From NCBI GenBank assembly GCA_964036045.1, contig OZ038379.1:185590495-185654494 (forward strand): DNA of 64,000 bases, read 5' to 3'. The position numbers and the translations under genes are program-made. Positions within the stretch are counted from its first letter, which is position 1. Every line of letters starts with the position of its first letter. The notes under the pieces were generated by a model. That model saw only the letters and a list, made by a program, of their open reading frames with translations. It did no database searches and was not told where the DNA came from. Below, piece after piece: positions 1 to 64,000 of this stretch. The DNA is from Eutreptiella sp. 'Long Island Sound 2002'. Taxonomy: Eukaryota; Euglenozoa; Euglenophyceae; Eutreptiales; Eutreptiaceae.

Positions 1-289
1 TGACGTGCCGGCAGGGCGTGCCCCAGGGCAACCCCCCTGGAATGGAAACCGCCATGCCTGAAGTCTCTTTGGACGGACGGGTCTCACCCATGAGCCAGAG
101 AATGGACCCGCTGCAGGATCAACGTATAGCGTTTGCGGTGCCCTTGGACCTGGACAGCGTGCCAGGAGGGGCATTCTCAGGCGCGCCCCCAGATTTTCTC
201 ACTTTGGGTGGAGTTAAAACAGGACTCCCTCCTTGTGTCCACGTGGGTGTTGGCCCATCGTACATGGGCTTGTGGTGGCGCTCCTCCTC

Positions 290-530
290 CTCCTCATGTG
301 CTGCTGTGCCCTGCAATGCCCTGCTCTGAGTTGCCCTGCAATGCACTGCAATGCAATGCCCTGCCCTGCCCTGCAATGCCCAGCCCTGCCCCACTGCACT
401 GCAATGCCCGGCCCTGCCCTGCCCTGTACTGCCCTGCCCTGCTCTGCCCTGTACTGGACTGCCGTGCCCGTGCCCTGCAATGCAGGTCCTTGGGTCCCCT
501 TGGGCCCCCTCCCATTTCGCATCTTGCACA
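290..530. repeat. GCCCTGC/GCAAT-rich low-complexity tract in intron
   Basis: Degenerate units of CCCTGC and AATGC repeat irregularly over about 240 bases. The same kind of tract, on the other strand, occupies the equivalent intron of the plus copy (13300-13580), so it was present before the inverted duplication. It opens reading frames in several phases that are not genes. Confidence 0.7.
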
Positions 531-599
531 CTGTATTACCTTGGCACCTACTTAGATACCGGCCAAACAATGAAGGAGGCAGGCGGGGAGGGAGGGCAC

Positions 600-911
600 C
601 TGCTACCCCAAACAGAAGCACCACCAGTGTGGCATCGAACATGTCTCCCAAACCGACAGCGCTGCAAACCGCCACCACTACCAAGAAGTTAATGTCAAGG
701 CGTAGCCTGCGGCTCCGAACGGCCTTAAGGACGATGGGCGGTAGGCCATACAGGAGGAACGCCGCCATGGCAGACCACGCCACTTGATAATGTGAATCCC
801 GGAAGGCAAACCACGTGTAAACGGCGGCCACGAAAAAGACCACCTGGACACCCATGTAGATCACGAAGCCCGGGGGCAGAAGGAGACCGAAATCCTCTTT
901 TTCAGCATTGT
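600..911 (-). CDS. Second copy of P1B-ATPase gene: exon with first four membrane helices
   Basis: On the minus strand a TTTTCAG acceptor (ending at 912) opens a 312-nt exon ending in phase 1 before GT at 599-598, the same phases as its partner at 12876-13190. It encodes four hydrophobic segments that correspond to helices MA, MB, M1 and M2 of a P1B pump, including DINFLVVVAV and the end LLFGVAG. Compared with the plus copy there are scattered substitutions and one altered stretch before DINF (RSRRLRL here, RSLRRYAF there), where the plus version looks more like the family. The incoming phase-1 nucleotide is supplied by the exon ending at 2393. No stop or frameshift was seen. Confidence 0.72.
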
Positions 912-2392
912 CTGAAAAGAACGGGAGACATGTCTTCACTGTCTTGGGAAAGACGCTGCACCAACCAACGTCAGCAATTTATTCCTAAAAAGGCAAACCA
1001 TTGCGCACCCTACCACTGGTGTGGAAAATGTAACACAGGTTCCCTCAGCCCCGCGGTGCGCCGATACCTGGTTGGGGGTACGCCAAGCGGGGGAGGGGCG
1101 TCTTTCATTGCTATTTCCTCATTGTGAAATTGGGGAGTTGGGGGGCGCGGGGGCCAAGTTCACACGTCTAGTTCTGGGTGTGGTCCGGGAGGCACGGGTC
1201 GCATCAGTGACTCACACGTGTGCGTTACACGCAGGGCAGCCCACAGGAACCCCCCGGCCTGCACAACCTTGTTGCCTGAAGGGCAAAAAGCTTCCCTCGG
1301 ACAACGTCAGTCGGCACCCCGTGTCTACAGAACGACCCACCCACCTGGGGCTGAACATGAGAGGGTGGGATCAGAGATTCTTAGCTCGCTGAGGCACGCC
1401 CCCTCCCTCACGCTTGTAAACGATGCCTATTCAAATGCCGCGCAATGAAACCGGTCCAACAAAAACAAAGTGTCCTTGATGTACTCGCAATTAGCTAGTG
1501 ATGGCTTGCCGAAAGAATGCAAGCGAAAACATGGAGTTCAACACTGGAAGCTATGGCTTGGAGCAGACCTGGCACAAGTATCCGGCGTGCCACATGTCGG
1601 CACATGCGAGCGCACGTCATTGCCGGATGCTGCCGGATGCAAGCCCCACCCCCTGCCAGACACCGCCAGAAGCTGCCGGATGCTTTTTTGGGCCAACACG
1701 TGCAATGCTTTGGTTGAGTCGGGCACCTCGGATGGTCATGCCACATTTGCAGGATACATTCACAATGAGTTGTATGGAAAAGGAGAAAATAACAAAGACC
1801 ACAAACAGAGAAAAAGTTGTGCACACTGGATATTGATCCACCAGTAGGCATTCAACCAACTAAGCTATTGTTGAGATCTACCATCCCCGTGTAACATCAT
1901 CCAAAGCGTGCACGTTATGTGCGGAGAAAGTGCCAACCACGGTTTTGCCATCACTTTTGGATTGTCCGTAAAATTCTGTGCATTTTGGGTTTACACACAT
2001 CGAGTGAAAAGAAAAATGTACACCCGGCAATCAACAAAAAAATTTCTGGCGCCTCTAGCGCCAAGATCCTAGCCAACAACGGTCAAGACCTATGTGGTAG
2101 CCGGAGGCCCGAAGGGGGTGGGGGGGTGGGGGGGGGGTGGGGCTGTTGGGGGCGGGTATGTGAACAAGTGGCCCCCCGTGGCACAAGTGGAGGAAAACGT
2201 TTGCAACATGCTCTGCCGGATGCTGCCGGATACACCTCCCTGTTGCTGAATGCCACCGGATACATACCCATTGGCCCGGCAGGAACCGCCACGCACGCAC
2301 AATGTTTTTGCCGGATACCAGCACCAGGTCTGGCTTGGAGCCGCACAAGCCAGCAATTGCAACAAATGAGCAACGGTTGAAAGGAGCGACAC
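912..2392 (-). other. Intron of the minus-strand ATPase copy
   Basis: This is the 1.48-kb interval between the two exons of the inverted copy. It contains scattered GCCGGATGC motifs (1621-1682 and 2211-2252) and a long G-rich run near 2115-2140. No coding sequence was recognised. Confidence 0.55.
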
Positions 2393-2633
2393 CCGAGGCA
2401 GATTGAATGCTGCATCCAAGGTTGAATTTATTGAGTGCGTCCACTAAAACACACACTTCTTGAACGGCGGCATCGTAGTGAACAATGACGATTTGTCCGA
2501 TGACATTGACAGAAACTTTAGTGACACCTTCCATGGGCTCCAAAGTGCTGTGCACGAGGCCGACTTCGCTCTCGCAACACAACCCCGTGACACGTAGCCG
2601 CGCCGTGCGAAGCTTCGGGCCCGCATCGACCAC
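2393..2633 (-). CDS. Second copy of P1B-ATPase gene: exon with HMA metal-binding domain
   Basis: Read on the minus strand, the exon follows a CAG acceptor (2635-2634) and ends in phase 1 before a GT donor (2392-2391). It encodes a heavy-metal-associated fold of about 65 residues with the metal site GLCCESEV. Plant HMA2/HMA4 pumps carry the same CC-x-SE type of site instead of the usual CxxC. The sequence matches the exon at 11517-11766 on the plus strand almost residue for residue; near its start it lacks three residues (the plus copy has SPK). The reading frame is intact. With the exon at 600-911 this is the 5' part of an inverted paralogue whose later exons would lie left of the window. Whether it is expressed or a truncated duplicate cannot be decided here. 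Confidence 0.72.
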
Positions 2634-3201
2634 CTGCGATTGTGCAACGAGGTTCTCTCAAGCGGGCAAGTTGGTTCAAGCGAAAGGAGGGCTTTCGCCC
2701 TTTCAATGGGCTTCTAACCACAGCGGCCTAACACACGTGCTTCGTGCCCCGTGTAGATGAAATGGCTATCTGCATCGTGAGAGGACTTGCTTTTGCTTGC
2801 TGATTTTCTTTGACTTGGGATGGATGCTCAGCATCGCCATCTCTTGTGCACCATGACATGATGTCTCTTCCCCATGCCCTGACCCCACATTCGGAGTCTC
2901 TCTCCTTTGGTCATCATGCCAAAAGAAAACATTCCCAATTGCTTACCGGGCCGTCGCGGTTGACCACTAGGGTTGTCGTAGGAGTTGGCGCGCTTGGTTG
3001 GTCATGTTGTACACAATTGCGTTGCACAATCCATTCACAATATTTAATTTTCTAGCCGCGTTTGGAGTGAAAGTGACCCTATGTGTGCGGAGCGTTCAGA
3101 GGGGTCTTGCCGTGTGTCGGGTGTGGTACGTCACAAAAGCGTCCTGTGCAACACTACACGTTGCCTTAGAACGAACCTTTCACCAAAATCATTGGGGAGT
3201 G

Positions 3202-3655
3202 AACAAGAAGAGGGAACCGTGCATGTTCCTTGATACAAGTTGGTTTCGCGTTTTCATTTGTGTTACGCTATTGTGGCAATTCCTCCGACCAAGAAGCACG
3301 AGGACCAGATGAAGTGATCGTTGCTCAATAATGAACGATGTTGATGAAGTGGATTGGCGCATAGACCCATTTTTCGAACCGCATCCCCGCGCTGCGAACA
3401 TAACCCAAGCATGGCAACAATGCGTTTTTCGGCGCACTATTCAACGCTTGCTTGGTGAACGCAATAGTTGAGAAAACGTGATGTGTTGTGGGTTTCTAGT
3501 GCACAACATCGTAGTGAAGCTTTACGTCCTACTCGAAAGGTTCGCACATCGTTTTCCTTTGTTTGTTCACCAAAGTGCATCAGAACGAACCACCATCTCC
3601 GCTGACGGCGCACGTGACCGAGAGAAGGGCGCGGCTGGCTCATGTTGGGAAACAA
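3202..3655. repeat. Mosaic duplicated blocks, left arm
   Basis: Blocks 3384-3447 and 3478-3560 are reverse complements of 10128-10196 and 10013-10092. Blocks 3202-3292 and 3582-3655 match 10228-10315 and 9925-9998 in the same orientation. Block order still follows the palindrome, so individual 70-100 bp pieces seem to have flipped in place. Confidence 0.6.
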
Positions 3656-3690
3656 TCAAGTAAGTAGTAATCAAGCAAGTTGGTGCTACG

Positions 3691-3822
3691 CGAGACACAA
3701 AATTCACACCAGTTTCGTGGTGTCTTTTGAATTTGGTTGCCCTTCGGTTCCTTGAGCGCATGACATGGTGCTCCTTACAAAACGAAAGAGAAATGGTGAT
3801 CATGTTGGCAAACACAATGCAA
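3691..3822. repeat. Inner end of left inverted-duplication arm
   Basis: About 132 bases here are the near-identical reverse complement of 9777-9910. Similarity ends abruptly at both inner sides, so this pair marks the innermost border of the palindromic duplication around the 6-kb spacer. Confidence 0.8.
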
Positions 3823-5886
3823 GTATGCAAAGCAGAGGCAGAAGAGTTCAACGATGAGAGTGAACCACAAAAACTTGTGAGAGGCATGGCGGGTCGTGTG
3901 CATACCCCTGGAAGCTGGTATTCGCAAGGAGGCCACGTCATTGCACGTTTGGACCGCATGTTTGCATCGTCTCATGTGCGAATGCCACTAAGAGATTATT
4001 CAAATTTCTCATCCCGCATTATCCATGGTGTCATTGGGTTGGCAACGGTGATGGTGATACAATTTGTTTGGTTATCATTAGCGCTTCATGGCAAATCATG
4101 GGCACAAGTGTGGTCGCAATGCTTCTTAATTCAAACCTCCCAAGAAGGGCATGAGAAAAGACATCACCTTGCGGTGAGCGATACGCGACAAACCCAAAAA
4201 ACGACAAATGCTGGAGCCGCCACAACATGAATGTGCAACTCCACCCACAGTCGCACATCCGAGGCCTGTGGGAAAATGAGGGAAAATAAGCTAAGGAAAT
4301 ATGTTAAACATGAAAATGAGATGAGGAAATATGTCAAACCAGAATTGTTAGCAACAAGCACTAGTTTGCGGGCCCCCACACGGGATGCCTTGCACAAAAA
4401 CACCCTTAGAATATTATATTATGCCAAACTCGTCCTCAAATGTATTATCAAATATGAAACAAAACAAACGAAGCTTGATCGCTCGGCCCGAAACTTGCCA
4501 TGCACACAGTTACCTTGGAAGTGATGTTGCCAATACGACGCGAGGAACAAGAAGAGGACACACACGCAAGCGGGCAACCCTCGTTCGTGGCACGACATGG
4601 CAAGAATGTGTGCCAAGCACGTCAAGCACAATGTCTTCTATTTGCGCCACCCGAGCCGGAGCATCATTATCGAATAATTTTTTCGTATCTGCTGGTCAGA
4701 AAGATTGAGTGGCGTGTTGTGATGGAGCCACATGTAAAAAGGGGCAAAGGTGGTATCCACGTTCTTATTTAGATGAACTCTGACGGACTCCTTAGTTGGG
4801 CCAATGAATGCACAACAGAGCAAAGTTTCCGACCCTTGTGGGGTAAGGTTCTTGCTTTTTTGACACTACTAAGCCATTGCTCGTCTTGTTGTCTGTATTG
4901 TGCACACATTATGCCCCACACAAAACTTGTGACAAACTCCACAAACACCAAAGAAAACTCAACACAGCCAATAACAACGACACATGCTTTCCCAACGCAA
5001 GGACGCCATAGAACCATAAAGCAAACTAAGGCGAACTCAAAAAAGACGCCTAAACCCGAGTAGTCAATCGGGATGTAAGGCACACGCATCCAATCTTTCT
5101 TCTTGTATCAGAATGCGTGAAATTGCCCTGTGGCTTCACCGGGACCATGACCCCGCCCTCTCGGGATCCCGCATTAGTGTACTAGAAGGGGACATTGGTC
5201 GACATGGTGCCGGTGACTGTCTCGCTTCAAGGGTGAGTTCGATCAGTAGACCGACCAGGTGTTCCTTTGCTCCTAGATTGACTTTGTATTGTTCGGTCCT
5301 CTCTTGGCGTCCGCCACTGCACATGTTAGGTCCAACAACTTTTGCGCAACGGGATCGTGCAAAGTGCGCTTCAGCTGGGCACTTGTGTATTGGCAAGGAT
5401 AGATTGAATCCTACAAGTACAGTCCTTAGGGTCATGTCCAAGGTAAAATGACAGAATTTTGCAGGACCAAGCATCCCGCACGCGCAACGGTCCCAGGCGC
5501 TTGGGGAATCAAAACACGTTTACACACTAGCGCACCAGGCGGAAATAAAGGTAGGGACATGTAAAAAGAACGGGCGAATATAGAAAAAGCACAGATCAAT
5601 GCCCATTCGTGAACCGAAGCTCCCCTAACCAGGATTTGATGTGTTTTCAATAGATTACGATTTATAGCATTCGCATCGACCAAATCTCACATGGCAAAGC
5701 AGATTTTTCGTGAATGTCTATTTTCCTTGGTTTAGTTGTGTCTGTCATGCATTCAAGCAGCCATACACAGTGTGCTGCTATGTGAGCCTGCCCCATTGCA
5801 TGGTTGAAGCGCTGTGGGTGGATTTCATCGAAATCGGCATCTGGGACAGGAACACTCGTCGCTAGGAGCAGTGGTGCGTCGCTGGT

Positions 5887-8250
5887 ATGGCATGGGAACA
5901 AACGGAATGGGTTTGCGTTCAGTGCGGTCGGCACCCTTCACATGGCTGGGGAAGGCCTTTGGATGACAATGAACAGGTCTACTATGCTCAGAAGCTATCA
6001 CAGATGAGGCACCTTAAGAAAAGGAAAGGGCTCTGTTCGCACTGTGGCCGCCGGCGCGATGAGACCATCGCAGACCCATTCAGCCAGGAAAACTGGGACA
6101 CACAAACTCAAGAGAGAAAGCGTCGCAAATCAGAGTGCATGGATCCACCTTGCTCACAGCCTTCTCAAGACGAACCCATCTGTTCGCAGCCACTGCTGCC
6201 GGATTATGATATGTTTGTGGGTCTCGCTGCCACTCCTGAAGCTTTCTTGCGACAGGTTGAAACATGGGCGAAAGAAACTGCTTCGAGTGAAATGCTGTTC
6301 ACATATGCCGACTCCAAGCAGACAACATGGTTGAAGTCCTCTGTGGATTGGAAATCCAGGTACCTCTCTGCTGCGAACACTGTCAGGGCCCTGCGACGAG
6401 ATTACTTCCTGGTCAGCAAGCGTGCGACGCGTCGAAAAGGCAATGAGGAGACCAAGGAGTTGAGTGCGACTGAACAGAGTGCCCTAAGAGTCCTCGTCGA
6501 AAGGGCCATGTATGATCACCACGGCCTGAAGTGCATCAAGGTCCAGACTGGTGGCCGGCCTACGATCTTAATGCAAGTGACGAACCCTTCCAAGGACAGT
6601 GTCACTGCTCGCCAGTTCAGGAACAAAAAGGAAGCTGTCAACACCTTCGCTGAATGGACATGCCGTGGTCAAGTCCCCATGCATACTGCTGTTATGGAGA
6701 AGCTTACTAAATCTGTGCAGGATCCTGGGGTCATGCAGCTGGTGGTGCCACAGTATGGGACTCTGCAATTGAAGACGGATCTGCTGCTGTGCGACTCGCA
6801 ACTGCGCACCCTGCGACGCATCTTTGCCTCCTGGGGAGGCCACAAACTGGCCGGCTGGCGCCGGCTTGCGGCACAGGAGAAGAAGTTGAGGTATCCTCTG
6901 AAAGTCGAGTTAAAAGAGTTGGAGGTGGGTCAGGAAAAGAGCATGGAACCAGTGATGGTTGTTAGAGCACCTAGTGTTAAGAGCTGGTTGTTTCAGAGAT
7001 TAGAAGTTCTGCGGTCTGCAGGTTGGTTCAGAGATCATGAGTACCTGGGTGGCCGTATAGCTGTTGTAGTTCATGCAGACTCAGGTCAAGGGTCCACAAA
7101 GGTTGCCCTCAGATTGCTGAACGTGCCCCATGACAAGGTGAGATCTGTGTCTAACCTTGACTGCATCTGTATCTTTGAAGGTAATGAGTCCTATGACAAT
7201 TTAGAGGAGGCTTGTGGAGACTTGCTTAGAGAGATTCAGGCTATGCATGAAACTCTGATTCCGTTCGATGGTGCCATGAAGGAGCTTGTTTTCTTCCTGA
7301 GTTCTGACCACAAGATGCACAGCTGTGTCCTCAACGCTGTGTCCTCATCCGAGTCCGAATCCTCTGACCAGGAGGGAGATGCTAGAGCGAATGCACGACA
7401 GGCACGCAGGGAGGCTGAGGGTATGGGGTGGTTGCCCACTCGTCGACAACAGACGCGCGGTCGACGGCGTCGACTGGCCACACGCGAAGCTGCGCGACAG
7501 TTGCGTCTGCGTGAGAGCGAGGAAGAGCTGTCGACGGCACAAGGAGAGCTGGCGGTGACCGAACAGAAGTTGCACAAGGCCGAGAAACTGTTAATTACTG
7601 CGAAGCACAATCTGAAGAAGGTTCGAGGTGATAGAATGCGTCTCCTAGAGAAGGCGTTGCTGGTGTTAGGTTTACGAAAGACGTGCTACTTTGGGCACGC
7701 ATACATTGGTAAACACTGCAAAAGACTATGCGAATCTGAGGTCGCAGTGGCCATCACTGCCCCTCTGTTGTTTGGCTTCTCTCGCACTGATCGTCGTGAG
7801 CGCACTGATGCGTGGGTTCGTGCATGTCAAAGGCGTGAGGCGTGGGTCCTTAGATTGACCAAGTGGGGTGCTGTGCAGCAACTTTTGGGAGGTAGCTACG
7901 ACTTTGCTGCCATGCCCCACCTGCTGCCTCAGCTGGTTGTCCGTGCAGCCAGCTTTGCAGGATTTGTTGCATCCCATTTCCCTTCCCATCGGCCCACTCC
8001 AAAAGAACTGTTTGCTGTCAGCCAAGGTGTGTATTTTGTGCAAAGGAATCTGTTTTCAGGCTTGGCGGATGAAGAGCCAATGGAGGCACAGCACCTTGAT
8101 TGGCTGCGCCGATGGGCCAGGTGGAAACATTGCAGGGACAGGAAGCAAGCTGTGGAGAAATGCCTGACCCATTTGCACGTTAGAAACAATGCCATATGCC
8201 TCATCCAAAGCTTTGTTGGTCCTGGACCTGATGCTAATGCCGGTGGATGA
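5887..8250 (+). CDS. Orphan 787-residue protein with N-terminal CxxC pairs and coiled coil
   Basis: A single uninterrupted frame from ATG 5887 to TGA 8250. I do not recognise the family. Near the N-terminus two knuckles, C10-x2-C13 and C50-x2-C53, have the spacing of a zinc ribbon or treble clef. A polar stretch with SSSESESSDQ is followed by a strongly basic part (GRRRRLATREAAR, roughly residues 515-535) that could be a nuclear localisation signal, then a heptad-like Glu/Lys/Leu helix up to about residue 600. The remainder is mixed and looks globular. The gene sits alone in the spacer of the inverted duplication and has no introns, unlike the neighbouring ATPase. It could be a host orphan gene or cargo of a mobile element; no transposase or RT motif is visible in it. 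Confidence 0.65.
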   Translation: MAWEQTEWVCVQCGRHPSHGWGRPLDDNEQVYYAQKLSQMRHLKKRKGLCSHCGRRRDETIADPFSQENWDTQTQERKRRKSECMDPPCSQPSQDEPICSQPLLPDYDMFVGLAATPEAFLRQVETWAKETASSEMLFTYADSKQTTWLKSSVDWKSRYLSAANTVRALRRDYFLVSKRATRRKGNEETKELSATEQSALRVLVERAMYDHHGLKCIKVQTGGRPTILMQVTNPSKDSVTARQFRNKKEAVNTFAEWTCRGQVPMHTAVMEKLTKSVQDPGVMQLVVPQYGTLQLKTDLLLCDSQLRTLRRIFASWGGHKLAGWRRLAAQEKKLRYPLKVELKELEVGQEKSMEPVMVVRAPSVKSWLFQRLEVLRSAGWFRDHEYLGGRIAVVVHADSGQGSTKVALRLLNVPHDKVRSVSNLDCICIFEGNESYDNLEEACGDLLREIQAMHETLIPFDGAMKELVFFLSSDHKMHSCVLNAVSSSESESSDQEGDARANARQARREAEGMGWLPTRRQQTRGRRRRLATREAARQLRLRESEEELSTAQGELAVTEQKLHKAEKLLITAKHNLKKVRGDRMRLLEKALLVLGLRKTCYFGHAYIGKHCKRLCESEVAVAITAPLLFGFSRTDRRERTDAWVRACQRREAWVLRLTKWGAVQQLLGGSYDFAAMPHLLPQLVVRAASFAGFVASHFPSHRPTPKELFAVSQGVYFVQRNLFSGLADEEPMEAQHLDWLRRWARWKHCRDRKQAVEKCLTHLHVRNNAICLIQSFVGPGPDANAGG

Positions 8251-9075
8251 TGTGTGTTCACATGTTGCATTGATTGTCCCATTGCTGTGCCTTCTAATTT
8301 TGATTGCCTGTTTGCATGCCTGAAGCCTTATGTGCCTTTGTTTCTCAGATAGGTGTTTGGCAGAGGTGGGTTGAATATTGAGGTACCCCTGATTTTTGCC
8401 CTTGACCCTGCACCACCCAAATGAGCCCACAGGGTGAGTACCTCCGTTGGGGGAATAGGGGAGGAAGTGTCTTTGGGGTCCCCTAGACCCATAGACCTTA
8501 TTTAGACCTTGTCCCCTATTAAGGACTTTTTTTCCTCCCAACCAAGGGGCGGTGGGGTAGTGTACAGAGCTCTAGAGGCTTTTTTGGACTCGCATTCCGG
8601 GGTAGAATTCTGGAAAACGTATTTTGTGCAAAGTATCTCTTTCATCCGCAGCTGTGTTTGACAGCACGCAAACTAGTGCTTGCCACTCCATTTCCAATGG
8701 AAGAGTCTCGTCACAAGTAAGGTGAAACACTGGTGGCAAAGTAAGTTGAAACACTGGAGACAAACCCGGTCCGACAAGGGTGCGCGCCTCCAAAAATGGG
8801 TGCATCAGGTTGGACACGGTCATGCATCGGGGACAGTATAAAGACCACCCCATCCCCCCCCCTCCGCCTACTCCCCATAATGCATGTTTCTTCCACCATC
8901 TTGCAAGGCCTGGTTTGATTATAGGAATCATTCTGTGGACAAGGCCCCCCCTCCCATCGACATGTGGAAGGAGGGTATACTTTCTGTCCAATCTGCAGCT
9001 GCATAGGGGCATGGTCTCATTGTAGAGACATGTAGGAGATGTACGAATCGATGACAGATGATGTTTCCTGACCCG

Positions 9076-9100
9076 TATCTCTCTCTCTCTCTCTCTCTCT
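9076..9100. repeat. (CT)n microsatellite
   Basis: Uninterrupted CT dinucleotides over about 25 bases. Confidence 0.9.
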
Positions 9101-9235
9101 CGTTTTGTGAGTGCAGTGCTAGGACGTCCCTATGCAGAAACCGGAGCCTGCACCCGGATGTAGTCAGACACTGTGGTTTAACCTATGTGTGGACATTCGG
9201 TAGACACCCCGCTGTCAAGTGCAGTAGGCATAGGG

Positions 9236-9780
9236 GGGAGGGTCGGAATCTCCGCGTGCCGCGCCGTTTTGTGCCGTGCTGTGCCGTGCCGCCTATGGGG
9301 GGGTGGGGCCAATGAGGCCTTGTGCTGTCTCGTGCCAAGTGTTCCAACCCAACAAGACGCCTGGGAAGCAAAAGACTAAGAAAAAAAATTCCTTGTTTAC
9401 CAACCACAACATCAGCATGCATCCAGAGACCAAGAAGAAATACCAGCGTCCATGCAGAGACCACCAGGTAATACCAGCATTCATCAAAAGACCACTAGGA
9501 AATACCAGTGCCCACCCAGAGACCACCAAGAGGCAACAATATCCACCCAGGGACCACCAAGAAATGCTAGCATTGGGCCCGAGACCGGGAAACAAATGCA
9601 TTGGGCCCATATGTATGTGAATGGCACTCCATATTGGTCGTCTCTAAGGGCCAGCTCTGGGTAGGGTCGGGGGGGGTAGGAATAGGGGGGGGGTCGGAAT
9701 CTCGCGTGCCGCACCGTTTTGTGCCATGTTGTGCCGTGCCGCCATGGGGGGGTCGGGGCCAAAGAGGCCTTGTGCCTTGC
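9236..9780. repeat. Direct repeat pair with GTGCCGTGCCGCC core
   Basis: The segment 9236-9325 recurs at about 9694-9780 in the same orientation, both starting near GGTCGGAATCTC and ending GAGGCCTTGTGC. The second copy abuts the inner end of the right arm. Confidence 0.7.
9405..9590. repeat. Tandem repeat, unit about 33 bp
   Basis: Degenerate unit containing AATACCAGC, a short variable stretch and AGAGACCACCA, repeated five to six times. Confidence 0.6.
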
Positions 9781-9910
9781 ATTGTGTTTGCCAACATGAT
9801 CACCATTTCTCTTTCGTTTTGTAAGGAGCACCATGTCATGCGCTCAAGGAACCGAAGGGCAACCAAATTCAAAAGACACCACGAAACTGGTGTGAATTTT
9901 GTGTCTCGCG
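9777..9910. repeat. Inner end of right inverted-duplication arm
   Basis: Reverse complement of 3691-3822. Outward of it the two arms continue as alternating inverted and direct blocks up to the ATPase exons. Confidence 0.8.
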
Positions 9911-9924
9911 TTGAAGGGCATTAG

Positions 9925-10315
9925 AATGAACGATTATCTCCAATGACGGCGCAAGTGACCGATAGAAGGGCGCGGCTAGCTCATGCCGGGAAACGATGTG
10001 AACAAACAAAGGACAACGATGTGCGAACTTTTCGAGTAGGACGTAAAGCTTCACTACGATGTTCTGCACTAGAAACCTACGACACATCACGTTTTCTCAA
10101 CCATCACCGCGATCACCAAGAAAGCGTTGAATGGTGCACCGAAAAACGCACTGTTGTTGGGTTATGTTTTCGAAGCGCGGGGATGCGGTCCGACAAATGG
10201 GTCAATGCATTTGGTCCGTTCCAACACGAAGAGGGAACCGTGCATGTTCATTGATACGCCGGACAAGTGAGTTGGTCTCGCGTTTTCGTTTGTGTGGCGC
10301 TATTGTGGCAATTGA
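9925..10315. repeat. Mosaic duplicated blocks, right arm
   Basis: Counterpart of 3202-3655: 10013-10092 and 10128-10196 are inverted, while 9925-9998 and 10228-10315 are direct. A further direct pair is 10510-10645 with 2955-3105. Confidence 0.6.
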
Positions 10316-10375
10316 TGAGGAGGATGATCATGATGATGACGATGACGATGACGATGATGATGATAATGAAGTGGA
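10316..10375. repeat. GAT/GAC trinucleotide microsatellite
   Basis: A run of GATGAC-type triplets that would read as poly-Asp in one frame. It has no supported coding context. Confidence 0.75.
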
Positions 10376-10727
10376 TTGGTGATGGAACTCTCCAATGATT
10401 ATGGTCAAAGGTTCATGCTTGAGCCTCGTTCGCATGCAAGGTTGCATGTTACGGCGTCGAGTCCCCTGCTATCACTATATTGTTGCTTCGCGTGCATTTG
10501 CACCTACCGTTGCGGTTGACCAGTTGTTGACCAGGTCGTAGGATTTGGGGTGCTTGGCACCGATTGGTTTGCACCATCCGACCATCGACTCTCTATTTTT
10601 CTCGCCGTTTTTGGAGTGCAAGTGACCTCCTATGTGCGGAGGGTTCCGATGCCGCAGTGGTTGAAAGGCCATTTTCAGGATCAAAGCTCTCCTTTCGCTT
10701 ATATCCGTGGCATAGGCCCGAGGATAT

Positions 10728-10803
10728 CCGCAGATATCCGTGGTATATGACCCGGGATATCGCAACGGTCATATCCTGGGTTATATACCACGGATATCTG
10801 CGG
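10728..10803. repeat. Near-perfect hairpin, 33-nt arms, 10-nt loop
   Basis: Arm 10728-10760 pairs with 10771-10803 along its full length. The only two departures from Watson-Crick pairing are G opposite T, which stay paired in RNA. The arm core ATATCCGTGGTATAT also occurs in the larger hairpin at 11348-11454. Confidence 0.85.
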
Positions 10804-11347
10804 ATAACTCCCTCAAAACTCAATAATATGCGTGTTCACAAAATGCTTGTCGCAATGAGCCTATTTTTAGGCAAAAACACCCTCTCCATCCTCTGCAAAG
10901 ATGATCATTGATCTCATGCCCGTGACCATCACTACGGGGAGGAGCATGCCACCTTCCCATTGACACAATTGAGTGAGAAGGAACCGTCTACATATGAGCT
11001 TAATGAGCAGGAGGGCATTGTATATGAGTGTGAGGTGTACCGTTCTCGTGCATGGGCAGCCTTGCCAACAACTGCCAAGGCTCCAATGAGCTAAGATTTG
11101 TTAGCGATTCCATCACCCTTTGGCTAGGCTGTGTGTATATGTGCTTATATGTTCCATGATTGTGGAGAGCTTGTTTGAAGTTGCAAGGGAGAAAGCTCAT
11201 TTGGGATGTGTTTTACTCCAAGTGGTGTTCACAAATGTGTTCTTCACGTGTCTCATATGCAAGGGTGTTCATGGGGAGTGTGCAAGGATGCGCGCTAATT
11301 TCCTCGGGTCATATACCACAGACATCTGCAGATATCCTCGGGCCTTA

Positions 11348-11454
11348 ATGCCATGGATATCTGTGTTGTATCCCGTGGCATATACCACGGATATCTCCCT
11401 CCGGTCGAGATCCGTGGTATGTGCCACGGGATACGACACAGATGTCCGTGGCAT
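11348..11454. repeat. Long hairpin, about 48-bp arms, 9-nt loop
   Basis: Arm 11348-11397 pairs with 11407-11454, interrupted by one 2-nt bulge. The remaining differences are again G-T oppositions. It ends about 60 bases before the acceptor of the HMA exon, so it lies in the upstream intron or leader of the plus-strand ATPase gene. Confidence 0.8.
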
Positions 11455-11516
11455 AGGCACAAATACTGTATAGAACTAACTTGCCCGCTTGAGAGAACCT
11501 CGTCGCACAATCGCAG

Positions 11517-11766
11517 GTGGTCGATGCGGGCCCTAAGTCCCCGAAGCTTCGCACGGCGCGGCTACGTGTCACGGGGTTGTGTTGCGAGAGCGAAGTTGGC
11601 CTCGTGCACAACACTTTGGAGCCTATTGAAGGTGTCACTAAAGTTTCTGTCAATGTCATCGGACAAATCGTCATTGTTCACTACAATGCCGCGGTTCAAG
11701 AAGTGTGTGTTTTAGTGGACGCACTCAATAAATTCAACCTTGGATGCAGCATTCAGTCTCATTCAG
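11517..11766 (+). CDS. ATPase exon: HMA domain
   Basis: Phase 0 in, phase 1 out (CAG acceptor at 11514-11516, GT donor at 11767). It encodes a ferredoxin-like metal-binding domain with GLCCESEV as metal site and the typical end VDALNKFNL. The closest resemblance I know is the N-terminal domain of plant zinc pumps HMA2/HMA4. Confidence 0.85.
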
Positions 11767-14700
11767 GTGTCACACCACTCCTCTCATAAATCTCATTTGC
11801 GCTGCGCCGATTGCTAGGTTTAGTTGAACGGATAAGGGGGAAAGCGGAGTACATTGATGGGGGATTGGGGATGCGTGCAATGCACATGTGAGTCATGGAT
11901 ACGTACTCGTAGACCAACCCACCCACACGTGTGCACGGATACGTATCGGCAGACCAAGCCACCTATTTCGGGCAAGAGTGACTCACTAGTGGACATGTAA
12001 ACGGTGCTGCAAACGCCGTAGTAATCATGTGGTACAAGGACCTCCCAAAACTAGCGCGCCATGGGTTCCGCAAGCTTTGAGCGGTCTCGTGGGCACCCAA
12101 TGGGGAGAAATGTCATGGGCCTCCAAGTCCGGAGTCGTTGGGGCAACCAACCAACCTACGACGTGGCACTGCTTGAAAAGTGTGTGGTGGACCCTCACCT
12201 AAGTACAACCTAAAACAAACTACGAATATTATTAGTTGTGCTCGTGTCGTAGCAGCCACAGCAGTAGCATGACAGCATCAATAGCACAAACCCTGGTGCC
12301 CCCCCCCCCCCACAAAAAAAATAACACCTACTACGACCGAGTGGAAAGCAGCCATCGGCGGGGGCGTTGCGGGTGCGGGGGCTACTGGTGGCTTGCTGAA
12401 CCCGCATCCAATGTAACACCTCAACCAGCCTCGGGCGGGTCGAAACCCAGTTGTGGGTATGGTTTGGGGAGGCACGGGTCGCACTGTATGTGTTGCGGCG
12501 GGGGGGGGTTACCAACGTGGGGTCTTTGTTGTCCGAGAACCTTCCGCCATCATTGCTGCGCCCCCCGATCCGGTGGTTGCTCCCAGATCCCTGCCAAGTG
12601 CAGCTCACCGGACCTTTTGTGGCTTGGGGACCATCGGCCCCGTGGATGGGCCACTTGGTTTCAATGGTGTCGTGTCCTTGCATGTTTCGATCGCAAACCT
12701 CCGAATCATTTGGCCGTGGGTTGCCCGAAAGTGGGGCGCCTGGAATACTCTACAGCTCCAACACGACATGCCAGCCCTGTACTGTGCCCGCAGTGCCACC
12801 AGGTTTGCAGGGGAGGACGCTTACTCATCTGCACTCCGTATGCCTGGTGCCGTCCGTGTCTCTCGTTCTTTTCAGACCGCGCTGAAAAAGAGGATTTCGG
12901 TCTCCTTCTGCCCCGGGGCTTCGTGATCTACATGGGTGTCCAGGCGGTCTTCTTCGTGGCCGCCATTTACACGTGGTTTGCGTTCCGGGATTCACATTAT
13001 CAAGTGGCGTGGTCTGCCATGGCGGCGTTCCTCCTGTATGGCTTACCGCCCATTGTCCTTAAGGCCGTTCGGAGCCTCAGGCGGTACGCCTTCGACATTA
13101 ACTTCTTGGTAGTGGTGGCGGTTTGCAGCGCTGTCGGTTTGGGAGACATGTTCGATGCCACACTGGTGGTGCTTCTGTTTGGGGTAGCAGGTGCCCTCCC
13201 TCCCCGCCTGCCTCCTTCATTGTTTGGCCGGTATCTAAGTAGGTGCCAAGGTAATACAGTGTGCAAGATGCGAAATGGGAGGGGGCCCAAGGGGACCCAA
13301 GGACCTGCATTGCAGGGCACGGGCACGGCAGTCCAGTACAGGGCAGAGCAGGGCAGTGCAGGGCAGGGCATTGCATTGCAGGGCAGGGCAGGGCAGGGCA
13401 GCTCAGGGCAGGGCAGCTCAGAGCAGGGCATTGCAGGGCAGCGCGGGGCATTACAGGGTGCCCTGCTGCCCTGCTGTGCCCCCTACTTTGCCCTGCCCTG
13501 CAATGCAATGCATTGCCCTGCCTTGCCCCGCAATGCCGTGCAATGCACTGCCCTGCAATGCCCTGCACTGCCTCCTCTCTCCCCTCCCTCCCTTGCTGCG
13601 CCTCCCTCGTTGTCTCTTTTCCTGCCTCCTTTCCCCCTCGCACCGTCCCTCCCCCCCTCGCTGCCCCTGTCTCCCTCCCTCGTTGCCTGCCTGTTGTGCC
13701 TGCCTGTCCCACTCCCTCCACTTCTCCACTTCTCCACATTCTGTCTCTTTCTGTGGGCACGCCTCTTTTCCTCACGGCATCATGCCCCCCTCTTCCACAT
13801 TAACCCCCTCCTTCTCCGAACAGGCCACCCAGCACCTCAGCACACACCAGCAGCACAGGACACAGCACTGCATGCTCCTTTACTTTCAGGCATATTGGAG
13901 AAGGTCTGCTTTGAGAAGGTCCGAAGGGACATCCGAGGAATCGATGTCAGCCACGTGCAAGTGGCGATTCTGGCGGAGCCTGGAAGGAAGGGGGAGGTGG
14001 TCAATGTGGAGGTATTGATGTGTTCATGATTGTCATGGTCCTGGTCATGACTTGTTCGAGATTACGTGAAAGTGCAGCATCGCATCAGAGCACAACTCAA
14101 CGCCTGAACAGCCGAATAGCAATGACACCACCCCGCACGCACCATACCACACCGCCCTTAGTTCTCATGGTAGTCATCGATCTTTACGTTCAAGACAAGG
14201 CTTTGTAGCAGGGCTTGGGGGGGCTGTATGTGGGTGTGGGTTGGGTGTTGGATCCGCCAGACCCCGTGCCCCTCTCAATAGGATGTGGCTGTTGGCACGC
14301 TTCTGGGAGTCCGTGCTGGGGATCAAATACCATTGGACGCCGAAGTAGTCAGTGGCTCGGCAGCGGTGGATGAGAGCGCAGTGACTGGCGAGGCTGCTCC
14401 TTTGAGTAAGGGCCCTGGGGACTCGGTGACTGCCGGTACAATCGTTCAAAACGGGTTCATGGAAGTGAGGACGACGGGCACGGCCAGTGAATCCACAGTT
14501 GCCAGCATTCAGGTGTGGAACTATTCCGCGCCTCATGACTCTATGACGCATTGCGATGGTGTGTCGTGTCATCTGGTGTTATTATCGTGTTGTGGTGTGT
14601 TACGTTGTGTTGTGGTGTGTTGCGTTGTGTTGTGGTGTGTTGTGTTGTGTTAGAGGAGGTCTTGAGGGGAGGCGATGAGGGGAGGTCATTAGGGGGAAGC

Positions 14701-17700
14701 TGCAAGTGGAGGCTCTGATGCGAGGCCCGTAGACGAGGCTGTACGGGGGGGTAATAGGGCAGGCAACCAGGGCAGGTTATGAGGGGCAAGCTACAAGGGG
14801 AGGCTATGATAGGGGGTCCTTAGCGGAGGCACCGAGGGTAGGCACTGAGGGGAGTATACGAGGAAAGGTGGAGGATGTCGGTTCGGATCAGGGCTGGGGC
14901 ACCTTCGCCTGGACAACCCGACGAGAGCAGGCGCGAGACGTGAGATGAAATACGACCACGCGGCCTTGGCTGGGCGCGCGACACCCCGTGCCCTACCATC
15001 ATTTACGACAGCCTTCTCACGTACACTCCAGCACCATGTGCTAACATGGTTGTGGAGAGGTGCACTCGGATGACAAAGGGGAACAGGACGGGGCCGATTG
15101 TGCTCGACCGGTTTGCGAGGGACCTGCATTCAGATGTACAGCAGGGGGTCCGGGGGGTGGGTGGGTGGGTGGTGGGGGATCGAGCTGCCGTCAGCAAATT
15201 TCCGGTTTGTTGTTTGCTTCCATTTTCCAATTGCGTTGAGGAAAGGCAAGCCACAGGGCGCTGGCGCGGCCACCACATCACCGCCGGTGTCGCACACGAC
15301 CACGAGCACAACCGCGGCCACTTCATGGACCCGGAGCCACGCCCGGCCACAGGGCAGCCACTGCCCATGCCCAGGCCCACTCAGTACACGAGGGAGGTCT
15401 ATCAGGGACGCCGTATCGGCGCACCACAGTACCCCCGTATCTTCGGGGGGGTGCGAGGTAAGCAGCGCCACCGCTCCACCTGACGGCTGAGGGTCTGAGG
15501 GGGTGGCGGAATGTCCCGCGCACCGGTCACCCGGTCTTCATCTTGCCCCAGCACCCGTACAGAGATCGCCATGGGCCACTGCTCCCGGAAGTCAGGGAGG
15601 ATAGGGCACCGGGGGGCTTGGAGGCCCCCTGTCGGAGCAACCTTCCCTCCAGAGCTGGGCACCTGATGCCCTCAACATATACACCGGGAGGTGATCGGCG
15701 TGATGCGCTGCTCGCTGTGAGTGTGTGTGTTGTGTATCAACAGATATGTCGACAATCTGCCTGTGCCTGACCTGGCGGTAACGGAGTCTTTGGCGCATTG
15801 TGGCGACAGGCTGCACTTGCCTTTTTTTTGTTTGATTTCGCCGGACCCTGGAGCCCGTTATTCAGTGGCACACCTCCTTCATTCAGTTTGAAGGGTTGAT
15901 TCCAGGACCCCCCCCCCCCTGCCCACCTTCATTAGGTCTCGCCCCCCTCCCCCTCCGGGTCCGGGCTCCGGGGTCCACAGACCTCAGCCCAGGCACAGAT
16001 TTGGTAGGGGACCAGCCTGGTCTCGCACATTTCACGAGGACACCACGGGCCAAATGCTTGGAGCTGCAGCAGACCAATCATGTGTGGCCCCTGGAGAGCC
16101 CCCTCCAAACTTCACAGTCACGGACGTTGGGGCTGCCATCGTGATCCGTGGGGCAAACCGTCCACCCCATCACCCACAAAAGGGTACGCCTTCCCCATCG
16201 TCTCCCACCCCAAAGACCTCAACCAACACACAGGTCACACAAAGAGACACGGCGCTGGACACCGGGTGTACGACACGGTGACCAACCGGTTTTTACAGAC
16301 AGCCCCCCCCCCTCGCCGCCGCTCTTCTTCAGGAGGGAATGGATGTGCCAGAGAAGGTCCGTCCTCCACAAGCTCCGTCCACACGGTTTGTCCGCCAGCC
16401 GGACAGGCCCCACTTTGTGCTTGTCGCTGCACCAGACGACGGTGCTGCCCCCCCCCCCCCCCCCCGGGTACGCTGCGGGTGTGTACACTCGTGCTGCCTT
16501 TTACGGCCCCCAACGACCCAAACCGCGGAGGCCCTCCAAACGGTGGATGGCCCACCCTCCCACGGCTGCTGTGCCACTGCCTCGGAGCCTCTGCCCCTGT
16601 GGTCCACCGAATTCTGGGTCCTTTTTCGCGGGCACTACTGGGGCATAGTGCAGGTGAACCGCGTCGCTTTGGCACCGCCAACGCACGCCATCTGTTCTGC
16701 GTAATTTGGCCCGCCTTCAGGGGGTTTTCCCATTTTGAGGGGGGTGAAGTATCGGCCACGGACGTGGCATTGGCTGGAGGGCGTACCGCGCCGCCGCCGT
16801 GATTCTCCGCCTTCGGGGGCATACGGTGTTGCCGTGACAACCCCCGTCGTCGCCAGAACACCCGCTGCACCTGCTGCACAAAGGAGGACCAGCTCCCTGG
16901 ATGGAAGGTGGATTGCTGCGATGGATCGTGATTCTCCCTCTCGCTCTGCGCCCCACGGCGTGCGCTTGGATGGGACGGAGGCTCGTGTAGGAGGCCTCAG
17001 GACCTAATTCAAAGCGGTTACTGGCTGTTGTTTGGGGGGGGGGCTGGGGGCTGTGGGGGAGGGGCAGCAACTCCCGGCGATTCCGGAACGGTTCGAGGGC
17101 GCTTGGGCGCGGCTGGGGGCGACTGTAGCGGAATGCACCGCTGCCCCTGGGGGGGAGGGGTTCAGAGGCTTGACACACTGCCCCCCCCCCCCCCTCTTAC
17201 CTCCTTGTTACGGACCCTGTGTGGCAGACCCCCTCCCCCGCACCTTGCCACTCCCCCGCACCTGCCACTCCTCCGCCCCACCCATCGACCGCCACGCTGC
17301 GCAGGCCATCGTGGAGGAGGCACAGGCCAAGCCGTCGTCCATCGGCGTGTTTGTGGACCGGTTCGCCCGGTTCTACACCCCGGCGCTGCTCGTGTTCGCG
17401 GTGGCGGTGCTCTTCATCCCGCCGCTACTGACGAGCCAACCGTTTGGGGCGTCGCTGCACACGGCGTTGCTGATTCTCGTATGATGCCCCGCTTCATGTG
17501 CCCGGCCCCGGGCGTTGCCTCGTGTCGGCCGTGGTGTTGGCCTGTGTGCCTGGGCGATGTACCGGACCCGGTCCCGCGCGAATGTGCCCAAAGACCACGT
17601 GACTTCCCCTGCAACGGTCCCGGTCTTTGTGGGCTCTGCAGACCAACGTGCCCTGCCCTCACGCCCCCAATGCTCTTGACCCCCTTCCCCCCCCCTTTTT

Positions 17701-20700
17701 GGCGCACGGTACTCACCAAAAGGCACACCCAATGAAAATCAGGGGACAACAGTGCGGAATTGCTACATAACCCTTGCATTCTCGGGGGTCCCCAACGCCA
17801 CGCACGGTGACAAAATCAGAAGTGGCCACCTCACCCCTGCCTTCTCCGAGGCCTGGAAGAGGGCGGAATTGCTACGTAACCCCTGCATTCTCGGGGTCCC
17901 CAACGCCAAGCGCGGTGACAAAATCAGAAGTGGCCACCTCACCCGTGTCTTCTAGGGAGCCCCCAAGAGGGCGGAATTGCTATGTAACCCCTGCATTCTT
18001 GGGGGAAGTGGCTATGTCACCCACGCCATCTCACGGGCCCCCAAGAGGGAGAGATTAGTACATAACACGTGCATTCGCGCGCGTCCCCAACAAACGGGCC
18101 AAAATCAGAAGAGGGTGGAATTGCTATGTAACCCCTGCATTCTCGGGGGGGATCCCTGAGAATGCAGGGGTTACATAGCAATTCCGCCCTCTTTTCGGCC
18201 CCCAGAAAGGGGTGAGGCAACCAGTTTTGGTTTTTGTCCTCTTTGTTTGGGACCCCGGAGAATGCAAGGTTTACGTAGCAAGTGTGCCCTCTTTTGCGCC
18301 CCCGAGAAGGCAGGGCTGAGGCAGCCACTTCTGATTTTGTTTCCTTTGTTGGGGACCCCCGAGAATGCAGGGGTTACGTACCAATTACGCCCTCTTTCGG
18401 GCCCCGATTAAGGCAAGGGTGCTGCTGGTGTGTGCTGAGGTGCTGGGTGGCCTGTTCGGAGAAGGACGGGAGGTTAATGTGGAAGAGGCGGGCATGATGC
18501 CGTGAGGAAAAGAGGCGTGCCCACACAAAGAGACAGAATGTGGAGAAGTGGAGAAGTGGAGGGAGTGGGACAGGCAGGCACAACAGGCAGGCAACGAGGG
18601 AGGGAGACAGGGGCAGCGAGGGGGGGAGGGACGGTGCGAGGGAGAAAGGAGGCAGCGCGACAACATGCAAAACCAATTGCGCATCGCATCGCCCCTTCTC
18701 CCCCCACTTCCCCGCCTCCGCCGCCCCCAACACAGTCCGCAGGTCATGGGAATGACTGAATGTGAAGCATTTGCGAGCGCTGTGTGTTTTGTTTGTGGGT
18801 TCGTGCCTCCGGCGCTGGCGGGCGGGGGTAGGGGAGCGGTTTTGTGGTCAAACTCGGCACCGGACAGAGGGGCCGTGCCTCGTGCAGTTGGGGCGGAGCC
18901 ACGCGAAGACATGTGCCCCGGGGACGCGTTCCCTCTCGATGTGGAGGGTCTGTTCCCGATTTGTGGGGGCGCGCAGGGGGTGTGCACGCGGCGGTTGTGG
19001 TGTGTGGCCCCCCCAAACGCCTCCTCCGCGGTCGAGACCAAGAGAGCCTCGTCCAGTTCATCGGCAGGCGGAATACCGCTGAGGCAGTGGATGGCGTTGA
19101 CGGGGGCAGAGCGGCGCCGCGCTCAACGCCATCCAACGGCTCACCCGTAGTCCGGCTGCCGAATGGCCCGTGCCTCCGTGTCTCGACCTGCGGTGCCCGT
19201 GTCCACAACGTCCCCACGCACCGGACGTCATCGGTTGGTCGGGGCCTGTGCCGGTTCCCCCCGCCGTCGCGGACGGTGGGTGACGCAGCGCTGGCGTCCC
19301 ATGCCCCGCGTGCCCTGCGAATGCTCAGGTGCTGGCGTGCCCGTGTTCGATCGTCATGGCCACCCCCGTCGCCACGGCGTGTGCCATCGCCGCTGCCGCA
19401 AGGGCTCAGGTGCTGATCAAATCCGGTGGGGTAGCCCTGGATCGGCTGGCGGCGCTCAACACGCTCGGGTTGGACAAGACGGGCACCCTCACGGAAGGGT
19501 CCTTCCGGGTCACGGATGTGTACATGGTCCCGGGGGAGAGATTGCAGGAGGTACCGTGGCTTTGTGCTGCTGCTGAGCCTCTGGATGGGCCTGTGTACGC
19601 CAGCACGCGGCGTTGGAGGGGGAGGAGGGGAAGGAGGGGAAGGAGGGTAAAGGTAAAGGTAAAGTGCTCGGGCGCTCACCGAACTCCAGCGTAACCGTGA
19701 TCCCTACCTGTCCCTCGCAGCATCCCTTCCGGCTCGCGGGGTCACAGACACCCTAGCGCCTAGGACACTGCGTTCCGACCCCACTGGGTTTCGAACCAAG
19801 CACCTCTAGTTCAGGCTTCACGTGCATGACCGCTGAACTACGCGACTCTCTCAGGATGGGAAGGAGGGTTTGGGGGCTGGGGGGTGGGGTGGGGGGGCAA
19901 CGGTACGGCCCCGCCCCCCACCCGCCAGTCGCCACAGCAACGACCTCAGGCCCGATACACTTCAGGCGGTATTGGCCAGCATCAGTCGTCCACAGTGCGC
20001 AGGGGTCCCTCCACGAAACTTGAACGAATGCGTTACGCCGGACGTACTACGCCGGGGCCGTGGTGCGTGGCTCAGCACTCCCCCCGGGGGATTGAGCAAA
20101 TGGATTGAGACGGCATCGATGCCCCGCCCCCCGCCCCCTCCCGTGCTCGTTCTGGTTCACTCCCCCCCGGGACCGGGACGGCACGCACAGACAGCACGTT
20201 GCCCTGCAGTGCCGTATGCCCCCTGGAGGTGTGGATGGCGGTGGTTTTGTAGGTGAGGGGCCCGGGGGGGTGGCACCATCAGGTCGGGGTGCATATGCCG
20301 TTTGATGCCTTCGTCCTCACGCCCTTTGTTGTGTTTTGTGGAGGCGGGCCTCCGGGCTGTAGTCGGATGAATGTCCGCTGCTCGCCAGCCCCCGGGAGGA
20401 GTGAATCGCGTCTGAATTCCGGGGGAGTGAATCCCCACAAGCACAAGAGGGAGGAGGGGGGGCATTCGCGCAGCCTCTCAATTCCGGGAAAGTGAGGGAT
20501 AGTGATCCAAAACGAGCATGGGAGCAGGATGGGGGGGGGGGGGGAGAAATGGCCAGTCGTGTGTGCAACGTTTTGTTGCTGTGCAGCGGGGCACAGAGGT
20601 GGGGTTGGGTCGCCGGTTGGTGCTCTCAGTTTCATGCATTTGATTGGTGGAGGCAAGTAGGGACACCTCCCCCGATTTTGAGTTCAAAAGGTGATTGGGT

Positions 20701-23700
20701 GGTTTTGGTGGTGTATCCGGACTCAAAAGGGCTACAAATGGGGAATGGCATCACTGTTCAGTACATCCTCATAGGAGCACCAACAATAGCCTCTTTTTTT
20801 TGTCAAACTTTGACATTCTACGCCGTGGGTGCACCCCACACATTCAAGAAGCGGTGTTGTGGATTGGATAATCTCCGTTGGTAGTATTTGGCTCCAGGTT
20901 TGGGTATTGTTACTACTCCGGGCAGGATCCTGTCTGCAGTGTAACAGGCATGGACAGCGTACGCGTGGACAGACGCCACGTCCACGAAGGGAGTTCCAAT
21001 GCAGCACTACAAGGCAGTGGATCCACAGCACCGTGTGGAGGGGCTTCTGGGTGTGCAGTGGGCTGGGTATGAGTGCATAGCTCTTTGTACAGGGCTGGCG
21101 CCTGACACGAACAGCATGTCAGCGCGGACCCAAGCACCACCTCTGTGCCGTTCAGGTGCCTGGCAGCAATTGGCCCAACGTTGACGAGTCACCACATGCA
21201 GCCGATGATCACAGCGAAGGGGGAGGCTGCTGCCACGGCCATAGTCATGAGCACGGGCATGCGTGTGGGCATGGCCATCATCATCATCATCATCATCATG
21301 ATGGCGTGGGTGGTAAGGACCATGGGCATGGGCATGGACATGGGTGTGGGCATGGACACGACCATGGGCATGGGCATGAGCACGGACACGGCCATGGGCA
21401 TGAGCCTGAGCATGGACACGGCCATGGGCATGAGCCTGAGCATGGACACGGCCATGGGCATGGGAATGGACATGGGTGTGGGCATGGACACGGCCAAGGG
21501 CATGAGCCTGACCATGGGCACAGCCATGGGCATGGGAATGGACATGGGTGTGCACATGGACACGGCCATGGGCATGAGCCTGAGCAGGGGCACAGCCATG
21601 AGCATGGGCATGGACATGGGTGTGGGCATGGACATGGATACGACCAAAGGCATGAGCCTGAGCAGGGGCACAGCCATGAGCATGGACACGACCATGGGCA
21701 TGGGAATGGACATGGGTGTAGGCATGAGCATGGACACGGCCATGGGCATGGGAATGGACATGGGTGTGGGCATGAGCATGGACACGGCCAAGGGCATGAG
21801 CCTGAGGATGGACACGGCCATGGGCATGAGCCTGAGCAGGGGCACAACCATGAGCATGGACACGACCATGGGCATGGGAATGGACATGGGTGTGGGCATG
21901 AGCATGGACACGACCATGGGCATGGGAATGGACATGGACACGGCCATGGGCATGGGAATGGACATGGGTGTGGGCATGAGCATGGACACGGCCAAGGGCA
22001 TGAGCCTGAGCATGGGCACAGCCATGAGCATGGACACGGCCATGGGCATGGGAATGGACATGGACACGGCCATGGGCATGGGAATGGACATGGGTGTGGG
22101 CATGAGCATGGACACGGCCATGGGCATGAGCCTGAGCATGGGCACAGCCATGAGCATGGATACGGCCATGGGCATGGGAATGGACATGGACACGGCCATG
22201 GGCATGGGAATGGACATGGGTGTGGGCATGAGCATGGACACGGCCAAGGGCATGAGCCTGAGCATGGGCACAGCCATGAGCATGGACACGGCCATGGGCA
22301 TGGGAATGGACATGGACACGGCCATGGGCATGGGAATGGACATGGGTGTGGGCATGAGCATGGACACGGCCAAGGGCATGAGCCTGAGCATGGGCACAGC
22401 CATGAGCATGGGCACGGCCATGGGCATGGGAATGGACATGGACACGGCCATGGGCATGGGAATGGACATGGGTGTGGGCATGAGCATGGACACGGCCATG
22501 GGCATGAGCCTGAGCATGGGCACAGCCATGAGCATGGACACGGCCATGGGCATGGGAATGGACATGGACACGGCCATGGGCATGGGAATGGACATGGGTG
22601 TGGGCATGAGCATGGACACGGCCAAGGGCATGAGCCTGAGCATGGGCACAGCCATGAGCATGGACACGGCCATGGGCATGGGAATGGACATGGACACGGC
22701 CATGGGCATGGGAATGGACATGGGTGTGGGCATGAGCATGGACACGGCCAAGGGCATGAGCCTGAGCATGGGCACAGCCATGAGCATGGGCACGGCCATG
22801 GGCATGGGAATGGACATGGACACGGCCATGGGCATGGGAATGGACATGGGTGTGGGCATGAGCATGGACACGGCCATGGGCATGAGCCTGAGCATGGGCA
22901 CAGCCATGAGCATGGACACGGCCATGGGCATGGGAATGGACATGGACACGGCCATGGGCATGGGAATGGACATGGGTGTGGGCATGAGCATGGACACGGC
23001 CAAGGGCATGAGCCTGAGCATGGGCACAGCCATGAGCATGGACACGGCCATGGGCATGGGAATGGACATGGACACGGCCATGGGCATGGGAATGGACATG
23101 GGTGTGGGCATGAGCATGGACACGGCCATGGGCATGAGCCTGAGCATGGGCACAGCCATGAGCATGGGCATGGACATGGGTGTGGGCATGAGCATGGACA
23201 CGGCCATGGGCATCAGTGCAGCGCCCCTCCTGGATCACCGCATCTCGGGTCATCGTGGCACTGGGCCCAGTCGCTGCCACACCCCCTTAGCGACTTTGGG
23301 GCATGGAAGGCACTGGATTCGATGCAGGTGTGCCTGCTCCCAGTGCCAAAACCCTCCGTTCACTCCTCAAATCCTCACGCTGGCGCTGCCTCTGAGACAG
23401 ATACAACATCCCTGCGCAAGACGAGTGAGGGTGCGGGTGCGGTGCAAATCGGGATCCCGGTGCATATGTGACACAGGCGCAGTAAGCGTGCGGACTTCCA
23501 AGGTTGGGTGGGGAACCTGCCGCCAGCCATTCCAGAGCTGGCAAACACCTGAGCCCCCATGATCCTCACGGGTCAACATGCGTAGAATGCCCATTGGGGT
23601 ATATGGCTCAGAATATCATAGGGAAACTGAGGCACCGAATCAACCCCATTTTGACCATTCCCTCATGTGGCATGTGTACCACCCGGGCTGGTAGGTGTGT

Positions 23701-26700
23701 GTGTGGGGGTGATGCAGAGTGATGGGTGGGGATGTGTTGGGTGGGTGGTGATGGTGCGGTCGTAGGGTGGTGGGCGGAGATGGGTGTTGTAGTAGGAGTT
23801 GCGGGTTGGGCCACTTGCATATTGTGGCTCACCTCCTCCGACATGCGCCGGGATACAACGGAGCGCGTCCGGGTATGAGATATTCCTTGCTCTCGCAGCC
23901 TCACCCATTTGGTTGGCTTGCTGGGCTTCCATAAGGTGTCCGAAGGTGTTTGAGGCTTCGGCCTCCCAAGCAAAGCTGTGCTTGGCCAGGTTCCGATTTG
24001 TGGGGAACAAACCTCGGGGAATACGTAACCACGGCCTCCCCGCAGGGATGTTGTTGAACTTGCCTGTTGCTTTGAGGTGGGGTCACACCAGGTCCGCGGC
24101 CTTGATGCTTCCCCTCCACATTCCGTTTCTTTATCACCCTGGGCACCCATGGCATCCGCATGGGAATCCTGCTGGCAGGGGGGGTGGGGGCTGATGGGTC
24201 ATCTGCATCATCGTCCTCTCTATACGCCCGAGTCCATTGCGTGCAGCTGACCTCCTGATGGATGCTGCCCATGCGGCGGCAAAGAACCCACAGGGGTACC
24301 GCCAAAATGGCAACAGGGCCATGGTCACCCCCAGCCAAGCACGACCCGCAATCCCCCAAACGATGGTGGCATGCACAACCGCGGTGGAGTGGGTGGTGAC
24401 AGTGCGGGCAGAGCGGGCGGATGACTCCACCTCGTTGGGGGTGCCGCCTTTGGCTGATGCGAGCATGTCTTTGTGGATCATACGGGAAGCTTGCAGTGTT
24501 GCTTGGATCGGAATGGTGTGGGTGGAGCACACCGCACCAGTTCCAGTTGACCCCTCCCTTTGTGCAGTCCAGTGGCGAAGAGGTTTTTCAAACTTCCTCA
24601 TCTGGGATCCACCATCAGATATGCAGAGGAGGGCAAAGGGTAGGGGACTGTCAGGTGGTGGATTGAGAGCCATGCGCTTGGCGGTGCGCTTGCCTACATG
24701 ATGCGGCACTGAGGATGGTGGTTGAGCGGTGGGCAGTCTATGCACATTGCTGCTGTCTTGATGACGACCCCACGACCTTGACGCCCTTGCGATGGAACGG
24801 TACGGTGCGCAAGAATGCCCATGGTCCTTCAATATACGCCGCAGGGGCGCCCCCCTGGGTCCGACAATGGAGCGGCGCCGCAACGCAGTGAGCGTTGCCA
24901 ACAACGTACAACCCACACCCCAACCCGGGTGTCGTCTGCTGGGGGCAGACCTTCCGCACCCTGTGCACGGGTTGCAGAACTGTCTCTGATGTTGCTCTCC
25001 AATGTTCATTCCGAACACGTCTTGGGGCCGGCAACCCCCCTGATCCCCTGACCAGCCGCTTCCATGTGATCGTCAGAGGCGCAGTCCGGCTGGCGTTGCT
25101 GCGACATGGCCAGTGGCTGTGGGGTGGCACGGGCATTCGTTGACTCGGGTCCCATAAGGAATGCCTTGAGACTGCCTCATACCTGCACGGCTCCTGCCTT
25201 GGGTGTTTGTGGTGGGAGGTCTACATCCCACTGCACCCGGTCTGGGACTGACTGCATGTGAAATGTCTTGTGAGTAGTGGGACCCCAACCCATCCACATA
25301 CCGCCTGCAGGCACACCTCCACACAACACAACCCTGTGTGTGGAACCACAGACCTCCTCCACCTTTATGCCCCCCCGCTCCTGCTCCTTGGCTTGGTCAC
25401 CAGCAACACTTTCTTGATGCCGTGCTGTGTGCAGACAACACACCGAAAAGCATCGATGCAGTAGTTTCTTGCTCCGACAGTGCGTTTCGTTTCTCACACC
25501 AATTTGCATTGTTTTCGTCCCGGCACCTTTTTGAAGTTATGTGCGTTTGAGTGGGTGCAATCCAGTGGCTCTTGGTGGGTGGCCGTGTTGAACAACATCA
25601 GTCTACCAAAGACACCACCTCCACCTTCGCTTAGCCCACCTTAATTAGGTCTCACCTCCCCCTCCTGCTCCTTCTGCCCCACTCGCTGCTCCTCTTCTGT
25701 GCGCCGGGTTCTGAAGTGTGTTCCCTGGGGCCCATGTGACTCTCACTTCCATGCAGCGCCACAACCTCATCCTGCACTACGCCGCAGCCCTTGAGGCCAC
25801 ATCCAGCCACCCCGTCGGGATGGCCCTCGTGCCCTATGCCCTTGGCGCCCACAGTGAAAAGGGCCACCTCTCGGACCAGTCGATCGCGCTGGGATCTGGC
25901 TATGGTTTGCCCCCGGCGCTGGGCATTAAGGTGTGCGTGGGACAGGTATGCTGAAACGGAAGGGGTTGGGGAGGGGATTGGGGGAAGGTGGGGAGAAGGT
26001 GACGACGTTTGGGAGGAGGAAGAGGCCGAGGGCCGAAACGCACGAGGGACCTGGCGGTGGACCACAGTGCCAAGGCACCCCTGCTTTTCCACGGGCGGAC
26101 TGTCTGGAATGCTGTGCACCGCTGATATGTAATATTTGGTGACCCGGAACTGCCTGGCGCGGAGTTGCATTCAGCATAGCAGCGGTGGGGAGCACCCTCC
26201 AAACTTCATGGTTTTGGTAAAGTATGCCCACGCAGGCACGGACACCAAGGGCGCAATGAAGGGGCGGCACCTGTGGGCAGAGGGACAACCATCACACTCT
26301 CACGTACCAGAGACACGTCCCCCCCCCCCTGCGATCTGGGGACAGACAATGTTGACCATTTCCTCCTGAAAGCCCAACGGTAGCACACCCCTAATGAGCC
26401 TTTACGGTACTCACCCCGCGACTCCCAATCGGGTGGATTAAAGTGGGCCTCCACCACCGCGACATTTGCTGCGCATCCCACGGAAGGTGCTATCCTAATG
26501 GGGCAGCAGTGCCACTGCCATAATGAATTCCCTACAACCAGAAAAGAAGCTTCAGAAAATCACATCACCAGCCATGCTGTTACATCAACCCGACTGTCAG
26601 AAAGCACCTTGGGCATTGTGGGGGGGATGTGTTTTTGACTGGCAGCTTCAAAATAGGGGGTTTGGGACAAAGTCTTGGTAGGCCCGAGCTCCCAACCGTG

Positions 26701-29700
26701 GCTAGGAGGCGGGGGGGTGGGGGGGGGCTGAAAAAGGGACCGCCATTTTGACGTGGGAAAATGAGTTTACTGCAATTTTCGGATTTCGAGCCACAAAACG
26801 TTTGCGTAGGTCACGGCTCTGTGGGACCGTGTGCCCCTTCACTGTGATTTCAGCTCCTCAGTCCAACCGCCTCAGTCCAACAGTGCACTGCATTCTTGTG
26901 TTCCCGCACACAAGACGCACTCACAAGTGTAAGGCGGGGTTATGCATTGGACAGGGAAAGGAACCATTGATGTGCCCCCCACGATGATTGGGGCCTGTTG
27001 GACTTTGCCTGAGCGAGGGGGGGAACAATGGTCGGTTCTGATAGACTGAATGTCCCCGCCAAAGACAAACCTGAGCTGAGGGTGGGGCCCCCCGTGTGGG
27101 AAGGTACCTTGGGCGCAGAAAACAGCAAAAATGTTGGACAGTGGCCCACTCAGCCTGCGGAGTTGTCATGGAGTCAGCCCCGGGAGAAGTTCTGGCATCG
27201 TTGACAAACAACAAACAACAATCACGAAATGGGAGCAGAGCACCAGAGGAACGGCCTGGAAGAGCTCGTAGGTCTGTACTGCATTCCGTGTTCTGCGGTT
27301 GTTTGCCTGTTGCATTTTGGGTCCCTATACGACGGCCATGGCATGTATGTTCACGAAGTGGAGGAGGCCTGAAGCTGCCCTCCCACCGCCCCTGGCCTCC
27401 ACAGCATCCGCATGCATGGCACTGCACTGTGCTGACGGGACATGAACAGAAGGGCACAGCCCTCGCGAAGGAGTGGGTTGGGGAGCTTACACTCAGGGGG
27501 GGGCGGACAATAGGAGGCGCACGAAAACGGGTGACCGTTGAGGCCCCTGTCAGACAAGGCACTGCGCGCGGTTTTGGCGGTCGTACACACGAAACTTGGA
27601 CGGCTGGTCTCCGCTCCGGGAAGTCCCGCCACGTCAGGTACTTCAGCTTTGCCCTCTGCCACGCGCGACCCCATTGCCGGGCCCCCTTGTGCCTCAGCCC
27701 AAAGCCTACGGCTGTGCCCCAGTTCCTGATCCGCACAGCCACACGTTGGCCCCCGTTTGTCTTGTGTCACAGGGTATCGTAGGGACGGTGGAACAAACGC
27801 CCGTTGCGGTTGGCAACTGGGGGCTGATGAAGCGCCTGGGGGTGGCCTTGCCGGAGGGTGTGCGCAAAGATGGGGTGTTGCCGTGGGACCAGTGGATGAA
27901 GGATGCCAAAACCATCGCCTTCGTGGCGCTGGGCGGGCGCTTGGAACTCGCGTTGGCGTTGTGCGACCGCCCCAAGACAGACGCCGCAGCGACAAGTGTG
28001 CAGTGCGAGGCGGGGATATGTGCTGCGGGGGTGGGTACGGGGTGGTGGGCAGGGAAGCAAACGGAAGGGCCTCTGGGGCCCCGCTGCTGTGCCGTGCACG
28101 CATGGGGTAGTCAAGGAGGGAGACAACGTCAGCCGGGTGCCTCTCCCATGGCTCTGTAGTCGGGGTCTAGAGTTTGTGGAGGCATAGCACCTCGTGTATG
28201 GCACACTGCACCAGCCACAGCAACAGGAGGTCTATGCCACAGGCAGCACACCGCACCAGCCACAGCAACAGGAAATGTATGCCACGGGCAGCACACTGCA
28301 CCAGCCACAGCAACAGGAAATGTATGACACAGGCAGCACACTGCACCAGCCACAGCAACAGGAAATGTATGCCACGGGCAGCACACTGCACCAGCCACAG
28401 CAACAGGAAATGTATGACACAGGCAGCACACTGCACCAGCCACAGCAACAGGAAATGTATGACACAGGCAGCACACTGCACCAGCCACAGCAACAGGAGG
28501 TCTATGCCACAGGCAGCACACTGCACCAGCCACTCGTAGACAGCGAATCCAACTGTTCATGAGCGGAGGATTTCCTCGCTTCAAGGTGCACATGTACGTA
28601 CAGACCGCATAACACTTCAGCCTTTCTGGTGCACTCAACCCCCCCTGCACCTCCCTCCTCCACTATCAGTTCAAGTGCTGCAAGACGCTGGAGTATGGGT
28701 GGCTCTTCTGACTGGGGACCTTCCGGACTGCGCATCAGCATTGGCCCAGTCGGTCGGCATCATGGAGTCTCATGCGGCCATGCAGCCCATGCAGAAGCTT
28801 GAGTGGATCCAGAAGCAACAGAAATCCAGGCGGGTGGTGGGCATGGTGGGCGACGGCATCAACGATGGGCCTGCGCTGGTGCACGCCGACGTGGGCATTG
28901 CCATGGGTATGCGACGCTCTGCAGGGCACACGGCCCCGATGTGGCCCCCTGTTCCAGGGTCCCATGCAGTCGGCCGCGTTCTGCACACAACTGCGTATCG
29001 TTGAGCGTACGTTCCGGGGAAGCCATTGCCTATTGTCGTGCTGCGGGGCGACCACTTGGGTGGGTGGGTGACCCATTTTTTGGGCCGTTTTGCTCAGCCA
29101 TCCCCCCCCCCCCCCCCAAAAGGATGGGGTCCGCTTTGGGGGGGGCTTGTGTGGTGGAGGATCGGGAAGCGGGGGCTCTCAAGCTCGTCACACAAGGTCA
29201 CACAGCCCAAAGTTCCCTTCCCTCACGTTAGCGGTGGCCCACAGGCCCGGTCCATGAACTTAGTTGTGGACTGTGGCAGTGTGAGGGGCGCGTTCGTTCA
29301 CGTTCGGTGTGGCCGCCGCGCCCGTTTCGTGAACTCAGTTTGTAGCCCTCAGTGCTTAGTGCACTGACTGTTGACTGTGCTTTGAGCACCAGAGCCCCAG
29401 CCACCAGAGGGTTCAAGACTCACCCTGCCCCTGGTTGCCCCTGTGATTTGACGCCGGCTTGTATGTGTGGATCCCGTTTCACGTGTCTATCACGAAGGCA
29501 GCAGTGGCGGTATTACCCGGAGCTCCCTGATGGCATGGGTACAGCGCATAGTTGGCGCTAACACCTGCCGCAATTTTTTATGACACCTGCCGACACCTGC
29601 CAAAACTTTTAGTGACACCTGCTGACACCTGCCGGACCTATGCGCGCGCGCATGTGTGTGTGTGTGTGTGCCAGATCCTTTTGACTGCCTGCTGTGCCCG

Positions 29701-32700
29701 CCCACATTGGTCGTCGGTTCGTTGGTTTCTCTCACAAAGTGTGTGTGTGTGAGTTTCCATGTGCCTCTACCAAACTGCCTGACACCTGCCGACACCCGCC
29801 GAAGATTTTTGTGACACCTGCCCACATCTGCCGTGGCAGGTGTTAGCGCCAAGTATGGTACAGCGGATGCTTGAGCAGAGAGGGGGTACGCGTGCATGAG
29901 GACGGCTTCGCCTGTCTATCTTGAAGGCAGCAGTGGTGGTTCCCTGGCCTCAATCAACCCGCAAAGGCCCCCTGAGCTCCGGGCACACTGCAACACCTAA
30001 AGCAACTCACGCCGCAGAGCAATATGGCTGGCAGAAGGGTCCCAAACCAAACCCAAACCCAAACCCTCAACCCTTCCTCAGGGTTGGGGTCTGCTTTTTG
30101 GGGTGTTGGGTGGAGGAGGACGGCTGGACGGTGACACCTGTGTGGACAGTGAGGGCTACTTCATGACGTTCGACTACCAATGGCATTGGGGTGCAGAGGA
30201 CTACCATTGGTCCCCAACAGCGTGGTGTCCTTCCTCCAAACCACATGGCTGTGCCTTTGGGCGTACCGTGCGCTGTGCGCGCGCTGTGCGAAAAGTTGGC
30301 TGTTCTCCACCACTGGGAGTTCGGTAAGTTCAGAAGATTGAAAGGACGTCATTGAATGGCTGCTGCAGTGGACGGGGCTATAGGGGGCAGAATTTAGGTC
30401 CCTGGGACCCATGGCAAGCATCAGATGTTTGAATTTTTGAGTTTTGAATTGATTGTGCATGATTCCGCAGGTGGGTGGTTTTCAGGGTTGTTACCTGGAT
30501 AATCACCGTAATAATTGGCGCTGTGCGCGCGCTGTGCAAAAACGCCCCCTTTGGGCTGGGCTGACCTGTGCATCCCTCCTCCTGTTTGCGTGGGTACGTT
30601 CGGGTGGGTGGCCAGGTTCGTGTGTGGGTGGGTGACTCAGCCGGGGCTGGCTAGAGGGCAACAGACCCCCACCCCCCCTCTCTGCCCCTGGGGTCCGTCA
30701 GCAATGGCCTGGCCCGTGTGCCCCGCACACGCGACAGCACGAGCCAAGCGATGTTCTGTTGTAGTCAGGGGGTTCGTTCCTCAACCCTGTCCTTCGTTTG
30801 GCTTGCTGGTGCTGGCCCAGGAGCGACAACAACATGGGGAATGGATGGAGGCCATTGACCCGGCTTCACGTTGATCATCGCGCACCGCCAGGGGCAGACC
30901 TCTGCTCAAGGGCTGTTCCTGGAGCGGGGGTGGGAGTCTGAATGGGGCTGGCGCTAACGAGCGCCCTGAGGGTCGCCGGTTGGTTATGCTTCAACCGCCT
31001 GCGGTAGCCGTTTGACCGCCGTCGGTCACCCTCCGACCGCCGTAGGTCACCCTCCACCGCCGCAGGTTGCCGACCACCTGCGGTTACCCTCCAACTGCGC
31101 GCCGCCACTGCCCAACCGCCGTCGGTTCACGCCCAAGTATGACTGAGTGTATGGTCGCCCCCCCTCTCCCCTCCTCCCCTCTTTTCACCGCCACGCAGAA
31201 GGCGACTGGGAACTACACGCAGCAAAGTGTCCGACCATCCGGGAATGCCTCTATCTGACGTTCGTCTTTGGGAAAGAGAAGACTCAGGGACCTGCACTGG
31301 CAGAGTGAAAAATAGGCCATTGACCACATGCTGTGGACAGTTGACCACCAGCGCAGGCTTAAGGGGTGGTCGTTAATGAAAAGTGGAAAAAACATCTTCT
31401 TGTGAAAGCGCCACCCTGGGGGACAGTGGGATTGAAGGGGGCATTGGGGGAGGGGACGGAATGTACACCCAGACACAATGTAAAAAGGGCGCCACTGACG
31501 CGCAAACGGCACATCCTGCCACATCCAGCACAGCCCCGGCACACCAATGACGGGGCTCCGCGAACGCGGAAACGACACCAGCAAGAGCACCGGCCGCAGC
31601 GGCCGACAGAAAGCAGCGACCCGACGCAACATGCGAACGGAAGAACGGGTGACCGTCCAGGGCCCCGTAAAGGAACAACAACCCGACGGAATGTCACACA
31701 GGGGGCAGCCATTTAAAAGGTTGTTCAGCTGCCACGTCTCACTGGTGTGCCCCGCATCCGTCCGTTCATGGGGTCAACGCAAATAAAACCGCAAAATTGG
31801 GGCCAAGGCACTCGCCAATTGCAGTGCATTTATATGAGATGTTAAACATGGCGATTTCTGTGTGCCTTCCGGCGCCAGGCAGTGACCCCGAACCAAGGGT
31901 CATGCCATGCGGGGTACGCAGCGATGTCCCGAGTTTGCGGGGCGAGCGAGCCCCCCTCAGTGGCCAGAGTCCCGGTAGTTGACCATTTGTTGACCATCGA
32001 CCGCTGGGGTCCCTATCAAGACTGGCGACTAGGACCAATGGTTCTCCTGAACGTGGTTGAAAAACGGCTCCTGTTCACCTCAAAATGGACCATGGCATGG
32101 CACGACGGTGTGATAGACGCCTCACATTGAACATCCATTTGCAATCATCTGATAGCCCAATTGACGTAGAAGAAGAAGGGTCCTCATTGGAGACGCCTAC
32201 ATGACACGTTGGTGATTGTCCTGAACTGTCAGGACAATCGTCCTCAAAACAAGCAAAAAAAAAGGCCAATTCTCACTTCAAAAATGGACTGTTGCATGGC
32301 ACAACAGCGTGAGAGACGCCACATTGAACACCCATTTGACAGCACAGCCCTCATTGGAGACGCCTACTTCACACTGACAATTGTGCTGAACTTTCAGGAC
32401 GATCACCCCAACTACGAAAACGGTCGCTTTTGGACACCAAATTGGCCACAAAATGGCCTGGACGAAGCTTGTTTCAGATAATGCGCAGTTGCTCTGCGGT
32501 CATTTTGAGCTGCTTGGATCCCGGATTTGAGCCACCGTGTGCCCCAAAAGACTTGTTACTCGTTTGCAGCTTGCTGCTGCTAAAATACGTTGCTCACCCT
32601 GGACCCTAAAGTGGGCTGTAAAACCTCCACTGGGAGACCCAGACCGCTGAACACGTCCCCAAAGGACCGCCCTACGCTCCAGTCCCATTCTGCAGGTGCC

Positions 32701-33018
32701 GGTGGTACCGCGCTAGCGGCTCAAGCCGCCGATGTGCTGCTTCTGTCCGACTCCCTTTCGCTCCTGCCGGTCCTGCTCCGGTTGGCGCGGCGCTACCGCT
32801 GCGTCGTGCAGTGGAACATTGCGCTGGCCGTGGCCCTCAAGGCCGTGATGCTGGGCCTCAACTTCGTGATCCTGCTGCCGCTGTGGACAGCCGTTGTGTC
32901 GGACATGGTGGCATTGGTGCTGGTGATTGCCAGCGGCCTCACCCTCTTGGCCCCTCTGAAGACGTCGAAGGCCGTCATCGACCGCCACTACGACTACAAC
33001 AAACTGATAGAGTCATGA
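11517..33018 (+). CDS. HMA: P1B-2 type Zn/Cd-transporting ATPase with internal His-rich domain, 11 exons
   Basis: Exons: 11517-11766, 12876-13190, 13890-14011, 14282-14512, 17305-17478, 19329-19550, 21156-23327, 25757-25945, 27773-27995, 28670-28906, 32696-33018. All introns are GT-AG, all phases agree, and the sum is 4458 nt (1485 residues plus stop). Order: HMA domain with GLCCESEV; helices MA-M2; actuator domain with TGE; M3-M4 with the CPC metal site; DKTGTLT; His-rich insert of 724 residues; SSHP; VGQGIVG; TGD; GDGIND; M5-M6. The last helices contain N-x7-K-x20-D, close to the P1B-2 signature for Zn2+/Cd2+/Pb2+, although the usual DxG reads DMV. It should export divalent metal using ATP. 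The C-terminus stops 25 residues after the last helix, without the metal-binding tail of plant HMA2/4. The start exon was not found: an in-frame TGA lies nine codons before 11517 with no ATG between, so an upstream exon is needed. Confidence 0.85.
12876..13190 (+). CDS. ATPase exon: helices MA, MB, M1, M2
   Basis: The acceptor is CTTTTCAG. The split Asp codon joins the HMA exon. Four hydrophobic segments follow one another, with the P1B landmark FDINFLVVVAV before M1 and LLFGVAG at the end. Phase 1 out; the Gly codon is completed by the exon at 13890. Confidence 0.85.
13300..13580. repeat. GGGCA/GCCCTGC low-complexity tract in intron 2
   Basis: Units of GGGCAGG and GCATT, switching strand sense near 13465 so that the tract partly folds back on itself. 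Counterpart of 290-530. Confidence 0.7.
13890..14011 (+). CDS. ATPase exon: start of actuator domain
   Basis: Phase 1 in, 0 out. Encodes ILEKVCFEKVRRDIRG and ends at VVNVE. It connects M2 to the actuator domain; the equivalent part of plant pumps is somewhat longer. Confidence 0.78.
14282..14512 (+). CDS. ATPase exon: actuator domain with TGE
   Basis: 77 codons, phase 0/0. Encodes DVAVGTLLGVRAGDQIPLD, the dephosphorylation loop TGE (14384-14392) and STVASIQ before M3. Acceptor AATAG, donor CAG-GTGTGG. Confidence 0.88.
14513..17304 (+). other. Intron with GTGTT microsatellite and G/C runs
   Basis: A 2.8-kb intron. It has a GTGTTGTG tract at 14570-14650, irregular GGGGAGG-rich units to about 14870 and C runs at 15908, 16450 and 17180. 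No further conserved ATPase segment is missing here and no other gene was recognised. Confidence 0.6.
17305..17478 (+). CDS. ATPase exon: M3 and start of M4
   Basis: 58 codons, phase 0/0. Encodes AIVEEAQAKPSS, the helix ALLVFAVAVLFIPPLL and the start of the next one. It joins directly to the CPC exon to give LLILVLACPC. Confidence 0.87.
17750..18415. repeat. Tandem array of a dispersed repeat, with inversion at 18150
   Basis: Units of about 90-110 bp contain GGAATTGCTATGTAACCCC, GCATTCTCGGGG and a CAAAATCAGAAG spacer. Several head-to-tail copies run to about 18145, after which the orientation reverses. Arms 18111-18144 and 18158-18191 form a nearly perfect 34-bp palindrome at the switch. The same family occurs at 34290-34390 and 50711-51240. 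It lies in the intron before the CPC exon. Confidence 0.75.
18420..18655 (-). repeat. Inverted copy of 13600-13855
   Basis: Reverse complement of the region just upstream of the exon at 13890, covering the CTCCACTTCTCCAC tract and the GCTGCTGGTGTGTGCTGAGG end. An intron segment of the same gene has therefore been duplicated and inverted into a later intron. Confidence 0.7.
19329..19550 (+). CDS. ATPase exon: CPC metal site and phosphorylation motif
   Basis: 74 codons, phase 0/0. Helix M4 carries CPC (19338-19346), the intramembrane metal ligands, followed by SIVMATPVATA. DKTGTLT (19473-19493) contains the aspartate phosphorylated by ATP. Ends MVPGERLQE. Confidence 0.93.
19781..19855 (-). other. 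tRNA-like A-box/B-box sequence (possible SINE head)
   Basis: On the minus strand TAGTTCAGCGG resembles a pol III A box and GGTTCGAAACC a B box, at tRNA-like spacing. No acceptable acceptor or anticodon stem forms, so this is not a tRNA gene. It lies in the intron before the His-rich exon. Confidence 0.4.
21156..23327 (+). CDS. ATPase exon: giant His-rich metal-binding domain
   Basis: Exactly 724 codons, phase 0/0, acceptor CCGTTCAG and donor CAG-GTGTGC. After VPGSNWPNVDES and a Cys-Cys pair comes an eight-His run, then several hundred residues in which every second residue is His, or in places Asn, Cys, Gln or Pro. The regular part (about 22002-23140) is a 42-residue (126-bp) unit with 16 or 17 His and one Cys, such as GHEPEHGHSHEH then GHGNGHGCG. 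The last about 35 codons are non-repetitive and lead into SMQ. No ATG opens it, and the flanking exons are both phase 0, which supports an internal exon of the pump. Proposed role: cytosolic buffering or sensing of Zn2+. Because its phases are symmetric it can be skipped without a frameshift. Confidence 0.8.
22002..23140 (+). repeat. 126-bp coding minisatellite with 378-bp higher-order period
   Basis: GAGCCTGAG recurs at 22002, 22128, 22254, 22380, 22506, 22632, 22758, 22884, 23010 and 23136, always 126 bp apart. Variants (CAT or CAA before GAGCCT; GGACACGG or GGGCACGG later in the unit) recur every third unit, which indicates amplification of a 378-bp trimer. Confidence 0.93.
23328..25756 (+). 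other. Intron after the His-rich exon
   Basis: A 2.4-kb intron. A long open frame on the other strand (24134-25018) has no recognisable domain and looks like a chance frame in GC-rich DNA. Confidence 0.55.
25757..25945 (+). CDS. ATPase exon: N-domain with SSHP
   Basis: 63 codons, phase 0/0. Encodes the helix RHNLILHYAAALEAT and SSHPVG. The HP dipeptide (25808-25813) binds the adenine ring in P1B pumps. Ends at VGQ, completing the glycine motif with the next exon. Confidence 0.9.
27773..27995 (+). CDS. ATPase exon: N-domain, GxG and return to P-domain
   Basis: Phase 0 in, 1 out. Begins GIVGTVEQTPVAVGNWGLM, so VGQ-GIVG forms the nucleotide-binding glycine motif across the splice. Ends RPKTDAAAT. 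The split Ile codon joins the exon at 28670 to read AATIQVLQDAGV. Confidence 0.88.
28200..28540. repeat. 45-bp minisatellite in intron
   Basis: A 45-bp unit (CACCAGCCACAGCAACAGGA followed by a GTATGCCAC-type stretch and GGCAGCACACTG) is repeated about seven and a half times with few variants. It lies wholly within the intron 27996-28669. Confidence 0.9.
28670..28906 (+). CDS. ATPase exon: P-domain with TGD and GDGIND
   Basis: Phase 1 in, 1 out. Encodes LQDAGVWVALLTGD (TGD at 28711-28719) and MVGDGIND followed by GPAL, the Mg2+ site. GPAL replaces the usual APAL. Ends GIAMG. Confidence 0.93.
29549..29855. mobile_element. MITE-like element with 18-bp terminal inverted repeats
   Basis: TTGGCGCTAACACCTGCC at 29552-29569 is the exact reverse complement of 29835-29852. 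A TA lies at the same distance outside each end and may be the target duplication. The interior repeats GACACCTGCC many times and contains a GTGTGT run. There is no coding capacity. Confidence 0.65.
30590..30770. repeat. Duplicated module A (copy 1)
   Basis: About 180 bases starting GTGGGTACGTT recur at 36730-36910 in the same orientation with few differences. Confidence 0.8.
31470..31705. repeat. Duplicated module B (copy 1)
   Basis: Reverse complement of about 63540-63750. The copies share the CCCGACGGAATGTCACA end and the GGCCCCGTAAAGGAACAAC stretch. Open frames run through it on both strands, but no protein family was recognised. Confidence 0.75.
32696..33018 (+). CDS. ATPase last exon: M5, M6 and C-terminus
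   Basis: Phase 1 in, TGA at 33016-33018. Encodes AGGTALAAQAADVLLLSD, then helix M5 with N-IALAVAL-K and helix M6 with the aspartate 20 residues after the Lys. The protein ends 25 residues later at HYDYNKLIES. Confidence 0.93.
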
Positions 33019-33142
33019 GCGGACGCGGCGGGGCATGCGAAGGATGCACGTGCATGCCGCGACACATTGAATGGGGCCTCGGCTGTTGTCATGGACTCTC
33101 TTATTTCGTTGCTCTGGACCGGCTAAGTTTTGTCGTGAACGG

Positions 33143-33198
33143 ATGGCGGTTGGCGGTTGGCGGTTGGCGGTTGGCTGGTGGTTGGGAGTTGGCGGTTG
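33143..33198. repeat. TTGGCGG minisatellite
   Basis: Heptamers TTGGCGG and TTGGTGG. The same motif forms the core of the MITEs near 59.6, 61.1 and 63.1 kb. Confidence 0.8.
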
Positions 33199-35264
33199 AT
33201 GCCGATGGCAGTGCGGGCTAGGGAGTTTCCAGAGAGTGTTACCCCTTGCGGAAAGTGCCCAAGTATGGCGAACCATGACCGACCCAATCTGATCCCCCCT
33301 CCCCCGCCCCTTGCCCCGCTCAACGAGGGGTGCATGATGCATCCCCAGTCTCTGCCGGTCTGGGCCTCGCCTCACGGAATTGGGACCGTGGGGCCTCAGC
33401 CACGGGTGCAGGGGGGGGGGGGGCGGGCATTTCGAGCGCCTTGACTCCGTTGAAGTGCTCAAGGCGTTCTGCAGCAGCGCTGCTTTTTTAGGAGCGACAT
33501 ACTTTCTTTTGTTTTCAACTCAGGGCAGCCTGAGTCTTGGGTGGCAGGATTGCGGTTGGCGGACGGAGGTTGATGATCAACCGACGCCGGTTGGCCGGTA
33601 ACGGACAACAGGTCCGAGCGGGCCACCCCCACAGGCGTGCCTTGGGACGTCTGCAGCCCTCTGCCGGTGGGCGGTGGCCTCAACCCACTGCCTGCAGCCC
33701 TCGGCTCTCAGCCTTCCTCCTCTCCGCCCCGTTGGCGGTGGACAGACATTGGGTGGGCGGTGGGGGTGTTCGCACGCAGAGGAGCGAGGCATGTGTGCTA
33801 CAGGGGCACATTCTTGCGTGTCCACATACATTATCCATCTTCACACCATCTTCACTATAAAGCTTCACCCCAGGCACCACGTCGAGACATCGGGCTGCCG
33901 ACCAGCGGCGCCAGCAGCCACTCTTCCCCCCCACCCGCCCTTCGCACATGGCCATTCATCTCTGCATAATGAGGTCGCACCCCCTTATCACCGAGCCCGA
34001 ACAGCCTGCATGAATGTTCTCCAGCCTTCGCAGCACCGGCCTTGGCCAGCCGAGCCACCACCACTTTTGCACCTACCCTGGCGCACCACAACATGTTCGC
34101 TGCCAGGCGTTTCTTTGGACCTGTCTTCCTGCATTTATGTACTGCCTGCATTCTGCCAGCTCTGCAAACGAGGAGGCCTGACTGTATACGTAAGATACGC
34201 CGCCGCCTTTTTTGTTTTTGATGATTCACATGGTACCGTCGCGTCGCCTTTTTTTCCACCCCCAACCAAATGAAGGCACGGTACGTAGGCATTTGGATAT
34301 CCCCACTTTGGGGAGCCCGAGAAGGTAGCGGTTATGTAGCCACTGGGATATCCTTCCCACTCTAGGGACTGCGAGCAGGGAGGTGTTATGCACCCACTTT
34401 GATGTTTGAGCTCTCACTCTGATCCACCTCCTCATTGTGCCTGTTGACAGTGTAAGTGTACAGACCAGACCGCAGCCACGCATTGTGAGTCCACTTCCCC
34501 CGTGTCCCCCCCTGAAGACTGCCTGCCTCCCAATGAGCTGACCGTCACCCTGACATCCCGCACGAGAGTCCGCTGTCCAGGCAAGCCTGTCCACACAATG
34601 CAAACACCTCCACTCCTGTATCTGTCTGATTGCCGAGGAGACCAGACAGGGAGTTGGACCCCACCACCAGACCACATTGAGCTGGGTGTCCACTGTCCTG
34701 CCCCAGTGGCAGGGGTATACCTCAAAGAATTACAAGATCTGTACTTGAGCCCTGCTGGCTTTCACACACCGGACAGAAGCGGAGACAACACAGTGCAGTC
34801 TGTCCCCTTCCCGACTCCCTGCAATCCAGCAATGAGTCAAGCGATTATAGCCCATAGTTTCCCCCCATGAGCCAAGGGCAATGCAGTAGAGCCAGCACGC
34901 ACCCGGACCACTCACCCTGCGTATCCAAAACCACGGACTGCAGTCAGAACGACAGAACCACGTGCATTTCCCCCCCATCCACTCACCTCCTATGTTACAG
35001 ATACACCCGATTGTACTTTGTTATCACCCATGAACATGTTCGCAGGCAGGGGTTAATGTTATCACCCATGAACACATGATCAGGCAGGGGTTAAGCTGCC
35101 AGATAACGAATGAATGAAAACATTATACACGCACACAGATTTGGTTCAAGCGGTGTTGTGCCGGTTTGAGTGCCCAATTGTGTACCTGTTTGCTTGGGAA
35201 AGATTCCCATTCCCGGTCCTGCAATCCTGAATGTCTCTTCTTTCACCTTGGGTACCCCCTAAAG

Positions 35265-35630
35265 TACCCCCCCCCCTTTGTCCTAGCTACGCCCTTGTCC
35301 AAGCTACAGTACGCGTAGGGACTGTATTAATTTGGGACCTGATTTAATTCGGTACCAAATTTAGTGCAGCCACATAAGACATGGGTTTGGTGACAAATTT
35401 GCCAGCTACATAGAGTCATGGACACATTTGTTGTGAGTGTTTGCCCATTTGGACCCACATAGCTCTGATTTTGGGGATATTTGTGCACCATATCCCCCTT
35501 TCTTGCACGAGCTCATGCAATCTTCTCTTTTGGAACCTGGGTGTCTGCGGCCTTGTCCAAGCTACAGTAGGCGTGGGGACTGTATTAATTGGAAACTTTT
35601 GTGTAGCTAGGACAACGGGGGGGGGGGGTA
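35265..35630. mobile_element. MITE with C-rich inverted ends and TA duplication
   Basis: The left end is TA, a C run, then TTTGTCCTAGCTAC. The right end is GTAGCTAGGACAAC, a G run, then TA. The 366-bp element has no coding capacity and includes two internal direct copies of CCTTGTCCAAGCTACAGTA. A TA target and such ends fit the Tc1/mariner superfamily. Confidence 0.75.
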
Positions 35631-36136
35631 CAGGCGGTCCACTGGGGGACATGGCAGATGGTGTTGTTGTTGGCCCCCTGGCGACAGGTTCATCGGCATC
35701 AACTATGAGCGCGGTGGTTCAGTGGTGCATGCGGACCCAATCGGTCCGGGCTAAGGCTGCGCGTGTGGGGAATGGCCCATGTCTTTGATGGGAAGTTGTA
35801 TCTTACAAGGGACCACATGCAAGGCAATTTCGTTCCCAAGAATTTGAAGCTGCCCGAGCCCAAACCAGCCCCTAAGCCTCAGCCAAAGGCATCTTCAAGT
35901 GGTGAGCATGTGCAATTGTTCCGCATGGTGTATGATCGCAAGAAGGGTTTCCAAGCCGAACATTTGTAGGCTTCGCATCCTTCATTGCTTGTGCCAACAT
36001 GGGTGTGAACCTGAAAATTTCATGTTCCCAAGGCTTTCTTGTGTTTACATGCACTTGGAAATGTGTGCGGAGGTCAAGGTGCACGCATACCATGCACATG
36101 CGCACGTGTGTGTCGGTAGTTACATGTGTTGCGCGC

Positions 36137-36220
36137 AAGCTACGCCCTTGTCCAAGCTACAGTTGGGGACCATAATAATTCCGTACATTGGCGTAGCTTA
36201 TACAAGGGGGGGGGGGGTAC
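36137..36220. mobile_element. Shortened copy of the 35265 MITE
   Basis: Starts in AAGCTACGCCCTTGTCC and ends with GTAGCTTATACAA, a G run and TA. Most of the interior and the C-run end are missing. Confidence 0.6.
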
Positions 36221-36539
36221 CAGAACATGGGGTGGGCTTCATGGTCGACCTCTGCTTTGGCAATACCGAGCACTACCAGCACCGGCATCGGGCGAACAAG
36301 CCCGGAATTCCGACCCGGGCGCGTTCGACGAATGCTCCCGAATTTGCAAAGGTCCACTGAGTTCGGCGCACTCGGGGCAAATTCTGACCCCACATTCGAA
36401 TTCGCGGATTCGGCCCTATGCCGCGCTGCCTGGACCGGCACACTGTCCCACACGCTGCGTCGGACGTCGCGTGTTCGCCCGACCCAACAAGACGTGATGC
36501 TGCGCATGATTGTCGGAGCCCTTTTGGGTCTGTCGGGAT

Positions 36540-36755
36540 GAAGTTGGCCGTGGCAGAGCTACATCTTTCCCATCCCCATCCCCCCCCCCCCCCCCGGAAT
36601 CTCTGGCTGATGTGCAGGTGAAGTCCCTGCTTGCCTCAGCACAGGCCCCCCCGCCTGACCATTGGTTTCCCTGACCCGGGCTGTACCTGACGCCCTGCAG
36701 GTGTGGTGTTCTGCATGGCAATCCCGTTGAGGGGGGGGGGTGGGTACGTTTGGGT
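36540..36755. repeat. Duplicated module C (copy 1)
   Basis: AGCTACATCTTTCCCATCC through GCAATCCCGTTGAGGGG recurs at about 38624-38805 in direct orientation. Confidence 0.8.
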
Positions 36756-36960
36756 GGGTGGCCAGGTTCGTGGGTGGGTGGGTGACTCAGCCGGGGCTGG
36801 CTAGGGGGCAACAGACCCCCACCCCCCCTCTCTGCCCCCGGGGGTCCGTCAGCAATGGCCTGGCCCGTGTGCCCCGCACACGCGACAGCACGAGCCAAGC
36901 GACGTTCTGTTGCGCCCCGTACCGGAGGCCCATGCGCTGTTGTCGTGCGTTGCTGGCAGA
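36730..36960. repeat. Duplicated module A (copy 2) with shared end
   Basis: Copy of 30590-30770. The adjoining GCGCCCCGTACCGGAGGCCC stretch also recurs at 38960-39010. Confidence 0.75.
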
Positions 36961-38623
36961 CCATCGTCTCAGTGGTCTAGATAAACTTTGCCATCAACTT
37001 TTTGCCGTGAAATTGGGCGCACTTCTCGCGGCATCCGCGTTGACAGTGTTGTGGCGGTGCCCTCGGCGGTTGTCCCTCAAGGCGGCCCATGTCGCCCAGG
37101 GCCCTCGTTTGGTGTCGTCAAGCCCGGTATTGTTTGTGTGCTCCCGCGCACTGTGGCCCAGATTGTCTTTGGGGGTGAGACAGATCTGCTCTGCTGTACT
37201 CGGGAGCAGTGCACCCCTGCAACCCTTCGTCTGGCCTCTACGGGCCCGATGCATTTTGACTTGTGAGCGCAGTGAGTGGGCCATCTGCCTGAATGAGCAC
37301 GTGCCGGAGACGGCGCGCCTGCAGGGGCTGACACCCCGGGACACGGGCACTATGAGACTCCCCCCCACCCCCAGAGGGATGCATTGGAAGGGCGGGAGGT
37401 ACCCCCCCTCTCCGGGGTACCCAGCCTGTGCCTAGCCACTGTTCCCCTAACGGCAAGTGCCAGCTTCAACGGCATTTGTAACCGACAGTAACCGCCCCCA
37501 ACCGCTTTGGCAACCTCCTCCAACCGCCTGTCCAACCGCTTCTGGGGCCCCCTCTGAGGTCCCCTTCCAGTGCATCCATCCCACCCCCACCCCCGAGTGT
37601 ATACGCACAGGAGGGAGGGAGGAGACAGGATGCGGCACACCTCCAGGGGACGGAGTGCCCCGCCAGGCGTTGATGCATCGCCATCTTCTGTAGTCCCACT
37701 CCTGGATTCCCGTGCCCTGGGCTCTTTTTAACAGCACCGCTTTGGGGGTTTGAAGTGACTGGACCGAATTTCTCCGGACCTCTGCCTAATGAAAAATTTT
37801 CTCTGGCGCCTACGGCTCCCGTTAGTTTAGGCCAGAGATGTTCTTTGGCACTTGGGCAACTCAGCACCACTGGGGGGGTGGGGGGTGGACCCACCCGCCT
37901 GCCCACGCCTTAAAAGGTCGTGGACCATAAATTACCCCCCCCCCGCCAGTTGCGACAATATTTCTCCTTCTTCCGCGACCACGCAACCACTGTACATACG
38001 CCTTGTGTAGCATATGTTTGCGGTTTCAAAACTCTGAGCAAAGCATGTCAACGCTTACTTGACCTGGGAGCCCCCACCAGGATAGCTGGGAGGCACAGAC
38101 CAAAAAAGTTGCGACAATTTCCCCCCCAAATTGGCGCACCTACCCCCCATGGGCTGCTACCCTGCTGTGCATGTCTCACTGTTGCCAGCTGCGAAGCAAG
38201 CGATAGTGGCATCCAATTTTGGGGGGTATTTTGTAACAAGCTGGGGGGTAAATGCAACAACACCTGGGGGCGGGGTGCGCAACTCCGGGGGGGGGGTTTG
38301 TAACAGAGTGTGGGGGTAATTTGGATTTACCCACCTTAAAAGAAGCCCTGCCCGTGCCTGTTCGACACATGAGGGTGCATGTTGTACCCCCGCGCAAGGC
38401 CCCAGGGCCGCCAAGTTGCCATGTAAGGGCCACCTGGTAGAGGGGTGCCACGCTGTCCCAACAGGGACCGGGTTTCTGTCTGGGCTGTGTGTAGCACCCG
38501 TGGTGCCCACCCACAGTTTTCATACCAGTGCCCTGCCCCCCTCCCGCCAATCCCTCCCCCGGGCATGGACAGGCCTCCACGAGGCCAGTCCGGGAAGGAA
38601 GTGGGCCAGAGTCGGTGGCAGAG

Positions 38624-39010
38624 GGGCTACATCTTTCCCATCCCCATCCCCCCCCCCCCCCGAATCTCTGGTTGATGTGCAGGTGAAGTCCCTGCTTGCC
38701 TCAGCACAGGGCCCCGCCTGACCATTGGTTTCCCTGACCCGGGCTGTACCTGACGCCCTGCAGGTGTGGTGTTCTGCATGGCAATCCCGTTGAGGGGGGG
38801 GGGAGTGTCTATTTTTTTTTTCGACCGAAAGGCGCCTCTGGTACCAGTGATGAGGATTTTGTTTTGCTGAGCTTGCGCGTTTGTCTGTGAACCACACCAG
38901 CGCGTAACCCATACAACTCCACACGAGGGGGGGGGGGGGTTGTGGGGGTTGTGCACGGCGCGCCCCGTACCGGAGGCCCATGTGCTGTTGTCCTGCGTTG
39001 CTGGCGGACG
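38624..39010. repeat. Duplicated module C (copy 2)
   Basis: Same modules as at 36540-36960 but with a different middle part, so they were duplicated as a block and later diverged by insertion or deletion. Confidence 0.7.
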
Positions 39011-39496
39011 CGCCAATTTCGCGGTCTCCACTGACGACTTCGCGATTTTGGTCCGAGCGGTGTACTCATGGCGTTCACTGTTGGCGCAGTGCGCGCCACG
39101 CGACGCTGCCCTCCACCATTGTTCGGCATTTGTCCCATTCCTCCTATCCAAGCCCAACCTGGTACTCTGGCAGCGTTTATGAAAGGGTGGCGACGATCGC
39201 TGTCCTTCTGCCAGCCCGGTCCGACAGGCCTGCCCGAATATTGGGACCCCGTCGGACTGCACTTCCGGGTTGGGCTTACCCAGCCAACGGGTTGTTTAGA
39301 CATGGGGTTGTTTGGACTAAGAGGGGGGGGTGCCACTGATCACGTTCCCACCGCTGCTGCACCCCATGGCATAGACAGAGCACCATCTACCTTCCACAGT
39401 ATCCCTGCCTCCATCCATTATGCCACAACCCAAGTGATGACCATTAGTTGGACGACTGGTCAATTTTTATTCTTTAACTCAGATGCTTGAACCATG

Positions 39497-40107
39497 GAAG
39501 GGCTGCAGTGTAAACAGTGAAAGATGATTAGATATTCACAGAAACTGCAACTCAGGATACAAATGAATGCATATTCACAGAGATAGCTGAAATGTTTTGG
39601 GAAAAGAGTTAGAAAACTGCCTCAGGATCACTCTCTCTCCATAGTGCCATCTTAGGAGATGTGCACTCTTTGTTTTGGGTCCCATATGTGCTGAGGTGGC
39701 ATGGTATGTGGCGATGAGGTCACTGCCATGTCACATGGGATCTTCCTACTTAGCTAGGCTGACCAGGAATTGAACCCAGGACCTCTCAAAAAGAGGTGCC
39801 TAGCCCCCTATGGTGCATACCACTAGGGCAGATAAGTATTCATGGAAAAACATAGATAAATTCATAGGCTCTACCTTAGGTATGTCAGTGCTCAGTCAAC
39901 TCAGGAAAAGATGTTTTACTTTCGATTGAAAGGGGATTAAGGGGTCCACTCCATATCCTGATTGGGTGTTTGGTTCCATAGGTCAAAATGTGTTCTCACC
40001 ACTTTTGGCTGGACCAATACTAAGATAAAAATGCATGGATGCTCAGTGCATCTCTAATACAACTAGAGTATGTCCCAAAGCAATGGAAAAGCACTTTTTC
40101 TTACTCC
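39497..40107 (-). repeat. 3' LTR of the Ty3/gypsy element
   Basis: Matches 50095-50705 at a constant offset of 10598 bases. Confidence 0.88.
39758..39830 (-). other. tRNA-Lys-like sequence inside the LTR (copy 1)
   Basis: On the minus strand ACCTC-TTTTTGA-GAGGT forms a perfect 5-bp anticodon stem with a 7-nt loop that would present UUU. A T-arm-like hairpin with GGTTCAATTCC (B box) follows at normal spacing. The 5' part folds as CCCTA...TAGGG and no acceptor stem forms, so it is a tRNA-derived or tRNA-mimicking sequence and not a functional tRNA. Confidence 0.5.
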
Positions 40108-42376
40108 CCCCTTGTGCTGTGGTGGCCACCACTGTCGCATTTTAGGAAAAAGGGAATTTTTCTTGGCCTTTCCTTGGTTTCCACATCTACTTTAAAATAC
40201 CTACAGTCTCCCTCACACTGAAAAATGGGCGCTCACCATGGCTGGCGTCCTTTTGCTGCTCTGATTGTACAGTTTCCTACAGAAGACTCAGCGCTCTTGG
40301 CGCTGCCGGGGCTCCTGTGGCTTGGTTGGGTTAGATTGGGAGCATGCCAAACATGTGCATATGCATCCCTCCCTCCAAGACGCAGCGTCGACACAACCCA
40401 AACGCAAGACACATTATACACACTCGCATGGGTTCTCGTAAACCTGCTGGCGACCTATGACCTGTCTTAGGGCGAAGGGAGTCGAAAGAAAATTAATTTT
40501 GCCCCTTGGTGGGGTCTTGGTTCTGCTCAGTCTCTCCAGGCACCTGCGTTTCGGCCCGAACACGGCCTACTCAGCGAGGCTGCGCGTGGGTATCTGCAGA
40601 GGCAGGAATGGGAGAATTATGGACGAATCCACGCAAAAACGAAGCAACGACACCAAAATCCGTCAAATGACGGCGTAGAATTTTTCTGAAACGACACACC
40701 TGAGCAGAATCCAATTGTGCATCAGAAGCACATTTTTATAGAAATTATAGTCATCTCCGGATTTTTTAAATCCAGAAATTCATACGCATAAAATGGCGGC
40801 GCGCAGGAGCGGCTCCTAACGAAGCGCCGGAAAATGGAAAAATAATGGAATTATAAACGTATGTATCACGTAGTCTTGAAAATGACGAGACACACATTAA
40901 TAAACAAACATACAGTTTCCACCCACACTAATAGAAGATTCGAAAATTCAAGAATTCGAAAATCAATTGAAAAGACTTCAACGAATCAGGTATAAACTAC
41001 AGGTATGCTTGTCTCGCATGCCGCATACACATTGCTCGTCTCGTGTCTCCGTGAACGAGTCGTGTAGCAGCGCTAACAACGATAACCACGATAGGACGCG
41101 GTAGAGGGATTGATTAGAAAGATTGCAGATGATTAGCGGTCAGATCAGGGTGATTAGTCATACACACAAGTGCATAGCAACGTTCTTCGCGTGCGCCCCT
41201 TTTGTACTCACACCTTGCTTCACTTCCCAGCGGTAGGTAAGGTAGGTACGCCCAGGCGGGGCCACCCCCTGGTGGAGTCAAGATTTACGCGTAGATGGGC
41301 AGGTTTGCCCACGTTCTTGTCGCATACTCGTGCATGCACACACGCATTAAAGGGTAGGCCACGCGAAGTGCGCACGGTAAACCTTGTTTAGGCTACCCAG
41401 GGGCTCCTCGGTACGTTCTTTAAGAGAACCTGAGGAGTCCCTTAACGCTTGCTTGCTTGACAAGGGTAGCTGCTCCATGCAGCGTGTTTGCGGACAGCGT
41501 ATTATAGGGCACACTGAGAAGGGTATAATACCTGGAGTGTGCCTTGGTTCCTCCGCCGCAAACGCCCTTTCATTTGCCTTTGTTTTACAGGTGGGCAGGT
41601 AGGGTGAGTGGTGCAGCAGCATTTTTTTATGCCCTGCTAAACAGGGGCGCAGATCACACAAACAAGTAACTCCGCTCCGCCTGTGGCAGAGCAGGGAGTC
41701 CGACTTCATCGACATCTGCGCCTTGCACACGAGAGCACTCCTTCCCTCCAAGCCCTTGCAGGGGAAACGCGTTGTGGCGTCCCCTGTGAGGCCACAGTTG
41801 CTTAGCAGCGCTGTGTTCTCTTGTCATTTCACAGGTGGGTCGCTAGGACCCTTGAGACCTTCCTCTTCGCAACGCCAAGTAGAGTGTGCGTGTAGGAGTG
41901 GTAGTCCTGAGTGGGGGCTAGAGCCAGTTGCCCAGTGCTCGCCCACCAGGATGGTGCCACTGTAGGGTGTGTAGGACCTGTAGGGGGCGTGTCACTGTCC
42001 CACCCTTTTCCTGCAATTTTAGCTGGGTTGGTGGGCTTTGACAGTGGTTAGGTCAGTGTTTTGGCCACATAGCAAACAGGCGTTTTGCATGCCTTCATAG
42101 CTTTTGGCCACCCCTCCCTGTAGTAGACAGATAGGTAGGGAAAACAATACCTGGATTAACACCCTGGGTATTCCCCCAAGGTTTTGCGCCAGCACAGAAA
42201 TTGGGCGCATAGGGGAGGGGAGACCCGGGGCGTACCCCGTGGCATCAATAAGCCAACCCTCCAGGTTCAGCAAGGGCGCAGACTTGGGTATAATTAGGAC
42301 ACCACTTCTGCGGCTTGCTCTCAGGACCTTAGGACTAGCACACTCACACATACGCTTTGGCAGGTAAGGGTAAGGT
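40108..42376 (-). other. 3' non-coding part of the Ty3/gypsy element
   Basis: 2.27 kb between the pol stop and the 3' LTR. No third gene was recognised. The part nearest the LTR is AT-richer, the part nearest pol is GC-richer. Confidence 0.55.
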
Positions 42377-45300
42377 TCAGTCCCTAGCTTTATTCTTGGA
42401 GGCAAGCGTCTCAGCGAGCCTCAACAACTCACCAAGGTTGTTCTGGGACAAGTAGTCAACCAGAACTGAGTTTAGGCGTCCCTCAGGTAGAACAAATGCA
42501 GAGAAGGGCTCCCAAATGGCCTCTTCGACTCCAAACCCTTCCCAGAGGGTGAGGAAGCGCCAACCCTGGCGATAGCGGTGGCGTAGGACAGACTTCACCA
42601 GGTAGAAGCCCTCCTTAGCCATCTCCTCGGCGTTCATGTCGGGGAGTTCACCTTCAACTTCCATAGGGCTGGCAGCCCCTTGTAGGTCCAGAGCGGCGAT
42701 TTCCTCGTCGTTCAGCTCCCACTCCTCCCCACAGAGGTCTTCAGGATCATGGTAGCGCTTCAGGTGTTGAGCGGCGCACACCAGGGTCCCCCCTAGACGG
42801 GGAGAACACCGCACCGTGATACGGTGACCATCCACAGATAGAATCTTGTACGGCCCGAAGTATGGGTCATCGCTGGTAGAGCGAGGCCAGGCGGGTAGTC
42901 GACTGTGGTGCACCAGCACCCAGTCCCCCTCTTGGTAGGTGGCCGGTACTCGGTGCTTGTTCTTCTTGTTCCACTGACGCTCCCTCACTCTCTGGAGCAT
43001 AGCCTTGGCCTTGTCCACCTTCGCTTGTTGCTCTTGGACCCACTCACCCACAGAAGAATGGGTGTCCTCTGGATAGGGGGCATGTAGGAACCACGCCGGG
43101 CGCCCCATGAATAGCTCATGTGGCGAGTAGCCAGTAGCTGAACTCTCTTGGGAGTTCATCATCAAGGATATGACGGGGAGTAGCCTCACCCAGTCTCTGG
43201 TGCGTTCAGTTTTGCACCATATCCTGACGTTCTCCTTCAGGACACGAATCTGTCGCTCACATAGGGGGTTGCTCGTGTGAGAGTAGGGAATCCCCGTAGA
43301 CACCTGGACATTGAGGGATCTCAGGACCCTCTTGTACCAGCCAGTATCTGAGCGTACTCGTACGTCCTCATCAGAGTTGATCTCCTTGGGCGCCCCATAG
43401 ACACAAAACCACTCCTCCAGGAGTATCTTGATAGTCTCCTCCCCGGTAATGTGCTTGGTACAGGGGAACACCCTGGTAAACCTGGTCAACCCACAGGTTA
43501 CCACGAGGGCGAAGTCATAGCCCCCGAACTTCGGCATCTCCGTGTAGTCCACGTATAGAACACTGTTAGCACAGTGAGGGATGGGCAGGGTCGAGTAGAG
43601 ACCTCTGTCCCTGATATCCCCTGGTTTACAGGACCTGCACGGGCACTTGTCCACGATAGGCAGGAGCGTCTTCCGCAGCTGGTCGTCAGTCCACGTAGTG
43701 TGGAACCACTGCTTGAACAGCCTCAGGGTACGGTCAGCACCCACATGACCACTAGACTCATGGGTCCACTTCAGCAGCGCTGGGACTCGGTCACTAGGCA
43801 CCACGATGCGGTCCTCGTGCCAGAGGTAGCTCTTGTCCCGCTTCCACTGGTCTTGGTTGACCAGGAGGGGTTCAAGGCGTTTCTCCAGGCGCCGGTAGAT
43901 ATCCCCAAACTCCTGTAGGTACTCCGATTGTTGGAGTCCATCCAGGGGGCGTATCATGGTCATGTTCAGGTCCAGATGTACGTCCATACGGCTGAACGCC
44001 TCCTTAGCCAGCGCTTCAGACCGGGCACCAATCAGGGCGTCGAAGTTGTTGCGGCTGATGTAGTCGGCACACTCGTTCTTCACTCCCTGGATATGGTGTA
44101 CCGTCAGCCGTAGTTGACTGAGGTAGGTCCACCAGCGCCGTAGCTTGGCCTTCTCAGGTGGGGGACCCTTCTGGAAACTGCGGACCGGTTCTTGGTCGCA
44201 TAGCCAGACCACAGGGTTACTCCCCAACAGTCGTGCTTGTGAGGATAGCACCAGCATACCCGCGAGCAATTCCTGCTCATAGGTGGAGTAGTTCCCCCTG
44301 GCCTGGTTCCACTTCCAGTTCCAGTGGCCCAGAGGTACTAGGACCCACTTGTCGTCAGGGTAGCTGTGCTTGAGGGTTCCGTCTCGGTTGAGACCTTCCG
44401 TCCCCCATTGGGAAATGGCCGAGTCGAACTCCTCCTTCTCTAGTGCTTGCCATTGGAACAACGTTCCACCACCGCCCACATTGCTGGCGTCGGTCACCAG
44501 GATAATCTCCCCTTGTGCCCTAGGCACGCCCAAGCACTTAGCGTTGGCTACCTTGTCTTTGAGCTCGTCAAACGCTTGTTGCTCTTGTGGGCCCCAGCGC
44601 CAAGTAGTACTCTTCTTGATCAAGTCCGTCAGAACGGCGCTGGTATAGGTGAAGTTCTTGATGTGGCGGCGATAGAAGTTGCACGCCCCAATGAAGCTGC
44701 GTACATCATGAAGTCCTTTCTTGGGGTCTTCGTGTCGTACCTTGGCATCCATCAGGGGTTTGGCCTTAGAGGCCGCTGGGGTCCACCACCCATAGCCAAC
44801 GTCAAACCCCAAGTACTGCATGGTCTCCTGCATGAACTCACACTTCTCCAGCTTGAGTCGAGTGTGGTTCTCCTGGCAGACCGCAAAGAACTCACCCAAG
44901 AGGATTAGGTGATCCTCCTGGGTATTGGTCCCGAGGCATACATCGTCGATGTGAGCCTCCATCTGGGCCCCACGGGATATGAGCTCCTGCACCTTAGGTC
45001 TCCTTCGTAGGATGGACAAGATCTTGTTCATCAGCTCTTGGAACAGAGCGGGTGCGTTAGCCACGCCGAATGGCATGACCTTCCACTTGAATACCCTCCC
45101 CTGAGGGGTGATGAAGGCCAGTAGTTCCTGCGCGTTGGGCGTCAGGTCCACTTGCCAGAATCCACTTCGCTTGTCCATCTTGGTCTTGTAGCGACAGGAG
45201 GCTATCTTCTCCAGGGTAGACTCCATATTGGGAATGGACCCTGAGTGGTTCAGCGTCTTCTTGTTCAGCTCTCCATAGTCCACTACCAGCCGTTTGGCTG

Positions 45301-47275
45301 TAGACCCAGGTTTAGCCACCAGGAAACAGGGGCTGCAGTGTAGGGGGTAGTCCCCATCCTTGTAGTCCAGGACTAGGCCAGCGTCGATACATTCTTGTAT
45401 CTGTCGCTCAATCTCGTCGGCCTGCTCTTTAGGAGCTGGATAGGGTCTCCTCCGGATCTTGTGACCCACGAACTCGGGTTTCAGCTTGAGGTCCATCTGT
45501 ACCAGCTTGTCGCATGAGGCTGGAGGGGGTAGTTCTCCGAACACCTCCAGATAGGTCCTTATCAGCTTTTGTACCCACGGGTCCAGTACCTTGATCTTGT
45601 CCTCCATGTCCTCGTCGGAGTGTAAGTTGCTTGCCCCTTGAATAGACGTCGGGAGGTGGTCCTCCACCGACTCTTCGCCCGCGGTAGCATCCTTCAGCCC
45701 TTGGTAGGCATACAGAAGGTCTTGCTCAACCATCTCCGGTGGACGATGGCAACATAGGCACGCTTTAGGGGGTTCACATACACATTCCTCCGAGAGGTCG
45801 TCCTCCTCTGGGGTCCTCACATGGGCACCCCATACGCTCTTCATGAGCTTGAGATCTACCTCCCTTTGCCAGGTGGTGATCTTCTGTTCGAGGTCCTCCT
45901 TCAGTTGGGATAGGTCTCCCATACGTCCTTGCTTCAGTGGCCACGAGCTGCGGGTAGGCTTCGCGTAGCATAGCTTTTTCGCCACCAACTTCCTCTTGGA
46001 ATCCACATACTCCCTGAGCCTGGATCGAGGGTCCAGCTCTTCATCCACGGGGTCTTCCACCCTCATGGAGAGTAGGGGTTTTAGTGGGGCGACGTACTCG
46101 GCGTTCTCCACTTCTTCCACCGCAGTCTGCACGAAGAAGGCGTCGTGCTCGGTTTCGTCGTCTGAGTGGATAGAGCTAGGTAGCTCAGATAGTCCACACT
46201 CAGAGACTCCATCAGGAACAGGTACATGACAGGGAGAGTTGGGGGCGTTGGTGTCAGTCACGACGTACTCATCTCCTCCGGGTGTAGTTTCAACAGCATC
46301 TTGAGGTCGTAGGCGATCCTTCAAGTCACCCAAGGCGAGTCCATCGCTTTCTCGCTGTATAGCCTGGACCAGAGTAGGGTCCAGGTCTTCCCAGGGGATG
46401 GTGGTAAGACTTCCGTCCACCACGCTGAGCATACTCCCCCATCCGGGCTTCCCAATGGGCGTCTTGCGCCCCAGAGGCACGTAGATGGCCTCATCAGGTA
46501 ACCGCACAGAGCTGATAGTCAGCTTGTCAAGGAGGGTTCGCCAGTACTCGTTGCCCCCATGGGCTCCCCAATCGGGGGAACACAGGACCATACGGGAACG
46601 TTCCAAGGCCACCTTGGTCAGCACCTTCCCCAGTTCACTGAATCTGGGGTTCCCGTAGGCCATCCCGAAAGAGGGCCAGTAAAATTTGTAGCTGCAGTTC
46701 TTCCCCTTGCTGCAGTATAGGTCCAGTACATGCTGTTTGTCGCTGGCGAACAGCTCCACACTTAGGTCTTCCCGAGAGTAACCCAACTCCTTCAGACCTT
46801 GGTCTAGGACTTCCCCCAATAGTTGATAGTCCTCAGTTTTGGAGGCCGCCATCATGTTCGAGGGCTCCTCCTTCGATAGTCTCAGGTAACTCGAGGTATG
46901 TTCCGACTGCTCCAGTGGCACAGACTCTCTGCCACTGCCGTGGTCCACGTACAGGAGGTAGGGCGCTTGCAGCGTCAGGGATTGTATCTGGGAGTGCTGC
47001 ACGAAGAAGTCAGTACCCAGTACAAAGTCGAAGGCATCAGTGTCCATCACATAGAACCGATGGGCGATAGTCCTGGAGCCCATAGGTACCTCCACTTCGC
47101 AGTCCCCGCAGCTGTGCACCACATGTCCATCCCCCATCCGTATAGCGGCGGTGGTCATGGTGTTCTTCAGGCTCCCACAAGGTAAAATTTTCTTGGCCAC
47201 TATCGATATTGTGGCTCCAGTATCCAGTACCCCCAGGTATTCACGTCCCCCTAGTCGGATACGTACCCAAAACAC
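42377..47275 (-). CDS. pol: Retrotransposon pol: protease, RT, RNase H, integrase, chromodomain
   Basis: 1632 codons. Protease LDTGA at residues 17-21. RT from about 600 to 830, with VDYGELNKK near 660, MPFGVANAPALFQ, and the catalytic pair as HIDDV near 774 where most relatives have YVDD or YIDD. RNase H with TDASNVGGGG near 928 and YSTYEQELLAG. Integrase zinc finger H-x3-H...C-x-C-x2-C near 1170-1205, followed by the core DYTEM (about 1242), NSDEDVR and CERQIRVLKE for D,D,E. The last 100 residues contain RYRQGWRFLTLWEGF and IWEPFSAF, a chromodomain-like fold that may guide insertion. The first ATG lies after the protease Asp, so initiation within pol would lose the protease. The frame is the same as gag, which points to readthrough of the UGA at 47306-47308. 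Confidence 0.93.
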   Translation of the reverse strand: MFWVRIRLGGREYLGVLDTGATISIVAKKILPCGSLKNTMTTAAIRMGDGHVVHSCGDCEVEVPMGSRTIAHRFYVMDTDAFDFVLGTDFFVQHSQIQSLTLQAPYLLYVDHGSGRESVPLEQSEHTSSYLRLSKEEPSNMMAASKTEDYQLLGEVLDQGLKELGYSREDLSVELFASDKQHVLDLYCSKGKNCSYKFYWPSFGMAYGNPRFSELGKVLTKVALERSRMVLCSPDWGAHGGNEYWRTLLDKLTISSVRLPDEAIYVPLGRKTPIGKPGWGSMLSVVDGSLTTIPWEDLDPTLVQAIQRESDGLALGDLKDRLRPQDAVETTPGGDEYVVTDTNAPNSPCHVPVPDGVSECGLSELPSSIHSDDETEHDAFFVQTAVEEVENAEYVAPLKPLLSMRVEDPVDEELDPRSRLREYVDSKRKLVAKKLCYAKPTRSSWPLKQGRMGDLSQLKEDLEQKITTWQREVDLKLMKSVWGAHVRTPEEDDLSEECVCEPPKACLCCHRPPEMVEQDLLYAYQGLKDATAGEESVEDHLPTSIQGASNLHSDEDMEDKIKVLDPWVQKLIRTYLEVFGELPPPASCDKLVQMDLKLKPEFVGHKIRRRPYPAPKEQADEIERQIQECIDAGLVLDYKDGDYPLHCSPCFLVAKPGSTAKRLVVDYGELNKKTLNHSGSIPNMESTLEKIASCRYKTKMDKRSGFWQVDLTPNAQELLAFITPQGRVFKWKVMPFGVANAPALFQELMNKILSILRRRPKVQELISRGAQMEAHIDDVCLGTNTQEDHLILLGEFFAVCQENHTRLKLEKCEFMQETMQYLGFDVGYGWWTPAASKAKPLMDAKVRHEDPKKGLHDVRSFIGACNFYRRHIKNFTYTSAVLTDLIKKSTTWRWGPQEQQAFDELKDKVANAKCLGVPRAQGEIILVTDASNVGGGGTLFQWQALEKEEFDSAISQWGTEGLNRDGTLKHSYPDDKWVLVPLGHWNWKWNQARGNYSTYEQELLAGMLVLSSQARLLGSNPVVWLCDQEPVRSFQKGPPPEKAKLRRWWTYLSQLRLTVHHIQGVKNECADYISRNNFDALIGARSEALAKEAFSRMDVHLDLNMTMIRPLDGLQQSEYLQEFGDIYRRLEKRLEPLLVNQDQWKRDKSYLWHEDRIVVPSDRVPALLKWTHESSGHVGADRTLRLFKQWFHTTWTDDQLRKTLLPIVDKCPCRSCKPGDIRDRGLYSTLPIPHCANSVLYVDYTEMPKFGGYDFALVVTCGLTRFTRVFPCTKHITGEETIKILLEEWFCVYGAPKEINSDEDVRVRSDTGWYKRVLRSLNVQVSTGIPYSHTSNPLCERQIRVLKENVRIWCKTERTRDWVRLLPVISLMMNSQESSATGYSPHELFMGRPAWFLHAPYPEDTHSSVGEWVQEQQAKVDKAKAMLQRVRERQWNKKNKHRVPATYQEGDWVLVHHSRLPAWPRSTSDDPYFGPYKILSVDGHRITVRCSPRLGGTLVCAAQHLKRYHDPEDLCGEEWELNDEEIAALDLQGAASPMEVEGELPDMNAEEMAKEGFYLVKSVLRHRYRQGWRFLTLWEGFGVEEAIWEPFSAFVLPEGRLNSVLVDYLSQNNLGELLRLAETLASKNKARD

Positions 47276-47308
47276 CAGGTCTTGGGTGCCACCAGAGCGT
47301 CCCCGTCA
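47276..47308 (-). promoter_or_regulatory. Candidate stop-codon readthrough site between gag and pol
   Basis: Minus-strand sequence GAA TTC TGA CGG GGA: one in-frame UGA, then ten codons to the first near-start (GTG) of pol. UGA followed by CGG is a known leaky context in plant RNA viruses. Confidence 0.65.
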
Positions 47309-49807
47309 GAATTCCGCGGGACAGGTCACCTCGAACCCCTTGTTCCGCAATTTGCGGGCCATCCTCATGAAACGGCTTCTCTTCTTGGCGTTGCCGTCAT
47401 CACCACCTTCATGCTCACGCTTGGCTCCTTGTTCTTGCTGGGCCTGCGTCTGTGAGCGTGTGGTAGGTCCAGACTGCCCTCCAGAGGGCCCGGAGTTCCC
47501 CCCTGGATTAGGGTTGGGGTTACCTCCGTTCTTGTCCTTGTTCTTGTTGTCGTTCTGGCGATTAGCGCCTCCTCCTCGTCCGCCTTGACCCTTGTCTTGA
47601 CCACCTTGACCACGTCCTTTCGACTTGCCCTTGCCGGAGTCGTTGCCTTTGGCCTTGCCTCCACCTTTGCCTGAGCTTTTGCCAGGATCTTCCCCCTTAA
47701 GCTTCGCCGATAGGCGTTGCTTATGGTAGCACTCGTCCTCATAGTGCTTCCGCTTACCGCAGAATGCACACGTGATGGTGCAGCGGTAATGATCCGGCAG
47801 CTTCACCTTGGCGCCGGTGATCTTTTCCTGCTGCTTCCCCTGGACTACAAAGCAGTCTCGCTGCTCGCAGTCGGAGGCGTGCTGCAGGTGGCCCTGTTCA
47901 TCTCTGGCATCACACCAGAATAGCTCCTTCACGTTCTCCATTAGGCGGGCGTGGGCGTGTTTGGGGGTAGTCCCCTGCCCAGGTCGGGACCCTTGGTACC
48001 CTTTGCCTCCAGAACCTCCACCACCAGGACGGTAGTGGTTCAGGTGTTGGTCGCTCTCCTTCTCCAGCGCCATCTCCAGGAGCAGCACGCATAGATCCTC
48101 GTAGCGGAGGGATCTAGCCTTGCGCTCAGCCGTCAGACGGCACTCGTCCCATAGCTCTCGGGGGAGCTTGGAGCACAACCAAAACAGCAGGTCGTCGCTG
48201 CTGTAGGAACCGGGCGTCAGTCGTCCAGCCCAGTGGTCCAGGTCCGCCAACAGCTCGGAGACCCTGCCGGGTTTGGGGTTGTTGGGCAGGACGGGCAGGT
48301 TCTGGATCTCGGCCCTGATGGAGAGGTCGGTCTCGTAGGTTGGGTACTGCCTCTCCAGGGCAACCAACACATCGGCAAAGGTGGCGGAGTTAGTGACGAT
48401 CTGCCTGACCTGCTTCTCCAGGTACTTCGTCTTGCAGCACTGCAGGAGCAGGTCGCACTTCACTCGCCCACTCGCGTGGGTTTGGCCGGTCAGTCGTAGG
48501 AACCGGCCAAAGTTCTCAGCGAACTCGCTGAGGTCCTTGCCTGTGAATTCAGGCAGGTTCACCACTATCTTGGAGGTGGCAATAGCCTTCGCCTCCTGAG
48601 CTCGGCGTCCTTCAGGGCGTCGGGTCTTCTTCTTCTTCTTCTTCTTCTTCTTACCCTTGGGGTCCTCGGGGTCCTCAGGGTCTTCGTCATCCGATGGCGA
48701 AGAAGAAGTCATCGACGGCGGCCCATCATCGGAGGGGTCTCCGCCTAGATCACTGGAGCCATAAGGTTCCACGTCCGCCATAGCCCTTAGGGCTGTCAGC
48801 CCCAGCTGGTCCAGCTCGGCCCTCGTCGAGTTCGTCACGTGGCTGTAGGGCGGCTGGGCTGTCCTCGGGACGAATGGACTTCTCGGTACTGCTGCAGGAG
48901 TCGGCATCGGTCGGCTCCTCAGGCTCCCCAGGGTATTTGTCAACCCTGCCGCCAGGTGGTTAGCCTGTACTCGGTGGGGTGACATTCCCACCGTCGTAGG
49001 TGACGCATGGGACGGAATCATCAGGGGCTGCAGTTTCTCCCTGATCTCTTGCGTGAGGTCGCTCACGATTTGCGAAGTAGCTCCTCGGAGCACCTCATTG
49101 ATCTCCGACCGCGTCAGGGACCTGTTGGAGGATCTTTCCGATCCTCTACTCCTGCCTCCCAGAGACTCTGGTCCTTTCCTCAACCCACTCAAGGGTGCAT
49201 ACCCAGGTGCATACCCAGGAGCATACCCAGGAACTTCCATGTAGGTTCCAGTGGCGTGGAGTGGATGGGGATGGTCAGCCGCATACCATCGCGGCGCAGA
49301 GCCGGAAGCCACAGGCTCACTGGCAGTAGTTGCCTCAAGGAGCGCAGTGGTAGGTGGGCCCATGCCATAGGCGGGGTAGTGAGGCATGCCAGTAAAGCCT
49401 GTGCCCTCTGCCATAGGCGGGTTGGTTGTGGAGGTGGGTGTTGCGGCGGCTGGGAGTGTGGTGGTTATGGGAGAGGGTGATGCTTGGAGGCCAGAAGCGC
49501 TTGGTGCGCCTTCGAAGGTAGGTACATCCGTCGGGTCTTGCCCTTGCTCCTCTCCTTCGTCTGCTCCTTCTCCAGCATCCTTCTCGCTCTCGTTCTCTCT
49601 CTTCCTCTTCACAGGCTGAGGCTGAGAGACCACTTCCTCGACCGTCAGGGCCCTGAAGGCCGTCCGGAGGCCATCCAGGGAGTCCTCCGCCGTATCCACT
49701 GGCCCATGTAAGGGCTCCACCGAAGGTACAGCGTCAGGCGCCGGCCTTGCCGGTGCCTCAGGCGCTGGCGCTGTGTTCACATCGGCGTCCACCCTTCCTG
49801 GGTCCAT
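47306..49807 (-). CDS. gag: Retrotransposon gag with CCHC zinc knuckle
   Basis: 833 codons from ATG 49807. The N-terminal third is Pro/Ala/Gly-rich, with four short repeats around PGYAPGYAPGY. An acidic and then poly-Lys stretch (about residues 370-400) precedes the capsid-like helical region LPEFTGKDLSEFAENFGRFL. The knuckle C-x2-C-x4-H-x4-C lies near residues 679-692 (CAFCGKRKHYEDEC), followed by a Gly/Lys/Asn-rich tail. The protein should form the particle and bind the element RNA. It ends at UGA followed directly by CGG, in frame with pol. Confidence 0.9.
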   Translation of the reverse strand: MDPGRVDADVNTAPAPEAPARPAPDAVPSVEPLHGPVDTAEDSLDGLRTAFRALTVEEVVSQPQPVKRKRENESEKDAGEGADEGEEQGQDPTDVPTFEGAPSASGLQASPSPITTTLPAAATPTSTTNPPMAEGTGFTGMPHYPAYGMGPPTTALLEATTASEPVASGSAPRWYAADHPHPLHATGTYMEVPGYAPGYAPGYAPLSGLRKGPESLGGRSRGSERSSNRSLTRSEINEVLRGATSQIVSDLTQEIREKLQPLMIPSHASPTTVGMSPHRVQANHLAAGLTNTLGSLRSRPMPTPAAVPRSPFVPRTAQPPYSHVTNSTRAELDQLGLTALRAMADVEPYGSSDLGGDPSDDGPPSMTSSSPSDDEDPEDPEDPKGKKKKKKKKKTRRPEGRRAQEAKAIATSKIVVNLPEFTGKDLSEFAENFGRFLRLTGQTHASGRVKCDLLLQCCKTKYLEKQVRQIVTNSATFADVLVALERQYPTYETDLSIRAEIQNLPVLPNNPKPGRVSELLADLDHWAGRLTPGSYSSDDLLFWLCSKLPRELWDECRLTAERKARSLRYEDLCVLLLEMALEKESDQHLNHYRPGGGGSGGKGYQGSRPGQGTTPKHAHARLMENVKELFWCDARDEQGHLQHASDCEQRDCFVVQGKQQEKITGAKVKLPDHYRCTITCAFCGKRKHYEDECYHKQRLSAKLKGEDPGKSSGKGGGKAKGNDSGKGKSKGRGQGGQDKGQGGRGGGANRQNDNKNKDKNGGNPNPNPGGNSGPSGGQSGPTTRSQTQAQQEQGAKREHEGGDDGNAKKRSRFMRMARKLRNKGFEVTCPAEF

Positions 49808-50094
49808 CTTAATCCGCCCTTCTGCTTATATTTGCCTGCTCGGAGCACTGGTTGTACGGCGCGGGGTCGCTGCCGGTGCACAGAGACAGGCTGCCTTCTG
49901 CTACCAGAAAAGTTTATAGTGTTTTCAGCACTGTGTTTTTGCTTCTCCTGCTGCTTGTTGTTGCTGTAGGGTATCCTGCTGCTGGTTTTGGATGATGAAA
50001 AGCTTTTGTTTATTGAAATACAGTAAAGCCAACTCAATCCAGGATAGCCCAAGCCAATAGTATGCAAGGAGAAGGTAATTCAGGATCAAAGCAT
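49808..50094 (-). other. Leader between 5' LTR and gag
   Basis: 287 bases. The primer-binding site should lie at its right end, but no TGG-starting tRNA complement was recognised there. Confidence 0.55.
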
Positions 50095-50705
50095 GAAGGG
50101 CTGCAGTGTAAACAGTGAAAGATGATTAGATATTCACAGAAACTGCAACTCAGGATACAAATGAATGCATATTCACAGAGATAGCTGAAATGTTTTGGGA
50201 AAAGAGTTAGAAAACTGCCTCAGGATCACTCTCTCTCCATAGTGCCATCTTAGGAGATGTGCACTCTTTGTTTTGGGTCCCATATGTGCTGAGGTGGCAT
50301 GGTATGTGGCGATGAGGTCACTGCCATGTCACATGGGATCTTCCTACTTAGCTAGGCTGACCAGGAATTGAACCCAGGACCTCTCAAAAAGAGGTGCCTA
50401 GCCCCCTATGGTGCATACCACTAGGGCAGATAAGTATTCATGGAAAAACATAGATAAATTCATAGGCTCTACCTTAGGTATGTCAGTGCTCAGTCAACTC
50501 AGGAAAAGATGTTTTACTTCTGATTGAAAGGGGATTAAGGGGTCCACTCCATATCCTGATTGGGTGTTTGGTTCCATAGGTCAAAATGTGTTCTCACCAC
50601 TTTTGGCTGGACCAATACTAAGATAAAAATGCATGGATGCTCAGTGCATCTCTAATACAACTAGAGTATGTCCCAAAGCAATGGAAAAGCACTTTTTCTT
50701 ACTCC
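50095..50705 (-). repeat. 5' LTR of the Ty3/gypsy element
   Basis: It lies upstream of gag on the minus strand, is followed outward by the 164-171 bp tandem array, and is near-identical to the other LTR. Confidence 0.88.
50356..50428 (-). other. tRNA-Lys-like sequence inside the LTR (copy 2)
   Basis: Same sequence as at 39758-39830, in the 5' LTR. Confidence 0.5.
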
Positions 50706-50710
50706 TAGGG

Positions 50711-51240
50711 GCATCATGGTGACCCGTAGCGGAGGTTTTGACTTCTGATTTTGTCCCCCTTTGTTGGGGACCCCCGAGAATGCAGGGGTGATGTAGCATT
50801 TCCGCCCTCTTTTGGGCCCCAACCTCCCGGTGCTATTGAGGAAACCGGGACAATCTTTGAATCCACGCTTTGGTGCATCATGGTGACCCGTGGCGGAGGT
50901 TTTGACTTCTGATTTTGTCCCCCTTTGTTGGGGACCCCCGAGAATGCAGGGGTGATGTAGCATTTCCGCCCTCTTTTGGGCCCCAACCGTCCGGTACTAT
51001 TGAGGAAACCGGGACAATCTTTGAATCCACGCTTTGTTGCGTGGTGCATCATGGTGACCCGTGGCGGAGGTTTTGACTTCTGATTTTGTCCCCCTTTGTT
51101 GGGGACCCCCGAGAATGCAGGGGTGATGTAGCATTTCCGCCCTCTTTTGGGCCCCAACCGTCCGGTGCTATTGAGGAAACCGGGACAATCTTTGAATCCA
51201 CGCTTTGTTGCGTGGTGCATCATGGTGACCCCCGGCATTT
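50711..51240. repeat. 164-171 bp tandem repeat, three copies plus part
   Basis: GCATCATGGTGACCC starts units at 50711, 50875, 51046 and 51217. Each unit contains CCCCTTTGTTGGGGACCCCC and GAGAATGCAGGGGTGATGTA, which marks the same family as 17750-18415. The last unit leads directly into the remnant gene at 51252. Confidence 0.88.
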
Positions 51241-51251
51241 TGCTTTTCGGT

Positions 51252-51691
51252 ATGGACTTGAAGATTGGGGACAGCGTCTTTTACACTCGGCCGACTGGGC
51301 TTCGCGTACCTGCGAAGGTAGCTGGCCATACGGACGAAGGGTACGTGGAGTTGGAGTACCTGCAAGATGGGGTGCGCGTCATCAACCATCATTGCCCCAA
51401 TCGACGCCCTCTCCTTCGGTATCCCGAGTTGGGACTCACCCCCACCAACCCCCCTCAAGTCCACCGGCCGCCGACGTCCCCGGTGATGCGACTGGTGGCA
51501 GCCGTCTCCGTGGCCGTTCACCCACACCACCCCCCTCGGCCACCACGCAAGATGAGGCAGAGGATGAGGCGGAAGTGTGTGTTTTGTGTTGCCAAAGGCG
51601 CTCCACCGTCGCAGTTTGTGATGAGTGTAAGGAGCACTATTGTAACGAATGTATTCACACCCGCACTTGTGGGACCAATGTTGTTTGTTAA
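51252..51691 (+). pseudogene. Decayed small protein: KIGD-type barrel plus Cys cluster
   Basis: From ATG 51252 the frame reads MDLKIGDSVFYTRPTGLRV and then GYVELEYLQDGVRVINHHC, which looks like a small SH3/Tudor-like barrel. At about 51397 one extra A shifts the frame; the continuation in the next frame reads IDALSFGIPSWDSPPP. Near 51570-51690 a third frame reads CVLCC, VCDECKEHYCNECI and HTRTC, a zinc-cluster-like end. Two shifts in 440 bases mark it as a pseudogene, unless unrecognised splicing repairs it. The barrel resembles a dispersed prasinophyte family I know only from memory. Confidence 0.5.
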
Positions 51692-51722
51692 TTACACTAC
51701 AAATGACAGTTGGAGTGGTTGA

Positions 51723-54644
51723 AGTCACAGATATTGCTTTATTTTGCCACGTGCTTTGTAGGGAAGGTGTGCAGTGCAACGTGGTCTACTTGGGGGGCTT
51801 CTCCATGGGAGGGTAGATCTGGGGCTGAAGTCGGGATAGTTAATACAAAAGTAGCGTGCTGGGCGCGCGCCGGGCAAACATTCCCCCAAGTCGAGGATAA
51901 ACTTGGGGCTAGAGATCAGATACTTAATACAAAGGTAGCGCGCCCGGCATGCGCCGGGCAAACATCTCCCCTGAGTAGTGAGAGATTTCGCCTTCGGTGC
52001 TGTTTGCCCTTGCTGAACTGGCCTCGTATGCCTTCTCGGAATAACCATCTTTTATCGAAATACGAGCTGCGGGTTCGGAGAAAACCGTTGTTCCAGTTTT
52101 TAGCGCGTCGCGCCGATGTTGATGGAATCACGCACACATTGCACTAAGCAACAAACAAAATTCACAGGAACAGGTCTGCAGTGAAATAAATAATTTACAA
52201 TATTTCATTTTCAATGAGGCAATTTCTGTGCGCGCATGGGCACTCAGCACACGTTGCACCGACAGTTCCAAACAGGACTGTGGTGCATGCCAGAAAAGTT
52301 AAATAACGTGTCTGGTGCCAAAAATGGTGGTTTGGTATATTAAAATACCAAGCCTGCTCAGTTCTGGTGCAGTCACCTCTCCAGGAGAAACAAATGGGCA
52401 CCGCAGGTGAATTTTTTTTTTTAAAAACTGAGCAAAGCGGACACAAATCTGCCACAGAAGCGGGATGGGGTGGGAGGGGGGTTGCAACACTAAAACTGCA
52501 GCACTGCTACCACCCAAGGGCAGATGGTAGCAGAAAAAACTTCTAGACCCACCCTGCACATAGTGGGGGGCCGGCAATGTCCTACCGCCCAAATCAATGG
52601 TGAACTGAAAAAAATCCAGCATGCAGTGAAAACAGTGCGCAGAGCTGTCACCGGTCAACACTGTTGAGGGGGGGGGGTTGCTGACCAAAACTGACGAAAA
52701 AAAATAGAAAACATGCACTGACAGCCAAAACAAATACACCACAGGCGAAAGAAACTCACTGAAATGGGTTTAGAAAAGATTCCAGAATCACCTACAGCAC
52801 ACAGAGGGCTAAAAATGCTTCAACACCTTTGCAGCACCCTGCATGCAAATTGGGTGGACCAAAGTGGGGTAGCACCTGACAAATGTGCAAATTCACGCAA
52901 CAATGTGCAACGGGGGGGGGGGGGGGATCCGATATATGATTGCCAAAAACGAAAAATATTCTCAGTGTCAAATCGGAAAACCAGATTAATTGCATTAATC
53001 GGATATGATTTGGCAAAACTGATACACACCAATTAATCGCACGAGTCATAAATGACGAAGAAATATTTCACTCATAAACCACCCCTTTTTCCCTATCACA
53101 ATCGGAGGGTTTTGCCAGAGGGATGAGCCAAATGTGATAAAATGGAAACATTTTACATGTCCTGCATCACTTTTTTGCGGTTTACTATCATTATGGTCCA
53201 AATGAATACCTTTTGGTCAATAATTGGCTCCCTCGAAAACAATAGCTGGAATTACTGGATTATTTTCATATAATCGGCATAATTGGTCATTTTCTGAGAA
53301 ATGATTGAAAATTATCGGTTGTTTTTACATGAAACCAATTTTGAACCTTAACAACTTGATGCTCCTTGCCCTCAATGGGTCTTCATTCATTGCGGAGCTG
53401 ATGCTTGGCACCGTGGGATGAAAACAAGGATAGAAGCAGGGGCAGGGACAGGAAACATAAAAAGCAGCAGACAACATAGCAAAAATGGTAGTTTTAGGGT
53501 CTCAGAAAATTCATTGTTGACTACTTCACTGGGGTTGGGATTGGAATGAGATAGAGGCACAAATTGGGAGAAAGAGGACATGAATACTAGAAATCACGAA
53601 ACGGAAATGCATACGTGCGTGATGTATGTATGCATGTATGTAGGATGTATTTGTTCATTGAAATTCTGTCAACAGAGCAAAAAGTAGAGACATTGATGCT
53701 CAAAAACAATTCAGTGACATGCAAAAAAAATACCTATGGTTGACGTTTGACATGAACTTTACCGGGGGGGGGGGTGACCCTAAGACACCCGAAACCGGCC
53801 GTGAGACTTACAAATGTGGAATTGTTGACAAACATGATGACAAATGCATGCAAAACGTCTCACTCACCTTCAAGCCCACTATCCCGTGCACATGTACATC
53901 ACGACACACGCAAGCATGCAGCGCATAAAGTTCGGAATTGGTTTCATGCAAAAATAAGGTAAAATGACCAGTTTTCAGTCCAGTGACCAGTTGTGGGTCC
54001 AGTTGTTCCAATTTTCAAAATAGACAGAAAAAGAACACCAAAACCTTGCCTTTTTGTTTGCAAAATGTTTCTTGGCCCTGCAAAATGTTTTCTTTCCATT
54101 TTCATACAAAAACCTTGCTTTTTTTTGTTTTTGAAATATGTTTCTTGGCCCTGCATGATGTTTTCCTTGCCTTTCTTACCTTGCCCTGAAGCACCCACGC
54201 ACTGAGACAAGCTGCAAGGCTGCAAAACTGTGTCGCAGTTTTTTTGTTTCTCTGTGATTGTCGTGTTGAGGAACACACTTCCCTTACACTTGTCCTTAAG
54301 AGCTTGAGCAATATGACACATAGACTGTGGGGACAAAGTCTCCATCGGAGACGGAACTGTGTTCCACGTCCTGGGGGGGGGGGGGCTGGGGGTTCTCGGT
54401 CTGCGTACGCCACTGCACTGTCGTCTGGGGGGGGGTCCTGCCGTGCCCTCTTTGCCCTTGGTTGTTGGTGCTGTGGCAAGGCCCGAGGCCTTACACGTCC
54501 TGCTTGGCGCCTTGCTGCAGGCCTTTCCTTGTTCCTCTCCTGTTCTTTCTCATAATTGGCCGCAGCTTCTCTGAAAGACTGGGAAGTGACAAAACCACCA
54601 AGCTTCATGTTCCATGGGTCATGCCGAGTCGCCATGTTGATTGC
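51723..54644. other. AT-richer intergenic DNA
   Basis: An 84-bp tandem duplication at about 51841-51990 (unit with TAATACAAA and GCCGGGCAAACAT), poly-G runs at about 52666, 52912, 53765 and 54371, and otherwise unique sequence. No gene recognised. Confidence 0.55.
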
Positions 54645-56203
54645 TCAACTAGTGGCTTGGCACTGGAAATCTACCTTCTGAACTCTCTGGGGAGATGCTT
54701 GAAGTGAGGGTAGCACAGCTTCAGCAGGTTCTGCAGTAGATGGAGGCGGTGCTTGATAGGCCAGACGACACGGATCCAAGCTGGCAAGAAAATTTAACGG
54801 GGAGAATGGAGCGATGCCTGCCCTCCTAAACCCACTCATGATGACACTAGGGGTGACACACTGCATCCAAGACTCAGTGACAAATTTCACAAACAGAGAG
54901 GGTGTGATGCTCTTGCCTTTGTTCTACGCGCGCCAGTCGCGCTGTCTTTTTTTCAGCGCTGCCTGGAAAGGCTTAAAAACACTCAGGTTGGACCACATCA
55001 GTCAAGTGGCTGTGGAGCGCCACAAGGTGCACTCCTAACTTTACAGCCTCCTCAATGATGGCTCTTGTTAAATGGGTTTTGTTGCCATCCACAATGAGGA
55101 CCAGAGCCTTATGGGGGTTTGCGGTTGGGCTGGTGAGGGAGGCAAACTCCCTCATCCACTCGTTAAAAATGTCCTCTGAGGACCAGCCTGTTTTGGTGGC
55201 TTTCACTGAGATAGGGCAAGCCTCATGCTGAAACAGGTCTCCTCTGGTCAGCGCACTAGGCCACAACAGAGCAAGACGAACATAAAAGCCATCAGCGCGT
55301 ACACATGCCACCAGGGTCACGTGGCGTCTGTCGTAGCCTCTCCTCCTAGCGCAAGTTTTAGTACCTTTTAGGACATACACTTTAAGGCGGCCTGTGTCGA
55401 AGTCAATGAACATGCCTGACTCGTCTTCATTGAACACAGACTGTGGGTCGTACCCCACTTTGGCGAGCGCTGGACTCAGGGACTCATGAAACCAGGTCGT
55501 CCGCTCATCCTTCGTCAGCTTCTTGTCGAGGCGCACACTCTCAGCATGTTGCGCAAGGCGACCAGACACCTCAGGGTGGCGACGAAGGAAGAGGCGCCAC
55601 CACTTGTCCATACTCTTGAGCGTCAGTGTCGTCGACGGCCTGTCATCTGCTCGCATGCTGTCATTGTACATCCTGGATGCCTCGCTGATGATGTTGTCCC
55701 TTGTGGGCGGCCTTCTTTGCTGGCGCTCTCGCTCCAACCATTCAACCAGCGCGCTCTCGTCCACCAAAGGCTTGGGCCCTCTGCGCTTGGGCTGCAAGGT
55801 GTCTCCCACACTGCAGAGACAGAAGATGAAGATGGCAGACAGCAATGCAAGGTTAGATCGCAGATGACGAACAGGGCAGAGACAAGTCCGTGATCCGTGC
55901 TGTGGTGTACCTGTGGCGATCAGCAGCGCGCTGTACATCTGAGCGGCTGACGGCGTGCTCCCTTGATGCTTGTTGCTGGCTCATCTGTCCAGCAATGGCA
56001 GCGGTGGCGGCCTTGGTAACCTCACAGGCGTCCTTGGGAAGCGGGTAGATGCAGCACGGGGCGTCCTTGGGGCGTGGCGGCTTCCTTTGCTTCTGCTCAG
56101 GCCTTCGAGACCTCCTTCGCACCCTTGAGGTGACCTCCATGAGCCAGGCCTTGGCACGACCCTTCGCCGCCCGCATCCAAATAGTTAAATAAATGGAATC
56201 CAT
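54645..56203 (-). pseudogene. Broken pogo/Tigger-type DDE transposase
   Basis: Exon 1 (ATG 56203 to 55911) and exon 2 (from 55810) join in phase 2 across a 100-bp GT-AG intron. The product has a basic N-terminus, a CENP-B-like DNA-binding part (SMDKWWRLFLRRHPEVSGR) and the DDE domain with FNEDESGMF (first Asp) and LVLIVDGNKTH (second Asp). At 54985 the frame breaks exactly where QPLDV, with the third acidic residue, is expected: the sequence runs QP, then after a small deletion SVFKPFQ in another frame. One further TAG follows DWRA. The remainder ends with SGFRRAGIAPFSP, typical of the family's C-terminus. Inactive as it stands. Confidence 0.75.
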
Positions 56204-57093
56204 TTTAAAAACAAACAAACAGGCACTAATTGTTAATAAAAGCGTGCAAATCAGCGTAACACATCTCTTCTTGCCTGGCCCTGCTTCGGTCCCCACCCCA
56301 AATCCGGTGCGATTCCGGTGCCCAGCAGAAGTGAGATTTCCCCAGCCACTAATGAAATGCAAGTGAGGATGGATTTAAAATCAAAACTTTCATTGTTGAT
56401 CTACCTGCATGTCCAAATTTACCATCCGACAGTAATCGCAGCCGCCAGGCCCAATGCTAAATCTTTGGCCTCATAACTAGTCATTTTACCTTAACCGATT
56501 ATTTTCAATCACTTCGCAGAAAATAACCAATTACTCCGATTTTATGTTATGAAAAGAATCAGTTTTTTCCGATTATTATTTCTGAGATAACCAATTATTG
56601 ACCAAAAGCTCTCGATTTTCACGAAATGGTCAGTAAACTGTACCACTTTTGAATTTTATCCCAACTTGCCTCTGATGTGTACATGATGTTGTAAAGTCGC
56701 GTGCTTATGACAAAAACAATGACGTGGTGTATCGGTGAAGCTTTTCTTCGTCAAATATGATCGGTGCGGTTAATTGGTTTGTAGTAGTTTTCAAAATAAT
56801 CGGTTTTGCCGATTATTTGCCGTATCACATCCGATTAATCCAATTAATCCAATTGTCACACCAATTTTTCGATTAATTGGTGAAAACAATTCCGAACCTT
56901 AGTAGCGCAGCGTAAATGTATTTGGACTGTAATAAATCATGCCCGCGTACAATCAACGAGAGAAAATACCAGCGAGGGGCGGGCAATGGCTTGCTACAAG
57001 AGTTCACAAACATGTGAGGGGACCTCAGAAGAGTAGTGGTTTTGATTGCGGCTTGAAGAGCCGAACTAGTAGGAGGAACCATGGGGCACCTCT
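56204..57093. other. AT-rich intergenic DNA
   Basis: Many short GATTA/TAATC motifs (56480-56880), no open frame of note, no gene recognised. Confidence 0.5.
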
Positions 57094-58361
57094 CTAATAT
57101 GTAATCACTAACCATAGTCGCAATTGTGGGAACCGCCGAAGGCGTGTCAAAGAAGGATGGATCACTGTCCAAGGAGGGCGTGCATATGCACAACGGAGGA
57201 ACTGGAGGTCTACCATAAGTGAGTGTCTAGGATTTGTTGTGGATGATCCGTCGGAATTCTTGCCGCGAAACGATTGCAATGTAAGTTATGCAGAGATGCA
57301 AAGAGGTCTATGGTTGGCTTGTAAAGGCGGTAGAAGCACACACAGCGCGTTGGAAAAGGCGGGGATGTAAGCGTATTTTGTTGTTGTCCAACCCCGAACA
57401 GTGTTGAAACAAATACTCAATAGGGGTGTTGAGGCGCATAACTCGACTGCACTGACGGGACAAATTGCGGTGCTAAACTCCACTTTGATGTGGACGGAAT
57501 TATTGGGGTTAGCCAAAAGGAAAACCGTTAAAGAAGCAGCTTGAAGTTCTTTGACACTGATGTGGAAATGGGTAGGATGTTGGATATAATTATGAACCTG
57601 CTTGTATGAAGCCAAATCAAAGCCGCCCAACTCGCAGTCGCATTGGGTGCCATCACACGGTTGGGCTCATCACCGAGCGAAGAGAAATTGTATCATCAGA
57701 CGACAATTTTGTCAAGTCCTTCGTACAGCTTCTAAATTTATGGGAAGGGATAGAAACCAACTCCTTTGTAAAGTCCACAAGATGAGTTCGATCTCCCGTG
57801 AAGGAGAGGTGCATTCTTTCTCACCGATCAAGAACCCAACTAAACCCAAGAGTTCACGCACTTCGGACAAACGTTGCTTACATTCTTGCTCCGCAGGAGC
57901 TGTGATAAATATATCATCAAGGTACACAAAAACCATAATGCCTCGGGCACGCCACACATGCATGAATGGTTTCATTAACATCATAAAAACTTGCGGCGCG
58001 ATGTTGAGACCAAACAGCATGGCCGTAAATTTACAACACTCATCGTCAGAAAATATGCCAACAAACTGTTGAAGGGCAGGGGAGAGAGGCACATGAAAAT
58101 AAGCATGCTTAAAGTCAATTTTGCAACCCCCAACATTGCGACGAAGTGCTCGAAAAACAACTGCCCAAAGATCCAACTTAAAAAATTTATTGGATATCCG
58201 AGAGTTTGGTCTCTTGAGGTTGCTACAAGGCAACCCTTCTCTGCTATTAGCCCCGAGGGTAACATATCATGCTTGAGAACGATGAACCACGGAACAAAAT
58301 AAGTAATGTCATGCAGAAGGTAACGTTCAGTAGCGCCTATTCGCTTGTACTCAAACAACAA
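57094..58361 (-). pseudogene. Decayed reverse transcriptase of DIRS-like type
   Basis: On the minus strand 58233-57712 encodes KIDFKHAYFHVPL, then FGLNIAPQVFMMLMKPF and VFVYLDDIF, which are RT motifs with the catalytic YLDD. The spacing and the PQVF/VYLDD wording fit DIRS-like and related tyrosine-recombinase retrotransposons. In other frames upstream, YFVPWFIVL belongs to the same domain; downstream (57630-57286), HISVKELQAASL looks like the start of the RNase H part. Several stops and shifts interrupt it. No recombinase was identified. Confidence 0.6.
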
Positions 58362-59436
58362 GTGACGAGCAAATTAATATTCTCTTGACCCCGGCGGATG
58401 TGGGCAAAGAACCGGAACACTAGGCACAAAATTGGGAAAAAAAAACCTTCCGTAACAATCCCTATTTGATGATATCGGTCACGGCCCGCGGCACGTGATG
58501 GCGCCACCAATCCCAACACCGGCGTAGCTATTGAGGAAGGGACGGCACTTGCGATTCATAGAGTATTGGTGTTGCCCTGGCCAGAGTGGCTTGTTCCGTG
58601 GGGACAGCTCGCACTACAGGATCTCCCATGTCCGTAGTCTCCGCCCTTATGCTCCTGAGATTAAAAGATGGGGGCCGTTGTTGGGGCATTGGGCATTAGA
58701 TGTGTGACGTCTAGCAGAACAGGCCCTCACATCTAGTGGAATACTATATAGTGTTCTGGAAACATTGCTCATGCTGTTCCATTAGACGTATTTTGCTAAC
58801 ACACATCCACACCGAGTGTGATCACAAAACAATTGTCCAAAACACTCACGACAGCAACATATTAGCCAGCCTCGGGTGAATATGTTCAGTATGAAAGCTA
58901 ACGATGGCCATCTGGGCCGCCAAGAAATGCCCACCTGATACTCAGGCGCAAAAATGCCCTTGGCCCATGATTGTCTACCAAAACTATAAACTGGTATTTG
59001 AGCGCAAACTGATTTCACCAATGTCGGAGGTTTTGGCAAAAATATATTCAACCAATACTAGGGTACTAGATAATTGGAATAACGCAAACAACCATTGGGC
59101 AAATTTTTGTCAAAAGAGCGTCTTGTGATACTTTCATCCACCAAAGAGTAAAAGTAAAATCTGCCTTACTACATAGCAAATATATGTGGGCATATGCCAT
59201 ACCTGCATGAAATCTTGATGGAGAGAGCCGCAATCACCTTTGAACTGACGACACCATGTTACATGTTGTTGTGCACCCCTCAAAACAACCTGAGCAATAA
59301 TGCCATTTGGCCTTCGTCATATATTCAACAGCATGTTGCTAGAACACACCCCTCCTGGATTGCATTTGCCAATTTTGGTCAACATATTTGGCAAGCCAAA
59401 TTGTCCTACGGCATGGCTTCCAATGAATTTAGGCAT
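58362..59436. other. AT-rich intergenic DNA
   Basis: No gene or repeat recognised. Confidence 0.45.
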
Positions 59437-59720
59437 AGCTGTCGTTCAATGGGAAAAAAGAGAAAAAATTTCTGTAACGCCAACAGAAACGAACACTGAT
59501 GGCGATGCCCTCTGCTTCATGGTCAAAACATAGGCAAAACATCAAACCACAGAAACAGTACTGAGAAATTGTTGGCGGTTGGTGGCGGGTGGTGTTGGCA
59601 GGCAGTCAGTCGTTGGTGGCGGTTGGCGGTAGTCAGTGGTTGGTGGCGGTTGGCAGTTGGCAGTTGGTGGCGTGAGGGCTGTCCTGAACAAAAAATTTGG
59701 GGTTCTTAAAGACAGCCCTG
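59437..59720. mobile_element. hAT-like MITE, older copy
   Basis: Aligns along its length with the element at 60946-61210 (GAAAAAAGAG start, CAGAAACGAAC, TTGGCGG minisatellite, GACAGCCCTG end). The left terminal repeat has decayed. Confidence 0.6.
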
Positions 59721-60945
59721 AATTAAGTGTTGTGAAGTGGTGAATGGTGGACTTGAAGAGGCTGGCTCACACAGAGGGTGCATCTGTGTACATGTATGAA
59801 GAGTGGCATTACCCAAATTCCATAAAAGACAATGACAACAAACAGTGCCATTCTCGTGTAACTGTAACCTCTGAATCTAGAATTCGCATAACCAGCATAA
59901 GCAGGAATGGTGATGGCATGAGAATGTGATCATAGTCAGCGCAGTGGTACTGCTGAGATGTTGAAAAACTAGCCCGCTGTTTGCCAAACCAGTGAGAATA
60001 CCTTCGCGAAGAGTGCACGGCTATAAGGCTGCTGTCATGGAATACAATTCGCCTCCTCTAAATGGGTTGAATTATGCCCATGTTTCATGTCTTGCACAGC
60101 ACAACTTTTTTTATTGGTACATTGCATGCACACTGTTCTGCCAATCCCCATTCCAAGAGATTCATTTCCCCCTGTAGGTGCCATTTTGGGGGGGGATGTT
60201 CGTTGCAACATTTCTGTAATGTCACACATCTTGGTTGTGAAATCGTGCTCTGCATTAAGGCGACAAGCAAAATCTTGCAATAACAACCACACTTGCAATA
60301 TGCAAGCGGTCCGATCTGATATGCAAAAATGAGAGAATTCAATTGGCACCCGCTGGTGTTGCCTTAGGCACTGCAGAATGCCTGTGAGATTGGTCATTAA
60401 ATTGAAATGCAATTGACCAATCCTCCAAACTGTGGTTAAATATTTGTATGAGACCGTGTTCGGGTTCCACTGCAACAGAATGTGCTGCAACTACCCCCAA
60501 GCAGCCGACACAACAACCAAATCCACAGCTAAGAGAACAGCACTTTACGTTTGTGTAATTAGAAGGAAGAAAGCACTTGCCGAATGCATGTTCAAAACCA
60601 TCAGTATGCAGTGAAATCATCACCAGACTGTGCGCAGACTGGGGTATGATCTGTGCTATGGGCACTTGGTTAGTGTAGATATGGGTGGGTATGGACTAGA
60701 TTGGGTAAATTTGCAATGGGGTAAAGCAGGCTGCAGAGCAATCGTTAGGGTTGCCGAAACAGGACCCCCGGTACAGATGATGGCTCTCTGATGATTCACA
60801 AAAGAGGTGCATTGTGCGCACATGTCAGCAAGAAGATGGTCAGGATTTGATGGGGGAGATGGGGAGCTTTGGTGTAATTGCATGTTGAATGGGAAAGGGT
60901 AAATACACTGAACAAAAGCATTAGCCAATCAGTGCTCGGGGTAAG

Positions 60946-61210
60946 CAGGGCTGTCCCTCAGGGAAAAAAAAGAGAAAAGGGGTCGTAACGCGAACAGAAA
61001 CGAACGTTCACGGGGACGCTCTCTGCGTCATGGTCAAGACATGGGCAAGACCACAGAAACGGTATTGAACAATGGTTGGTGGTTGACGGCGGGTTGGCGG
61101 TTGGCGGTTTGGCGGTTGGCAATTGGTGGTTGGCGGTTGGTGGTCCTTGGGGGCTGGCCTTAAGGGCGGTTCTCAACAAAAAAAAATTGCGGTCCTTAAG
61201 GACAGCCCTG
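60946..61210. mobile_element. hAT-like MITE with 8-bp target duplication
   Basis: Begins CAGGGCTGTCC and ends GGACAGCCCTG, an 11-bp terminal inverted repeat. GGGGTAAG stands directly outside both ends (60938-60945 and 61211-61218). CAGGG ends and an 8-bp duplication are hallmarks of the hAT superfamily. The 265-bp interior has no gene and includes a TTGGCGG-type minisatellite (61071-61145). Confidence 0.85.
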
Positions 61211-61218
61211 GGGGTAAG

Positions 61219-63030
61219 CAGCAAACGGTTAGGTGCAGATCAAAGGACAGACTCTATGAAGGCTGATCTATGCAGGCGGAAATTGGCGAAGAGCCCCTGT
61301 ACAAGCTGATGAAGGAAGCAACCAAAAGGCATGGGCCAAACTTTCGGGTTGGCGTGGGTCTCACTCAGCGTTACCCCCGGCGGTAATTGGACTGTGCAGC
61401 CGTCCTGGACCGAGGGCGCGCTCGTGCTGTGGCTTGCTTCACAACTACGGCGAGAGGGGGCAGCGACCAAACGAATCACAGCATTTTGTCAGGAAAAAGA
61501 CTGCTGCAGATGTTGATGCCCAGGGGACTTGATGTGCGTGCCAAGGGCACGTGCGGGGGCGCATAAGGCGGCAGCGATGAGCGGCCTGGGTGGGGCGCCG
61601 GATCTTGCGGTGCACGGGCGTCTCGCAGGATGGAGGCGCTGTGACTGCTTTCCCTGGTGGCTCGTGGGGGTGACCCTATGGAAAGCAGCAGATTGACCGC
61701 ATGTGCCATGGGACAGGAAAGCTGCAGTACCACAAAGGATTGACCTGGTCCAGGCATACACCAGAATGGAGCTTCGAGAACCGGGGAGTTATGGGCAAGA
61801 GCTTATTGCGACGAAACATTGCGGCATGGGGAATTGGGCGGGTGGGTTTTCTCTGTCGAGAATCGGGACCAGTTGCCATCGGGTTCTGTGTCTTTTGTGC
61901 CGCCTTGCACTGATGAAAGACCGCTCTGCTTGCGTGACCTGAGTAGCCCCGGGCCCAGTCAAACTGCGTCGAGGTCCGGCATTCTTTCATTTATTTCATG
62001 TGTGACAATTACTACCAGCGCCGATGTATTCCACACTTTTGTACTGCCCCATTGGCTACCAGACCGTGCCTTGCAAACCTTGCCCCCGCTTTTGATAAGG
62101 GGCAGCAGCAGCAACAAACCCAAAGCAAAGCTCCACCATCGCCCCACCGTCCGTCCCACTGTCGGCATTCCCCGGAAAACACAATGAGCCATCATGAAGG
62201 GGCTTCAAATGTGCGCCGTAACAGTGTTTTTGTGCGACAAAAACCAGCAGATGACGCAATATCATGCGCCTGTGGCTGTGATCGTGATGCTTGGGGGGTT
62301 GAGACCCAACCAAATTGGATGAATTGGACGATAGAAAAGCAGACAGACAGGGCAGCAAAGGTTGCAAACTTGAGGTAATGCCCTCCGCAGTAAAGGCACA
62401 AGTGCATCTCTATTCCCTATGCCAAACCTTGTTTAACCTCAGAAACACGCCATTAGCAGAGAGCGATGGCTGGGGGGGTGGGCGTAAACACACAGACGCC
62501 GGGCAGACAAGAAGCACCAAACACAGGGCGAGAATCCCGGGGCTCGTGCCCCCCCCCCCCCCCCATGGAGTCTTAGTCAACAGTCAAGCACACGTCAGCA
62601 CAACAAAAGCCTCTTCAGAGGTACCATAGGCGCCTTTCGGTCTGGAAGACGAGTTGCAGAGGATGCATAACTGCTCCCAGGTACTGAGCTGCAGCAGCGT
62701 TGTTTTGTTGGACCTACAGAGAACACAGTGCCCCCCCCCCCCCCTCCCCCCCTCCATGTGAGTAAGCACCCAGTCCGGACCGTGCAACCCTCAATACAGG
62801 GCACACACTGCACATCAGTTCGCTTCACAAGGTCCAAGCGGTGCCACGCCTTCAGATTGCGGCACCGTCGTCCCAAGAGGAACACGCAGGGACTCAGCGG
62901 CACCCCGAAAAAGGGGCTCATCAATATGTTCAGAAGGGGTGGCCCCACTCTCAATTGACAGGCTCTGCCACCCCAATAGCTTCGGTCCGCGAGCAACCGT
63001 TTTGTGAATGCCAGACCTTGTCTGCACACC
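61219..63030. other. Intergenic DNA
   Basis: C runs at 62550 and 62731. Short open frames without recognisable domains. Confidence 0.45.
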
Positions 63031-63039
63031 AGCAATCAG

Positions 63040-63210
63040 TGGTTGGCGGTTGGCGGTTGGTGGTTGGCGGTTGGCGGTTGGTGGTGGCGGTTGGCGGTTG
63101 GCGGTTGGCGGTTGGCGGTTGGTGGTTGGCGGTTGGTGGTCCCTGGGGGCGGTCCTTAAGGGCAGTCCTAAAAAAAAAAGGATCTGGGTTCTTAAAGACA
63201 GCCCTGCCAA
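63040..63210. mobile_element. Right part of a hAT-like MITE with TTGGCGG array
   Basis: About 13 heptamers (TTGGCGG, some TTGGTGG), then the shared tail ending GACAGCCCTG. The left end of the element was not found. Confidence 0.65.
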
Positions 63211-63539
63211 CCACCTGTGCGTTTGCTTCTCAAGCCCTGCGTCCGCCGTCCTCCGCCTCAAGCCCAACCCCCATTGTGGCCCCAACGTTCCTGTTTCTCC
63301 ATCGGCGGCGGATCGTGGTCGCCAAAGGGCTTTCAGGATCCACACAGCCGAACCCTTCACATCGGGTACCCACCGTCCCTCCCTCTTCGGTGTGGGTTCG
63401 GTTTGTTTATAAGAGGGGGGGGGGGGGCTTTTATGGCTCTGATACCCACCCATCCCAAAAAAATCTTGATCCAGAATTTGGCTGACGGAAAATCAAGTGT
63501 GAATAAGCGGCCCCTTTGTGGGAACCACCCAGACCCCCG

Positions 63540-63755
63540 TGTGACATTCCGTCGGGTTGTTGTTCCTTTACGGGGCCCTGGACAGTCCCCCGTTCTTCCC
63601 TTCGCATGTTGCGTCGGGTCGCCGCGTTCTGTCGGCCGCTGCGGCCGGTGCTCTTGCTGGTGTCGTTTCCGCGTTCGCGGAGCCCCGTCGTTGGTGTGCC
63701 GGGGCTGTGCTGGATGTGGCGGGATGTGCCGTTTGCGCGTCAGCGGCGCCCCCCC
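63540..63755. repeat. Duplicated module B (copy 2)
   Basis: Inverted relative to 31470-31705, flanked on the right by a C run at 63748. Confidence 0.75.
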
Positions 63756-64000
63756 CCCCCCTTTGGTATTAGTTCCTTATAAACAAAGTCTGGTTTGGAT
63801 GATGGGTGGAGATCTATGAGCGGTTGATGACTGGCAGGTTCTGGACTGTTGATGAGGGCCGGTTTGATGTGCAGACTGTTGTTGAAGGCCCCTGACGACT
63901 GCTGACAGTTTCCGCCACCCGTCCTTTTCGGCGTTCAGTATATTCTGCGACCCGTGCAGTTGTGGGACATTGGGCCCGGCCGAGGAGCATCCAGAGAGCA

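Follow-up and report, generated by a model that had tools for sequence, protein, structure and literature searches.

The DNA stretch of 64,000 nucleotides analyzed here (the window) carries a gene encoding a putative metal pump of the P1B-ATPase family, in which an exon composed largely of histidine-rich repeats (exon 7) is predicted to interrupt the catalytic loop. The reading we favor, to which a joint probability of about 0.62 is assigned, is that exon 7 genuinely codes for an insert in a euglenozoan P1B-2 pump and that the resulting His loop may act as a tethered, disordered metal buffer or sensor in the linker between the P- and N-domains. The strongest support for this exon is of a comparative kind and comes, as far as predicted sequences can tell, from a paralog (C10), a transcript-derived relative (P0001), an inverted neighboring copy of the gene, and the positions at which the profile alignments break.

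Organization and Classification of the Pump Gene

The pump gene was modeled as 11 exons on the + strand, extending from 11517 to 33018 (Table 1). Without exon 7, the product has 761 residues and its start exon is missing: an exon carrying the start codon was not found upstream of exon 1, where self-inverted matches occur without any clear coding exon. The catalytic motifs TGE, DKTGT, HP, TGD, and GDGxND were all found in the spliced product. The hallmarks of P1B-2 pumps are a CPC motif in the fourth transmembrane helix and Lys and Asp residues in the last two helices; the CPC motif is encoded by exon 6, and the K and D align with those of P0005. The score obtained with the P1B profile TIGR01525 is 449.3 bits without the insert and 430.1 bits with it, both above the cut-off (346.25). 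The product without the insert also passes the cut-off of the Cd/Zn profile TIGR01512 (379.0 bits; cut-off 313.5), and it falls below that of the Cu profile TIGR01511 (305.6 bits; cut-off 397). On the strength of these profiles and motifs, the pump is assigned to the P1B-2 (Zn2+/Cd2+-exporting) class, in agreement with the Zn/Cd pump identity given in the preliminary description. N-terminal HMA domains are common in P1B-ATPases and not universal; the Pfam HMA score amounts to 20.0 bits in the window product and 32.1 bits in that of C10 (cut-off 24.8). The protein ends about 20 residues past the last hydrophobic stretch (...SKAVIDRHYDYNKLIES), as judged by eye, and does not show the long C-terminal Cys/His extension typical of the plant HMA2/HMA4 pumps.

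Table 1. Predicted exons of the pump gene and of its inverted copy, with the evidence on which each is based (window positions unless otherwise specified).
Feature	Position	Strand	Evidence
Exon 1: HMA-like domain with CCESE	11517..11766	+	Acceptor/donor and phase fit; Pfam HMA 20.0 bits
Exon 2: first transmembrane helices	12876..13190	+	Splice model; similarity to P1B relatives
Exon 3	13890..14011	+	Splice model
Exon 4: actuator domain with TGE	14282..14512	+	Splice model; E1-E2_ATPase profile
Exon 5: transmembrane segment preceding CPC	17305..17478	+	Splice model
Exon 6: CPC ion-binding helix, DKTGT phosphorylation site, end GERLQE	19329..19550	+	Sequence, splice model
Exon 7: His-repeat insert, 724 codons	21156..23327	+	Splice ranks; inverted copy; C10/P0001 site
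126-bp tandem array within exon 7	21320..23213	+	TRF; unit analysis
Exon 8: N-domain start, RHNLIL...SSHP	25757..25945	+	Sequence, splice model
Exon 9: N-domain/P-domain	27773..27995	+	Splice model
Exon 10: P-domain TGD and GDGIND	28670..28906	+	Splice model; Hydrolase PF00702
Exon 11: final two transmembrane helices, stop TGA	32696..33018	+	Splice model
Inverted copy, exon 1	2393..2633	-	Comparison with window gene
Inverted copy, exon 2	600..911	-	Comparison with window gene
Inverted copy, exons 3-11, including 498-codon His exon	C2:185568917-185589087, left of the window		

The Histidine-Repeat Exon

A new reading of the sequence yielded the same coordinates for exon 7 as those first reported, along with the same AG and GT borders (ccgttcAG/GTGCCT ... 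ATGCAG/GTgtgcct), the same phase (0/0), and the same two flanking phase-0 exons, i.e., the DKTGT exon upstream and the first N-domain exon downstream. Its codons include no stops and specify 260 His, 245 Gly, 64 Glu, and 22 Cys residues. The 126-bp period is repeated 15.1 times according to TRF. Ten of the 12 anchor-to-anchor spacings measured in the His array are 42 residues long and the other two 26; the figure of 16–17 His per 42 residues put forward previously holds for nine of the ten 42-residue units, the remaining one containing 14.

The donor at 23327 ranks first among the 335 GTs present between 19551 and 25756 when scored with a matrix trained on the other nine donors of the pump gene, and the acceptor at 21156 ranks sixth out of 306 in the same interval. 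The chance of both sites lying at frame-compatible phase-0 places was roughly estimated at 0.002, a figure to be taken as indicative since there were only 9–10 training sites. An intron devoid of exon 7 would span 6206 bases, the ten introns in the model ranging from 270 to 3789.

Since the repeat is free of stops in more than one frame (the next + frame over exon 7 likewise has none, and one minus frame has just one), the openness of the frame is weak evidence for exon 7 and was dropped as a proof; a hexamer repeat also keeps its frame unaided. When the frames were compared over the older half of the array, the results were mixed and were not relied on: in the pair-weighted analysis, the synonymous share was highest in the His frame (0.51, versus 0.04–0.36 in the other five), whereas on distinct change types, one minus frame (11/23) exceeded the His frame (5/19). 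The comparison of array units for signs of selection was abandoned, the units being too homogenized.

The Inverted Neighboring Copy

In a head-to-head inverted copy of the gene (C2:185568917-185593127), each of the 11 exons is found again, its phases and GT-AG borders unchanged. Apart from exon 7, this copy and the window gene share 98.1% identity (43 differences and 12 gap columns), and the dN/dS ratio is 0.29. Exon 7 of the inverted copy consists of 498 codons with no stops, including 176 His; identity to the window exon is 97.7% over the first 43 codons and 98.0% over the last 33, and the array periods are 90 and 162, as compared with 126 in the window. The array has turned over between the two copies while the exon, its phases, and its borders have been kept.

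In this inverted pair, exons 5, 6, 8, and 9 are 100% identical and introns 1 and 10 are nearly unalignable, which suggests that gene conversion may have occurred across the middle of the gene.

Paralogs and Relatives With or Without the Insert

The C10 paralog, located on contig C10 of the same genome, forms a single open frame of 1102 codons, without introns in the region. Its insert of 142 residues (64 His and 29 Asp) is located between ...DKTNTLTEGHFRVTDVYIV and TAAPAM..LRYAAALEYKSTHP, and splicing is not at issue in the case of this loop because it lies within one uninterrupted frame; in the predicted structure, the pump fold is intact around a disordered loop. In P0001, the insert site is occupied by a Cys-pair repeat of 318 residues, 48 of which are Cys. 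The alignments with TIGR01525 break at profile positions 273 (window product), 275 (C10), and 274 (P0001). The location of the His domain between the P- and N-domains, first proposed from the window gene, is upheld by the same architecture in C10, P0001, and the inverted copy.

The C7 paralog, which is identical to P0002 over 269/269 visible residues and the front part of which is in another frame, seems to carry just a short GCACC stretch at the insert site. In the interval from the DKTGT exon to the one following it, no His/Cys repeat was detected in C4 and C24 among the forward-frame open stretches of at least 35 codons. The loop is therefore not general to the family. In a tree with 26 rows, three changes of insert label are needed, at least two of which are forced by well-supported branches; shuffled labels perform equally well, so that the inserts may have arisen once or several times.

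Some further observations were made on these paralogs. The C4 interval equivalent to that between exons 6 and 8 (L062 4971-8678) contains a TTTCG array of 741.6 copies. Both C10 (L009) and C7 (L010) have DKTNT instead of DKTGT, which makes their pump activity uncertain; of the 335 retrieved homologs in which a DKTxT motif is present, DKTNT occurs in P0002 only, i.e., in C7 itself. Two contigs of about 110 kb (C1662 and C605; L011 and L012) carry intronless, bacterial-looking P1B pumps showing 29–37% identity to the queries, and perhaps correspond to bacterial contamination of the assembly.

Rarity of the Insert and Lineage of the Window

Three protein searches, the best 120 matches of each being kept, gave 340 distinct records, including the window's own protein (P0023). 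The loop was measured by means of a motif pattern in 322 of these records, the 18 records lacking one of the motifs being dropped. Among the 322 measurable listed homologs, four have a loop of more than 50 residues and only P0001 has one of more than 100. One of the dropped records, P0127 (DKSGT), has a 70-residue acidic loop at this site, containing 2 His and no Cys. This type of insert is not confined to the window gene, being shared by C10, P0001, and the inverted copy.

The best relatives include two EukProt EG_transcript proteins, P0001 (52% identical, with 55% of the query covered) and P0003 (51% identical, with 54% covered), the prefix presumably denoting Euglena gracilis. The paraflagellar-rod family PF05149, which we take to be specific to Euglenozoa, has 39 matches in the window's genome (2.28 Gb, 2205 contigs) and is absent from all 14 control genomes. 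These matches, the EG_transcript relatives, and the pump-clade tree point to a euglenozoan origin and not to the prasinophyte one assumed in the preliminary description. P0001 itself comes from a different species, as its highest identity to the window genome among the 91 matches listed is 69%, and the idea that the two might be the same species was discarded.

Comparison with Known Metal Transporters

In bacterial ZntA-type pumps, the metal-binding part is N-terminal. Their structures (4umv/4umw) differ from the window pump in that they have no insert, 598 of the 603 residues aligning with the model outside the loop. The EukProt protein EG_transcript_2232 (P0001) belongs to the same pump clade and has its insert at the same site, but with Cys pairs in place of His-Gly.

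A 2023 review describes the extensions of eukaryotic P1B pumps as almost exclusively terminal (PMC10654040), and the predicted euglenozoan insert is an exception to this statement. Like the window pump, plant HMA2/HMA4 are P1B-2 pumps with a long Cys/His region, but theirs is C-terminal, whereas that of the window pump would lie inside the large cytosolic loop, between the P- and N-domains. The HMA4 C-terminus, with its 13 Cys pairs and 11 His, is presented in the review as a high-capacity zinc chelator and sensor (PMC10654040). Since its high-affinity Zn binding is attributed there to the di-Cys motifs only, and apparently not to the His stretch, the His repeat of the window pump may buffer metal at low affinity. 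A His-rich cytosolic loop contributing to metal binding or sensing is also described (PMC8933713) in the CDF transporter AtMTP1 and the ZIP transporter IRT1; these are unrelated, non-ATPase transporters, however, and the resemblance is functional only. A cadmium/zinc-transporting ATPase is more abundant in E. gracilis treated with Cd or Pb (PMC7023027), the passages in question making no mention of an insert. No description of the insert was found in the titles and abstract openings dealing with Euglena metal pumps, the Euglena genome, HMA4 sensing, or His-rich P1B inserts, few subscription journals being included. A PDB sequence search with the insert yielded a single match at E ≤ 0.01, a pyridoxal kinase, which was rejected as being due to low complexity.

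Possible Role of the Loop

In the predicted proteins, the loop is rich in metal ligands, occupies the P–N linker, and recurs at one and the same position, the ligands differing from case to case (His-Gly, His-Asp, and Cys-Cys). By analogy with the HMA4 C-terminus and the His-rich loops of other transporters, the loop, protruding where the P-domain is linked to the ATP-binding N-domain, would chelate cytosolic Zn2+/Cd2+ near the cytosolic side of the pump and raise the local metal supply for the membrane entry site. Once loaded with metal, it might become compact and bias the P–N hinge, and pump activity would thus be tuned to the metal load. Exon 7 may be spliced in constitutively. A more tentative and rather doubtful proposal is that the P–N linker of euglenid P1B-2 pumps might be a recurrent landing site for interchangeable ligand repeats and that the metal loading of the loop might directly gate the closure of the N-domain; this would amount to an allosteric metal switch within the motor of a P-type ATPase.

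Exon 7 might alternatively be a cassette exon, metal status choosing between two isoforms, one with the His loop and one, a plain pump, in which 19550 is spliced directly to 25757. Exon 7 could indeed be optional, because the product obtained by skipping it is a normal pump in terms of both the family profile and loop length (36 residues, versus 29–34 in 104 of the 110 homologs measured), and its phase (0/0) between phase-0 exons is compatible with skipping; but its donor is the top-scoring one in the interval, which suggests efficient use, and C10 has the loop in a place where there is no intron, so that we regard this scheme as unlikely on the whole, if worth keeping in mind. It is highly improbable that the array lies outside the pump mRNA, either as a satellite within an intron or in a nested gene of its own: the array does have several open frames, as this explanation would have it, but the single frame of C10, the transcript-derived P0001, the borders kept in the inverted copy, and the ranks of the splice sites all argue against it.

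The fact that three differently composed inserts located at one site in a metal pump are all rich in metal ligands also speaks against a neutral expansion of the satellite type in a loop that tolerates inserts, in which slippage would have lengthened a coding repeat devoid of any metal function. The near identity of the 126-bp units, the turnover of the array between copies that are otherwise so similar, a hexamer-based repeat that holds its frame, the absence of a His/Cys repeat in C4 and C24, and the acidic loop of P0127 nevertheless speak in favor of such an expansion, which is considered improbable rather than negligible. Lastly, the loop might chiefly control the trafficking or turnover of the pump and not catalysis, as the metal-binding termini of Pca1p or ATP7A do. 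The terminal regions of eukaryotic P1B pumps are treated as trafficking or stability sensors in the review mentioned above (PMC10654040), but the present loop is inside the catalytic loop and not at a terminus, and a role of this kind seems unlikely.

In their predicted sequences, several of these euglenozoan paralogs have metal-ligand repeats, of different chemistries, within the catalytic loop. These pumps make it possible to ask directly whether the metal load can control the use of ATP by a P-type ATPase, and the paralogs provide a concrete set of genes for studies on metal handling in euglenids.

Other Elements in the Window

The 64-kb window was scanned for tRNAs and against Rfam (gathering cut-offs), and no matches were obtained. 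A 45-bp tandem array of 7.4 copies (28201-28533) is present in intron 9, between exons 9 and 10. Intron 6 contains a SINE-like, tRNA-derived element (19751-19845, - strand) with what we take to be A and B box motifs; at least 40 copies showing at least 96% identity occur in the genome (40 of the 997 first-look candidates were scored). Tandem repeats with periods of 103–171 bp, located at 17747-18415 and 50711-51231, seem to have a "cattctcgggg"-like stretch in common; they are partly opposite in orientation and possibly constitute a single family of dispersed repeats.
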